NCBI GenBank assembly: GCA_963924555.1
Contig: OZ004587.1
Coordinates: 3,844,001-3,908,000, forward strand
Direction of reading: 5' to 3'
Length of the DNA stretch: 64,000 nucleotides
Source of the DNA: Crambe crambe
Lineage: Eukaryota > Porifera > Demospongiae > Poecilosclerida > Crambeidae
This document shows positions 1 through 64,000 of the stretch, in pieces. The first letter of the stretch is position 1. Each line of letters opens with the position of its first letter. Under the pieces are notes generated by a model. The model was not told the origin of the DNA. It saw only the letters and a program-made list of their open reading frames with translations, and did no database searches. The translations under genes were made by a program, and so were the position numbers.

Positions 1-48
1 GATCCAATGATGATATGATTTCCCCTAGTAACATTCTTATATCCTTAC

Positions 49-3000
49 CATTTCTAACGCAACAATGGCAGAGAGCATTTGTGAGCGGTTGTGGTCCTGA
101 TAGCGGTCGACTATAGCTCCTCTGGTGCCTACTTCTTTCAGGTTGCTAGATCCAATTGTAGAGGTATTGTACACAGAGTCAGACTGCAACTAAAAATAAA
201 GCAAAGCTTAAATGACTGTACATATAGGGAAATCATACGCATTAATGACTGTCAACTGATCTAATTTTTTGCCTAGATACCCGAGTGCCAAAGGTGACTA
301 TCTATGGTGTACATACAGTACATCATATTAGTTGCATGCAATGATGCACAATGATGCGTATCGAGCATGTGCATGCATGCACTGCTTAGGCTCTAGCTAG
401 CCAAGCTCTACTACAGTACTAAAGACAAACAGACAGACTCAAGCTCAGGCTTGCAGTCACTACTCAGTAACTCTACATCATGCTGATGCAATTGGCTGTC
501 TTTGTCAACAAATCAAGCCCATTATGACATGCATAGAACCGACTAAAAGACAGCAATAAACAAAAACAACAGAGCTTGTCGTTTGAAGTGCCAAAGAGAG
601 AGCCAAGGAGAATCTCAGAACTAGGACTTTGAGGCTTCCTAACAATGAGAGAATCCAGTACACATACTTCAATCTTGAAAGCTATGCACATGAGAATAAG
701 CAGCATTCAAGACAGCAGTTCAAAGCATTGAACAGCAAGAGCACTAGTTATGTGTAAACAATAAGCCATGTTGCTCAGTGTGCATTATTTAGGAAGTTTA
801 ATAATAATAATAATAAAGGTTGCACTGAAGTTGTGCTGAGGCATTCCTAGTATTAAAAGACTAACTTGTTATGCTAGTTGTTACAGCTTACTTGTAATTA
901 GCTTTTACGCTAATAATCATATGGTTCATATTTACTAATACATTTTCCCTCAGGGTGCAATTAATCCCTAATTGCACTCGTAGTTTATAATTGATTTTTA
1001 ATGTAATTTCAGGTTACAGCAGTTGCACAGTAGTGCTCACCGAAATAGCAATCTAATACATGGCGGAGGCACTGCTATGGCCATGGCCGTACCACCATTC
1101 AGAGTTTTTTTTTGTTTTGTTTTGTGTGCGTATGCAATTTGAATAATAACAATCACTTATAAGTTAGTGCATGGTATTGCCTAGATCATACCAGATTGAA
1201 ATTGAATCAATAACATTGGAGGGCTCCCCCCCCCTCAACCCCCACCCAAGATGGTAGCTATGCATGGCCGTACCACTACAAATGACAAATGAGCTGGCTC
1301 TGGCTCTGTAATAGGTTATTCAGAGGGGTCTTAATCACTCAGTCTCTGAGATACTATATGACTATATGACAGGGGATTGGTTGCTGCTGCAAACACAAAT
1401 TCTGCAAAGATAATTGCAGCGAGCGAGCGAAGCGAGTGAGCTGACTCTCAGGTCATGACTCATTGAAATTTTAAATATATATATATCTAGGTCTACACTC
1501 CAAAATGCCCCAGGCGTATGTAGGTACATACGTGTTGTGCAATAGTAGTAGGTACATACATGTCGTGCAATAGTAGCGCCCCTGCGAGTGCATTTATGAG
1601 TTGCAATTGCTTGATTGATTTCTACATTGCTTTGTATATAGCATGGTGGATAGTAGGGCTAGGCTTATCTAAGTGGATTGTAGGCACTAGACATATCCAA
1701 GTGCTTTGTGGTAAGTACTTAGCTTTCTATGCGTGCAGCTGCCTGCCACTTAGCTACATAACACAACAGCAAAGCACAAATGAACTATCAGCTCAACATT
1801 TCTACAGTAAGCGGCTTGTAGGCACTAGGCTTATCTAAGTGCTTTGAGGTAAGCATGTATGCAGCTGCCTGCCACCACTTACATGACTCTTAATAATATC
1901 AAGCACTGAAGCCTATCAGCTACTTTAATTGCTCACTGTCAAATGCTGCACATTGCTACAGATACTCAACAGCAAATGAAAATCGTTGAAGAATACTTGC
2001 TTGCTCGCTTGCTGTCAACTGAATGTTGAACATTGCCCTAGTAATTATCACAGTGTATGAGGTTATTAGTGACCATACAGTTAACCACAAGACATGGAAA
2101 AAAAACAACCCCCAAAACACCAACAACTTATATTAATATGCGTATTATTCTTGGGGGTGAACTCATCTCTACTACTCATTGAACAATCTCAAGAGTAAAG
2201 GTTTATTATAGACAAGAATGTGGTTGCAGTTAACTTGCTCACAAACACCCAAATTCCATAGCCCATTCTAAAGGTTCCACTGTATACTTACACCATCTAT
2301 TTTCCTCTTAAGACGACTATTTTCTTCCTCGAGTGACTCAAGCTGAGCAGACATCTTGACTGTTGCTTGGTTGAGGGCCTTGAGTTTAATTTGTGCTTCT
2401 CTTGCAGAGCGTGGGGAGACAAATTGTTCATCGTTAGTTGCAGACTGTTGATCAATGAGATGGTTTAACCTGAATTTAAATTAGCAATGAACTGAAAAAG
2501 ATATGAGAAGCCAACAGGTAAAGGTAAGGTTTCTTTCAGGCCTCCTCCCTCCCCATATAATCCTGAAAGAAACCCTGAAAAGGATGAACTAACTGCTTGT
2601 GGTTAGGATCAAAGTACTCTGCTACAAGTTTCCTCACTTTTGGTACTGCTATGCTAGAGCCTTTATACCAAGCACTCTGCGCTCAAAGAAATCACCCAGG
2701 TCTATGTACACTGTGACTCAGTAGAACAAAAGATTTGTATCAACTGTGGTTTTAAGACCACTGGTTTGCAAAGCAAAGGTGAGGAAACTTGCATACTCTT
2801 GTTGTTTACATAGGCTGAGCCAACAAGGGTGGAGGAATGAGGAGTGAGGTACTACAATTCTACTGTAGGCTTTAATCATGCCATGCTCTCATGCTGTACA
2901 TGATATATTACCTTTGCCCTTGGGCGGACACCCTTGGGCACTAGGCAATAGCCCTGTAGGCATGGTTTAACCACTAGGGAAATGCAAAGCATTGTGGGGC

Positions 3001-6000
3001 GAGCGTACATGCTCAGTTAGCTGACGTCACCGTATTACAAAGAACGGAACCAGAAATATGTACACGATATATAATAGCGCCCTCTCATTTGACCCCCTAG
3101 TGTGGGGCTCGCCCCAATATAGCAACAATCACACAAGGGACAGGACAAATGAATAAATTGACCAGAATTTCTGTTATCTTGAAGGTGGGACTGGTACAAT
3201 TCTGACATCATATTAATTTTGATAGTACTATAACTACAGTCCTTCATTCACGAACCTGCATATTTCTCTGTAGTAAGTTTCTGCCTGCAATTCCATCTCT
3301 CTCAGTTGAGTAGCTCCCACAGATTTCTTAAGCTCTGCCAGTTCTCTTTCCTTTTCTCTCAGAGCACGCTCGGTGTTGTGTGCCTTCTGTCTAAGGGAGG
3401 TTATTAAGGTCCCACTCTTGGATGATTTGCTGGATGAATTGCCAGAGGCAAGTGATCGGGTTGCATCCTGTGTCTGAGTTAATAAACACGATGTATGGAA
3501 AAAGCTAGGTGAAGTAGGAATTTAAGTTGGGTGATATAGGTGTGGTTATTGAAATTAGGAGGCCTAAAAGTGAAGCAGGAATAGTAATTTTGTAATATTG
3601 CTGTGGTTCTTGAGTTTGGTGATGGGTACGGGTAAGGGGTTACTTGACTCACTTGTCGCTGAAGGGGGAGTGAAGTAGGGATTTAGGAGTGATAGGAATA
3701 GCTAAAATTTTATGGCTAGTCCAATTTAACTTGTTATTTTTTGCGCTCACTTGTGTAATTAGTGTTATAGCTTATTACAAGCTAGAACATTTCATTACAT
3801 GTATTATTTTTGGTAGTTGAAAGTAGATGTAGTGAAGTGAATGTATACATAATAATATATATTAGAGACACTTACACTAATATGACCAGTACTGATAAGA
3901 TCTTCAATTTGTTTATCTTTCCTTTGAATTTCCTTGGAGAGACGCACCTGCATATACAATAACAAAATTTACTACTAGTATGCACGAACTGGTTAAAAGC
4001 ATAACATGTAACAATGAAACCCAATTATATTACTATGTACAATTACTAGTAATGGAAACTTAAGCAAAATTCCCAATTTACCATAAAAGGAGCTATAATA
4101 CTGTTGCTGGGATATCTGCATGGTATACACATGCAGTCATGCCAAATAAAAAAATACTACAAAAAAAAAACAACAACATTAAGATAACACATCATTGTTA
4201 TGCTAAACTACGAAATTGGGACTTATCATCAGTGCAGTAACTCGTCAGTGATGAGTATACAGGCTGAGAACTTAAGTTGTATCTTTTCAAATTTGAGCAG
4301 TGATTTTATTACATCGTCATTTTGGTCACTAGAAGAAGACAGTACAGACACCAACAGGTTTTTGGTGACTATCATCTACTTGATCTTCCTAGTCATTGGA
4401 CTTCCATGGAATGCAGCTGTGATCATCAGTATATTCAGGAGACGTCTGTACAGGGAGCCAACTATGATGCTGATTCTCAACCTTACTGTCTCTAACCTCC
4501 TCACCTGTGTCTTGATCTTTCCATTTGCCATCATCACAGGAATTGCAGGAGAGTTCATTTATGGTGCAAGTGATCGTGTTAGGTGTCAGATATGTCAACT
4601 GGGAGTGATTTATTTAGTTTTAACGTTTGTCTCACTCAACACCTTGGCATTGATATCTGTGGATAGATTCCTGTGCATCAAGAAACCATTACATTATAAC
4701 AGGATTGTCACCATCAAAAAAACTCTAGTAGCTGTTCTATTACTTTGGATGTTCAGTATACTGGTCTCTATTCCACCTCTGTTCGGATTTGGTGCCATAC
4801 GCTTCAGCAAGTTCACACTAATGTGCACTATAGCCTTCAGAGGATATACTTTTCTGGCAAAAAATACCTTTTATCTCATCTTCCTGGTTTTGGCTTCACT
4901 GCCTCCCGTCTCAATCCTGGCAGTGACTAATGTATGGCTGCTCCACATTGCACAGAAGGCAATAAGAAGAAATTACCAAAACATTCGCAGAGGTGCATCC
5001 ATTACTGTGATGCGTGAAAAGATCGAAAAGGAATACAATAAGAAACAGTTGAACTTGATGAGAGTGTTCTTTGCTATCTTTATCACTAATATTATCACCT
5101 GGCTACCAGTGCTTGTGATATTCATAACTAGAGCAGCCTATGAACCTACTCCTACAACTTCTCTTGATGTCAGAATTTATCTGACATCAATTCCTTTTTT
5201 ATTGTTGCTGTCACAAGCAGTGGTGCATCCCATATTGCAAGTCTTCCTGATCAAGAAGATAAAAGAGCAAGTCCTTGCACCACTTTATGCCTGTCAAAGA
5301 AGATGCTGCAGCAAATGTGACAACTCTCCCACTGAAGGTTTAGTATGCGGCTGCAAGATATGCTCAGGAGCTCACGAGTGTATTTTCCTGGATCTCTGTA
5401 AAGCTTCTCTTATAGCTAGTACTCAAGAAGAAACTACAACATCAACTATAAAATTATAATCGCATAATGGTGTGTCAGAAACTCACAAGTATATTTCCCA
5501 TGCAAACTTTATTATACCAAATTTGAGTCTATGACCAAACACACCATAGTCTTTAACCTTTAACCTTTGATCAGAGGTTAGTCATATAGTACTACCAAAA
5601 TGGGTTTATTTACAGAATGTTCTCCTATACATGAGTATTCAAGGCTTTTTCTATGCTTCTGTTATTATGAGCCATCGTAGAACTGGATGTGCCTTGTGAG
5701 GTGTCACAGTGAACATGGAGAAGACCAAATTGCTCACAATGGGAAGCAGCTGAGGCTTGAAGACAGCTAACCAGTGCAGCTAGCTATTGAAGAGATTGCC
5801 ACAGTAGAGGACATGTATCTTGGGAGCAAAAACAAAGATGGTGAAGTAAAGAGCTAATTAAGGCATCCAGGGCTATTGGCTGTCTAAGATCTGCAGAACA
5901 GGCAGTTCAGATGTGATATGTCCTCCTTGCTCATGTAATGGGCAGAAACTTGTATAGTGAAGATTGAGTGTGAGTGCAGGGCTCACAATAACAGTCAGTC

Positions 6001-9000
6001 ATAGGTCATTTCTTCATTTGTCCGGTCATTTTCTACCTTTGTCTGACCGATTTTTCTATTATAGTTAGCTATACATGTAAAACTGCTATTAGATAATCAT
6101 GTCTGGACAGAGTGTTACTATGAGCACTGTGAGTGCTTTCACAATCACTGTATCAAATCAATAGGGAGTGTCCAGGAGGATTATATCAAAGAAACTGGCA
6201 GAGACCTTAGTGATGTAAGAGAATATGATGGAAATACAGAGAAGGAGAGCTGGTGGGACCATGTCCCAGACTGCTTGTTGCTCTCTAGACTTACTGCAGT
6301 CTTTGTGCCTTGCTTATTGTTCTTCGTCAGCCTAGGTTTCTGGTCCAGCTGAGTGACATGCATGCACACGCCTATGTAGAACTTATCCTTGGAGCCCGCA
6401 TACAAGAGTATTAATATAAAACAACAACAACAACAACGACAACAGAAAAAACAACAGAATAAACTAGATACTTAAAAACAAATTATATATTTGATGTTGT
6501 AGTTTCCTCTTGAGTATTAACTATAAGAGAAGCTTTGCAGAGATCCAGGAAAATACATCCCGAGCATATCTTGCAGCTGCATACTAAACCTTCAGTGGGA
6601 CATTTGCTGCAGCATCTTTTTTGACAGGCATAAAGTGGCGCAAGGACTTGCTCTTTTATCCTCTTGATCAGGAAGACTTGCAATATGGGATGCACCACTG
6701 CTTGTGACAGAAATGATAAAAAAGGTAGTGATGTCAGATAAATCCTCAAATTGAGAGAAGTGGTAGGAGTAGGTTCATAGGCTGCCCTAGCTATGAGTAT
6801 CACAATGGCTGGTAGCCAGGTGATAATATTAGTGATAAAGATAGCAAAAAACACTGTCATCAAGTTCAACTGCTTTTTATTGTATTCTTTCTTGATATTC
6901 TCACGTAATTTAGAAAGAGAAGCACCTTCACGAAGATTCTTGTATTTCCTTTGTATTACCTTCTGTGTGTAGTAGAGCAACCATACATTAGTGATGATAA
7001 GAACTGCTATGGCAGGCAATGATACTACTACCAAAAATATGAGGTAAAACGTGTTCTTGACTACACCAGAACCTCTGAAGGCTATAGTGCATGTCAAAGT
7101 GAAACGGCTGAACTCTATGGCACCGAATTTAAACAGAGGTGGAATGGAAACCAGTATACTGAATATCCAAACTAGTATCACTGCTACTATGGTGGTCCTG
7201 CTGGTAACTATTTTCTGGTAGCGAAGTGGTTGTGTGATGTACAAGAATCGATCCACAGATATTAATGCCAGGGTATCTAGGGATGCAAGGGTCAGAATGG
7301 AGTAAATCACTCCCAGTTGACATATCTGACACCTAGCACGATCACTTGCACCATAAATGAACTCTCCTGCAATTCCTGTGATGATGGCAAATGGCAAGAT
7401 CAAGGCACAGGTGAGGAGGTTAGAGACTGTAAGATTGAGAATCAGCATCATAGTTGGCTCCCTGTACAGACGTTTCCTGAATATACTGATGATCACAGCT
7501 GCATTCCATGGAAGTCCAATGACTAGGAAGATCAAGTAGATGATAGTCACCAAAAACCTGTTGGTGTCTGTATTGTCTTCTTCAAGTGACCAAAGTGATG
7601 ATGTAATAAAGTCACTACTCAAGTTAGCACAAAGGTTATCTAGATTCTCAGCTGCCATCTTTCTAAGATAGTAGTCGAACTCTTTACCAAATGCTGAATG
7701 TATACATATACTTCATACTAGCTACTCATAATTTATATAAATATTATCTGTATGTAGTCTGTTATTCTACTACTATAAAAAAATCAGCAGTTCAACTATA
7801 TAAAATGATGTGTATAATTATACATTTATGGTATACATGCGTATTATGCAATCAAGCACCTGTATAAGCACAGATCACCTTTTATGTGCATATGCATTAT
7901 GATACACATTGCATGTATTATGACTTGTATAAGCACAGATCACCATATGCATTATGCTACACATTGTATGTATTATGACCTGTATAAGCATAGATCACCT
8001 TTCTGTAGCACCATATAGGCCCTATAATAAAAAGTTCCTTGCTTTTTGTGGATCATTAATTTATGCTACATGGCAATCAGGATGAGCACAGCAAGCCCCA
8101 CCCACAAAGGAGGTAGCTAAGGACTTCTACATAATACATGCACAATACAGTGGACCCTCGCACATCCGAACCTCGTTCATCCGAACGCCCGGATTATCCG
8201 AACAGAGAATTGAAGTTGACTGGGTAATGATCGTCATTATAATAACCTATCATGCTATTGTACCCGCGCATGCGCACCAAGCTGCTCTTTGGAATTGCAG
8301 CTGCAGCTAGCTGATCTGATAGATCTGAGTAGCTAGCTGATCGAGAATGGCGACCAAAAGCCTGAAAAGGAAGCGAGTGGTTCTAAACAAGACAAGGGGG
8401 TGAGGTCTGGAAGGCTCTGGAGGGTGCCAAACTGGCAGGGTTGAAGATGAACAAGTCATCCTGACACTTCCTGCATTTAAAAGATATACATTGTACTTAA
8501 TGATATTCATGATTTCGCATATCCGAATTTTTGGCATATACGAACAGGGGTCGGTCCCGATGGGTTCGGATATGTGAGGGTCCACTGTACATGATATTAT
8601 ACTATACGTATACAATAGCATGTACATACATCTAGAGTTGCAGACTGGGTAAGGTGTCATCACTATGTACATTTGGTAAGGTGTCACCAGTTGAAAAATC
8701 TACCTATTATATGTACACAGACTCTCGACTTAAGCATCCCTAGGGCCTTGGTTGATGATATATGCATTGTGATCCCAAAACTGGACATTTTCACTTCTAT
8801 ACCAAAATGTTTTGATATTATGTTCGGCTGATTTCTATTGCATATCAAATTTCCAAAATAAGGTTGGTCTTTACTATAAATGGAGTGCACGAAAGTAATT
8901 ATAAAGGAACCTAATGGGATCATATAAATATAAATAGAGATATGTCAAGGCACAAAGTTGTACTTGGCCAATGAGAGCAAGTGAGCAAGCAAGTGGTTTC

Positions 9001-12000
9001 CACTGATACCTGTAAAATAGTTGCTATGAACTGAGTATGATGGGAGTTAGCTATTGCAGGCATTAAGGATCTGAAGTTTCCACAGTGACAGGTTTCATGC
9101 AATTTAAAAGCCCAAATGTCTTATGCAGTATCACAAGGGTTCTGATTAATCATACCACCTGAAGTTGTGATAGTCTAATTTCGAACAAGTTGAATTTTGA
9201 TCACAGGTGCCAGCTTACATATTAAACCTATCTTGTATTTCCACTGTATGTTCATAAGGACATTAACGAGGATTCTCTTGATTCCCTAAAAGGCTCTGGG
9301 AGTTTGGGTAGATATATATACCTGATACACGAAATATGAACTGAGCATGCCCACACATGACACGTATCACATGGGTCATTTGCCAATAAAATGTTTATCA
9401 ACTATTCCTGGCATTACTGGATTTGTGTATTATGAAATGAAATAGCATGCAAAATGCTGATATTGGCTCCCTAAGCTGATGGAAAATACTTCTGTAACAT
9501 AATGCATACAGGTAATGTGATAATCAGGTAACCAACTATTAATATTTTAGAATTGCAATTGAAGCTGTAAAAATGAAATAATACACATTCATATGAGAAC
9601 CAGTTTGGAGCTACTGGAACTTAAATTTTAAGACTTCACAGTTTCGGCAAAACCACAAAAGCTACATACCAAGTAGAAAATTAATTAATCTCTTACAGGC
9701 ATACTTCAAATATAGCACTAAAGCTAGCTAGTCATCCATAAAAGCTTCATACGTGGAGAATCCAACAGCAGAGATACAAGTGGGAAAATAAGAAGTGCTT
9801 TCCAGTTTATACGCTTGGAAATATTTTTTTAATTAAGCCCTACCTTTGGTATCTTGTTGGGTTTTAGGTGGTACTTCATAGTACCAGGGATTGACTCCGG
9901 GTATGACCAGAAATAATGTTCACGTTGCTTCCAGTTTTTTTCTCAAAAATTAAAACACCAATATCTACTTGATATGCAGTTAAAAACATTAAGAATCACA
10001 ATCACTGAATTGAAAATTTTCCTTGTAGGAAGAGCTTGGAATTTAATTTCATCAAAATTAATCAAGAAGCACTCTAAGACCATAATTATTAGCACAAAAG
10101 ACTGGTCTAGTATCTATCTCCTTGAATGTCTAGTCAAACTGAGGACACTACAGATTTTTATCAGAAGCTTTGAAAATGATAACATTATATATGTAGGGTG
10201 ACCAAGATTTAGGGCTTGCCAAAATGTTTACTTATTTTGCTTTTTGCCCTATTTTGCTTCATTTTTACTGACATTATTGACAATAACAAGTGATAATAAT
10301 ATCTGATCGTAAAATAACAACAGTGATAATAATATGGAGTTACTTTCTGATCGTAGAATAAGACTATAGCTTTTCTAAACTAGGATTTTGTAGATGTCCA
10401 AAAGAACATTTAAGTAGGGGGAAAAACTCTTTCAGCAGCAGAGGAGGGTTGTACAAGCAAGGCTTCCTTCACTGTGGATGGTTCTAAGTTCATACCTAAT
10501 AATAATCAAAATTTGCCCAAAATTTGCCCTATTTTGCCAGCATAATGCTCATTGTTTTTAACTACCTATTTTGCTCAAAATTCTGCTAGCAGAATCTGGC
10601 AGGCCCTACCATGATTTGCTTCCAATCTTAATTCTACCCTTGACTGGTTGCATGCTTACCAATAAAAGCCTATTGGATACATAGAGTCACTAATAACTAA
10701 ACAGGCTGTCTTAATACCAGCAACCAAAAATGTACCACCTTTTGGTGGTCACTTTAGCAGTGCCTCCAACCTGTGTTCAATCACTCAAAGTAGACAATGC
10801 CCCTCCACAGTTTCCAAGTTTCCATTGATAATTGTGTATATCCCCTCTGCATGATTTCTAAATGAATAAAACCCCGATAGCATCTTTCTTGCTATCTTGA
10901 TCACTATAAAAGGGAGGGGCCCAACGGCTCCTGGTGAAGCCAGCCACTACTTAAGTACTGACTCTTTATACAGTAAAGCCTGTATTAAGAGACCACCTTA
11001 TTCAGAGATCACCTCTCTTTAAAGACCACTTGGTTATAGAGACCAGTGGTCTTCTGAAGAGTAGGCTATAAAAGTATGAAGTCATAGTCTGACTGAAATG
11101 ATGCTCATGGTCTCGCCTAGCTATGCCTTCAATAAATCCTGTATCTATAACTGACTAGAGAAATTGACTTGAGTACCTTTTGCTGGTAAGATCCATGAAA
11201 TAATGTCTATGACACCACGGGAAATTTCATTTAACAACAACTCGATTTCTCATATCAGCTTAATTGTAATTCATAGGTACATATGTATCAAACATACATA
11301 TCTGTCCATGTCCACCTGGCTAGCTTTGTGGTGCTGGGCCGGGGGGCTGTTAGTATTAGCCTATGGCTAGTTCAGGTTCCTCATCAGCCATTTGGTGGCG
11401 AATCGGTTTAAAAAAAAGCGTATTGCATACTTTTCCATGAACACGTGGGTTGCTTTGCGTGCCAATACAATATAAACTTTCAATGATCCAGATGCACTCA
11501 CCGTAAAAACTAACTGATCATGCATATTTAGCGAGGATATTTTGTGCCACTACTTCCAACTCTTCCCACTCCACATACTTTACCAACCCAAGGGAAGGGA
11601 AACGAAAGGGTCTGGTCAAGAGTTTTTATGTGACAGTCCCAAAGTAGAAATCGAATCTTTGGCTCACCATAAGTCATGTTTGGTGTGGAGATAGCCCAAC
11701 CATTATAGAACACATGACAGAAGTTTGTTTAAAAAAATCATCTAATTAAGCTAATAATTTGATTTCTAACATTGCTTTAGGTATTTCTTGCATGAATGAC
11801 CCAGGGATCTGAGAGAACAAGAGATACATGAGTTTGCTTTCCTTCAGTAAAGGGTCTGCCAACAAGACTACCTATTATCACTGCTAAAAGTAGAGGGTTG
11901 GGAGAGTTTATGGTTCTATTATAGTGTTTCACTCCCCAAATAGGTCTAACTAGCAGTTATTACAATGAGATAGAAATCATTAGTACTTTAGATGAACACT

Positions 12001-15000
12001 ACAGTTCTACAAACACAAAAATACTTGCCTGAATCTAAAGGCAGTTGTAGCCAGCCCTTTATTTGGATTATGAAAGTACTTTCTGTATAGCTTGCATCTA
12101 GCCATAATACGCAAGTTAACAAGGCCCATTCTGCCAGCCTACATAATTTGCTATGCACGATGCCTAATGATGTTCCTCTAGAAAATTATACCATAAGGCA
12201 TTCCATAATAATCATATACTTTTAAGTTATTGGCAAGTAAAAATGGGCACGGGCTAGGCCAATAAAGCATGGGACTACATTGCACCATTTTAGCTCCAGG
12301 TCTGACTTGGGAACAAAGGGGGGGATTGTAAACTAGCACTATTAGCGTGGGCTATTCTGCCACTGTTATTCTATGATGGCTTCTGTGTTTTTGCATATGA
12401 TTGACATCTGTTACAATCACTCAATGTGCTTTGTAACAACATTACTCCTATTACCGTGGGATCTGTGAGATTGTTGTTGCTCAGTCAGTGCACACACAAG
12501 AGCAGTCCCAAAACCAATCTTGAATCTATACACTATGCCCACGAGTTGCATCTCGTGTTGTGGATTCAAAAAATATACAGCAACTACTTATGATATCTTA
12601 CACATAGTTTGTCTGGAATGAAAATGGAGGACGGACGATGATATATTCATGTAAGATATTGCAAATGAAAATGGATGATGTATGTATATTCATGGAGTTT
12701 ATATAAGGCAGTTTCATACCACTTTGTCACCAGCTGCTACGACCTCCTCACTCCCACACACAGGGTTGCCCACATCATCAACTCTATCCCCTCCACTTCC
12801 ACCAGGAAAAGCATTTTCAAGATCTTTGCACTTGCAGAACCTGCCACTGGACATCGAGAGGTGCTGTTCAGAGCAAGTGTTAGATGATGTGTGTCTCTTT
12901 GATTCACTACTCTCTTTCTCTTTATTCATATCACCTGATTCCGATCGACTGGTAGGTCTAAGTCTCTCAAAGAATGCCTTAATGTTTTTTCTGACGTCGC
13001 CAATCAAACTGGCCTGAACAATCGGGTGGACTACTGATTGTGAGATTAATGCAATGTATGCTAAGGATCCACTGATTCGAACTGCTTGTGAGTATTCATC
13101 TGTCTCTTCCACTGCTCCTATTACCAACCGAGCCAGCATTGGTAGCCATGTGATGATGTTAGTCACAAAGATTGCTGTGTAGATTTTTACAAGTTTGACT
13201 TGCATCACATTGTGTTTTTTTCTCATCTCTTTGTGAAAACTCTTTCTGTGAGTCAACTTAGTTTCTTTCATGCTCTTTTTCTTCTTTCTCAAATATTTCT
13301 GGATGAGGCAGAGAGCCCAGATGTTGGTAATGGCTAAAGTGAGGATAGGAATGACAGCCACTATTGCCAGAAAGATGAGGTAGTTGCTGTTGCTTGTGAT
13401 GTGAGTTTCTCCACTGAATGCAATGGTGCAAATACCAACAGCTGTGCTGAAACGCATTTCACCGAATCCAACTAGCGCAGGAATGGAGACCAGTATGCTG
13501 AGGACCCATATCAGGATCGTGGCGATGACCATTTTGATGGGAGTTATCCATTTCTTGTAGTGCATAGCAGCTTTGATGAAAATGAACCGATCCACTGAAA
13601 TTATTGCAAGATTGAAGAGTGACACTAGAATCAGGATAGTGAAAATCACTCCAGTTTGACATACCTGGCAACGAACTCGATCACTTGCTCCGAATATAAA
13701 TCCACCAGCAATTCCAGTCACTATATTGAGTGGCATAACTAGCAGACACACCAGCAGATCAGTGATTGCTAAGTTCAGGAGGAGGATGATGGTGGGTTGC
13801 TTGTAGAGGCGTTTCTTGATGATACTTGCAATGATAAGGACGTTCCAAGGGAGTCCTATCAGCAGCAGCAAGATCAAGATAGCTGTGATGGCATACCTGG
13901 TGGCTGTGTCAGTTTGCACCACTGGGTCCAGGCTCCACACTGACTCTGTCACATTCTCTACACTCACTTCATCAAAACAACTGAAGTTTGCTTCAAATGC
14001 CATTCCAGTTGCATATAAGACTTGTAGATCTAGTAGGCTGAGCTACAAGCTGATATATTGTAACTACTGCAGTTTTTAAAGCTAGACTTACAGATAGCTA
14101 CAAATAGCACTTTTAAATCAGCAAATTCCTGCTGCACTTGCAGCTCAATAATTGAATAGTTGTGGTAGGTACTACTTCCTGGTTGACTTACCGGTTGGGT
14201 ATACCCCCACTGCTATTGTAACAGTACAAATAGTGGTCACTTAACTTAAGCTATCATGCAAGGTCAATTAGACTTTGATGCTTCATAATCGACTGTGTAT
14301 TGGGATAATTTAGCGTGCAGTGCACACTTTCATTTTTACAGTGCACTACCTACTTGCTTGTGTGCATGCTTACCCTCTGAAACTCCAGATGTACTATGCA
14401 TGAGACAATAATAAACTGATCTGTGTCGGGCACAGGTTGGCCACTCCCACTAAGTATGACATAGTAGTTTCCAAATGAGACTTTAGATCTCTGGAAAAAT
14501 CAGCCTGTAGATGTCAAGATCTATCTTAACCTGCTCCACAAGATCCTTATAACTTTAATTAGGGTTAGCAAATTACTGGAATTAAGTGATGACCAGTAAC
14601 CAGTAGCTCTGTTTCTCTGACACCTTTTCTGGCACCCTATACAGTAAGGTCACATCAAGAGATTTCACTGCATAGTCCCCAGCGATCAACATAGCTCTTA
14701 GCTCAAATTTAACTAGTTAAAACAAAATTAGCCCGACATAGTCAATTATACATTAGAGCAAGGTGCAGGAAAATGTCCTTAGCACATGAATGGCAATCCA
14801 GGGAGTTTACACTGCTCAAGGGGAGCCATCACTATAATAGTTGTATAACATCTAAAAAGGTCAGTGTCAATATTACTGGCCACACAAAGTAGCATCACTT
14901 CCTCATCTAAAACTGTATCATGCACTATCCTGGTCTGACTACAATCCCTGAAAATTCATGATGATAGCATCTATCAAGTGGAAAATAATTCACTCCAATC

Positions 15001-18000
15001 AAGACCACTTCACTAGTACTTAGATAAATACATCCTCCTTAGAGTAAAAATCCAAAACTCCATATGTGTGTAATGATAGACAAGTTGTAAACATATATGC
15101 AAAAGCTACTTAGGGGCTTAAAGCTTCCACAGTGAAAGGTCAACTATGTACACTTTCACAGGGAAGCCTCCTTCCTTTCAGGTGGATCTATTAATGTTTA
15201 ACTGTTTCCTGTTTGAGATTATAATAATATGTAGGAACTAAAATTTTGAATTCACTTTAAAATAGGAGAGCATGCAGGAAAGCAGTGGGTAATCAGAGAG
15301 TGCAGTAGCACTCTCTATGTAGGCTTGACGTGCAAAATACCCATGCTCATTAATAATAATAATAATCTTCTTCTTGACAGCCATAACTCCTGACTGCTTC
15401 ATCCTATATCTACGATCTTGGTTACCATATTGAAGCTCTACACCTGAGGTAAGGATCAAATTGAAGTAAAGATTGATTCCTAACTATCAATTGTCGTCCA
15501 AGTGCCTTCGTGGACGCTTGACAGCCATAATTTCCAACTACTTCATCCTATATCTACGATCTTGGTACCATCTTGAAGCTCTACACCTGAGGTAAAAATT
15601 GAAGTAAAGCTCAAGTCCTAACTGTCAATTGCCATCCAAGTGCCTTCGTGGACGACTCAAATTCTTGAACGCTTCATAGACAGCACAGTTAGTTTATACA
15701 CTTCATAGACACCACGTAGACAACGCTTCGTAGACACAGTTGGTTTATATGCTCTGCTAACTGTCATAAAATTGACACATTAACCCTACATCGCTGCAAG
15801 GTGTAGCCAAAAAGGATAATATGGCAGCAACGATGTACAATTTTATGAGTTAGCAGAGAACAAATGCAGTCCATGCAGCGATATAGGGTTTATCAATTCT
15901 GTGACTGTTAGCAGAGCAAATGCAGTACATAGTCAGCAAGCTACCCCACCTTGTTTCTGTACTTTATATAGTCATCTGCTCAAGCCTACACCACTAGGTT
16001 TCAATCCACACTTCATTTTATGTTAGGTTCCTCACTAATAAGCAAGTTTAGTTAACTAATTGTTGCGACACTACCATGAAGTATAGGCTCACTAGTACTC
16101 ACTAATAAGCAAGTCTGGCAGCTAAATGTCTCTCAAACTGATATGTATGTACATGACAGATTTGCCTTACACACTTGTGTATTAAGAATTTCACTTTGAT
16201 GAAGAATTTCAAATCCAACTTTGATCAGATGTTATAGCAACTTCTTTGAGTAGATCTGAATTTTTCTGACAGAATGTCTGACTAAAGTTTGGCCAAAGAG
16301 AAAAAATGGTCAGAAAATGGCCAGTGGTCAGCAGTAAATATTGCATACTGCAGTTAGCCACATCAGATGGCCCACTTCCACAAGGAAAATAATATGATAG
16401 CCTATTTCCCTCTCATGAATGATGAAACATTAAAAAATTCATTTAAAAAAATATTATGGCCAATTAGCTAAACAAGAATAGCAACCATTTATGTTAATAT
16501 TTAGAATGAACGTAAGATGGTGATGAAGCCTGAGGGTTTTTCTCTGTGCCCCCAAGGGACTTTGGTATTGCATGAGCACTACAAATGCAAATACGTGTAA
16601 ATAACTCAGTGGGTAAGGGGTTTCCACTATTATTACAACTCAGTAGGTAAGGGGTCATACTATGCACCTATCAGTTATATAAGGGGTTGCACCACTGTGA
16701 TTGCAATGATGCGAATCTTGACGTTCACATTGTCCTCAGAAATGATAATATAGCCAGTGAAAATCATATTCCCACATGAATATAATGTGCTCCGAAGGGT
16801 ATTGAAGTCGTACCACTTACTAATAACGTACTTCCTACCTGCTGTGCTTTAGCCACATCCCTTTCCTTGGTCAAGGTGTTCATTTCTTTCCTAAGCCTAA
16901 CCACCTCATCCCTCAGTTCGATAGCATCCATCTGTCCTGATACTGATAAGACCACAGGGGACTGGGCTGCTACCGGGGCTTCCACACCACCACGTCCACT
17001 AGCACCAGACCGAGAACCATTACGCTTCCTCTTCTTAGTGCCAGCTGAGGATACCACTGTGGAGAATCCTGGAGTCTGAAAGCATACAGTTTCTTGATGT
17101 ATGTGTAATTATTATTAACAATGAGTATACAAAGAGTTAGAAATAAGATTTGATTGGTCATTATAAAGATTTGGTGGACATTCAGTGTCGTGTAATGTTT
17201 ATTTCCAGAAAATGACCAGTAATCAGCAGTTATTTCTAACTCTGATACAGTGTGCAGTGTGGAGGTAGGGAGAGCCCTATAGAATATCAGTTCACATAAT
17301 ATACAGTCCTACCTGGGCAATTATACCCCTCACTAAATGCATCCCTGTCAATGGATGCGTGATGATGAACACCTGATAATCATTATCTAATTGGTACACC
17401 TAATATAGTAATGTTTGTAAGTAGTTCAAGGAAACTTAATGGGGGAATTTTTATGATACTATACTTGTACTGGTTATATAAAGTATAAAGACAAAGAGCA
17501 GGAAATAAGACTTTGCAGCTCTGTGAAATGGCATTTGAAGCCAATTTTAGTTGTTTTGATGAAGTGAGTGTAGAGAATGTGACAGAGTCAGTGTGGAGCC
17601 TGGACCCAGTGGTGCAAACTGACACAGCCACCAGGTATGCCATCACAGCTATCTTGATCTTGCTGCTGCTGATAGGACTCCCTTGGAACGTCCTTATCAT
17701 TGCAAGTATCATCAAGAAACGCCTCTACAAGCAACCCACCATCATCCTCCTCCTGAACTTAGCAATCACTGATCTGCTGGTGTGTCTGCTAGTTATGCCA
17801 CTCAATATAGTGACTGGAATTGCTGGTGGATTCATATTCGGAGCAAGTGATCGAGTTCGTTGCCAGGTATGTCAAATTGGAGTGATTTTCACTATCCTGA
17901 TTCTAGTGTCACTCTTCAATCTTGCAATAATTTCAGTGGATCGGTTCATTTTCATCAAAGCTGCTATGCACTACAAGAAATGGATAACTCCCATCAAAAT

Positions 18001-21000
18001 GGTCATCGCCACGATCCTGATATGGGTCCTCAGCATACTGGTCTCCATTCCTGCGCTAGTTGGATTCGGTGAAATGCGTTTCAGCACAGCTGTTGGTATT
18101 TGCACCATTGCATTCAGTGGAGAAACTCACATCACAAGCAACAGCAACTACCTCATCTTTCTGGCAATAGTGGCTGTCATTCCTATCCTCACTTTAGCCA
18201 TTACCAACATCTGGGCTCTCTGCCTCATCCAGAAATATTTGAGAAAGAAGAAAAAGAGCATGAAAGAAACTAAGTTGACTCACAGAAAGAGTTTTCACAA
18301 AGAGATGAGAAAAAAACACAATGTGATGCAAGTCAAACTCGTAAAAATCTACACAGCAATCTTTGTGACTAACATCATCACATGGCTACCAATGCTGGCT
18401 CGGTTGGTAATAGGAGCAGTGGAAGAGACAGATGAATACTCACAAGCAGTTCGAATCAGTGGGTCCTTAGCATACATTGCATTAATCTCACAATCAGTAG
18501 TCCACCCGATTGTTCAGGCCAGTTTGATTGGTGACGTCAGAAAAAACATTAAGGCATTCTTCAAAATACTAAAGAAGAAAGTTGTATCATCTACACAAAA
18601 GGAATCAAGTAATGACGTCACACAAGGAAAAGAAGAAGAACTGATCTTATCAAGAAGCAGATGCTTACAATTTGGAAGATGTTGTGAGTGTAATTGCCTT
18701 AGAGATCTCGAAGATGCACTGCCTGATATGAGTGGAAATGAAAGAATGGATGCTGTGAACAGACATGTCTCTGAGGAGGATGAAGAAACCATATAGGGAT
18801 GGGATGCAGGGACGAAGCAGTACGAAAAAAGTCCTAATTTGTGTGGTGTGTCTACATACCTCGATCCTCTCTGTATTTGAATTAGATTTTAAGCCTGCTG
18901 CTAACTATGCATACAAACCTTCATTTTAACTATTAGAATGTCTTGGCACAACTTCTTATGCTAACATCACCATGTATAGTAGAATTGTATGGTATATTTA
19001 TGATGGGTGTGGGGATAATGATCTGAGAAGTTTCATGTCCTACAATAGCTCCCTTGATGCTTGGCATGCTAGCCTTGATATCTTTCTTCTTATGACTACT
19101 CATAAACATTGAAGTCGGAAAAGGGCTCGCATGCTTACTACCTGGTAGCTGGCACAATTTGTGCCTGTATTCTTTTGTTGTTCAAAGCTTACTCTCTGGC
19201 TTTTTGGACAAAAAGATCACCGAGTATGGGATGGCCTACAAGCTAGGTTATCTAGAAATAGGCTATGCATATATCACTATGATGGTTCTAATCCTGAACT
19301 TATACAGGCATCTGAAGACCAAGAAATGCCGATGAGCATATGCATAATTGCTGCGCACATGCTGATATGTACTGTATCTTGGCATTCTGGTGCTGAGATA
19401 AAAAATTGGTTGGGTGGGGTGAATGCTCCCCTCCCTAAATTGAATCCCTAGCATGTAAGATACCTCTACGTATGCAGGAGGAGAGGGAGGTGGGTGAGGA
19501 GGAGGTGGGTGAGGAGGAGAGGGAGGTGGGTGAGGGGGAGAGGGAGGTGGGTGAGGAGGAGAGGGAGGTGGGCGAGGAAGAGAGGGAGGTGGGCGAGGAG
19601 GAGAGGGAGGTGGGTGAGGAAGAGAGGGAGGTGGGTGAGAAGGAGAGGAAAGTGGGTGAGGAAGAGAGGGAGGTGAGTGAGGAGGAGAGGGAGGTGGGTG
19701 AGGGGGAGAGGGAGGTGGGTGAGGAAGAGAGGGAGGTGGGTGAGAAGGAGAGGGAAGTGGGTGAGGAAGAGAGGGAGGTGAGTGAGGAGGAGAGGGAGGT
19801 GGGTGAGGGGGAGAGGGAGGTGGGTGAGGAAGAGAGGGAGGTGAGTGAGGAGGAGAGGGAGGTGGGTGAGGGGGAGAGGGAGGACAAAGAGAAAGAGAAA
19901 CACTCTCTAAAGGGTCTAGGGAGAACAGGAGACAGAGACTGCACCTTCATGAGTGACTGTAGATATATTGGAAGGGATGGATGAGGTTTACGAGAAGGAG
20001 GTGACCCCCACACTTCACGTACAGAGACTCCGTTATGATCGAAAACTTTCACTCCATCGTAGGAGGAACAGCAGCTCCCACCAGAGACTGTGTGGACCTT
20101 CTGCTTCTTTGGGAAAGGAGTGCTAGTGGCAAAGTAGGGTGACCTCACTACAGAAATATATATCATACTATTACAGAAAGTAATTGCGTAATTGCATACT
20201 TAGTACCTGTTACCCATCCCCCATACTATGAGCAGGTGAGGTGGGGGGGCCCTAAAATTTTTTTGTTTTTTTTTGTGAATCATATACCGGAGGAGTTCTT
20301 ATAATTATGAGAAGGAAGGAGATGCACATACTTATATGATCAGTCAAAATACTGATTTGGAAATACAATAAATAACAAATGAATGGTCAAGTTGTAGGGT
20401 AAACATATCATGTTATAAATGCACAAAGGACTGGGCCAATCAAATTTGGCCAACTGTTTGGGAGAGGGCAATGCTGGCTCTTTTTTCCTATAGCTTTCCT
20501 CACCTACTTTTCCTGACATTTTAGAAGTGCGACTGAATCCTTGAGACGATGGTTTAGGACCACCTAAATGATTACAGATACCAGAAAACTCTCTCTTGTT
20601 TATCATAATACCATACAAAGACTTGTTTCATTGTACTAAAGTAACTCATCTAACAAAATATAGAGTTGAATGGGCATATGACATGGCCTTTAATTATTAT
20701 TCTGGAGTGCAATTAACAGTGAAAAAATCCATATAGAAATCCACAAGTAAGGGCCTATATACAAAATTAATGATGTCAGACCGAAACAAATTTTGATCAG
20801 ACAGTGAGTGGTAATAGTACACTTTCCTAATAAGGCAGTATAGTATTACCATGGTGATGACACACAAAAAGCTTTAATACAAAGGGGAGGAAACAGTAAG
20901 TACACATTAGTAGAGATGATTCATGTAGATGAGAATCTTACCGGGTGGCTTGGGGTGATGGATGCTACTTACAGCAGAGATGCTGCTTATCTGTGTTATA

Positions 21001-21096
21001 AAATTCATTATGAAAACATAGTGTGCTTTAATTAGAAATGATATATCTATTTAGCGTACTTACTAAAGAAGAACTGGAAAGGTCACCTTCTTCCAT
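49..21096 (-). CDS. IQCE: IQCE-like coiled-coil protein, 5' part of a multi-exon gene
   Basis: Exons read on the minus strand: 21064-21096 (start codon, with an in-frame TGA two codons upstream), 20942-20990, 20504-20563, an exon starting at 20159 (3' end uncertain), 16839-17075, 3876-3947, 3256-3473 (or from 3467), 2292-2469 and 49-189. The gene continues beyond the left edge. Phases agree across these junctions. The N-terminus is Ser/Pro/Lys-rich, with a short RSPYF block resembling one in vertebrate IQCE. Coiled coils follow: LRDEVVRLRKEMNTL, then RKDKQIEDLI, then ELKKSVGATQLREMELQ leading into YYREICRL, the order seen in IQCE. Known family role: IQCE sits at the base of the cilium and tethers the EVC complex in vertebrate Hedgehog signalling. 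The C-terminal IQ motifs would lie outside the window, so the name rests on the coiled-coil blocks only. The 49-189 exon is in phase but is not itself diagnostic. Confidence 0.68.
190..2291. other. IQCE intron, repeat-bearing, no gene seen
   Basis: No convincing exon was found between the splice sites at 190 and 2291. The stretch holds a short tandem duplication at about 1522-1577 (GGTACATAC followed by GTGCAATAGTAG) and a two-copy repeat at about 1676-1870 built around TAGGCACTAG and CTTATCTAAGTGCTTTG, a relative of which appears near 55.62 kb. A dispersed block, GCTGACTCTCAGGTCATGACT, occurs at about 1440 and again near 45.52 kb, with a variant near 41.96 kb. Open frames here are short and lack family signals. 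Confidence 0.6.
4200..5459 (+). CDS. Rhodopsin-family (class A-like) GPCR, intronless, nested in an IQCE intron
   Basis: A 419-codon open frame with seven hydrophobic segments. Recognisable class A positions: GLPWN in TM1 (N1.50), LNLTVSNLL in TM2 (Asn where most receptors have Asp2.50), Cys at the top of TM3, SVDRF at the end of TM3 (DRF in place of DRY), TWLPV in TM6 and VVHPILQVF in TM7 in place of NPxxY. The cytoplasmic tail is Cys-rich (CQRRCCSKCDN), a likely palmitoylation region. The true start may be the Met at 4251, which aligns with the start of the paralogue at 6483-7658; the first ATG adds 17 residues. N-glycosylation sequons lie before TM1. The gene lies antisense to the IQCE host gene in its 12.9-kb intron and is convergent with the paralogue about 1 kb away. 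The ligand cannot be predicted. Confidence 0.88.
   Translation: MLNYEIGTYHQCSNSSVMSIQAENLSCIFSNLSSDFITSSFWSLEEDSTDTNRFLVTIIYLIFLVIGLPWNAAVIISIFRRRLYREPTMMLILNLTVSNLLTCVLIFPFAIITGIAGEFIYGASDRVRCQICQLGVIYLVLTFVSLNTLALISVDRFLCIKKPLHYNRIVTIKKTLVAVLLLWMFSILVSIPPLFGFGAIRFSKFTLMCTIAFRGYTFLAKNTFYLIFLVLASLPPVSILAVTNVWLLHIAQKAIRRNYQNIRRGASITVMREKIEKEYNKKQLNLMRVFFAIFITNIITWLPVLVIFITRAAYEPTPTTSLDVRIYLTSIPFLLLLSQAVVHPILQVFLIKKIKEQVLAPLYACQRRCCSKCDNSPTEGLVCGCKICSGAHECIFLDLCKASLIASTQEETTTSTIKL
5690..5960 (+). pseudogene. Decayed reverse-transcriptase (LINE-type) remnant
   Basis: Conceptual reading gives VNMEKTKLLTMGSS, a stop, then IEEIATVEDMYLGSKNKDG, then after a +1 shift KELIKASRAIGCLRSAEQ. This is the pattern of the region after the catalytic motif in non-LTR reverse transcriptases (N..KTK, YLG..I..DG, I..A..A...L). 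It is interrupted by stops and a frameshift, so it is dead. It sits between the two convergent GPCR genes. The open frame on the other strand at 6181-6405 has no recognised content. Confidence 0.45.
6483..7658 (-). CDS. Rhodopsin-family GPCR, paralogue of the 4200-5459 gene, intronless
   Basis: A 391-codon frame with seven hydrophobic segments. It aligns throughout with the plus-strand receptor at 4200-5459: the WSLEED N-terminal block, GLPWN, LNLTVSNLL (again Asn at 2.50), GASDRARCQICQ before TM3, SVDRF, TWLPA in TM6, VVHPILQVF in TM7 and a Cys-rich tail (CQKRCCSKC). Substitutions are spread over the whole length, so this is an older duplicate than the second pair. The two genes are tail-to-tail, as expected for an inverted local duplication. 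It is on the same strand as IQCE but inside its intron. Start at MAAENLDNL, where the N-terminal similarity to its paralogue begins. Confidence 0.87.
   Translation of the reverse strand: MAAENLDNLCANLSSDFITSSLWSLEEDNTDTNRFLVTIIYLIFLVIGLPWNAAVIISIFRKRLYREPTMMLILNLTVSNLLTCALILPFAIITGIAGEFIYGASDRARCQICQLGVIYSILTLASLDTLALISVDRFLYITQPLRYQKIVTSRTTIVAVILVWIFSILVSIPPLFKFGAIEFSRFTLTCTIAFRGSGVVKNTFYLIFLVVVSLPAIAVLIITNVWLLYYTQKVIQRKYKNLREGASLSKLRENIKKEYNKKQLNLMTVFFAIFITNIITWLPAIVILIARAAYEPTPTTSLNLRIYLTSLPFLSFLSQAVVHPILQVFLIKRIKEQVLAPLYACQKRCCSKCPTEGLVCSCKICSGCIFLDLCKASLIVNTQEETTTSNI
7861..8001. repeat. Tandem repeat, about 55-64 bp unit, 2.4 copies
   Basis: Copies begin with TGTATAAGCACAGATCACC at about 7861, 7925 and 7980 (the last partial), with CATATGCATTATG and ACACATTG inside each. 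It lies just upstream of the minus-strand GPCR. Internal length differences suggest slippage. Confidence 0.8.
8148..8587. mobile_element. pogo/Tigger-like MITE with TA target site
   Basis: The ends read CAGTGGACCCTCGCACATCC on the left and the matching inverted GGATATGTGAGGGTCCACTG on the right, each flanked by TA. The inner parts repeat CCGAAC motifs. CAGTG-type ends rich in TCCGAA and a TA duplication are typical of pogo/Tigger elements of the Tc1-mariner superfamily. The 440-bp interior has no transposase, so it is non-autonomous. It lies in the large IQCE intron. Confidence 0.8.
8588..12713. other. IQCE intron interior, no gene recognised
   Basis: Both strands were examined and no exon set or intact open frame was found. 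About 10.20-10.60 kb is A/T-rich with repeated TTTTGCC/TTTGCCC words. At about 10.97-11.06 kb the sequence AAGCCTGTATTAAGAGACC with further GAGACCA repeats looks like the end of an old DNA transposon, with no partner found. Short open frames at 8307-8923 overlap or adjoin the MITE and carry no domain. Confidence 0.55.
12714..14003 (-). CDS. Rhodopsin-family GPCR, intronless, near-identical core to the 17513-18796 gene
   Basis: A 429-codon frame with seven hydrophobic segments. Class A landmarks: GLPWN (TM1), LNLAITDLL with Asp2.50 retained (TM2), GASDRVRCQVCQ before TM3, SVDRF, TWLPM in TM6 and SVVHPIVQA in TM7 in place of NPxxY. A long basic third intracellular loop (RKKKKSMKE onward) would face G proteins. 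The tail after TM7 is Ser/Glu-rich, then Cys-containing. It matches the plus-strand gene at 17513-18796 almost residue for residue to the segment after GDVRKNIKAFF, then differs. No introns and no poly-A tract were seen. It is on the host strand within the 12.9-kb IQCE intron. Confidence 0.88.
   Translation of the reverse strand: MAFEANFSCFDEVSVENVTESVWSLDPVVQTDTATRYAITAILILLLLIGLPWNVLIIASIIKKRLYKQPTIILLLNLAITDLLVCLLVMPLNIVTGIAGGFIFGASDRVRCQVCQTGVIFTILILVSLFNLAIISVDRFIFIKAAMHYKKWITPIKMVIATILIWVLSILVSIPALVGFGEMRFSTAVGICTIAFSGETHITSNSNYLIFLAIVAVIPILTLAITNIWALCLIQKYLRKKKKSMKETKLTHRKSFHKEMRKKHNVMQVKLVKIYTAIFVTNIITWLPMLARLVIGAVEETDEYSQAVRISGSLAYIALISQSVVHPIVQASLIGDVRKNIKAFFERLRPTSRSESGDMNKEKESSESKRHTSSNTCSEQHLSMSSGRFCKCKDLENAFPGGSGGDRVDDVGNPVCGSEEVVAAGDKVV
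14294..14343. mobile_element. Solo arm of the CACTGTAAAAA hairpin element
   Basis: This 50-bp stretch ends in CATTTTTACAGTG and matches, with few differences, one arm of the complete hairpin at 35237-35354. Only one arm is present. Confidence 0.7.
15376..15655. repeat. Tandem duplication, about 145 bp, two copies
   Basis: Copies run from the CTTGACAGCCATAA words at about 15376 and 15518. Both contain CTTCATCCTATATCTACGAT, GAAGCTCTACACCTGAGGTA and CCAAGTGCCTTCGTGGACG. Small indels separate them, which suggests a moderately recent duplication. Confidence 0.85.
15751..15917. mobile_element. Palindromic MITE-like hairpin
   Basis: The left arm starts GCTCTGCTAACTGTCA and the right arm ends with the near-complement GACTGTTAGCAGAGC. 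The match continues inward through words around ATCGCTGCA for about 45 bp. The interior repeats GTTAGCAGAG a second time. No coding capacity. Confidence 0.7.
17513..18796 (+). CDS. Rhodopsin-family GPCR, intronless, partner of the 12714-14003 gene
   Basis: A 427-codon frame. The start is more likely the Met at 17528 (MAFEANFSC), which is also the start of the paralogue. Landmarks: GLPWN, LNLAITDLL, SVDRF, TWLPM, SVVHPIVQA. The basic third loop is identical to the paralogue. After GDVRKNIKAFF the tail becomes KILKKKVVSS and then a diverged but related Cys/Asp-rich end (CECNCLRDLEDALP against CKCKDLENAFPGG in the partner). It lies in the IQCE intron between the 16839-17075 exon and the exon ending near 19.45 or 20.0 kb, on the strand opposite the host. 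The 5' flank shows no extended similarity to the partner, so homology starts near the ATG. Confidence 0.88.
   Translation: MQLCEMAFEANFSCFDEVSVENVTESVWSLDPVVQTDTATRYAITAILILLLLIGLPWNVLIIASIIKKRLYKQPTIILLLNLAITDLLVCLLVMPLNIVTGIAGGFIFGASDRVRCQVCQIGVIFTILILVSLFNLAIISVDRFIFIKAAMHYKKWITPIKMVIATILIWVLSILVSIPALVGFGEMRFSTAVGICTIAFSGETHITSNSNYLIFLAIVAVIPILTLAITNIWALCLIQKYLRKKKKSMKETKLTHRKSFHKEMRKKHNVMQVKLVKIYTAIFVTNIITWLPMLARLVIGAVEETDEYSQAVRISGSLAYIALISQSVVHPIVQASLIGDVRKNIKAFFKILKKKVVSSTQKESSNDVTQGKEEELILSRSRCLQFGRCCECNCLRDLEDALPDMSGNERMDAVNRHVSEEDEETI
18797..19440. other. Intronic spacer after the fourth GPCR, nothing recognised
   Basis: Open frames at 18933-19157 and 19161-19451 have no family signal and no splice support. 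No repeats were noted. Confidence 0.5.
19472..19883. repeat. 21-bp G/A-rich minisatellite, possibly coding in IQCE
   Basis: About 19 units of a 21-bp repeat (GGAGAGGGAGGTGGGTGAGGA and variants: AGAGA or GGAGA, GTGGGTG or GTGAGTG or GTGGGCG). Because 21 is divisible by three and the unit lacks stops, several frames on both strands stay open, so openness alone is not proof of coding. On the minus strand it continues the frame of the IQCE exon starting at 20159 and would encode a seven-residue SPTSLSS repeat. Two exon models are in phase: a donor before the repeat (AAG|GTGCAG near 19.95 kb, phase 0, to the acceptor giving 17075) or a donor after it (AGAG|GTATCT, phase 1, to the acceptor giving 17068). 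Confidence 0.85.
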
Positions 21097-21254
21097 CTCT
21101 CATGCTCAGTTCAGTACCGGTACCGCGGTAGCAGATACATGTTAGGCCTTGCCGCCCATATGAGACCTTTGAACTTTTGAATTATACGAACATGTGGGCG
21201 CCATTATTTTGATATTACTTTTCAGCAGCTGGCTAAAAACACACCACCTCAATC
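21097..21254. promoter_or_regulatory. Shared divergent promoter interval, IQCE (-) and MAGOH (+)
   Basis: Only 158 bp separate the start codon of the IQCE-like gene (21096, minus) from that of MAGOH (21255, plus), so both 5' UTRs and core promoters must fit here. It contains a local GC-rich patch (CCGGTACCGCGGTAGC) unlike the A/T-rich surroundings. No clear TATA box was seen. Confidence 0.6.
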
Positions 21255-23975
21255 ATGGGAGATTCGGAATTCTATGTGCGTTACTATGTTGGGCACAAAG
21301 GAAAATTTGGCCATGAATTTCTTGAGTTCGAGTTTCGCCCAGATGGTAAGATAGGCATAGATATAGAGTTGGTAAAGGATCAATTGTTAACACACGCCCC
21401 AATTGTGTAATCCATTGATTTCTTCTTGAACTCGAGTACTGCTGCTTTGCATGTCTTTTCAAGAAAACCACTCACAGTGATCTTTCCAAAGATAATAGAA
21501 GTAGCATAGATCAGTATAATCACGGTATAGACTATGTAACCGGGATTGGAAATGCAATAAAACTGCCTGCCATTCCTTATTGCACATGCCCGCATTAATT
21601 ATACAACAAGAGAAAAGACAAATTTGGGTATCAGGGCAGCCATTGATGCATTAGTTATAAAGATAGTATTATCAAATTTGGGTATCAGGTGTGCAGCCAT
21701 TGATCCTGGTGATTTCTTTCAGTTTCTTCTTCATTTCTGCACCTTCTTGTTCTATGCCCGAACCATGAGTGTGAAGATGTTGAAGCCTCCCTCTCAGCGA
21801 TCATTTCTGAGGAAGATAATTCATATACTCTATACTCTAATCATTGAGCTTTTTCTTGGCAAGGGTTTGTAAAGCATAGGTGCAGGGCATGAACTTGTTA
21901 TGTAAGGTCACTAGAAACAATTCAATTTTTTCAAAAAAGAAAAAATTATGCAAAGATACACCCAGCTAATGTGAACTATTGGCTGAAACTCTTGAAACAT
22001 GCTACCTTTTAGGTATGAGGGCATGTAGTAGAGTGTATACTAAACTCTGAAACTGTAAGTTGCAATTCTATTCTTTCATGTAAGGGGATACAGCCAAAAC
22101 AGGCTGGTATGGATGTCTTTAGCAGCAAAAAATCTGCTTTTTGCTCGAGTAAGGTGGTAAATTTACTAGCTATGCTATGGACTGACTTCAGAACTTCGAG
22201 AGGTCGATTGAATCGATTCCTCTATGTTAAGCTTTTTGAGCTCTTCCACACACTGAAATATGGATTGTACCACGCTGATTGTATCTATGGGGCATTTCCA
22301 ATCCCAGTTACGTAGTCTAACAATCTATGGTCATGGCATCCAGTAGGTGTGCATTAATTTGGATTATTATGTAGGTGTGCATTATTTGTTAAGGGGTGAT
22401 TGTTACATGTACTTTTATGATCTTCAACAGGTCGTCTTCGATATGCTAACAATTCAAACTATAAAAATGACACGATGATCAGAAAAGAGGTAGGCATGCT
22501 TGAAGATAATATTGTGATCCCATATGGGAATTTGATACAAAGACTGGGGTCAGTATGGTATTTTGAGCATTGTGTATTCTCCACACATTATTATTACTCT
22601 TATTGTCAACCAGGTCTCTGTCAATAGAATAGTGATCAACGAATTGAAGAGAATAATTCACGAGTCTGATGTGAGTCTAGTTTGATCCCAGTATGTGGTC
22701 GATCCAGAGCAATAATAGTTATTATGGGCATTCAGTAATTTCGCACAACATTATTTAGTGGGTCCTCCTTATATCATAGAACGTATCCTCCTTCACTTAA
22801 CACCACTGCTACTCTAGACTAAAATGTATGTACCTCTTATTGTGGTTGTGTAGATCATGCAGGAAGACGACAAACTGTGGCCAGTTCCTGATCGCATTGG
22901 ACGACAGGTCAGCTGATTAAGCTAATGTTAAAAAGGTTGATCGATTTCCCCATCTACAATATCCTTCACAGAATTCAGGGGGGAAAGTTAAGTGCTGGCT
23001 GCTAAGTATAAATTAGGCTTGCCCTACTACCAATGGCGTATCAAGCCATGAAGCGGTGAAAAGGCATATACTGCAATATCTGGACATTATGCATATGCGG
23101 ACAGAGCCTACCATGTGCTCAGCTATTTTTACATCTTTTTACTATGCTCAGAGCCTTAGAATTTGCATGCCCTCTTGCCACTTTGTGGCTCAGAAAACAA
23201 CCCTGCCTTCATCTCTCAAAGTCATGCAGATGAGGTTCCACTGTAGACAAGATGGTGTTATGACTTATGAGGAATTGACTGATTTGTTCTGATACAGGAG
23301 TTGGAGGTGGTCATGGGAGATAACCACATATCATTCACTACTTCTAAGATTGGAAGTCTAATGGACTGCAAGAACTCAAAGTAAGATAAAGTGGGCTAGC
23401 AATCCGATATCATTGAGAATAATGAAACAGTTATTTTCTGACTAAGGGACTTGACCTTTGTCCTTTGTACTAGAGATGTTTTCCTTTTTTTTTCTTCCCC
23501 CCCCCCCCCCCCCCCCCCCCGAGCTTATTGTGTATACCCTTTGTGTTGAGAAGTTAGATTTTATCGGAGATACCACTTTAAACTATAAAGGTGAGATATT
23601 GATAGGGACTGGCACATTCTGCCAGCATAGTTTTGAGAATAATAGGTCTAATAATAGGTCTATCAAAGCAGGAAGCATAATGCTGGCATAATAGGCCATG
23701 AGCTCCATGACTGATCTTGAATATTTATCATGTGTGCCTACATTAGCTACAGCCAAAAGTGAGATTGCAAATAGCTATTTACGTAGTCTTTCAATGCAAT
23801 AATGACATCAGCCAAGAGCATAATTAGGGAAGCATAATGTGCGATATTGATCGTGTTGCTTTCTCACTTATGCAGGGATGAAGATGGATTGAGAATGTTC
23901 TACTACCTTGTCCAAGATCTCAAGTGTTTAGTGTTCAGCTTGATAGGACTGCACTTCAAAATAAAGCCTATTTAA
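21255..23975 (+). CDS. MAGOH: MAGOH, exon junction complex core subunit, six exons
   Basis: Exons 21255-21345, 22431-22489, 22614-22670, 22854-22907, 23298-23380 and 23876-23975 join in phase to 147 codons plus stop; human MAGOH has 146. Recognisable blocks: [67 protein letters not shown] and the C-terminal [15 protein letters not shown]. Known role: with Y14/RBM8A it forms the dimer that locks eIF4A3 on spliced mRNA 24 nt upstream of exon junctions and also acts in mRNA localisation and surveillance. All donors and acceptors are GT-AG. It is divergent from IQCE and convergent with COPS4. Intron 1 holds a dispersed repeat also found near 36.8-37.3 kb. Confidence 0.97.
21530..22130. repeat. 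Dispersed repeat copy A, in MAGOH intron 1
   Basis: It shares long blocks, in the same orientation, with 36835-37255: CAGCTAATGTGAACTATTGG, ATTCTTTCATGTAAGGGGAT followed by CAGCCAAAA, and GATGTTGAAGCCTC against GATGCTGAAGCCTC. Divergence and indels are substantial. No open frame of note; probably an old non-autonomous transposon. Confidence 0.7.
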
Positions 23976-24209
23976 TTATTATTACACTGTTATTATCCTA
24001 ACTTAAACTTCCAAAATGGATAAAATAAATAATATGATATAGACTGCTGCTATGATACTCGTAGAACAGATCATGCCCAGTTGTTGGTGTCTCCTACATG
24101 AACTTGGTTTTGAATCACAGCAGAACACAACATTAAGAACAAACACACACACACACCATTCAACACTACTTTGTGAAAATCCCAGCTCAATGTCGACAAT
24201 GATGTACAA

Positions 24210-24490
24210 AATCAGATTTCCTTATAAGGAATTGCAAACCGGCAATCAATTTATAATTGGAAAAGTGAAAAATAGGGTTCCTTAAGCTGGGGTTTCCTCA
24301 CAAGGAATTTTGAAGCTGAAAAATTGGGAAGAATTACAAGTTGTTTCCAGAAGTATTTGTGAAGTAGAAAATTACCTTACAATGAGAAATCAGGTTTCCT
24401 TAGCTATAAGGAATAGTGAAGCTGAAAAATCAGGTTTATAAGAAATTGAAACATCAGGTTTCCTTATAAGAAATCGAAGCAGGGTTACTT
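24210..24490. repeat. Degenerate tandem repeat between MAGOH and COPS4
   Basis: Words such as GGTTTCCTTATAAGGAA, GAAGCTGAAAAAT and AAATCAGGTTTCCTTA recur five or more times with variable spacing. It fills most of the 649-bp gap between the convergent MAGOH and COPS4 stop codons. Confidence 0.6.
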
Positions 24491-24624
24491 ACACAAGCAG
24501 AGAGATCAATTTCTTATGGGTACAAGAAGTACACAGCCTCTTCAATCATTAAGAATAATTATTAATTGATAATGACATTCATTTATTACAGTATAATGAT
24601 TGTGACAACATGTGCTAATGAAGT

Positions 24625-25641
24625 TCAATGAACCATTTGTTCATCAAGACTTTCGTGGGTCCACTTGGAGTGTAGGGCACCAATCTGATCAACTATTCCA
24701 TTTACTTGCACACACACATTACGAATCTTAGAATCCCAAGACTGAAGAACATCCTTCTCTAAAATTAAAAAAAAAAAAAAAATTGAACTATTTTTGCCTC
24801 TGAAGAGGGTAGACAACTAAGTCCCAATGTGTTTAGAAGCTTAGAAGTTTCATGGTTAGATATATATATGGTCGGATTGTAAGCTATTCACATAATATGT
24901 ACATACATACTTTTAAAGTACACAATCCCATCTATTTGGTCAATGGAGCCACACATTCGTCTCTCTGCTATCATTCCAGCTGCTACTTTCTCTGCCTACA
25001 AAAAAACAATAAAAAACAACAACAACAACAAAAAAAACAAACTATTATTACAAGCATTAGAAAAGCATGTTAATAATTACTTTGCTACTTTGATACTCAG
25101 TAAACTACTTTGACTGTCCCCTAAACTACACGGTAGCACTATAGGGTAGGTGTCACTAACCTTGGCAGGAAGTATTCCCAATAATCTGCCCAACTCTTCC
25201 ACTGTGATGTTGATGTACAGTTTACTGGCTGACAAGATGTTGTGTTCGATCACAGCTCGGTCCAGTATACTAGAACCTGCAGAAGGAGGGAATGGAGGAC
25301 AAGGAGGGAAGGGTGCAGTAGGAAAAGAGGAGAGGGAGGGAAGGAGGAGAGGAAAAGGATAAGAGGGAGGGAAGGAGGAGAGGGAGGAAAGGAGAGGGAA
25401 GGAGAGGGAAGGAAGGAGGAGGAGGATAGGGGAAGGAATGAGAGGAAGAAGGAAAAAAGAAAGGAATGGGAATGAAGGAGGAAGGGAAGGGAAAGGGGGG
25501 GGGGGGGGTAGAGTACGTGAATATGGATCCAAAATTGTACTTAGTACACACCATCTGCAGTTGTTGCTTTCTGATGTGCAGCAAGAAGTGCTGCGAAATT
25601 CTCTAGTTCGTGAAGACGAATGATTCGTTCTAAATACCTGC

Positions 25642-25683
<42 letters not shown>

Positions 25684-28600
25684 TACTATATTATAAGTGT
25701 GATGAACAACCACTTTGAATTCGTATTTGCTTATGAACTATAAAAAATTATAGTCTTCTTACATTTTCTCAAGAATGTTGAAGGCAGGGAGTTGTTGACA
25801 CCTCTCATCCTTGTACAGAGTAGCAAGCAACTTTGACCTTTGTTGACCTAGAAAAAATAACATGTTGGCAATGAAAGAATGCATGATCTATTGGTGGCTT
25901 GTGTATTCCATGCAGTCACAGCTACTCATATCACAAATGAAAGAGGCTGGATGTGTGAGAAGCTTCGAGGTTTTGAGTGATTTTTAAATTTTATTAACGC
26001 ACCGGAAGCATGCCGCGGCCGCGCGCGGGTACCGAATGTAGTGCGCATGGGCATTGCATGACTTCAGAACACGTGTCGGGTTGAGTCAAATGTTTGAAGA
26101 TCTAGGTACATACAACTTCCTTTGTAGTTATGTAAGAAGAATAATTAGGAAAAGAATTACTTTTGCATGCATGCATATAATTATTGAAACAACACGTGTG
26201 CATAAATGGGGGGATTCTACGTGTATCCACCCCCACTTCTCTCTCTTGCCTATTACAACCTCACCTGCATGTGAGAGAATGGCACATATCATGGCATGCT
26301 TCAGAGACCTCAGTCTCTCATCAGGGTGGATGGCTACATCATACGACAGCTGGATATACCGACGGGCTGCATCACTGAAGTTGCGCCTGAAGTCAGCCAT
26401 GCGAGCACAGCACACCTGAGAAAAGTTTATTCAAGGGAATAAAACAAACAAACAAACAAACAAATGAACGAACTAAAAAGGGGAATCCCACACAGTGATC
26501 CAGCACCTGGGTATGGATAAGAGCTAAGACAGTGTTAAGTCAGTGAAGGATATAATTATGGATGGCTTGGATAGAACTGTGTATCACACAGACCATCAAG
26601 ATGTTCAAGACTTTTCTTCATGGACAACTTAGTCAATGCACGAGTGATACTGTAATTAATGCACACCAGGAGGTTATTACAATGACCTATGTACTGCTTG
26701 TATAGTAGCAATCATGTTTTGGTACCATATTATGGCAATGTATATAAAGGTCACTATTATCGTGATCTGTGTTTAGCTGACCAAAATAATGTAATCAACA
26801 GAGATAAGTAGTTAGTTGGAGAAAGGGAGAGTTAGCCAATCTTGTGAGCCATGCAGTACAGGCATAGCTATAGGGCCACAACACCCCACCAGTGTGTACG
26901 TACCTTGTATATGGTGTGGAGTTCCCGCTTCTTTGCTTCAGACTGTAGCAAGGCAGCTCTGTTGATATATGCCTCAGCAGACACATGATCCTGTTCCTCC
27001 AAGTAGAGCTGTGCTATCTTCAAGTATATCTCCATCTTGAAATCTGGACTGTAGATCCTATATAGAGCACACCATTAAATAAAACTGTATGTACATATTG
27101 ATTATTATATGTTCAGATTAGGTCCAAGTACGTACAACAAGAGCATCATTTTGCAAGAAAAGAAAGAAGATTGTAAGGTGATGTGAAAAAAATATATGTA
27201 AGGTAATTACGTAGCTCTGAAGTATCCTTTCTTTCTCTCTCTTACTTTTGTCCCGAGTCCATGGGAATACCACACAGTATAGTAGCACTTTGTCTCCAGT
27301 TCTGCTCCTCCTCATAAAGTGTGGCCAGAGCAAGTCGGATCTGAGTGGCCTATAAGCACACATACAGTACCACAATTCAGGAGGGGGAGGGGCAGACGCT
27401 GTATGTGCTATGTACACATGTATGTATGTATGTACAAATCAGTATGCTACATAGCTTCAAAACCCAGGATCAATATGTGACAGCCCAAAGTAGAAACAGG
27501 CAGTCTGACATACCGTAATCGTATAAATTTTCGATGGGGTTTTATTTTCGTTTTTTTCGTAGTCGATCAGAATCCTCGAAAATAATAAACGAAGTCTTAG
27601 TACTATGACGTCATATATGACGACGATGCGCATGCGTGTGTGATATCGATAGCAGCTGGAAAACAGATAGTCGAGAGTATCATGCTTCATTACCGCCGTT
27701 ACCTGTCTCTCTTGCTTTCCATAGCAGTCTAGATTTTAGTTTGGCCGTCGCCAGCCCAGCTTTTCTTGCATGTCACTCGGCCCCAGCAGCAGGCAATGAT
27801 ATAGCTATTAATATACGCGCATGTGCTTGCTACGTACGTACGAAAATTAGACCTGCGGAAATTTTTTATTATAGGAACAATCCGGAAATCACGAAATTTT
27901 AAACCTCCGAAAATTTATACGATTACGGTAGGCCATTTGCTGGGTCAAAAGGTCAAAAGTCTGATCAAAATTTGATCTGACATCAAGCATTGGCACATAG
28001 CTATTGCACTAGCTGTGTTCCTTCTAAGTTTACTTCATGCTGGATATTCCACACGGACATTTTCACTGCTTATTACACTCACTAGAATGTACCTATTTAA
28101 AGGCCATGCCATAATATCAATTCTTGTCATGATCTTATTATTAATAATTAGTAGCCTCGTCCCCCCAGGCCCTCTTTTTAGTTATGACTGTGGAGTTGTG
28201 TGTGGTGATAGCACCAATTTGTCATGGTGACGTATGCGTTTCCTTGGACACACCCATGCTATGGGTTTCTATGCTTTGCGATATTTTTGCGTACCAGGCC
28301 CTCCATAATCATAATTAAAAAGGAAGGCCTGGGGACGAGGTACCATATAGATTCAGTGGATTGCAACAACCCTCCCTCAAGTTAAAGAGAATAGCACTCA
28401 TTATATGTATTGTACCTGTTCTTCAAAGGAGACTGTTCTATTCAGGAGACGACTGAGAGCAAATTCACACACATTCTTGGCCACAGTCTTATCCAAGAGA
28501 GAGACTTTCTCAGCAAAGTTACTCAACAGTGATTTTGCAGCTACCACACCCAATCCTTCATCCACCACTACAATGAATAAACATAGAGCCACACATGGAA

Positions 28601-29428
28601 TGCCTCCCATACCTCATAGCTTAGGACATGAACAAGGGCTTCATACAGCAGAAGTGGAAAGGGGGGAGATCCCCCCCTCTGATTGAAATTTCCCCCCACC
28701 CCTTAACCAATTACTGAATGTGTCTTAAAAATATCTATATAGCACATTTTTTGCTTACACAAGCACACCCACCCACACATGCATAGTCCCCAAAAGTCCT
28801 GTATGAAACTCTGTGAACGAACAGTAACAAAATTTAACTTGTGGACCTTGACAGACTATGGCTAATTACAACAACAAAAGTGTACACTGACCTCTGACTG
28901 GGCACATGTGATACTTAAAGTGGCATTATACACAACAACCGAAATTCATAGGGCGTACCAACTTACTTGGGGATAAAACTTTGTAGGTAGTGTTAAGCTT
29001 GTAATCATAGGCTTTAAAATGAAGTGGGGAAAATGCTGATCTTCATATAACTCAGCCACTAGTTATTATAGCAGCAAGTTACATCTACAATCTAGTACAA
29101 TAGCCATTCAATTCTGCTGTTGCAAGCTTTTAACACCAGAGGTAGCATGTCTTTATGAACATTAAGTTCCAGGTGGAACCCATCTTTCTATGCTGACAAA
29201 CAGGACCCTGAGTCCCCTAATTATAATTTTCTTTAATTAAACTCTAGGCTAGCAAGCAGCTAGTCTGAATTCACCTGCCGAGAGAAACGCCTCCACACCT
29301 TCCTGCAGTTCCTGTGAGTCGTTGAGCTCTCTCACTAACTTGTCGAATACTTCCTGATACTTTTCAATCAATACTTTGGGCGATTTGCTCTTTATGTCTT
29401 TCAACCTTCCAACTATCGGAGCCGCCAT
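24625..29428 (-). CDS. COPS4: COP9 signalosome subunit 4, ten exons
   Basis: Exons in transcription order: 29275-29428, 28416-28567, 27246-27349, 26904-27057, 26265-26415, 25763-25847, 25552-25637, 25161-25276, 24911-24995 and 24625-24758. All are GT-AG and in phase, giving 406 codons plus stop; human CSN4 is also 406 residues. Signatures: [44 protein letters not shown], a helical-repeat/PCI body with [18 protein letters not shown], and [12 protein letters not shown] in the winged-helix part. Known role: PCI subunit of the CSN complex that removes NEDD8 from cullins and so tunes CRL ubiquitin ligases. Introns carry a MITE (27513-27928), a hairpin (28155-28340), a purine-rich tract (25282-25510) and a GA run (25645-25678). 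Its ATG lies only 184 bp from the viperin stop on the same strand. Confidence 0.97.
25282..25510. repeat. Purine-rich low-complexity tract in a COPS4 intron
   Basis: About 230 bp of G/A-rich sequence on the plus strand (GGGAAGGAGGAGAGG-like words) ending in a run of G. It lies in the intron between the 25552-25637 and 25161-25276 exons. Open frames across it are composition artefacts. Confidence 0.85.
27513..27928. mobile_element. MITE with CCGTAATCG ends and TA target site, in COPS4 intron 2
   Basis: Left end CCGTAATCGTATAAATTTTC, right end GAAAATTTATACGATTACGG, perfect inverted repeats flanked by TA on both sides. The 416-bp interior has no transposase. TA duplication suggests a Tc1-mariner-class transposase in trans. 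Confidence 0.85.
28155..28340. mobile_element. Short hairpin element with CCTCGTCCCC ends, in COPS4 intron 2
   Basis: The left arm CCTCGTCCCCCCAGGCC with following CTCTTTTTAGTTAT is mirrored by AATTAAAAAGGAAGGCC and TGGGGACGAGG. The ends match those of the larger element at 52181-52772, so both appear to belong to one family. Confidence 0.75.
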
Positions 29429-29611
29429 CTTTTTAGCTTTTAAAAATGACGACCATTACCAAGCAATTCCAAGCCTCGGGTTGGTAAAGGGTCTTGCCAG
29501 CCACGGATTATATTACATTATTATTGTACAGCAACAATAACTCTAGCTACTTAGCAACTCGTTCCTCTTCTACACACTCAAGGGAGCCAATGTTATGACA
29601 AATGGGCTAGT

Positions 29612-32600
29612 CTACCAATCTAATTTCATGTCTCCTTTACTCCATGTATAACGACCTCCTCTCTTCAGAAACATGGCTTCATCAAACCCACTGAATTTCA
29701 TGGCATTGGTCACACCCACATCAAGGATTGACTTGGATGGGTCCTTCCTCCCATGTGAACAATCCAAAAATCTCATCTGCACAAGTCAGAAACAATAATC
29801 GATTTAATGAGATCTACAAACTAAGGGGGGAGGGGGCATAATATCCCCCCCCCCCCCCCCCCCCCGATTCATTATAGCATAATAAATTATTGATCAGCAC
29901 TCATGTAGCTAGAGTGCTAGTGATGCATAATTATTTGTGAACACAAATAACCTTTAATGTTGATTCAACTTTCTGAGGCCAATCTAGCATACTGGAAATT
30001 TGAATCAATTCATCCATCACAGATGAAATATACCTTAACACTATTCATGTTCAGTTGCTTCCATTAGTTGACCAGAAACATCGAGGGTCAGACCAAACCC
30101 ATCAACTACAGGCCCCCCCCCCCCCCAACGCTCCATCCATTACAGTTAATTAGTTGCACTCGATCTCTGAGGACATCTTTGAAGTGACATGTGATGGTCA
30201 CAGGTGTGATTATTTAAAGGAAAGCTGATTATTTAATGATAATGAAAGTATGTACAAGCCAAGGTACAGTGCAGGAGTCATGTAGCTATTTTCAATTCAC
30301 ACCATTTTGTAGTTTTGTTAAAAACATTGGTTCCTAGATAAGTTAGCTTACGTAATCAGCTATGATGCCTAAAGATGTTCCTCCCATAATAATACCTGGC
30401 AACTTTATTCTCACGTAAAAAAGTTACATGAGAGTAATTAAATAGCCAAGGGCTTCTGTTCCAGTGTAATCTCTAGCCTTCTAAATTCAAGACATAGCTC
30501 TAAAATTACTTGCAACTATACAGGCTTAGCTGCATGCTAGCTAAGTTGCTTCATGCATTACTATTAGCAGGGGTAGAGTTCCTTTACATACATATTCATC
30601 CAAAATGAGATAAGAGTCTCTCATCACTGTATTAGATTCTGGAACCAATTGGGGTACAGAGGCATGCCTTTGTAGAAAACTCTTGAATTGGGCATCTGTG
30701 ATGACAAACGTTTCTGCATTTCTCTTTGCCTCTGGACCAACATTTTCACCTTCAATTAACAAACACTGGAATACCTGCATCATACAAGGAAGTAGGTGAT
30801 ACTGAATCATTAATAATTGTCTTGGAAATCAGGTAGTTGGAGATCACCTAGCATGTGTGCACTTATTATAGTAACAGTAATGTACAATGTGTGTGAACTA
30901 CAGTACACATGTATACACTATTCAACTAGCTGTAGCTCTGTTATTCACATATGCTCTGTATTATCTTTATCTTGTCATAGGTACTTTATAGAGAATAGCC
31001 CCTGTGAGCCATGATAAGTGTGTTTGTGTGTCCAGCTCTACTAACAGTGTAAGATAAATGGATCCTTAACTTAAATATCATCATGATAATGATCAGAGCT
31101 AGCATTTTTGTGGTACAGGTCAAGTAGCTATAGTGGATGAGGTAGGCTAGTATGACCATTTTACAAAGGTACTTTCTGGGTTATCTGAATTCACTGGACT
31201 GGATTACTGGAATGGACTACTGGTTAAAATTGACCACAAAAATACACTTAAATACCGAAGTGAAGTGATTACTGGTAGTGTAGTCTGACTCTCGTACATG
31301 CTACCGACCCTGAAACTATAGAAGTTCATATAAAAGAATGTCTACGTTATGGGAAACTAATTATGACTACCTAAGCTCTATAGTAATTGCAGTAATTACT
31401 GGTAGGCATAATACTAATTTGTTTACCACTAGAAGTGCATATCATCCTGCATACCTCTGAATGACACTTGTTATCTTGCACAAAAAATGGTAAGGCCATG
31501 CATAGAATTTACGCTGCTTGTAAAAGCTATCCAAATTCAGAGTCAAACTACCCTCCCCTCCATTCCACTTCCCATACAAAACAAGTATGTACAGGATCAA
31601 TTAAAGCTACCACTAATAAATGAAAAAAAACAACCCATTTAAAAGTTATCTGAGTTCCAATTTGCAACTCAGACAACCTGAAAATAATTAATTTTTATAG
31701 TGCGATTGTCAAAATGTTATTATTGATCTCAGATAGCTACTAACGATAGTAAACAAACAAACCTTCCAACGAACGGGATTTAACTGTAGGATTTCCTCAG
31801 TCATATCCTCCTCCCAGTTATGAACATTGATTACACTATTAATCTTGAATGCTACTTTGTATTGGTGGCACCAATTTCTAACATTCCTCAATGAATTCAG
31901 ATGATTTTTTCTGCCTTGATATCTCCCAATAGCAAAATTGGTATCTTCATTGAAGCTGTCACACGATATGGCGAGAATATCCAAATGTCCACCTAAAGTA
32001 GATATCAATGATCTTGTTAGTAGATTGGCAGGGCTTATAGCTAATGAGTATTATGATTTCACTTTTAACTTATTTAGGGAAACAAAACACATGCTTATGT
32101 CATAATGCATTGTTAAACAATCATGTGCATAGTCAAATCAGTTTACACAAGTATAATGCATCTGGGGGCTGATCTGAGATTGTATGTTGTCATTTTGATG
32201 CCTGTAACTGCTCTAGGATTTTGTGTCTCCGGTGCTAGCTGGTAAGAGGAGAACCCACTCTGATCATGGATAGTACGTATAATAATAGTGTCCAGAATCT
32301 GATCAGATATAGTAAACTCATGCATGCATAGATAGTAGAGTCCTATTATAGAGATAGTCCTAGAGATAGTCCTCATAGACAGTAGAGTCCTGATCTGATC
32401 AACACTAAGCCAAACTGTAGTTAGGTTCTATTGATCTCCTGACCCACAGATCGTTAGCTAGTGTGCGTGCATTTTTGTATAGAAAAACATAATCTATTTC
32501 CCCCACTTCATAACAAACTGCATGTACGTATATATTCATAACTTATTTGGTTAGCTACTAGTAATAATTGTGTAGTTTAGGAGAAATCCTTCCCACACAT

Positions 32601-34064
32601 GGTTAGTATATTGAGATAGTAAACTTATGTAAACACCATCCTAGCTGTGGGGCTTACTTAATAACTATGTTATGTGATATGTTGTTGTTGTATCTAGAGA
32701 GATTACTTATGGGTCTGAAACATTAATAATTATAGCTATGTGGACAAACTTCTTGTAGGAAGTGAGCTAGTTATAGATCGTTTATTGCAATTACCTACAA
32801 TTCTGATAGCCATATCTATACACAGATCCAATGCCAAGAGGAAAATGATTCAGTTTAAGGGGGCCCCAGCACCACAAATATAATTTTGCTTAATTGCCAA
32901 TTTAGTTATTTACATAAAGGTAAAAATTTAGGGGTGGCCTCCCTGTTCCCACGCCAGTGAGAAGTAATTGAACTCTGAATATTCAGATACGGTGTCTTTC
33001 AGTAGAATACATTTTTGTGTACTTGCATGGTCAGTGCATGACCTGCCGTCACTCTCTAGTACATAGAAGTCCCCTTATAACCCATATGAAACACTATTCA
33101 TAACAGTACCATATTCTTGAAACCATTCTTCAGTAATAAGACTTCCATTGCTGACTATGGTGACACTGGGCAACTCAAGATCTTGCTTGCAGTAGCGTAC
33201 TAATTCTCCTAAAAAGGTTCCCTTCTGGTGGATGAAAGGCTCTCCTCCACTGAAATTAATCTTTTTCATCCCTGTATGTAATTCAGTAGCTAAAGTTGGC
33301 TACAGCAATGCAGTAGCTATATATTATAACATGGTAGCTACACCATGCATATCCTTGTACCCAGGCCCAGGCTAAACCATGCACTGTTGTGGTGATTTAT
33401 GACAGATTATGTAGCTAAGATAGGAGGAAGAAGCTAAAAGGAATATGGTGGAACCTCCAAATAATGGACACACTTAGCTACTCTTTAGATCCAGCTTTGT
33501 AGAGAGGTAACCTTTCCACTTCTTTCTGGAAGTCAGCTATTTTGTAGCTATCTAGAGTGAACAATAGCTACAAACTTTGTTGAGAGGTTTATCCTCTTTC
33601 AGAATGTCCTTCATCAGAGGTTACACTGTATTTTTTAGGGAGTTTTCTATCTATGCATGCACCAATAGCCTATAGACCCTAGACCTAGTAGCTATATAGC
33701 TAGCTACCATGTTACCTGCATCTTTGAGCATTTTTAGACCACGTTTAGCTTCATTTATTGGAAGAACAAAGCTGGTTTTTGCAGTGTGGAAACAGAAACC
33801 ACATTTATAATTGCATTGCCTTGTGAAATGATAGTTGACACTTTCAGGCTTCTTTGGTTCTACTTTTGATTCTGTTGATGAGAACTTCAAGTAAGAAAAG
33901 ACTAGGAAAACAACCATTCCTAAGGCTATAGCTGTAAGCATTGCTGAAAATGAGCTCCACTGACTTACTATTAGAGCTATGCTCACTGTCATCTCTCTAC
34001 AGTAGCTGAAAAATGGGCGTGTATAAACTATGCCTATAAGCTCGCGTGAGATTGGGTGTGGCAT
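29612..34064 (-). CDS. RSAD2: Viperin (RSAD2), radical SAM antiviral nucleotide enzyme, five exons
   Basis: Exons 33716-34064, 33110-33271, 31763-31992, 30592-30774 and 29612-29776, all GT-AG and in phase: 362 codons plus stop (338 if the Met at 33992 is used); human is 361. The N-terminus carries a hydrophobic helix ([15 protein letters not shown]), a likely ER or lipid-droplet anchor. The radical SAM cluster motif CNYKCGFC is intact, followed by [51 protein letters not shown] and the C-terminal KLDW. The terminal Trp used for Fe-S delivery via CIAO1 in vertebrates is kept. Known role: converts CTP to ddhCTP, a chain terminator of RNA synthesis. Head-to-head with a ubiquitin-ART gene. Confidence 0.97.
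29852..29876. repeat. Homopolymer C tract
   Basis: An uninterrupted C run just upstream (plus-strand right) of viperin's last exon. Similar C runs occur near 23500-23520, 30114-30127 and 51829-51856. Confidence 0.9.
29905..30115. repeat. Dispersed repeat copy, in a viperin intron
   Basis: It shares GAGTGCTAGTGATGCATAAT, GGCCAATCTAGCATACT, TATTCATGTTCAGTTGCTTC and CAGAAACATCGAGGG in the same order with 38330-38590. The copies differ by indels. No coding capacity. Confidence 0.75.
31993..33109. other. Viperin intron, nothing recognised
   Basis: No exon, repeat pair or RNA gene was recognised. The open frame at 32143-32376 has no splice support or family signal. Confidence 0.5.
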
Positions 34065-34100
34065 GGCAGATATATCAGATTAATCTGGCCCTGAATCATC
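34065..34100. promoter_or_regulatory. Divergent start-codon interval, viperin and Ub-ART gene
   Basis: Only 36 bp separate the first in-frame viperin ATG (34064, minus) from the ATG of the ubiquitin-ART gene (34101, plus); it is 108 bp if viperin starts at 33992. Promoter elements must therefore overlap one of the coding or leader regions, and the two genes are probably co-expressed. No specific interferon-type element was identified. Confidence 0.55.
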
Positions 34101-35099
34101 ATGTCGTCACAATTTAACTTGGAGTTACTAGCAGCTGGTTTCTCAGCCATATTGGGTGTGGAAGTAGTAATCGCCGATACAGAACTACCCCAAGCAGCCG
34201 GCGGCAGTGTAAGTGGAGTAGTTGAATCGTTACCAAAACTCTCCATACACGACGTTTTCCACCTTACCTACGTCCCCATTCCACTTGAGAGCGTGAATCC
34301 TGGCGAGCTGTTCGAGATTTACGTCAAAACACTCACAGGCACAAGAATAACCATTCAAGTTACGGATTCTTTCACAATTGCTGATATCAAGGCTGCAGTG
34401 GAAGAAAAAGAGGACATCCCTGCAAGGAAACAGAGGTTAGTGTTTAGCAGTAAAACCTTGAGTGATGACGAGACAGTGGAAAGTGCTGGAATACCCCATG
34501 GGGGAACTATTTTTCTTATTGTACTTTTACGAGGTGGAGGACCAGCATTTCAGCTCCCCAAGAATGAACTAGATCCAGGTTACGATTACGATTTCTCTGG
34601 AGTCAAGGATGATGGAAATAAATATATGCGTGGTAAATATGAATATCACCGACCTTATGGTTGGTACCGATATGCGCTTAAAGTGGTTGGAGTTTCAAAG
34701 TATAAAGATGATCGCTGGCTTGGTCCGAATGGAATTCGTACAGACACCTCAGCTGAAGAATGGCCTGTATCTTATCATGGGACTAATATGGAGAGCGCCA
34801 AAAAGATAGCAAAGGAAGGTTACAAAGCTGGTCCCAGGCAACTCTTTGGTAAAGGGGTTTATTCCAGTCCATCTCTCACCATGGTAGGCAAAGTATATGC
34901 ACAGACGTTTGAAAGCAATGGAAGCACTTGGAAAATAGCTCTCCAGAATCGCGTCAATCCTGAAAGTGGACACCTAAAGATCGTGCCTGCCAGTGAAACG
35001 TATGCTGGTGCTGATTATTGGGTTTCCCCAAAGCATGATCCAGAGAACAAAGTATATGATGTCAGACCATATGGTGTTGTCATTTGTAAAGACGTGTAG
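34101..35099 (+). CDS. Ubiquitin-like domain fused to a PARP/ART-like domain, intronless
   Basis: 332 codons. Residues about 74-148 align with ubiquitin (YVKTLTG start, RLVF in place of RLIF, ending VLLRGG). Lys at the K48 position is kept, but the K63 position is replaced. After a Tyr/Asp-rich linker, residues about 185-331 contain GWYRYALKV, WLGPNGIRT, then VSYHGT and GKGVYSSPS. The last two are the H-G-T and G-x-Y-x-S patterns of the PARP-type ADP-ribosyltransferase fold. The usual late Glu is not obvious: the region reads VRPYGVVIC. Catalysis is therefore uncertain; it may act as an ADP-ribosyl/NAD-related binder. Similar Ub plus YHGT proteins exist in some fungi and invertebrates, from memory and unnamed. 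AATAAA lies at 35407. An immune role is inferred only from its shared promoter with viperin. Confidence 0.82.
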   Translation: MSSQFNLELLAAGFSAILGVEVVIADTELPQAAGGSVSGVVESLPKLSIHDVFHLTYVPIPLESVNPGELFEIYVKTLTGTRITIQVTDSFTIADIKAAVEEKEDIPARKQRLVFSSKTLSDDETVESAGIPHGGTIFLIVLLRGGGPAFQLPKNELDPGYDYDFSGVKDDGNKYMRGKYEYHRPYGWYRYALKVVGVSKYKDDRWLGPNGIRTDTSAEEWPVSYHGTNMESAKKIAKEGYKAGPRQLFGKGVYSSPSLTMVGKVYAQTFESNGSTWKIALQNRVNPESGHLKIVPASETYAGADYWVSPKHDPENKVYDVRPYGVVICKDV

Positions 35100-35236
35100 C
35101 TAGCTAGCTAATAGGAAGTAGCTATTAGAGCTAAAGGTGGCTGGAAAATATACTAGATGATAGTAGTTAAATTTATTTTGGTGAAGAAATTCACAGTAAT
35201 GAATGAGTGCTTGGGGGTTTAATTATAGTCATGCAT

Positions 35237-35354
35237 CACTGTAAAAATGAAAGTGTGTACTGCACACTAAATTGTCCCAATACACACACCAAAAACAAAA
35301 ACAGTGTGTGTATTGGGACAAAATGGTGTGCAGTAAACACTTATTTTTACAGTG
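35237..35354. mobile_element. Complete hairpin MITE with CACTGTAAAAA ends
   Basis: The left arm begins CACTGTAAAAATGAAAGTGT and the right arm ends with the near-complement ATTTTTACAGTG. About 50 bp pair, with TGTCCCAATACACAC against GTGTGTATTGGGACA near the loop. A single arm of the same family lies at 14294-14343. Confidence 0.85.
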
Positions 35355-35821
35355 TGGCATTTAAGTACCATCTAATCTCCAATCAGTCAAGGAGTTTTTG
35401 AAAACCAATAAACTAGTGATTTATGGCAAGTTAGTGTCACCAATTTTGCCACAGGAATTCTTCAATCTCAATAAGTACTAGAAGGCATTTAGTTATTGCT
35501 CTCCACTCATTGAAAGTGTTATCTCACCTTCTTGTCCCTTTATGTTGTACAATATTTGTGTGTACAGCTTGCTTTTTTTATCTCCTCTACTTAACAAAAA
35601 TAGCTAATTCAAGCAAACTTAGCTAATCATGATAGTGTAAAAGTGTCACAAGCAGCGTGGATACTGAACAGAATAATAGGAAAAAGAAACCATTATAGCA
35701 AATATTTGGCATGTGGATGAAATGCTGTTATGTTTATACTATTGTGCCAGCAAATCAGCATCTTCATGTTGTTCCAAATCACCTGTGCAATTAACACATC
35801 TACAACTTCAAGTAGAACACC

Positions 35822-35879
<58 letters not shown>
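35822..35879. repeat. (AG)n microsatellite
   Basis: About 29 uninterrupted AG dinucleotides. It lies just 3' of the last clear HSPBP1-like exon on the minus strand, so it reads (CT)n toward a possible acceptor CTCTAG at 35818-35823. Confidence 0.95.
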
Positions 35880-35882
<3 letters not shown>

Positions 35883-35972
35883 ATGTTTTTCATCATCGTG
35901 AAAGAAGCCACATTATACATAGGTATATGGCCTAGGGACCATAATGTCATACTTTCTGATCCAGCAGTATAC

Positions 35973-37808
35973 AAATAGAGACTTTATTGTCAACTTGGTG
36001 ACTCCAGATGTCAAGCAAGCAATAACAATTCTCAGCCCATTCTTTCTGAAGAATTCACTTCTCCCCGGAGGAAAATCACGGAGATTTGACATGCATAGCT
36101 ATTTGAACTTCATTAGCTATACATCATCAAGGGTGAAAATATTTTTGTGGATGGACTATGTAAATCAGTGAAAATGTGTGTGATAGCTACATTGTTATTG
36201 AGTGCATGTGTATTAGCTATAAGAAGGATTATAGCTGGCTATTCTGAACTTCTGATACTTTAAATGCAAAAAAAGACTTGTCTTCCAGATCCCCAAGTAC
36301 CATTCTCCTCTATAGTTTCAGTGAATTCGTTAGTATAGTTGCCCAGCTGAAGGTGCAGATTGTACTGTCTTCTACCCCCGCATAGATTGGGGCATGATTT
36401 TATAGCATGTGAGCTCATACTGTGTCAAATTAATATTTTACGTACTAGCTATATAGAGCTTTGATGAAAATAACCCATGATACATTATATGACTGTATAT
36501 ATACTTACAAGACACTGAATGTAGAGCTTTGATTCTCACGTCCTTGAGAGAAGGATTCTCTACTAATGTCAACAGTTTACCAATTGCAGAATGGAATGCT
36601 TCTTGACAATGTGGATTGTTTTGTGATGCTGTGGCTATTAGCTCACAGGAAGATTGCACCAAATCCTTGCAATAATTAGGGGTATCAGGATTAATTATGT
36701 ACTAGGACAGGACAAAAATTCATGTGAAAAAATTTTTTTTGTAGAGTGGAAAAGTATCGAGACTGTAATCTGATCATGGTTGCCCCTATTAGCTATTCAT
36801 AGAAATTATTCTTCAAGAAGAAACCATAGATCCTATAGACTATGCAACCAAGATTGCCTGCTTGGCCACTCCTTATTCCTCTTGCCGCATTAAGTAATAC
36901 AACAGGTAACAAGTGTGCAGCTGGTGACTTCCTTCAGTTACTTCTTTATCTCTGCACTTTCTTGTTCTCTACCCAAACCTATGAGTGAAGATGCTGAAGC
37001 CTCTTTCTCAGTTGATCATCCCTGAGGAAAGTTACAATTATTGAGTTTTTCTTGGCAAGGGAATGCACACATTTGGAAAGCTAACTACAAAAAGGTATGC
37101 AAAGACATACCCAGCTAATGTGAACTATTGGCTGAAGCTGCAAAAGGTATGAAGGCATGTAGTAAAGTGTCTACTGAGTCTGAAACTGTAGTTGCAATTT
37201 ATTCTTTCATGTAAGGGGATCCAGCCAAAAAAAAAAAAGAAGAGGCAAGTATGATGTCATAGCAACAAAAATTGTGCTCTCTGCATGAGTAAGTGGTCTA
37301 TGTTGATTATATAGCTATATATGAAGAGAGTTATTGCATGTCAGGCCAAGCATTATTTGTTCAAGTTCAAAAATTAACAGCAATATGCATGGCTGAGTTA
37401 TGCACATACTGGTCACTGTCAGTGTGAGAACTCATTCCACTGACTTACATATCTTTATGCTCTAAGTACCATCAATTCCTCCCAAAGGGATCATATCTGA
37501 AACAGTAATTAATAATTACAGGAATACATGATCAAAAAAATGTTAAAGGGTTGGCATTGCTGTAGAATATTTATTAGGTGAGTAGTATACATACACTTCC
37601 TAGAGTGGAATATACAATCATTTCACTTGACCCTTAACATGAAACAAAAATCATTGCATTACTCATGGAATAATTAGGCACCTGACTTTTATGGGATAAG
37701 ATACTCATAATTCTACCATTTGCATGATCCATGTACTGTATCTGCTCAAATGTCTCTTCCAAATGACTCTTAACATTTTCATTAGCTTCTTGTGTATTGC
37801 AATGTACC
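35973..37808 (-). CDS. HSPBP1: HSPBP1-like armadillo-repeat Hsp70 nucleotide-exchange factor, partial model
   Basis: Exon-like blocks on the minus strand: 37717-37808 (ends near LEETFEQIQYMDHAN), 37470-37496 (DMIPLGGID), 36509-36701 (ELIATASQNNPHCQEAF, then VRIKALHSVSC) and 35973-36098 (RDFPPGRSEFFRKNGL, then GVTKLTIKSLF). Their order and spacing follow HSPBP1/FES1: an HANDxxxLGG segment, a TxSQNN segment, VRIKAL, then the PPG..EFF..NGL repeat. Known role: Hsp70 nucleotide exchange. The 37717/37496 junction is in phase, but the phases of the next two junctions do not match, so small exons are missing, the boundaries are wrong, or the locus is damaged. A possible further exon at 35777-35817 (VLLEVVDVLIAQ) is weak. 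The first exon is not identified. Confidence 0.6.
36835..37255. repeat. Dispersed repeat copy B, in an HSPBP1-like intron
   Basis: Partner of 21530-22130. It shares CAGCTAATGTGAACTATTGG, GAAGGCATGTAGTA-type words and TTCTTTCATGTAAGGGGAT in the same order and orientation, with a shorter interior. Confidence 0.7.
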
Positions 37809-37847
37809 CTTACAATTATTAAATAATTAACCACTTTTCTGAACAGT

Positions 37848-38060
37848 CATGCTGGTTACCTTTGGTTATTTCAGTTTCACCAGCAGTTACCAGCAGGTTA
37901 CCAGGATACTAGCTTTACTTCAATTTCATTGGCTATTACCAACAGTTACCTGAAGTATCTTAGCTAATATTGCTGGTTACCTTTGGTTACTTCAATTTCA
38001 TTGGCTGTTACCAGGTTAGCTATAGGATGAATACTGTAGAGCCACACTGGTTACCTGAAG
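37848..38060. repeat. Degenerate tandem repeat built on GGTTACCTTTGGTTA
   Basis: CTGGTTACCTTTGGTTA, TTCAATTTCATTGGCT and GTTACCAG words recur three to four times over about 210 bp, with variable spacing. It lies upstream (5') of the HSPBP1-like blocks. Confidence 0.7.
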
Positions 38061-38329
38061 TTAGGATATTTTAACTATGGGATGACTTGAACACGTATGT
38101 TGGAGAGTTACTTCAGCTACTTAGCTATAATAATATGGCTGTTTATTACTAGAGCTAGTGCCAATGTAATCAAATATAATTATTATAGTGAAGTGAGTGA
38201 GTTACCAGGTTACTATACCTGAGCATCAATGCAAATTAATGACCAGAATCCCCCCTATAAGGCCACTACTGTAGAATAGTATAGCTAAGGAAGATTATTA
38301 ATTTGCTCCATGTGTTCAGATCAGCTTGG

Positions 38330-38590
38330 AGTGCTAGTGATGCATAATTATAATGTGTGAACACAATGACCTTCCTGACATTCTAATCAATATTTCTTCT
38401 GTGATGCTAATGTTAATTCAACTTTCCAGGAATTGAGTCAATAAACATGGCCAATCTAGCATACTCAACGATTCCTGGAAAGCAAACATTAGCAATTCAG
38501 ATGAAATATAGTTAATGCAAGACCTTAACGCTATTCATGTTCAGTTGCTTCCATCAAGAGACCAGAAACATCGAGGGCCAGGCCAAACCC
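38330..38590. repeat. Dispersed repeat copy, partner of 29905-30115
   Basis: It carries GAGTGCTAGTGATGCATAAT, GGCCAATCTAGCATACT, TATTCATGTTCAGTTGCTTC and CAGAAACATCGAGGG in the same order, with an extra internal segment containing GATTCCTGGAAAGCAAAC. Confidence 0.75.
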
Positions 38591-38597
38591 TATAGTG

Positions 38598-38860
38598 AGA
38601 CCTTATTTTTTTTGCAGGGCGCTGCGAAAAAAATAAGTGGGCTGGCTCGCGAGACACCACTTTTCTAAATTCTGGCTACAGCCCTGATAGATGCTATACA
38701 GTAGAACTACAAATCAAAGGCACCATAGCCAACTGGTTCATTTGGTGTTTGAGTAGTAGTACAGTCAGATCCTGCTGGATATTTTTTTAGTTCAGCCGAC
38801 TTATTTTTCTACCGCCCCGCAAAAAAAATAAGTAGGCTGGACTAGCAAGAGTCTAGACTC
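38598..38860. mobile_element. Fragments of a palindromic element with ACTTATTTTT/AAAAATAAGT arms
   Basis: TCAGCCGACTTATTTTT is mirrored by AAAAATAAGTAGGCTGGA at about 38791-38842. A related half (GCGAAAAAAATAAGTGGGCT) sits at about 38623-38643, next to GGCTCGCGAGAC. Boundaries are unclear. Confidence 0.45.
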
Positions 38861-39450
38861 TAGTGTTAGTTACACATGGGCACTAGCTTCCGGAATCGCT
38901 ACAGTGCATTCACGTTCCATTCAAATAAACATTGCATATTGCGGTTGGCGTATGTTATTCCGTAAATAATATCAATATAGGAAACTGAAGCTAATGGTCA
39001 GTAGACATCCTCTCTTGTCACTGTAAGTGCAGCGGTGTGCTTGTGCATTGAAATAGTCAATTTAGTGAGCCATTGCTCGACCCATGTTTGATGAGGATGT
39101 CTCTTTGCCTTTTATTCTCAGCCACTTTAATAGAATGAAGCATCCAAATTTTAGTTCAGGGGTAGATACAGGGAGGGGGCCGGGGGCCGATGCACCCCCT
39201 CTCTCATTTCATAAAAATAGCTAGCAGAATAATACTGAGGCATATAATTGTTTTTGCCCCTCAAATTGCACCAGAGAGAAGAATCAAAAACTCACTGGGG
39301 AAGCATACCCCCCGGACCCCCCTAGATGGCATGCTTCGTGCACTGTGTAGCCTACCTTCAAGCTTCTACACCAAATTCCTCAATGAAACCCTGGCAGTGG
39401 TCTTACAGTGCACATGGGCATTGTTCTCCCCCTCCTCCTCTTTTCAAATT

Positions 39451-39660
39451 CCTGGCACTGGTACTCTTCGCCACACTGGGTCTGTTTCCTGAGGCAGTGT
39501 CTGGTGGAGCAGCCTATGATGCATTTGCAACCACTCATGGACTATATTTGCCTGGCACTGGTACTCTTCACCACACTGGGTCTGTTTCTTGAGGCAACGT
39601 CTGGTGGAGCAGCCTGTGATGCATTTGCAATCACTCAAAAGAAGTCATGGACTATATTTG
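39451..39660. repeat. 100-bp tandem duplication in an open frame
   Basis: Two copies start with CCTGGCACTGGTACTCTTC at 39451 and 39551. Both contain TCTGGTGGAGCAGCCT and GATGCATTTGCAA. The open frame at 39408-39746 spans both and ends with an acidic stretch (EEDDQNNLELEANEE). No family was recognised; a decayed transposase tail is possible. Confidence 0.8.
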
Positions 39661-40266
39661 GAGAAGAGGACGATCAAAATAATCTGGAGTTGGAAGCAAA
39701 TGAAGAAGTGGACAGTTCAATTAGTGAAACAGAAGAGTTATTCTAGCTAGCCTGTGGTGGACACGTGCAAACAAATTTCTGTTTTCTCCTACGTTATGAA
39801 ACTTAGTACTTACAATCTTCACTCACATCTCCAATTTAGAGTTGTTCTGTCCAGCCTATGCTGCATATAGGGTAGCGTCCTCTTCTGTTCAATCACGTTC
39901 AAATTGTAGCACATCCAAAAAAAATAAAAACAAACTAGTAGTGGAAGCTTAAGCTTACTTAGGAAAGGCTTAGTCCTGATATCTAAAACTGGTATCAGAG
40001 CCGCCGGAAGCAATTTTGAGGTGGTCAGGCTGAATATGCGCGCGTAAGCGCGCGTAAAAATTTTACTGACCACGCCCACTTTATAACCACACCCACCTAT
40101 ATTAACGGTTGTTGAACGCGTGGGCAATTTTTTTAATGTTGACGACCATTACCAATGTTGTTCGATCGACGAGTGATCCGGTTTTGGCCTGACCAGCCGG
40201 AGCGGTTCCGGCGGCCCTGGGTATAAAGCTTCCTACAAGGGAGATCGCTGTGTATCCCCCACCCCC

Positions 40267-40623
40267 CTAGTCTCGCGTAGCCAGACACTTTCCCGGTTTT
40301 TGGCGCGAGGCGGGAAAGGGTCTGGCCGGCCCATGATCCACCGGATGCAGGCCGGGTGAGCGATAATTGCTTGGTGGTCGATGAATCTCATTAAATGCAC
40401 GTGATGCGATTGTGCGCGAAAAAATAACAAGCGCTTATACTGTAGCTGGTAGAACTCGCGCGTACACAAAAAATGTGCTGACTAATAGACACGTAATGAG
40501 ATTCATCGATCACCACCGCCTCCACCCTACATCCTGCCAGAACGAAACGCTTAACGTCAGTGGGCCAGACCCTTTCCCGCCTCGCGCCAAAAACCGGGAA
40601 AGTGTCTGGCTACGCGAGACTAG
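40267..40623. mobile_element. Near-perfect palindromic MITE with about 62-bp terminal inverted repeats
   Basis: The left end CTAGTCTCGCGTAGCCAGAC and the right end GTCTGGCTACGCGAGACTAG are exact complements. The match continues through CGGTTTTTGGCGCGAGGCGG. A second inner inverted pair surrounds ATGAATCTCATTA/TAATGAGATTCAT. The element is markedly more G/C-rich than its surroundings. No coding capacity. Confidence 0.92.
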
Positions 40624-41490
40624 CGCCAGCTGCTTACTTTGTGGTCATTTTTGGAGGGCGGGGCTCGCCCCACTGTTTCACCTCAATCTCCAAAGGTAAG
40701 CTGCAATCACAATACTGTAGTATTATTTCCCTTCTCATGTCATCACTAAATACTTTATATAAGTTGCAGTTAGCTACAGACGCTTGAGCATGCAGTTTTT
40801 AATATCATAGCAGCTGCTAAATTTCTTTTGATATTTCAAGACTATAGCTAGCTATAATTCATTGGCATAAAACTGTTTTATATGGTCAAATGGTGCACAT
40901 CTAGAGAAGGTGATGCAATCTCCAAACTATAGCTAGTATACCTGATGAATAAAAACAATGCTCTGAATATGGTCAATGTAGAGGAAAAACAATCGACTGA
41001 AGGAAATCTTTATACTAGCAATAAAAGGTTGCTAGGCTGCTCCAGTTATTAATATTTACACCATTAGCTTTTTATTTATGCTTCAGCAGTAGAAATGGGT
41101 ATTATAAAGTAATAGGAATGGGAATCAGACTTCGTGTAACATGCTATGAATAATAATAAGTTATATAATGTGTATGTAATATTATAGCATGCTATGAATA
41201 TACTGGCATTCTTGTATTACCTTACTGTATGTGGAGACTTTGATCAGGTGCAAGAGTTTACCAGACGTATCTTATTTGAGATTGCTTTTTGCCTTCCACT
41301 TCTAATGGCCTTTTATAATATAAAAGTGGTTTATCATCATAGCTATGTCTCATTGTCTATTTCCATGGGTCAACTGAGCAATGTTTAGCAAGCTCACTTA
41401 TTATAGTAATGGTAGTTAGGAATGGTCCTTGCTTTAAATCAACTATAATTGATTCCTGTTTGAAAGGTAATGATGAACTTATACTTTTAG
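40624..41490. other. A/T-rich stretch before the DEATH-GTPase gene, nothing certain
   Basis: This stretch should contain the promoter or further 5' exons of the large plus-strand gene. An open frame at 41194-41388 (starting MNILAFLYYLTVCGDFD) has no recognised domain. No TATA element could be assigned. Confidence 0.4.
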
Positions 41491-41500
41491 GTGTGAGGGG

Positions 41501-41711
41501 ATGATCAGGTCTGAACTGGTGCAGTTGTGGAAGTCTCGGGTCCAGTACCTGAGGCAATATTATTGCTTCAATGGCCATAGACCAAAGCAGAGAGGCTACC
41601 CTGTCCTTTCCCGCCATGTCTGGTTCATCCCTTTCATTTTGACTGCATGGTGGTTGTTGATAGCTGTCATCTTTTTATACAAGCTCAAAATGCAGGATTT
41701 ATTAAACAACG
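41501..41711 (+). CDS. Exon: N-terminal signal-anchor segment of the 2A gene
   Basis: It begins with ATG ([17 protein letters not shown]), then a Lys/Arg-rich cytosolic-type segment, then a hydrophobic helix and [12 protein letters not shown] at the donor (AACG|GTGAGA, phase 1). Positive charges before the helix favour N-inside topology, which would put the SRCR piece outside the cell. An acceptor-like TTTTAG at 41485-41490 precedes it, so an upstream exon may exist. No SRCR or DEATH sequence occurs in this exon. Confidence 0.5.
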
Positions 41712-44700
41712 GTGAGAATTAATCATTATTAATTTTTTAGGAATAATTATATAAAGTGCAATGGGTGTAAATTGTTAATTGAATGAAGTTGGTAGAATTA
41801 CCTTTAAATATACACTTTGAATGCTTTGCTCATCGAACCATAATTATACTGAATGAGCATACAGAAATAAATGAAGATCAGTCATGAAATAACTATAACT
41901 GAACGTAATGAAAGACCATGTGGCTAGATTGATAGTATTTGAGCCAGCTAGTGGAGCAAGTGAGCTGACTCTCAAGTCAAAATTGTAGAATGCTATATCA
42001 CTAATCTATAAAGCCATTTTACTTATTATGCAACCCATACATATCCTAGTTGTGAATGAGTGCAGTTATAAACGGGATAACTACTGTACAAGTTGATATG
42101 AATCTGATTGTCGTAAGTGATCCGTCAAAGAAGAAGAAGAAGAAGAAGAAGATGATGATGAATTAATCATAGGTTTAGATGGTGGCTGGTGCCGATTGTT
42201 TATGCTATTCTGGAGGAGTTTGAGCGGACATCATCATCTTCTGCATTGTTTTCCAGATCTAAGCAGTTTAGTTAAGCCTGTAGCAAGAATAGAGAGAGTC
42301 TAGTTTGTATTGTTCTAATGAGAGAAGCCACACCCATTCCAGACTAACCCTACATAGAGAGTGCTACCACACCTCTGATATTGTTTTTTTTAAACATGTT
42401 GACATTACTTGCCTTCTTGCCTTGGTTTCTGCTTGGTGATTATTTTTGTTGGTGTGTTGAACGTGCAATTATAATTATTGCCATCACATTTGGTATCATA
42501 ATTAACTGAGCATATAATTATTATAGTTCAATGATGTGCGTGTGTTTAAGTATGTGCACACATAGCTGTTATGAGATCTACAAGAACTAGTATAATATAC
42601 AAAGCCCAGTACTACCAAATGAATATTGTACATTCCCATATGAATATATTTGAGCAGACACTTGAGGTCAAAGTCATTGACGCACACATCTTTAAGGTCC
42701 AGGAATAGCAGTTTCTTTTCTTAAAATATCAATGTCCATTCTACTTTATCTTCAGATATATTTGGTGCAGAAATTTTTTTTATAAAAATCGAATGTACAG
42801 CTGCTGTCTGCAAATTGGGCTATATCATAGACTGTTCGACGATAGTTTAATGTCTTTTCTTTGGAAGATGGTGCAGAGAAATGATCCTTATAGGCCCCTT
42901 GACCTTTCTTGTTTTCACCTTTTAACTTTGTGTAATAGAACATCCAGGACGTATCATCTCTACGAAGAGTGAAGTCTTTCACCTCAGTTGTAGTACTAAC
43001 ACTACTGTTATAAGTACCACCAGTACTCACTCCACCAGGTTTACTGAAAATTGCTTTGCCATTAATAGTCCAGCCATGAACAGATGTGTATGTGGTTGTA
43101 TTGTTGTCTGCTCGTGTTGTATCAGGTTCACTCTCTCTTGTCCACTCAATGCTAGGAAATTGTTGTTCTTTAGGTTTGTTTCCAGTGTAGAAATAGACTG
43201 GCATGGAGTTATTAAAGAAGCCTTTAGCTGTAGCAGTATCATTTCCCATTCCTTCACCTTCTTCTGCTGAATTGCTCATTATAGCGCTTACTTTAATACG
43301 GATGAGTTTGTTATGCCTTGTAGCCACAAGTGTAGCAATGACTTTACAATAACTATTGAGGGAGATAGCTATCTCTTCTTCCAAGATCTTGCCATATTTC
43401 TTCCCGTCAAGTAGTGTAAGAGTAATGAAAACACAATAATTATTATCTGGAGCTTTCTTCCACTATCATAATAATTATGCTTTTAGTGTGCCTCCCAAAA
43501 ATAGCTACTTAGCATAGCATCGTATCTTGGTGGAGTTTACCTAAATGAACTGTCTCTACAAAGATTGCCATTATTATAGTCTTTGCTTGTAAAGAAAATG
43601 AGCGATTATGTCCTGTTTTGGTGGCAGGTACGTAGCAATGTAGCTATGATGTTGCATTAAATCACTTCCTGTGTAAAGCTATATAAACTTAACTAGCTAG
43701 CTATAGCTAGTAAAATATGAAATATTAAAAGTACATTCTTGTGGTTGCTTGCAATTGATATGTGCAAAATAATTCTTATGTTAGTTACCCTATTAAACTT
43801 TGATGCCATTACTTTAGGTTGCACAGAAAGTGATTTCAGACTTGTAAATGGAACTGGTACTGAGGGTGGTGTGGAGATATATCTCAATGGAACTGTGTGT
43901 GACCAGATGTGGAGTGACACTGATGCCAGTGTGGTCTGCAAGCAACTAGGAATGTCATCTACAGGTAGTACTAAGTAGCAACAACCTAAAACCTAAATGC
44001 TTGAGAAGTGATCATGTCCATATTTTGATATTGTAGTGCATGCAAATTATTAGTTTATGCATTACTGTTGCTGTACTATAAATTCTTTCCATGATTTTGG
44101 ACACAAGACAATTGAATATGCTTGAAATAAAAATAGAAATTCACATTAACTATTAAACATGTACAGCCTTTGAAATCTGAATATTGAAATAACATGTAGA
44201 TCTATCTCATTTTCATCCTACAATTATTGTTATTAACTATTGTTATATGAGCATACAAATAAAGTTAAGTATGGTTGGCCTGGTTATAATAATGTACTAC
44301 AGCCTTGTATGAAAATAATCCTGACCTGTAATGTAGGGATTATTTTCATACGTTTAAACTTACGACTCAGCCAGTTAGTTGGTGAGAAAGTAACTAATAG
44401 TAGGCAAGTTAACGATTGTCTGAGAAAGTGCTGGGGGCACTAAAACCAATCAGCAAAAGTAGAGGGTACATCAAGACGTTTGAAAAGACAGCAAATGAGA
44501 GGTATAGAACGGGCAAGTCAACAGTTGTGAGAAAGCAGAAAGAACAGTGAGAGCAGAGAAGTTAACGATTGTTTTTACCAGGTAGCAAGTAAACCAACAT
44601 GAAGGCCATAAATAACAAAAAACAACAACAACAAGCTCATGATTTTATGATCATCTAAAAAAGCAGCAAGAATAAAGGCACTAGGCTGTCACGTGAAATA

Positions 44701-47700
44701 TCTTAGTAAGCTAGCTATGTATGCATAAAGAAATTAAAATGGCATCACTCTAGCCTATGTTTTCTGAGCAATGATTTGGAAATAGGATATGACTTATAAT
44801 TTTGATAGTAAATACATAGTCAAGAAGTTAGCATTGAGGTGGGAACATAAAACTTTAGAGTGCTATGAACGTTATAATACTATTATTTTTATTATTATTA
44901 TTTTGAGTAGAATTGAAACACTGCATTTAGCATATAAAACCTCTTTTTTTATAGGTGATATCACAAGATACTTGCTTGCTTTGAACTTCCTGCTGGTATT
45001 GTTGTGGTGGAAGCTTGCCATAACTGAATCTAAAGGAACACTCAAACCTCACCTGTATAAAGTTCCCTGTCACTCGTGTCCCATGTTCACCAATCACAGG
45101 CTTCAATATAGCTGCACTACTGCATACAACAATGCTTCCATACCTCTTTGTGACGACTGGAAGTGGTATAGAAGAAGAAGATCACTTTTCACTATCCACT
45201 ATTCTGACCTTCAAGTGTTGGCACCATTAACATTATTATTGTGTGGTGATGTTGAAACTAATCCTGGTCCTGGTGAGTATGTTACTTTAGATTCAGTGTG
45301 TATTCAAGCAAGTGTCAGTTAGAATTATATATACACAGTATGTGGGGCAATTAATATACCCACAGGAAATGGTAATTAATAGTATTCATGATGATGATGG
45401 TCACACATGGCTAACCTGATAGTTACTGTATGTCATAATGCTAGTAATTATGTAGGCTACATATAACCTATGTGGTATTCTGGATTCATAAATTAGTGAG
45501 TGAGTGTAGCAATCAAGCTGACTCTCAGGTCATGACTTATTAACACTCAGTGCATGTGCAATTAAGGGTTATAGTACTCAGTTGGTGTGTGTGTCTGTTA
45601 CATCCACTACGCAGCCAGTAGTGATTAGAGCGCTTCAATTTCGGCATTAACAATGTCTAGATGACGCTCTTCAGTGTTTAAATTGAGCCGATTTTCGGAT
45701 AAAGGCTTTATTCCTGAAAGAAGGTAAGATTCGCCACCTATGTACACATGCGCTCAATAATGCATGCTTGTCGACCATTACCTACAGGTGAGCTCTGTGT
45801 CTGTGGTGACATAAGATACTCATTCATGAATGTTATGATTTATACACTGTGTAGTATTTAATTTTCGAGGGATTTATATTTCACGAATAATTTTGTGAAA
45901 GGAGAGCAGAATAAGAAGGGTGCGGCCAGCTATCTAGTCTCATGATGAACGTGACTGTGGAGAGGCATAGCCTGTTTTATCTAGCTACTCTGAATACAGC
46001 TTAGCTACTTCTAGCTCATAGCTAGCTAGCTAGGGGATTGAACTCTGACAGAGGTCCGCTGAGGTTGAGACGTAATAAACTTGCTTGAAGAATGGAGCAC
46101 CATCATGAATCATGAACTAGCTGAATTATTTTGCTAGTTAGATGATCGTGTCGGAAACCATAGATGATGGATGGCAGGGGAAGAGGGCAGGACAGGCCTG
46201 GCCTGGAGTGCAAAGACTGACTGATAGGTATCTTTATTGCTGGCATTAGTGAAATTAGATTCCGTGAAAAGAAAATTTGAGCCGATTCACGAAATATGAA
46301 TTCCTCGAAAATTAAGTGCTATATGGTACATAGAGTACTATATAATCATGATGGGTGGAGTTTCGTACTGATATTATGAATCCTAGATACGTCCAATGTA
46401 GCCAAAGTAAGTTAAGGATAGCAATGCTTCAGATAACCATAGTTAGTGATTAGTACTTAATTAAAAAGCTGCCTTAGTGCTTCCACTTCACTCTGATCTC
46501 TGAAACTTGTTAGTATACTGGGACTAATATGTATGTAGCTACAGCCTTGGGACTAATATGCATGTAGCTACAGCCTTGGGATTAATATGCATGTAGCTAC
46601 AGCCTTGGGACTAATATGCATGTAGCTACAGCCTTGGGACTAATATGCATGTAGCTACAGCCTTGGGATTAATATGCATGTAGCTACAACCTTGGGACTA
46701 ATATGCATGTAGCTACAGCCTTGGGATTAATATGCATGTAGCTACAGCTTTGGGACTAATATGCATGTAGCTACAGCCTTGGGACTAATATGCATGTAGC
46801 TACAGCCTTGGGACTAATATGCATGTAGCTACAGCCTTGGGACTAATATGCATGTAGCTACAACCTTGGGACTAATATGCATGTAGCTACAGCCTTGGGA
46901 CTAATATGTATGTAGCTACAGCCTTGGGACTAATATGCATGTAGCTACAGCCTTGGGACTAATATGCATGTAGCTACAGCCTTGGGATTAATATGCATGT
47001 AGCTACAGCTTTGGGACTAATATGCATGTAGCTACAGCCTTGGGATTAATATGCATGTAGCTACAACCTTGGGACTAATATGCATGTAGCTACAGCCTTG
47101 GGACTAATATGCATGTAGCTACAGCCTTGGGACTAATATGCATGTAGCTACAGCCTTGGGACTAATATGTATGTAGCTACAGCCTTGGGACTAATATGCA
47201 TGTAGCTACAGCCTTGGGACTAATATGTATGTAGCTACAGCCTTGGGACTAATATGTATGTAGCTACAGCCTTGGGACTAATATGCATGTAGCTACAGCC
47301 TTGGGACTAATATGTATGTAGCTACAGCCTTGGGATTAATATGCATGTAGCTACAGCTTTGGGACTAATATGCATGTAGCTACAGCCTTGGGATTAATAT
47401 GCATGTAGCTACAACCTTGGGACTAATATGCATGTAGCTACAGCCTTGGGACTAATATGCATGTAGCTACAGCCTTGGGACTAATATGCATGTAGCTACA
47501 GCCTTGGGACTAATATGCATGTAGCTACAGCCTTGGGATTAATATGCATGTAGCTACAGCTTTGGGACTAATATGCATGTAGCTACAGCCTTGGGATTAA
47601 TATGCATGTAGCTACAACCTTGGGACTAATATGCATGTAGCTACAGCCTTGGGATTAATATGCATGTAGCTACAGCCTTGGGACTAATATGCATGTAGCT

Positions 47701-50700
47701 ACAGCCTTGGGATTAATATGCATGTAGCTACAGCCTTGGGATTAATATGCATGTAGCTACAGCTTTGGGACTAATATGCATGTAGCTACAGCCTTGGGAT
47801 TAATATGCATGTAGCTACAACCTTGGGACTAATATGCATGTAGCTACAGCCTTGGGATTAATATGCATGTAGCTACAGCTTTGGGACTAATATGCATGTA
47901 GCTACAGCCTTGGGACTAATATGCATGTAGCTACAGCCTTGGGACTAATATGCATGTAGCTACAGCCTTGGGACTAATATGCATGTAGCTACAACCTTGG
48001 GACTAATATGCATGTAGCTACAGCCTTGGGACTAATATGTATGTAGCTACAGCCTTGGGACTAATATGCATGTAGCTACAGCCTTGGGACTAATATACAT
48101 GTAGCTACAGCCTTGGGATTAATATGCATGTAGCTACAGCTTTGGGACTAATATGCATGTAGCTACAGCCTTGGGATTAATATGCATGTAGCTACAACCT
48201 TGGGACTAATATGCATGTAGCTACAGCCTTGGGACTAATATGCATGTAGCTACAGCCTTGGGACTAATATGCATGTAGCTACAGCCTTGGGACTAATATG
48301 TATGTAGCTACAGCCTTGGGACTAATATGCATGTAGCTACAGCCTTGGGACTAATATGTATGTAGCTACAGCCTTGGGACTAATATGTATGTAGCTACAG
48401 CCTTGGGACTAATATGCATGTAGCTACAGCCTTGGGACTAATATGTATGTAGCTACAGCCTTGGGATTAATATGCATGTAGCTACAGCTTTGGGACTAAT
48501 ATGCATGTAGCTACAGCCTTGGGATTAATATGCATGTAGCTACAACCTTGGGACTAATATGCATGTAGCTACAGCCTTGGGACTAATATGCATGTAGCTA
48601 CAGCCTTGGGACTAATATGCATGTAGCTACAGCCTTGGGACTAATATGCATGTAGCTACAGCCTTGGGATTAATATGCATGTAGCTACAGCTTTGGGACT
48701 AATATGCATGTAGCTACAGCCTTGGGATTAATATGCATGTAGCTACAACCTTGGGACTAATATGCATGTAGCTACAGCCTTGGGATTAATATGCATGTAG
48801 CTACAGCCTTGGGACTAATATGCATGTAGCTACAGCCTTGGGATTAATATGCATGTAGCTACAGCCTTGGGATTAATATGCATGTAGCTACAGCTTTGGG
48901 ACTAATATGCATGTAGCTACAGCCTTGGGATTAATATGCATGTAGCTACAACCTTGGGACTAATATGCATGTAGCTACAGCCTTGGGATTAATATGCATG
49001 TAGCTACAGCCTTGGGACTAATATGCATGTAGCTACAGCCTTGGGATTAATATGCATGTAGCTACAGCCTTGGGACTAATATGCATGTAGCTACAGCCTT
49101 GGGACTAATATGCATGTAGCTACAGCCTTGGGATTAATATGCATGTAGCTACAACCTTGGGACTAATATGCATGTAGCTACAGCCTTGGGATTAATATGC
49201 ATGTAGCTACAGCCTGTTTGCTCGAAACGTTTAAATCTGTTAGTATGAGTTGAGCAAGTTTGAGTATGAGCAAATAAGTTCCAGTGAATTGGAGTAAACC
49301 TGAGTATTATGTTATTGGTATCCAATGAAATAAATCTTGTGGTAGCTGCACTCATGAGACATGACACTTTGGTATCTGATCTACAGTACCATAAATTTAA
49401 TTGTTAAATTTTTGTGGTGTGTTCAACAATTATTAACCCTGCACAGCAAAAAGCAACATAAGAAAGGTATATTTTTGTGGCCACATAATGGCTATACAGC
49501 TTAGTGCCATACATTAATATGGCATGACATGGCAGTGTTGGCCCAACTGCAGGGAGGGACAATATAGAACCTGAGAACTGAATATTATTATTTTAACACT
49601 CGTGCACTGTATATCATGATTTATTACTATGTACCCAATGTTGGGAATATTTCTAGGCCTAGAAGCCTACCAGACCTACAAATAACTGCTGTAGAATTCA
49701 ATTAAGCTTGCCTATCATCTGGCCTAAAACATTACTAGGCTAGTCTGTGCATGTGTAGACAAGGCATTGATAATGTCATTGATGTAAAATAATTGAAAAT
49801 TAAAACCTCCAGATCTACAGAAAAAGGAACATGTGTGACAAGCTGGTTCCATGGTTGCATGTGGAGAGGTATCCTCTGCTAGCAATCAAGTAATTGTTTG
49901 ACGATGCTTTAAGTTTATTTCTATATTTCATGAATATAGCCTCTGAATTACTAAATAGGTGGTCACTGTAGCTATAGAAGACTGTCATAACTAAGTACAT
50001 ATGTTGTAGTGAATCTTTTGAAGCCAATAATCATTATAATAATGGATGGTATTAAAAAAAAGCCTTCCCCCATTTTATTATTATTATTTTTCATCTGTTA
50101 ACAAGCCTTTCTCTGAACTGCTACTGTCACAAAACTTTGACCTTAACTATACTGTAAATCAAGAAATTTTCCTGTAAAATATCTTCGCGTTTTATTTTTT
50201 CGATGTGTTTATTATTCATTTTTCGAGCCACCTGTGAATTATTTATCCAGCTGGAGAAAAATTGTGGCAGGTGCACAGAGTTCCAGATCACTTACTGTGT
50301 TCGTGGCTATGTGTACCAGATGCCAGTCTAGGTTAAATGCATATAATAGAGTGTGAGGGAGCCAACAAATAAAAAGGACAGGTATGCGGTAGAAGTGAAG
50401 AAATCGGGAATGATTGTAGGACATGCAAAGAAATATCTCAAACTAACTCTGCCTCCACTTCAGAATTTGCTTGAGCAATAGCCCAAGAAGGAACAGTGTC
50501 AGACAAAGATCCGTTGGGATTTGAAAGACCATTCTTCTGCTTCAAATACTTGAGAGACATGACTACGCAATGTGCTTCCTACCGTATATTTAATAGCTAA
50601 TCCGTTATAGAAAATATTTCACATGTTTAATTTTTGTTGTTTGAGCCAACCATGAATTATTTTTAACAGTGAAAATTTCCCGATTTACAGTAGATTGCCA

Positions 50701-51827
50701 TTTGCCTTGTCAGTAGCTCTAAAGGAATCTTGTAATGGCAAGAATCTTTTTAATCACATATTCAAGTGCAGCTTGATAGGCAGTCAATGATTTACAACTC
50801 ATACGTATTTGTTGCCTCATCATCCAGCTTAGGTTCACCACTTGATGTGATATTAATAGGGTTAAGAATAAAAGGTTAAGCCTGTGGTTGCTACTGTAGC
50901 CAGCATGAGGTAAGGGAGGCAAGTGCCTCTTCTGATTGCGACCTTTATAATAGTACCAGGGATTTTTTTAGTGTGCATAAATTGAGTCCCAAAATCCATT
51001 TTCCCCAAAATTGCCATTTTGTGTACAATGTGGTCAGTCATATGACAGGTAAAGGGATCAAGCACAACAAAAATTGTGTTGTAGCCATTAGACTCAAACT
51101 CTGAAGTGACAGTTAGTATGCACTGAATTATCTAATGTGTGACCTTGAAAGTGCAGGCCAAAATGGATGTGTCATGTATACATAGACTGTTCTTTCTTTG
51201 ATTGTAGTCTTAGATGATTGCTAAGGCTGTAGCAACCACATTAGCACTTAGTTAAGTTAGTCCATACATGTTCCGGTAATTATACTATTTTAGAGCAGAA
51301 ATAAGTTGTCAAAGAAGAAATAGACATGGCTAAGTAAGTAGGCATGGTCAAATGTGCACCATTTTAGCTTGGGAAGGGTTTATAATCCACTCAACCCCAC
51401 CCCACCCCTAGATCCAGCCCTGGTGTCGCCAGCCCAGCTTTTCTTCTTTTTTGGGGGAGGGGGTCTGGTGGCTCTAGCTGTGCGCAGCTATAGCTGCATG
51501 CCAATCAGATTGCTCTATTCAGTCATGTGAAGTAGTATTAATGTTGGCGAGACACACCCACGATTTATTCCAGGTTGGCAGAGCTAGAGCTATGGAGAAG
51601 TGACCAAGAGCTGTGTTTAAAGAGCTAGGAATACCTGGCCTGAAGCCTGAACGGCTGGAAGTTGTATCAGCGATTTTCAAGGGCGATGTGTTTGCAGAGT
51701 GGCTTCGGAAAATTATTCAACATGCATGTATATTGCTATTTAAATTATTTTTGAGAGAGCGTGCGGGCATCACAAGTAGTTGATGCTAGAGCTCCCAGAC
51801 CACTTTTCTTCCCCCTCCCCCTCCCTT

Positions 51828-51866
<39 letters not shown>

Positions 51867-54800
51867 AAAAAAAAAAGCTGGGTTGGTGATGCCAGACTAC
51901 CCTGAGTACTGTAGACACACTCTGTTACCTAAATGGTCCTGTGTAGCTACCACAACCATAATTATGTTGAGAAATCTAGCTGCATTTCTGGCTACAACCC
52001 TGTAGTTATGTGGCTCAGATGACTACTATCATGGTTACTTCCTGAGATAAACCCTGCCCATGCCACAATTAGTTGTAAGAGCCACACTGGTCCTTGTGAT
52101 TGTCATGGTCTATGTGGGTAGGTCTCAGGTGGTATGTATCTTAATTGTGTGGGTAGGTCTCAGGTGGTGTCTTAATTTAGCCTCGTCCCCAGGCTCTCGT
52201 ACATGCACGGAAGGGGGGAGGGGAAGAAAGAGAGCCTGGTACACAGTGATCATAAATTTCATCACGTGCAACTTCTGCTGCCTGGCGCGTTATCTAATTA
52301 TGATGCGCAATGATGCTTCAATGTGCTACAATTAGAAATGGATTAACCATCAGGGGAGAAACTACCAGTACAGCGCAGCTCTTGGAAGCATCAAGTTGGT
52401 TATACTGGTGTTCCATCACAAAAGGGAGGATTTTATAATATAGGCTCTTCCCAAAGCCAGTAGGAATAGCTATGCTGCTTCCTTCGTAAACGGCTCTGAT
52501 AGACAGATGCTGCTCATCCTTCAGGAGAAATCGTTCCAAGTCTGTCTCTTCAAACTAGCACTGCTACTAGCACTAGGAACACTAGACACTCCATTGTAGA
52601 CATTATGAATCAATGACATCATTTATATATACGTAGAATGAACCGAAGAATTATGGAAGAATACAAATTCACAGATTTCTGTGAAAAACCTGAGCATGCG
52701 CAGTCAGTGTGTACCAGGCTCTCTTTCTTCCCCTCCCCCCTTCCATGCGTGCGCGAGAGCCTAGGGACGAGGCTAGTCTTAATTGTGATGGTCTATGTGG
52801 GTAGGTCTCAGGTGGTATCTTAATTGTGATGGTCTATGTGGGTAGGTTTCAGGTGGTATCTCAATTGTGATGGTCTATGTGGGTAGGTCTCAGGTGGTGT
52901 CTTAACTGTGATGGTCTATGATGAGGGTAGGTCTCAGGTGGTGTCTTAATTGGTGGTCAATGATACATGATAGCTATATATGTGGGTATGTCCCTGGTGT
53001 TATCTTAATTAGTGTGTCATAGTATAGGTGTGTCATAATGTTTTATTTCCAGCTCCTCCCCTCAGTGTGGAGAATGTAATGGCAGACCTAAAGACACTTT
53101 CATGGGATTACGTTGGTGACTACCTGCGTGTCCCTTCCTCCAAACTTAATGCTATTAAATCAGAAAACTCCACAGATAGACAAAGACTGGCAGCTGTTGT
53201 CCGATACTGGATCCTGAGGGACCCATATGCCTCCTGGAGGAGGCTTATACGTGAGCTTGACTGCATTAGCGAGTGGCATGATGTAGCAGACAGGATACGG
53301 GATAATGCAGAGAAACAAACAGGTCAGTGAGTGTCATTGCTCAGATCAGATTATTGTTGCCCAATGCACTGCACATACAGCAAGAAAGCCGAAACCTTGA
53401 ATTGAATTATTAACTACTAATACTATAATCACTGAAAGGACAAAGGAGGTTCTATTTCTCAGACACTGCTTTCCATGTATAGAAATGAGGAGATCGAGCA
53501 TTTAGCTATGTAGAAATGAGTGTGAGTTCACTCTCCCCCTCCCAATATCACTGAGCAGCCTAATAGTTGTGTTAGTTGCATAGCAACAGCATAAACTCCT
53601 CACCCTCCCCTCCCATATTGATTGTTTTTGTCCAGTGCCCCGCCTTCTATTAAAAACACTCCACGGTGCTTGACTAATACTGTGAATTCTGTGGGTGTGT
53701 CTTATCTGGGGTGATAGAAGTGTTTATATCCCCCAGACCCCAGCCTCACCTCTCGCAGTTTGTTAGTTGCTCTGGACACTGTGAAGAATGCAGAGACTGC
53801 CAGGGACATTGATGATAATTACTTGGAGCGTGTACTTCAGATACCATACCCTAAGTGGCAGGAAATGAGATCAGAATGTGTTGAAGAGGATGAAGAGGAC
53901 ACCTACCGTGGTAAACTGGTGCACTATTACCTTGGAACCCATCCACAAGCTAGTTGGAACCACCTGGCTGGGGAACTTCTCAGCAGGGATCAAAACAGAG
54001 CTCTCGAGAAAGTGAAGGGGAAGGTTAAAGCTGATAAAGGTAGGTGTGTGGTAGATGACATACTAAGTGAGGGAAAGAAGACTATAGTCATGTGATTGGT
54101 CTACAGTGGATCCTCCTATTAAGGACTCTTAGGTCTTTTACAGAAATTGTCAAGGGACACAAAATTTGAGTGCTGACACTGAATGTTTTCATAATAGCTC
54201 TGTGTGTAGCTATTGTTCAAGGGCATAAGCAGGAAACTTCATTGGTCCAGTTTAAGCATGCATGGCCAGTTAAAGTGACCATCAGTCAGCAGGAGGGAGC
54301 GGCTAGCATATGGAGGGCTTTAATTAATGATTTGTGTGAGCTACTCCCGCTATTAATATTGTGCAAGTGAATGACACTTGATGTTGTTGTTACTCTAGTT
54401 GACTGAAGTAATGCACACTGCATGAGCTCATACTATTTTTATTTGTTGTTGAAGGGACTCATTTTTGTTGCTTGGCTCATGTTTTATTCTTTATGTTCCC
54501 TCCCACAGACCTCTCCCTCACCCTCGCTAATCTCACTCAGCTGCTACAGGATGTGGAGAATTGGTATTTGGTGGGTGACAGTCTCAACATCCCCACTTCA
54601 GTGCTTGACAGTATTCGAATTCACTCCAGTGGGTCAGAACGTGGGAAGGCTTTGGGGGAGTGGTACCTGAACAATCACCCATGTCCATCATGGAGACATG
54701 TAGCTCGTGCTCTATATGAGCAGAGGGAGCATGGAGTGCTGGAAGTGTTGAAGAGTCACTACTTTAAAGGTGAGTCTTGTGGTCTGTAATGGTTTCTGGA

Positions 54801-57800
54801 ACTGTAGCATCATTACATGTGAGCCTCATCTCCTCTCTCTCAGTATCCTGACCTGCAGTGGTTCCAACAGTGATAATCACTAGTTGAGAGTGTACATTGA
54901 TTGCATGGGGAGGGGCATTAGGTTCAATGGGGAAATGTAGATTGAATGTCTGTATGAATATTTGCCCCACCTCCAACATGAACCCTCCCACCCCCATTGT
55001 TTTATTATACCAACGGTGAAATAGACAAATTTATTTTCTGATGAATTGATAGCAGCCCAATCATTTATCAGTGAGTCAAGGCTTGGAGGTCAAGGATACA
55101 CTGAAATAGAGTCTACCGGTAGATGGACTAAAATCCTAGAGTTCGAGTAGTCTATGATCTTAGCTAGCTGAGTAATATTGAATAATTGGATATCAAATAC
55201 ATGCGCATGTGTATTATAAAAAATGGCTTCCAATAATTAAGTTAGTCGAGTGCTGTGCTCCATACTGTCTCCTTTTTACATTGACTCTTTTGAGGATTGA
55301 CGAGTACAAAAGATCGTAGTTGGAGATGATTTATCCACAAATCATAGCTGTAGCTTGAGTAGTTTGAGAGATATGGTTATCTAAGAATATCAATAATACT
55401 AATAATAATGATAACTATTATATACGTGGATTCAAGCAATCTGATTGGTCCGTTACCGTTGGCAGGTATTATTCAACGCCTTGTCTATGCATGTGCAGAT
55501 TAATAGCCTAGTAATGTTTTTGGCTGACATTTCTGAAGATGATAGGCAAGCTTTAATTGAATTGGTTTATCAAAGTGCATTGGCTTATCTTAGTTGCTTG
55601 TAGGTCTGGTGGGCTGATAGGCTTATCTAAGTGCTTTGTAGTAAGTATTACAGGTTCACATTACATGGCATATGTAGCCACCTGGCTGGAACCAACAGTA
55701 GGATCCACTTATATATATAATAAAATGCTTATTGCACGCTCCTTTGTTGAATATCAGATTTATTACTACCCTCAGTTGGGCATATTTCACTCGGCCTACG
55801 GCCTCGTGAAATATTCCCACCTTGGGTAGTAATAAATCATGATATTCAACGCAGTGTGCAATAAGTAGAAGAATCCAGCGATTTACCTGCTTGCCGTATC
55901 CTGAAACGGTAAGCTTCCTGGTCCTGAAACTTGGTCTGCACATTGTAGTAGGCTCTAGTAGGCTGGATAATCACCCACAGAGGCTTTTGTTAAGTCTATG
56001 TGGGGGAACTAGAATTTCACTTTTGGCTTGCATCTCAAGAAACTTCTGTCCCTGCATACACATAGAAGAATGAACTCTTGCATTCATGCATACATACATA
56101 ATAAAGAGAGAGAGAGAAAAAAGACTAGGAACAAGTACATTTCTGTGAAATGAAAAAAATGTAGGGATAACCATTACTCAAAAAAGTAAGGAAACAAGGG
56201 TGGGGAGTGGAAATGGGATCAATCTTTGTTCTGTATATCCAGCCAACAATCCCTACATATATCTGAAGCTACCCAATGTATATGTATGGATATACAAAAC
56301 AAAGATTGATCCCATTTCCACTCCCTACCCTTGTTTCCTTACTTTTTTGAGCAATGATCATCCCTACATTCATTTTATGATGAGAACTCATAGCTAGCTG
56401 GAGGGTTTTTAGTTGCTCTAGACAAGCTTTATGCAGCTATTAGCTAGCTGCTACTGTCTTACTTGATCATATCTGTGCAGTTCTCCAACTTCCATTTTTA
56501 CATGCAGGCACTGATGGCAATTCAAAATGAGAATCTGGTATGGACACTAGCTACTCAACAATAATCCACCATCTTGGGTGTATTGAATTGAGTTATGCTT
56601 CATTACTATGTAGCATTTGGATGATCATGCACATACCACCAGCAATGAGAAAGTTACTTTAGGATCAAAAGGGTTTCATACAGAGGTTGGGATTCCCCCG
56701 GCTTGAGTTTTCCCACCTCAGAAATCTCTATTAGAGGTCACTTGAAAATTTGCTTATAGTAATGTACAATGGTTGTGATGCAAAGTATGGGGAGGAAGAG
56801 TGTCTGATAAAGTGCTAACTGAAAAATGTGGGAGCTGATATCCAGGAGATTTTGTAGTATCTTAGTACTTTCTGCCAGTGCTAAATTACTAGTCATAAAA
56901 GAGGTTCACGATTCAAGGGAACAAATCCATGTAGAATGTCCGTCTTATTGGCTTAGTGAAAGTATACTGAGTGGCAGATTACCAATAAGCTTTAAGAATG
57001 ATAATAGCTATAGCTATTGATAATATTTCTACAGCTGATTATTTATTGTGCACTAGTTAATTTATGAGTTAATTGTTCCAAAGGATTAAATAAAATTGTC
57101 AATTTGATGTATAGATAATTATTTTTGTTTATTTGGACTGTCAGTGCAAAATTATGAACTTGCTTCATGCGTATGCATCTGAGAGAAACCATTGTCCATT
57201 AATTTTGTGCAAATATTCTCATTTTTTTCTTTCGTCATCAGGACCAACAATTTTCTTCTCCTTCCATTTAACAAGGTCATTGCATGAAACTCTTAGGCTT
57301 TGCTGATAAATAACCTCAGGTGCAAATCAATAAACACTATACACCACTCAAAAACAACTGGAATCCTTCTTCATACTGGGAGCCCATAGTAGTATAAGTG
57401 TTTTTTTATCCAAGCAGAGAGATTTACATTGTCCGCCTATAAAGATAGAAAACTTTGTTCCTTCTAGAGATTTGTTACATGGGCACTTCACGTCAAGCAT
57501 AGAGGTTTCCATGGCAAGAACTATGAATGATATACCATCAGAAGTTGAAGTAATCCTTATTCACAACTAGCTCGCACTCTTCTAATTGCACATTCTAATG
57601 ATCCATTAGAGGTTGTCAAAAAATCCTTCAACTTGTTCACAACACCACATTGTTGACTAATTCTTAAATTTGTACAGAATTTCAAATAAAAGATTTTTTT
57701 GGGTTTGTATGTGCTGCTGATATCCTCTTTCACTTATTGGGACGACAAGCGCTATTCTCGAATTGACCGTGCTAAGCAGAAATTTGGAGGATCCTACACT

Positions 57801-60800
57801 ACAGAAAAAGTTTTGAGGATGTTATGACCTTTTGGCGTATGCTAGTAATTTTGATCACCAGCACTCTCTTTACAAGTTTTTCATAGCTTTACTTATGTGA
57901 CTTTGCCTGCTGTATGTAATCTCACCTAAATTGTAGTCTAGTTGATTCCTTGAGTTTCTACTTCATGATTACTAACTTTGTATCTGTGGCAGCACTGGTC
58001 CCCCTCTGAGGGGAGAGAGGGAAGAATCAGGAGAGGAGGAAGACTGTGAGAGGGGCATGTTTCACCTTATTCTAGTATACTTTACCAGTTCATGCAGTGA
58101 GTTAATAGTAGCTGTAAGTTGTTTGAATGCTCAGAATGAATTGACAAATGTTTGCCATGAAAAAGCTCCTCTTGCTACCAGGTAAAGTTTCTACACCTGT
58201 TCAAGATTTAATGAATACTTGAAAGTTATTAACTTACATAGCTCGAGGAACCTTTAGTTGCAGGTAGCCACTGACATGGTAGAGAAGTGCAGGATATTTC
58301 ACAATTACAAGCATACATTAGTATAAAAGCTCTCCCACATGATTACAAACTTCAGACAATCCAGCCATGCATTCAATTTAACAGCAACCATGTATAGAGT
58401 AACCAACTTCTTTGTGATGATTTAATTTCATACCTCTAAATTTCACTAATAATATGTCCATTGGTTGAACCATAATTATTGGTAGTGTTGGCCGGAAGTA
58501 GAGAGATATTGTTGTTGTTGACAGTGGTCATCACTTGGACTAATGCAGCCATGTTTGTATCACCTTCATACTCTCTGTGCACTTCCACATATGGATTGAT
58601 GACATTGTCGATGTACTGGATCATCAAATGTTTAGATGAGTGTGTCACAAGACAGTCAGGTGGGAAATAAAAATTAGGGTGGCAGCGAAAGATTTCTCTG
58701 GAGCTCATAGTTACCAAACTGGTATTTGGCATCTGCTTGGCCCATGGACCGTGAAGATTCTAAGAAAGTGGAAATCACTGGCATGAATGACAAGCATCAT
58801 TTCTTTCTGTGATTTACTTACTGGTGATTTCTTGCCTATTTATAAGGCAAGACAATAATATCTAGAAAATACTCCTGCTAGTTGTGCTTGCCCTTTGATT
58901 TATGATAAGCTCAAATCCTACTCAAGAATGTGACCCCAAAATTCAAATGATTTTTGCGACATCAGGATGCTGTGATTACACCCTAAATAAATGCTCTATA
59001 ATTATATCCTCAAAGGAGACAATGTCCACATTTCTTTAATTGTATGGCAGTCATGCACTTCGACATCTGAATCAACCTTTCTCTTCATCTAACTCTTTAC
59101 CAAACTTGCATGAAAAAGATCTATAGCTGCTGAGATGCCATGCTGACTAATAGCTACTAGTTGGAAGATGAGGGATATACCTAGAGATAATATACAATTT
59201 TTATTATAAACTTATGATGCTGTGTATATGGACCACGTTTCTTTAACACTGTCAGAGGCATTGTCTGCTTTCACTTCTTAAAGTATAGTTTCATATGATG
59301 TGCTGCAAGATGGTGTATTTTTTTATCCTATACACTACACCCCCTTCAAATATTCAAGACCTAAAATTATTATTCACAGACTTGTAGTAGACGTTTGATA
59401 TTGCTAGCACTGCTTTTACGGCCTTAATTGCTTCATTTGAGTGATGGGTATTCACTAGGGAGGTATGGTTTCAAAATTATTAGTCAGAATACCAAAATGA
59501 TCTTGGAGTTCATCTCTTGGTTTGAAATATCCACAGTGATATGGTGAGAAAAAAAAATACTTAAGTGAGTTACAAAGCCAAGTGCCCATTGCAATGCTGA
59601 ACACGTGTTTAATATTCCTCTGAATATTGCAGTGTGAAATATTCCAGAAACACGAAAATACTTTAACGAAAAAAATTATAGTATGATATATACACAAGAA
59701 CTCCTAAGAATGTCAATGAGGAGAATTAATGTTTTAGAAACTGTAAATAACTCTATGTGTAATATACACTATCTAGCTAGCTCTTTCAAATCATTTTTAG
59801 CACTGATAGTAATTATATTGTATTTTGACCTGTAGGTTCCTCTGAGTCACGTCGACTGTATAATGAGGCCATGAAGCAGGGACATATCAAGTCACAAATT
59901 AACAAAGTCCTCCTCTATGGGGCTCCAGGAACTGGTAAATCCAGCTCCATGGACCTCTTCATTGGTAACCCTCCACGCCAAGTGAGAATAAGCACCCCTC
60001 TAGCAGCTCGTCCAATCGCAATGCTTCATGTGGGAGTCACCACTGAGGAGTGGAAAAAGCTTTCTCCAAAAGAACGGAAAAAAAATTTAGCTAGGGCCAT
60101 TCATGCTCAGCTTCATGCCAACGACTCAGACTCGGGAGGGGAATCTGTCTCTGGTCAGGCATCAGGTGATGATTCTGATTCTGGTGAACTGTTAATCGAA
60201 AGGGAAACTGATACTCATAGTAAAGAATATAAGTCATCCACACATGATGAAAATTCAACACCAACTAGAAAACTGAAAAAAGGTTCTGTACCAGAGGAAA
60301 AGTTCTCACTGCCATCCATTAGCACACATGAGGAACTAATGGAACTATTGGACGAGATCTCTGATTTAGATGAACCTTCACCTGTCTTCCGTAAGGTCAA
60401 TTTGATTGATTCTGGGGGACAACCACAATTTCATGAGGTGCTACCTGTATTTCTTCGTCGCATGTCCCTCTACATATTTGTATTCAAGCTGTCAGAAGAG
60501 CTCGCCACCAAACCCATGGTGGAGTATTTCGGTGAAGATGGGGAACGAGTGGGAACCCCTTACCAATCAGCTCAGTCCAACGAGCAGCTGTTGAAGCACT
60601 GCCTTCGCACTTTGCACACCCACAGATCATCTCCCGATACTAAAGGTGAGTGCTCCAAAATCATGATTGTGGGGACCCACAGGGATGAAGAACACCTGTG
60701 CATCACCGAAACACAAGAGGAGAAGAACAAGAAGTTAGCAGAGCTGTTGCTTCCGATGTTCCAAGATGAAGTCATCTACTACAACCTGCCAGAAAATAAG

Positions 60801-62298
60801 TTGATCTTTCCAGTCAATGCCAAAAATCCTGAAAAGTTTGATAAAGATACAGCTAGAGAGATCCAAAGTGTAGTCCTAACACAGTGTATGCCTGATCCCA
60901 TTGATGTGCCTCTTCAGTACTTCTCTTTGGAAATTGTCCTTGAAGAAGTCAGCCTTTCTCTAGATAGAGGTATATTGAGCAAACAAGAATGCCTTAAAGC
61001 AGCAGATAAGCTTTACTTTGATGAGCATACACTTGGTGCAGCTCTTCAGTTTCTTGATGAAATTTCGGCAGTCTTCTATTTCCCTGAGGTTCTGGAGGGT
61101 GTTGTATTCACTAACCCTCAAGTCCTCTTGGACAAGGTAACTGAGTTAGTAGAGAAGATCTTCTGCTTGAGACAAAAGGTTGGTGGTGAAAAAAATCATG
61201 CACTTTCTGGACGCTGGCAGAAGTTTAAAGATCATGGAATTGTTAGTTTAGAGCTTCTGCAAGAGAAAGGGTTTAAAAAACATTATGTGCCTGATATCTT
61301 TACTCCTGTTGATCTTGTCAAGCTCTTTAGAAAGCTACTCATCATAGCTGACTTTAGTGCTTCTGAGTACATCATGCCTGCCCTCCTTCCTGTCCTCGAG
61401 ACTGAGAAAGTTCATGAGTATCGTGTGACCAGTAGCTCTCCTGTAGCTCCCCTTGCTCTGGCTTTCCCTCTTGGAGCTCCTCGTCTCGGTACTTACTGCA
61501 GTCTCACAAGCTTCCTAGTCTCTCCTGACAACGAGTTTCCTTGTCCTTGGAAGATAATGCTACTGCCTCGTTCCAACACTCCAGCTTGTCTCAATCGAAA
61601 CTGCATCCTATTTTCGATACCTGGCTACCCTGGCTCTGTTTCGCTGATTGACACGTTCACTCACTTTGAAGTGCATGTGGACACAGCCCAGACCAGCTGT
61701 AGCAAGCTGTGTTCTTTAGTCTCCCAAGCCATAATGTCAGGTCTGAAGAAAGTGACTGTGGTCCTTAGCTACAACAACTCCATTCCATCGAAAGCAGTGC
61801 TCTGTCCATGTGGGGGTGAAGATCCGCACATTGCCACTTTTGGAGATGGAGACCGAGTCTGGATCTGCAGTCAGAATAGCAAGGTATTTGGAGAGCTGAC
61901 TCCTAAACATAAGTTGTGGTGTGATCAAGTGGATCATTCTTCAGCTAAAGGTAAAGGTACTAATGGATCCTCTTTTATGACATACAAAAATGATTTGTTG
62001 TACAGTTACAGCATCACTGGATTTGAAGAGTGTGCGCAGAGCTCTGTGGGATGCCAGATGCAAGTGGTATGATATCGGTGTGGAGCTGAACTTGGATACA
62101 GCAACTCTAGACACAATTGATGCTAACTTCCATGGAAAGGTTGAAGACTGCTTCCGAGAAGTTCTCTCAAAGTGGCTCAATGTCACTTCACCTGATCCCT
62201 CATGGGAAGCACTGGTGGAGGCCCTCAGGTCTCCTGCAGTGGAACACCCTGAAATTGCTGCCAAGATTGAGAGCAAGTATATTGTAGAAGAACACTAG
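41501..62298 (+). CDS. SRCR-2A-DEATH(x3)-Roc/COR-DEATH gene, eight exons, single 1305-codon frame
   Basis: Exons 41501-41711, 43818-43964, 44955-45272, 53053-53322, 53737-54039, 54509-54769, 59836-61950 and 62006-62298. Every intron is GT-AG and in phase 1, and the total (3918 nt) is divisible by three with one terminal stop. Order: N-terminal membrane anchor ([20 protein letters not shown]), the first half of an SRCR domain ([24 protein letters not shown]), a second hydrophobic stretch ([14 protein letters not shown]), a 2A motif, three DEATH-like domains, a P-loop GTPase of Roc type with a COR-like region, and a terminal DEATH-like domain. Skipping at 2A would give a 224-residue membrane protein and a 1081-residue cytosolic protein. 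The DEATH/GTPase half is firm. The first three exons are joined on phase and spacing only, and a first exon upstream of 41501 is possible. AATAAA lies at 62405. Confidence 0.65.
42752..43384 (-). CDS. Unrecognised intronless ORF nested in intron 1 of the 2A gene
   Basis: 210 codons on the strand opposite the host. Possible later starts exist ([10 protein letters not shown] at codon 36). It is Ser/Thr/Asn/Lys-rich with aromatic blocks ([30 protein letters not shown]). It has no signal peptide, membrane helix or motif I can name. Length, even composition and conserved-looking aromatic spacing argue for a real or recently real gene. It could equally be the coding part of a decayed mobile element. 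Confidence 0.45.
   Translation of the reverse strand: MEEEIAISLNSYCKVIATLVATRHNKLIRIKVSAIMSNSAEEGEGMGNDTATAKGFFNNSMPVYFYTGNKPKEQQFPSIEWTRESEPDTTRADNNTTTYTSVHGWTINGKAIFSKPGGVSTGGTYNSSVSTTTEVKDFTLRRDDTSWMFYYTKLKGENKKGQGAYKDHFSAPSSKEKTLNYRRTVYDIAQFADSSCTFDFYKKNFCTKYI
43818..43964 (+). CDS. Exon: N-terminal half of an SRCR domain
   Basis: It encodes about 49 residues with the SRCR pattern: [20 protein letters not shown], then [20 protein letters not shown], ending SSTG at the donor (ACAG|GTAGTA, phase 1). SRCR domains bind microbial or endogenous ligands in many animal receptors and are abundant in sponges. The second half of the domain (two or more further cysteines) was not found downstream. 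Reading upstream of the acceptor gives a signal-peptide-like run ([20 protein letters not shown]), so an alternative first exon starting at 43763 is possible. Confidence 0.65.
44955..45272 (+). CDS. Exon: second hydrophobic segment, Cys-rich stretch and 2A motif
   Basis: It encodes [19 protein letters not shown], a Cys-containing region ([27 protein letters not shown]), a basic KWYRRRRS patch, then the hydrophobic lead-in APLTLLLC and GDVETNPGP. Donor CCTG|GTGAGT, phase 1. The open frame also extends left of the acceptor to 44789, so an unspliced start there is an alternative. Confidence 0.7.
45248..45271 (+). promoter_or_regulatory. 2A (StopGo) translational recoding motif
   Basis: Codons GAT GTT GAA ACT AAT CCT GGT CCT give DVETNPGP, a full match to the D-V/I-E-x-N-P-G-P consensus, preceded by Gly and the Leu-rich stretch that active 2A sequences usually have. 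Known mechanism: the ribosome fails to link Gly to the last Pro, releases the upstream chain and continues. The downstream product would begin [10 protein letters not shown]. The motif ends one base before an exon boundary. Confidence 0.88.
45852..46321. mobile_element. MITE-like element, about 470 bp, with TTAATTTTCGAGG ends
   Basis: The left TAGTATTTAATTTTCGAGG plus TTTATATTTCACGAAT is mirrored by ATTCACGAAATATGAA and CCTCGAAAATTAAGTGCTA. No transposase. It lies in the 7.8-kb intron after the 2A exon. Confidence 0.7.
46516..49213. repeat. 29-bp satellite, about 93 copies, with higher-order structure
   Basis: The unit TTGGGACTAATATGCATGTAGCTACAGCC repeats head-to-tail without spacers. Variants are GGACT or GGATT, GCATG or GTATG, and CAGCC, CAACC or CAGCT. 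The order of variants repeats at an offset of 1131 bp (39 units): positions 46681, 46741, 46981 and 47161 match 47812, 47872, 48112 and 48292. Each unit contains the palindromes ATGCAT and GTAGCTAC. It sits inside the intron that separates the 2A exon from the first DEATH exon. Confidence 0.97.
50152..50690. mobile_element. MITE with CTGTAAATC ends and TA target site, 539 bp
   Basis: Left CTGTAAATCAAGAAATTTTC and right GAAAATTTCCCGATTTACAG are inverted repeats, both flanked by TA. No transposase frame; the open frame at 50239-50424 is unsupported. Confidence 0.8.
51424..51890. mobile_element. Inverted-repeat element with GCCAGCCCAGCTTTT ends
   Basis: Left GTCGCCAGCCCAGCTTTT is mirrored by AAAAGCTGGGTTGGTGATG. 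Inside, GGGGGTCTGGTGGCTCTAG is mirrored by CTAGAGCTCCCAGACCAC. A long C run followed by an A run lies near the right arm. Related single ends occur at about 27747 (GTCGCCAGCCCAGCTTTTC) and about 63755 (GGGTCTGGTGACTCTAGC). Confidence 0.75.
52181..52772. mobile_element. Non-autonomous element with about 75-bp inverted repeats and a captured helicase piece
   Basis: Left CCTCGTCCCCAGGCTCTCG through GGGAGGGGAAGAAAGAGAGCC is mirrored on the right by GGCTCTCTTTCTTCCCC through CGAGAGCCTAGGGACGAGG. The ends match the short hairpin at 28155-28340. The interior carries a minus-strand helicase fragment. Confidence 0.88.
52318..52539 (-). pseudogene. RecQ-like helicase fragment inside the element
   Basis: 73 codons: [19 protein letters not shown], then a Walker A-like [17 protein letters not shown], then [11 protein letters not shown], the motif I and Ia region of a RecQ/DEAD-type helicase. 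Nothing past motif Ia is present, so it cannot be a working helicase. Such fragments recur in repetitive DNA of several animals; capture by the element is inferred. Confidence 0.7.
53053..54769 (+). CDS. Exons: three tandem DEATH-like domains
   Basis: Each exon (53053-53322, 53737-54039, 54509-54769) encodes one domain of about 85-100 residues with the same pattern: a short Pro-containing lead, a hydrophobic helix, [15 protein letters not shown] or WYLVGDSL, then P.S.L..I, and a later W....P.ASW..L..EL or PCPSW. This is the DEATH-fold pattern common in sponge proteins. All are phase 1-1, so any may be skipped or duplicated without breaking frame. The first begins PPLSVENV directly after the 2A Pro-Ala. 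They probably recruit other DEATH proteins in immune or cell-death signalling, which is inference from fold. Confidence 0.8.
55728..55867. mobile_element. Palindromic hairpin element, about 140 bp
   Basis: GCTTATTGCAC with TTGAATATCAGATTTATTACTA on the left is mirrored by TAGTAATAAATCATGATATTC and GTGCAATAAGT on the right. The centre carries ATTTCACTCGGCC/GGCCTCGTGAAAT. The whole reads as one stem. Confidence 0.85.
56160..56368. mobile_element. Hairpin MITE with about 80-bp arms
   Basis: Left TGTAGGGATAACCATTACTC, AAAAAAGTAAGGAAACAAGG and GAGTGGAAATGGGATCAATC are mirrored on the right from GATTGATCCCATTTCCACTC to ATCCCTACA. Arms are about 95% identical, which suggests recent activity. Confidence 0.9.
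58436..58732 (-). pseudogene. DDE-type (pogo/jerky-like) transposase fragment
   Basis: 98 codons: [20 protein letters not shown], then [18 protein letters not shown]. This resembles the segment before the third catalytic region of pogo/CENP-B-like DDE transposases, where a CHP..FP...H.TH block and Y....I.PYV are typical. No other domain parts are open nearby. It may be the remnant of an autonomous relative of the local TA-target MITEs. Confidence 0.5.
59836..61950 (+). CDS. Exon: Roc/Ras-like GTPase with COR-like region
   Basis: A single 705-codon exon. Counting from the Met at 59871: P-loop GAPGTGKS at 17-24; an unusually long acidic, Ser-rich insertion (about 80-130); switch [12 protein letters not shown] around 178-187; [18 protein letters not shown]; a G4-like GTHRDE at about 268-273 in place of NKxD; then PVNAKN as a SAK-like G5. 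From about 345 a COR-like helical/winged region follows ([44 protein letters not shown]). The rest (to about 690) is Leu-rich, mixed alpha/beta, with VLSYNN; no further domain named. Roc-COR with DEATH recalls DAPK1 and other Roco proteins, but without a kinase here. Confidence 0.82.
62006..62298 (+). CDS. Exon: C-terminal DEATH-like domain and stop
   Basis: [20 protein letters not shown], then [27 protein letters not shown] and [15 protein letters not shown] are close to the consensus DEATH pattern of sponge proteins. The frame joins in phase 1 to the GTPase exon (AAAG|GTAAAG to TACAG|TTACAG); a second donor 6 bp downstream would add two residues. Stop at 62296-62298, AATAAA at 62405-62410. 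Confidence 0.87.
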
Positions 62299-62404
62299 GA
62301 ACTGATTGAGTTTTTACAAGTGTTTTTTTTTCGTGTCCTGGATACATCACTTGTACTTTAATGAAAGTTTAATGTAGTTAAACAGTGTTAACGTAATCAT
62401 GGGC

Positions 62405-62410
62405 AATAAA
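62405..62410 (+). terminator. Poly(A) signal AATAAA
   Basis: It lies 107 bp after the stop codon of the DEATH-GTPase gene, with no competing hexamer nearer. Confidence 0.6.
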
Positions 62411-62640
62411 GGGGGCAGTGCCTCATTGGGCTGGGTTTGGCAAAATAGGCAGTTGCCCTCAATCTGCGAGCAGCAAAGTGCAAGGCAGTGAAGTTAATTT
62501 TAGTCCTGGGGGATGGCTACTACAACCACAGGGCCGGCGTCAACAACAGGGACGACGATGACGCCAACTCCCAGAGGACCGACAAGGGTTAACGTAGCGG
62601 GCGTGTATAAACTTCGGACCGGTGTCACAGTTTATTTTGT

Positions 62641-62730
62641 CGCTGGGAGATTCTGTCGCGGCGACAAAATATCCTAGGAAATTCTGTCGCGAGCGACATA
62701 ATCTCCTAGGATATTTCGTCGCCGCCAGGA
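62641..62730. repeat. Nested palindrome with repeated CTGTCGC and CCTAGGA words
   Basis: GGCGACAAAATATCCTAGGA is mirrored by TCCTAGGATATTTCGTCGCC. Between them lie GAAATTCTGTCGCGAGCGAC and a further CCTAGGA-type word. It lies about 350 bp past the DEATH-GTPase stop codon. No coding capacity. Confidence 0.8.
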
Positions 62731-63012
62731 TATATTGTCACTGCATATAAACATAGATATACTTATCGGAGAGGTGGCATAGCTATATCTGATTATACAA
62801 ACACAATCGGTCACCAACAAATAGCTTTCCTAGCAATAAAACATCTCCTAGGTCGTTTCTGTCTTGGTGATAAATCTTTAATGGGATATTTTTTCACTAG
62901 TTTTTTCTATAGATATTAAAAATGAGAGAAAGAGCAATGCTATTTATAGGTGCATCAAAATCTCAAGCTTGTTAGCTATTCACCTTTAATATAGTTGGGT
63001 GTGGTGTTGCAG

Positions 63013-63316
63013 CAGTTTCTGCATTCATATCCAGCTGAGCAAGAGTTCGCCTTCTTTCTACAATTGGTTCGCACACCTGTAACCTCTTATCAAACTCTCA
63101 AGTCTATTCCTGATGGTCTTGATGTTTTCATTAGTGTCTCACACTACAGCGAGTGAGTTATTCTTTATGGACCATCTGTAATAATTATGATAGTGACTGA
63201 AGTATTGTCCCCACAGGTGCAGAACCCAGCAGGATCTCTTCCAGTGCTTCATTGGAGGCTGTCATCCCATTTTCAAATTTTGTTCTGAACCACGGATGTC
63301 ATCAAGCCATTTATGA
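63013..63316 (+). CDS. Two exon-like blocks of an unrecognised gene 3' end
   Basis: Block 63013-63152 (QFLHSYPAEQEFAFFLQLV, then PDGLDVFISVSHYS) has donor GCGA|GTGAGT. Block 63217-63316 (CRTQQDLFQCFIGGCHPIF to ...SSHL and stop) follows CCACAG. The join is in phase 2. The blocks keep reading frame and strong splice sites, but I recognise no family. They may be an alternative 3' end, a separate gene, or a captured fragment. Confidence 0.4.
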
Positions 63317-64000
63317 TGCTGTTCTTCCACCGACAATCCCAGGTTATTGAACATAGAGTAGTGGGTGGCCGGACATTGTGTAATAAAACCTTTTGAAGTA
63401 CACCGTACCCACTAATTGTAGGAATTCCAAAATAGCCTGACTTCCAGTTTAAGGGTAACCCTTAGGCAGCTTTAGTATTAGCCAGTGGCTAGTTGGTTCG
63501 CCTTGTGCCCATTTTGGACACTAAAGTTATAAAATAAAGGTTCCTGAAGCAGTACTTCTAGTAATAAGGAAGCAAAAAAGTGGCTTTACCTATCCCACTG
63601 AAAAAGGACACATAATCACAGCCAGTACATACCAACAGTGTCTGAAGAACATGGGGTAACTCTGATGGTGTGAGCTTGCCTAGCTCTGGATCAGTAGTCT
63701 GATGTAGCCAACCCTTTACCTTCCTTTTCTTGGGGGCGGGGGAAGGAGAAAGGGTCTGGTGACTCTAGCATCAACGACTTGTGTCGCGCATGAAAAACAA
63801 CACTTGGATTCATCATGTGATATAGCCATAAACTTTTGTTTCTACCACTTTTTGGAGCCTGCCCCTTGCTTTTCTATGGGATCAAGATCGACTCGATAAG
63901 CCCTTGATGGGATCGATCGTGGCTGTAGCTAGCTGTTTCAAGTGAGATGAGAAGTTATCAGCAGGTGGATCAATTGACTTATACGGCATTATGAGGCTAG
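63317..64000. other. Right edge, repeat-like, no gene recognised
   Basis: It contains an end-like sequence at about 63735-63775 (GGGTCTGGTGACTCTAGC) related to the element at 51424-51890. No other support for a gene. Confidence 0.45.

Follow-up and report, generated by a model that had tools for sequence, protein, structure and literature searches.

A candidate two-pass membrane leader ending in a 2A element probably heads a DEATH-Roco gene in the sponge Crambe crambe

Within the window, the 64,000-nucleotide stretch of Crambe crambe DNA analyzed here, eight exons spliced in silico between positions 41501 and 62298 join into one open frame of 3918 nt (1305 codons plus stop). The joined protein contains, in order, a helix, half of an SRCR domain, a second helix, the 2A-type peptide DVETNPGP, three DEATH-like domains, a Roc-COR module, and a DEATH domain. 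All seven introns are GT-AG and lie in phase 1, bearing out the initial annotation's description of eight phase-1 exons in a single 1305-codon frame and of a 2A-type signal between the membrane part and the DEATH-Roco part. We lean toward the reading that this is one gene, in which a two-pass membrane leader and a 2A element precede a cytosolic DEATH-Roco protein and the 2A element would set how much of that protein is free and how much is tethered. The features of the locus are:

41501..41711, + strand: exon 1, encoding a basic N-tail and membrane helix 1 (residues 40-58); open frame, 71 genome matches, median omega 0.23
43818..43964, + strand: exon 2, a phase 1-1 exon for half of an SRCR domain; Pfam SRCR match over profile positions 7-44 of 100, median omega 0.81
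44955..45272, + strand: exon 3, encoding membrane helix 2, a basic tail, and the terminal 2A motif, then a phase-1 donor; 68 of 81 genome matches kept
45248..45271, + strand: DVETNPGP core of the 2A element; genome pattern search, reversed control 0
46519..49215, no strand: 29-bp minisatellite of about 93 copies in intron 3; stretch absent from paralog L022
53053..53322, + strand: exon 4, DEATH-like domain; Pfam Death E 0.0021 alone, under the cut-off; collinear in C11
53737..54039, + strand: exon 5, DEATH-like domain; profile matches to exons 6 and 4, weak FADD fold match
54509..54769, + strand: exon 6, DEATH-like domain; profile matches to exons 4 and 5; collinear in C11
59836..61950, + strand: exon 7, Roc-COR GTPase module; AlphaFold model, Foldseek hits on LRRK1, LRRK2, and Roco, GTPase motifs kept
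62006..62298, + strand: exon 8, encoding the C-terminal DEATH domain up to the stop codon; best Pfam Death stretch of the joined protein, frame alone E 0.00028

Inspection by eye of the window and the paralogs looked at revealed an acceptor-like AG 1-19 bases 5′ of the exon 1 ATG, which suggests a further upstream exon. The true translation start may therefore be further 5′.

Searching the joined protein with Pfam Death returned two stretches (E 1.7e-7; 31.7 bits against a cut-off of 22.6). As single exons, 4 and 8 both scored under the cut-off and 5 and 6 gave no Pfam Death match; when exons 4, 5, and 6 were searched against PDB profiles, no death domain came up. Profile comparisons link exon 5 to exon 6 (E 1.7e-15) and to exon 4 (E 3.2e-5), and exon 6 is also related to exon 4. 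The top seven fold matches of the exon 5 model contain death domains, FADD among them, but all are weak at E 0.6 or worse. Pfam Roc matched the joined protein under its cut-off (E 0.0031), and no NACHT, kinase, or LRR match was obtained with Pfam. The AlphaFold model of exon 7 (pLDDT 80.9) found its best PDB matches by Foldseek in LRRK1 (E 4.1e-15), LRRK2, and bacterial Roco; a Roco RocCOR tandem matched at E 9.7e-13. Across 48 sequences, the P-loop, DSGGQ, and THxD positions are either invariant or conserved to 90% or more. Exon 7 as modeled is a Roc GTPase with a COR behind it, the arrangement of a Roco protein.

Exon 1 and the 2A exon form, as their genomic copies show, a gene-family module. 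The 2A exon has 81 genome matches, of which 13 weaker ones were left out and 68 kept as copies; 69 of the 71 exon 1 matches were used (two are fragments), and two of these 69 lack an adjoining 2A exon. An exon 1 lies upstream of 67 of the 68 2A exon copies, on the same strand and within 20 kb, the spacing between matches in these 67 copies ranging from 82 bp to 15.6 kb. Selection tests covered nine copies of exon 1 and 14 of exon 3. Exon 1 is strongly constrained, its omega being the median of 35 pairs of the nine copies. A DEATH-like exon lies downstream at 18 of 20 2A loci, and DEATH-like matches were found in 26 of 163 ORFs downstream of such loci and 4 of 176 upstream, against none of 350 opposite-strand ORFs. 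When 20 frames downstream of 2A motifs were searched with Pfam, five matched Death at E ≤0.01 and none exceeded the cut-off. One NACHT gene, L026, is headed by an SRCR-less leader of the window's family, and the module stands ahead of other DEATH-headed genes as well.

The initial annotation had described the membrane part as an SRCR receptor, a claim that we abandoned. Pfam SRCR matched the joined protein over its cut-off (E 1.3e-6) at profile positions 7-44 of 100 only, and visual inspection of the region's ORFs showed no second half. Leaders without SRCR predominate in the family: 16 of 68 leaders carry an SRCR exon flanked by exon 1 and the 2A exon, a count drawn from 150 scored matches out of 1477 candidates, the remaining matches being other SRCR genes. 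Protein-level constraint on the SRCR copies is weak and near-neutral, with pN/pS of 0.79 and median omega of 0.81 in 14 of the 16 (two were left out) in a test of low power (pooled pS 0.038). In 10 of the 14, VVC has become VVY, with loss of what we take to be a cysteine typical of SRCR domains; the window copy retains it. A protein search with residues 1-228 gave 10 matches, all vertebrate and SRCR-type, covering 17-23% of the query. The half domain, its presence in a minority of leaders, and its near-neutral evolution lead us to reject an SRCR receptor as the core finding, and we read the half SRCR as a loop insert.

The order of membrane part, 2A, and DEATH-Roco, also claimed at the outset, recurs at further loci. 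At the one other locus read through, on C11, window exons 1-6 and the start of exon 7 are collinear, the full order being SRCR-2A, DEATH, and exons 4, 5, 6, and 7. All 11 SRCR leaders on C11 are followed on their own strand by an exon 7 at a distance of some 21-30 kb, and eight SRCR-less leaders on C10 and C5 have one about 6 kb (seven leaders) or 9.9 kb (one) behind. The genome holds at least 64 Roc-COR copies, this being the number scored out of 517 candidates. A leader lies upstream on the same strand in 21 of the 64 (12 of SRCR type, including the window), and an opposite-strand leader within 40 kb in none. Because the other 43 have no leader of the window's family nearby, such genes occur without this leader or start otherwise. 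The copies closest to the window in exon 7, those on C15 with up to 92% identity, have no such leader nearby, and the single stretch read upstream of a C15 copy, 9.7 kb long, contains none.

The 43 copies with no such leader nearby favor an alternative in which the leader is the remnant of a gene that lost its body and exons 4-8 are a neighboring gene with its own start. The makeup of the window points the same way: it is a mosaic in which pieces of 41.4-50.1 kb align with L022/L012 and pieces of 50.97-54.4 kb with L021/L011, and the first DEATH exon of L022, which follows the 2A there, is absent from the window. Moreover, exon 4 lies behind a 7.8-kb intron that contains the minisatellite, and its in-frame ATG, ten codons from the exon start, could begin translation behind an untranslated exon. 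However, the C11 exon order, the 11 of 11 C11 leaders that precede an exon 7, and the eight leaders on C10 and C5 argue against separate genes, as do the phase-1 acceptor of exon 4, which suits exon 3, and a joined frame that is open throughout. We consider the separate-gene explanation unlikely. From the frame, the conserved leader module, and the C11 exon order, exons 1-8 are likely to be on one transcript with a working 2A.

How would such a transcript be used? Hydrophobic stretches span residues 40-58 and 125-143, and NPGP occupies residues 222-225. The window's N-tail carries a net charge of +7, its loop -4, and its C-tail +3; in six paralogs, the corresponding values are +6 to +7, 0 or -1, and +1 to +6. 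From charge and hydropathy alone, we infer a two-pass leader with both ends in the cytosol. A single mRNA would encode this leader, ending in the 2A element, followed by three DEATH-like domains, Roc-COR, and DEATH. The leader would run from a cytosolic N-tail through the first helix, a luminal loop with the half SRCR, and the second helix to a cytosolic tail. Most ribosomes reaching the 2A would let go of the leader as a membrane protein of 224 residues with NPG at its end and, after skipping, would make a free DEATH-Roco protein with Pro as its first residue. The remaining ribosomes would read through and yield a tethered DEATH-Roco that, because the leader spans the membrane twice, would face the cytosol. 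Partial skipping versus readthrough would thus let the 2A set the ratio of free to tethered signaling protein. Both the skipping activity and the function of the gene product are predictions from sequence.

Skipping might also be near-complete, with a stub that is degraded or serves only to bring translation to the ER, so that the free DEATH-Roco alone matters. In reticulocyte lysate, four StopGo motif classes are about 93% to almost 100% active (PMC12846837), which would fit such a throw-away leader. The median omega of 0.23 for exon 1 reflects more constraint than would be expected for a disposable signal, and we regard this explanation as improbable. Alternatively, the leader could be a signal sequence that takes the unskipped product into the secretory pathway, as the N-terminal 2A signal sequences of S. 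purpuratus NLRs do (PMC4981915). The third N-glycosylation sequon, at residue 179 after those at residues 81 and 94, lies in the tail that we predict to be cytosolic and would be usable only if that tail were luminal. Against this explanation, 221 residues and two helices come before NPGP and the charge pattern predicts a cytosolic tail, making it very unlikely.

DVETNPGP matches the StopGo/2A core (D/G/C/N)(V/I)ExNPGP. A DNA pattern search for D[VI]ExNPGP found 208 sites in the 143-Mb genome and 0 for the reversed control, which rules out a chance motif. The motif is uninterrupted in 67 of the 68 2A exon copies, as established for 59 by coordinate and for eight of the other nine by reading. 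Among the nine copies examined by reading, V-to-I and T-to-I are the core changes, and both fit the StopGo consensus. The copy at C8:730556 is partial and has an internal stop codon, and another of the 68 is interrupted by an insertion. Public protein collections yielded 72 relatives, 71 of which keep the motif, in a search that selects candidates by short exact words and so favors motif-bearing relatives. When the window's protein was aligned with 49 of the 72, a set that leaves out the single relative without the motif, mean column identity was 25% and the columns without any change were G D E N P G P, all in the 2A. Although non-LTR retrotransposons contain 2A elements (PMC4981915), this conservation, drawn in part from a search that favors motif bearers, makes it extremely unlikely that the motif has lost its activity and is a relic, for example, of a retrotransposon.

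A broader proposal, to which we give an even chance, is that sponges possess a two-pass, 2A-ended leader that has been shuffled in phase 1 onto DEATH effectors of the Roco and NLR types, such that one mRNA would give a membrane stub and two forms of the effector, one free and one tethered on the cytosolic side. If so, the expression of cellular immune genes in these animals would routinely use 2A recoding, with about 200 motif sites in this one genome. Provided that the 2A is active, nature would here use translational recoding to decide whether an immune-type signaling protein is free or membrane bound, and the leader family would show how a leader module passes between gene classes.

Like the Roco GTPases LRRK1, LRRK2, bacterial Roco, and DAPK1, the window protein has a predicted Roc-COR fold. 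DAPK1 carries a C-terminal DEATH domain, as does the window protein, which differs from these Roco proteins in its three N-terminal DEATH-like domains, its 2A leader, and the absence of a kinase or LRR match. Our literature search found no 2A leaders in sponges in titles or the starts of abstracts among the matches listed. A study of eukaryotic and viral 2A sequences by Rao et al. in 2025 (Cell Reports), cited in PMC12846837, may overlap partly with the present subject.

With the L-rich class of viral StopGo/2A elements, the window's 2A shares the DVExNPGP core and, as judged by eye, an L-rich hexapeptide before D that ends in CG (TLLLCG); it thereby resembles an active class described in PMC12846837. 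The window's 2A differs in having T for S at x and in belonging to a multi-copy, intron-bearing gene family. Lineage-specific expansions of DEATH and TRADD-N in Amphimedon and Crassostrea are described in PMC8195603 as large families with one to three N-terminal Death-like domains and variable C termini; those of C. virginica have a constant membrane region ahead of the intracellular part. The window protein resembles these families in its N-terminal Death-like domains and those of C. virginica in its preceding membrane region, whereas its tether ends in a 2A; the main text of PMC8195603 contains 0 matches to "2A-like," "NPGP," or "skipping." A related principle comes from sea-urchin NLRs, whose N-terminal 2As, where listed in PMC4981915, are 26 residues long and act as signal sequences, other 2As there being said only to fall within the N-terminal region. 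In both cases, immune genes of the DEATH/NACHT kind carry a 2A in their N-terminal region, and the downstream protein has two fates, which for the window are predicted. In the window, however, NPGP is at residue 222, a 224-residue, two-helix membrane part precedes the predicted cut, and the cargo is DEATH-Roco. The arrangement is the sea-urchin N-terminal 2A principle in a new form.

The initial annotation joined eight exons into a single gene, and all eight proved to be real reading frames, with GT-AG borders and introns that are all phase 1. Joined, they form an open frame of 3918 nt, with 1305 codons ahead of the stop. The exons and a minisatellite that lies among them are as follows:

41501-41711, plus strand: exon 1, N-terminal tail and helix
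43818-43964, plus strand: exon 2, half SRCR
44955-45272, plus strand: exon 3 (the 2A exon), second helix, tail and DVETNPGP
46519-49215: minisatellite inside intron 3 (29-bp unit, ~93 copies, 95% match)
53053-53322, 53737-54039 and 54509-54769, plus strand: exons 4 to 6, DEATH-like
59836-61950, plus strand: exon 7, GTPase
62006-62298, plus strand: exon 8, last DEATH

The encoded protein begins with a basic N-terminal tail, a helix (residues 40-58), the half SRCR domain, a second helix (residues 125-143) and a basic tail that has [14 protein letters not shown] at its end, with NPGP at residues 222-225. Three DEATH-like exons, the large GTPase exon and the final DEATH exon follow the 2A motif. 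In the window (41475-41500) and the paralogs inspected by eye, an AG resembling an acceptor lies 1-19 bases 5′ of the ATG, mostly in the same phase, and a further exon 5′ of exon 1 is therefore likely.

Other frames are present in the window. Four receptor-like frames were recognized by eye at 4188-18793, and the two that were tested matched Pfam 7tm_1 (E 5.2e-33 and 2.1e-37). At 33654-34079, the minus strand has a frame containing [10 protein letters not shown], for which Pfam returned no match but which resembles the start of viperin/RSAD2; it adjoins a frame with a ubiquitin domain (34095-35096). Within intron 1, an open frame of 236 codons (42755-43462, minus strand) had no Pfam match at E 0.01.

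Searching the 143-Mb genome with exon 3 gave 81 matches, from which 68 copies of the 2A exon were retained. Since exon 1 lies upstream of 67 of the 68, on the same strand and within 20 kb (gap between matches, 82 bp to 15.6 kb), exon 1 and exon 3 form a module, the leader. The half-SRCR exon sits between them in 16 of the 68. For exon 7, we scored 64 of 517 candidate copies, so that the counts are lower bounds: a leader lies ≤40 kb upstream of 21, with no intervening exon 7 (12 of the SRCR type, including the window), none has an opposite-strand leader within 40 kb, and 43 have no nearby leader of the window's family. These 43 include the closest relatives among those scored, on contig C15, where one 9.7-kb stretch that was read contains an exon-6 relative and no leader.

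The window copy is a mosaic of two paralog types. Pieces at 41.4-50.1 kb align with the SRCR-type loci L022 and L012, and pieces at 50.97-54.4 kb with L021 and L011, whose leaders lack the SRCR. The DEATH-like exon found behind the 2A in L022 is absent from the window, and intron 3 contains the minisatellite. The mosaic, the absent exon, the minisatellite and an in-frame ATG ten codons into exon 4 are the strongest arguments for separate genes for the leader and the body (exons 4-8), which we regard as improbable. For a single gene, loss of the L022-type exon would leave the frame intact, because the exons are phase 1. On contig C11 (2267906-2301500), the order is as in the window: exon 1, SRCR, 2A exon, a DEATH-like exon, exons 4, 5 and 6 and the start of exon 7; judged by eye alone, the sole additional recognizable ORF there is transposase-like and on the opposite strand. 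Exon 7 follows each of the 11 SRCR leaders on C11, at ~21-30 kb and in the same orientation. In one of these leaders (L036) the motif is split, by an insertion immediately 5′ of the 2A.

The 2A motif is conserved. Of the 68 copies, 59 coincide with the exact motif sites listed; of these, C8:730556 is incomplete and contains a stop codon. Reading the remaining nine showed eight intact copies and one interrupted by an insertion. The core substitutions in the eight, V to I and T to I, fall within the StopGo/2A consensus (PMC12846837). A profile search of public proteins, whose word step is biased towards motif bearers, found 72 exon-3 relatives, 71 with the motif. Two distant relatives match this genome at best at 48% and 43% over their length, and we therefore assign both to other genomes. 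Aligning the window with 49 of the 72, a set that left out the motif-less relative and so is tilted towards conservation, gave a mean column identity of 25%; the invariant residues are those of the 2A, G D E N P G P. Across all contigs, the pattern D[VI]ExNPGP occurs 208 times (91 + 117; reversed control, 0). Outside the window's family, arrays carry other spellings: DVESNPGP (C9), DVELNPGP (C1, C5 and C6) and DIEVNPGP (C8). Among the matches scored at 9.01-9.05 Mb of C5, four death-domain matches begin 110-114 bp behind a 2A site.

A DEATH-like exon lies downstream of the 2A in 18 of 20 fetched loci. Profile matches were found in 26 of 163 downstream ORFs, 4 of 176 upstream and none of 350 on the opposite strand; the profile was partly trained on the same ORFs, which flatters the E-values, and placement serves as the control. 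Pfam Death reached E ≤ 0.01 in five of 20 downstream frames, none above cut-off. Farther downstream we found NACHT (L024 and L026), NACHT with LRR (L020), Roc (L018), COR below cut-off (L028) and, by eye, ankyrin-like repeats (L015). L018, L026 and L028 have leaders of the window's family; L015, L020 and L024 have different leaders that likewise end in 2A.

The GTPase exon is predicted to fold as Roc-COR. Its AlphaFold model (pLDDT 80.9, built with 48 sequences) best matched solved structures of LRRK1 (E 4.1e-15), LRRK2 and bacterial Roco proteins; Pfam Roc fell below cut-off on the joined protein. Pfam Death was above cut-off on two stretches of the joined protein, below it for exons 4 and 8 searched alone, and gave no matches for exons 5 and 6. 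At the profile level, exon 4 is akin to exons 5 and 6. The exon 5 model is weak, and its top seven matches are chains containing a death domain, all at E ≥ 0.6.

In the window, net charge is +7 for the N-terminal tail, -4 for the loop and +3 for the C-terminal tail; in six paralogs, with any SRCR omitted, it is +6 to +7, 0 or -1 (loops of 13-14 residues) and +1 to +6. The loop of the window leader has two NGT sequons; a third sequon, at residue 179 in the tail, is unhelpful to a hairpin model. From these sequence features, we infer that the leader would form a hairpin with both ends cytosolic. Skipping at the 2A would yield a 224-residue membrane stub and free DEATH-Roco; read-through would yield a tethered form that likewise faces the cytosol. 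Exon 1 is strongly constrained (median omega 0.23) and exon 3 moderately so (0.41). The "SRCR receptor" of the initial annotation is its least supported claim, because the SRCR piece evolves almost neutrally (in 14 copies, pooled pN/pS is 0.79 and median omega 0.81), although it is stop-free in 16 of 16 copies. A large array of SRCR half-exons on contig C20 (5.27-5.80 Mb; ≤75% identity to exon 2 among the matches scored) is a possible donor of exon 2.

DEATH-headed expansions with variable C-termini have been described from Amphimedon (PMC8195603), and a word search of the main text found none of "2A-like", "NPGP" and "skipping"; the available part of a 2026 paper on Dysidea NLRs has no word starting "ribosome". 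In sea-urchin NLRs, N-terminal 2A sequences are described that divide the product between the cytosol and the secretory pathway (PMC4981915). The window gene has this principle in common with them but, on that description, differs in its leader, in the predicted location of its read-through product and in its Roco cargo.
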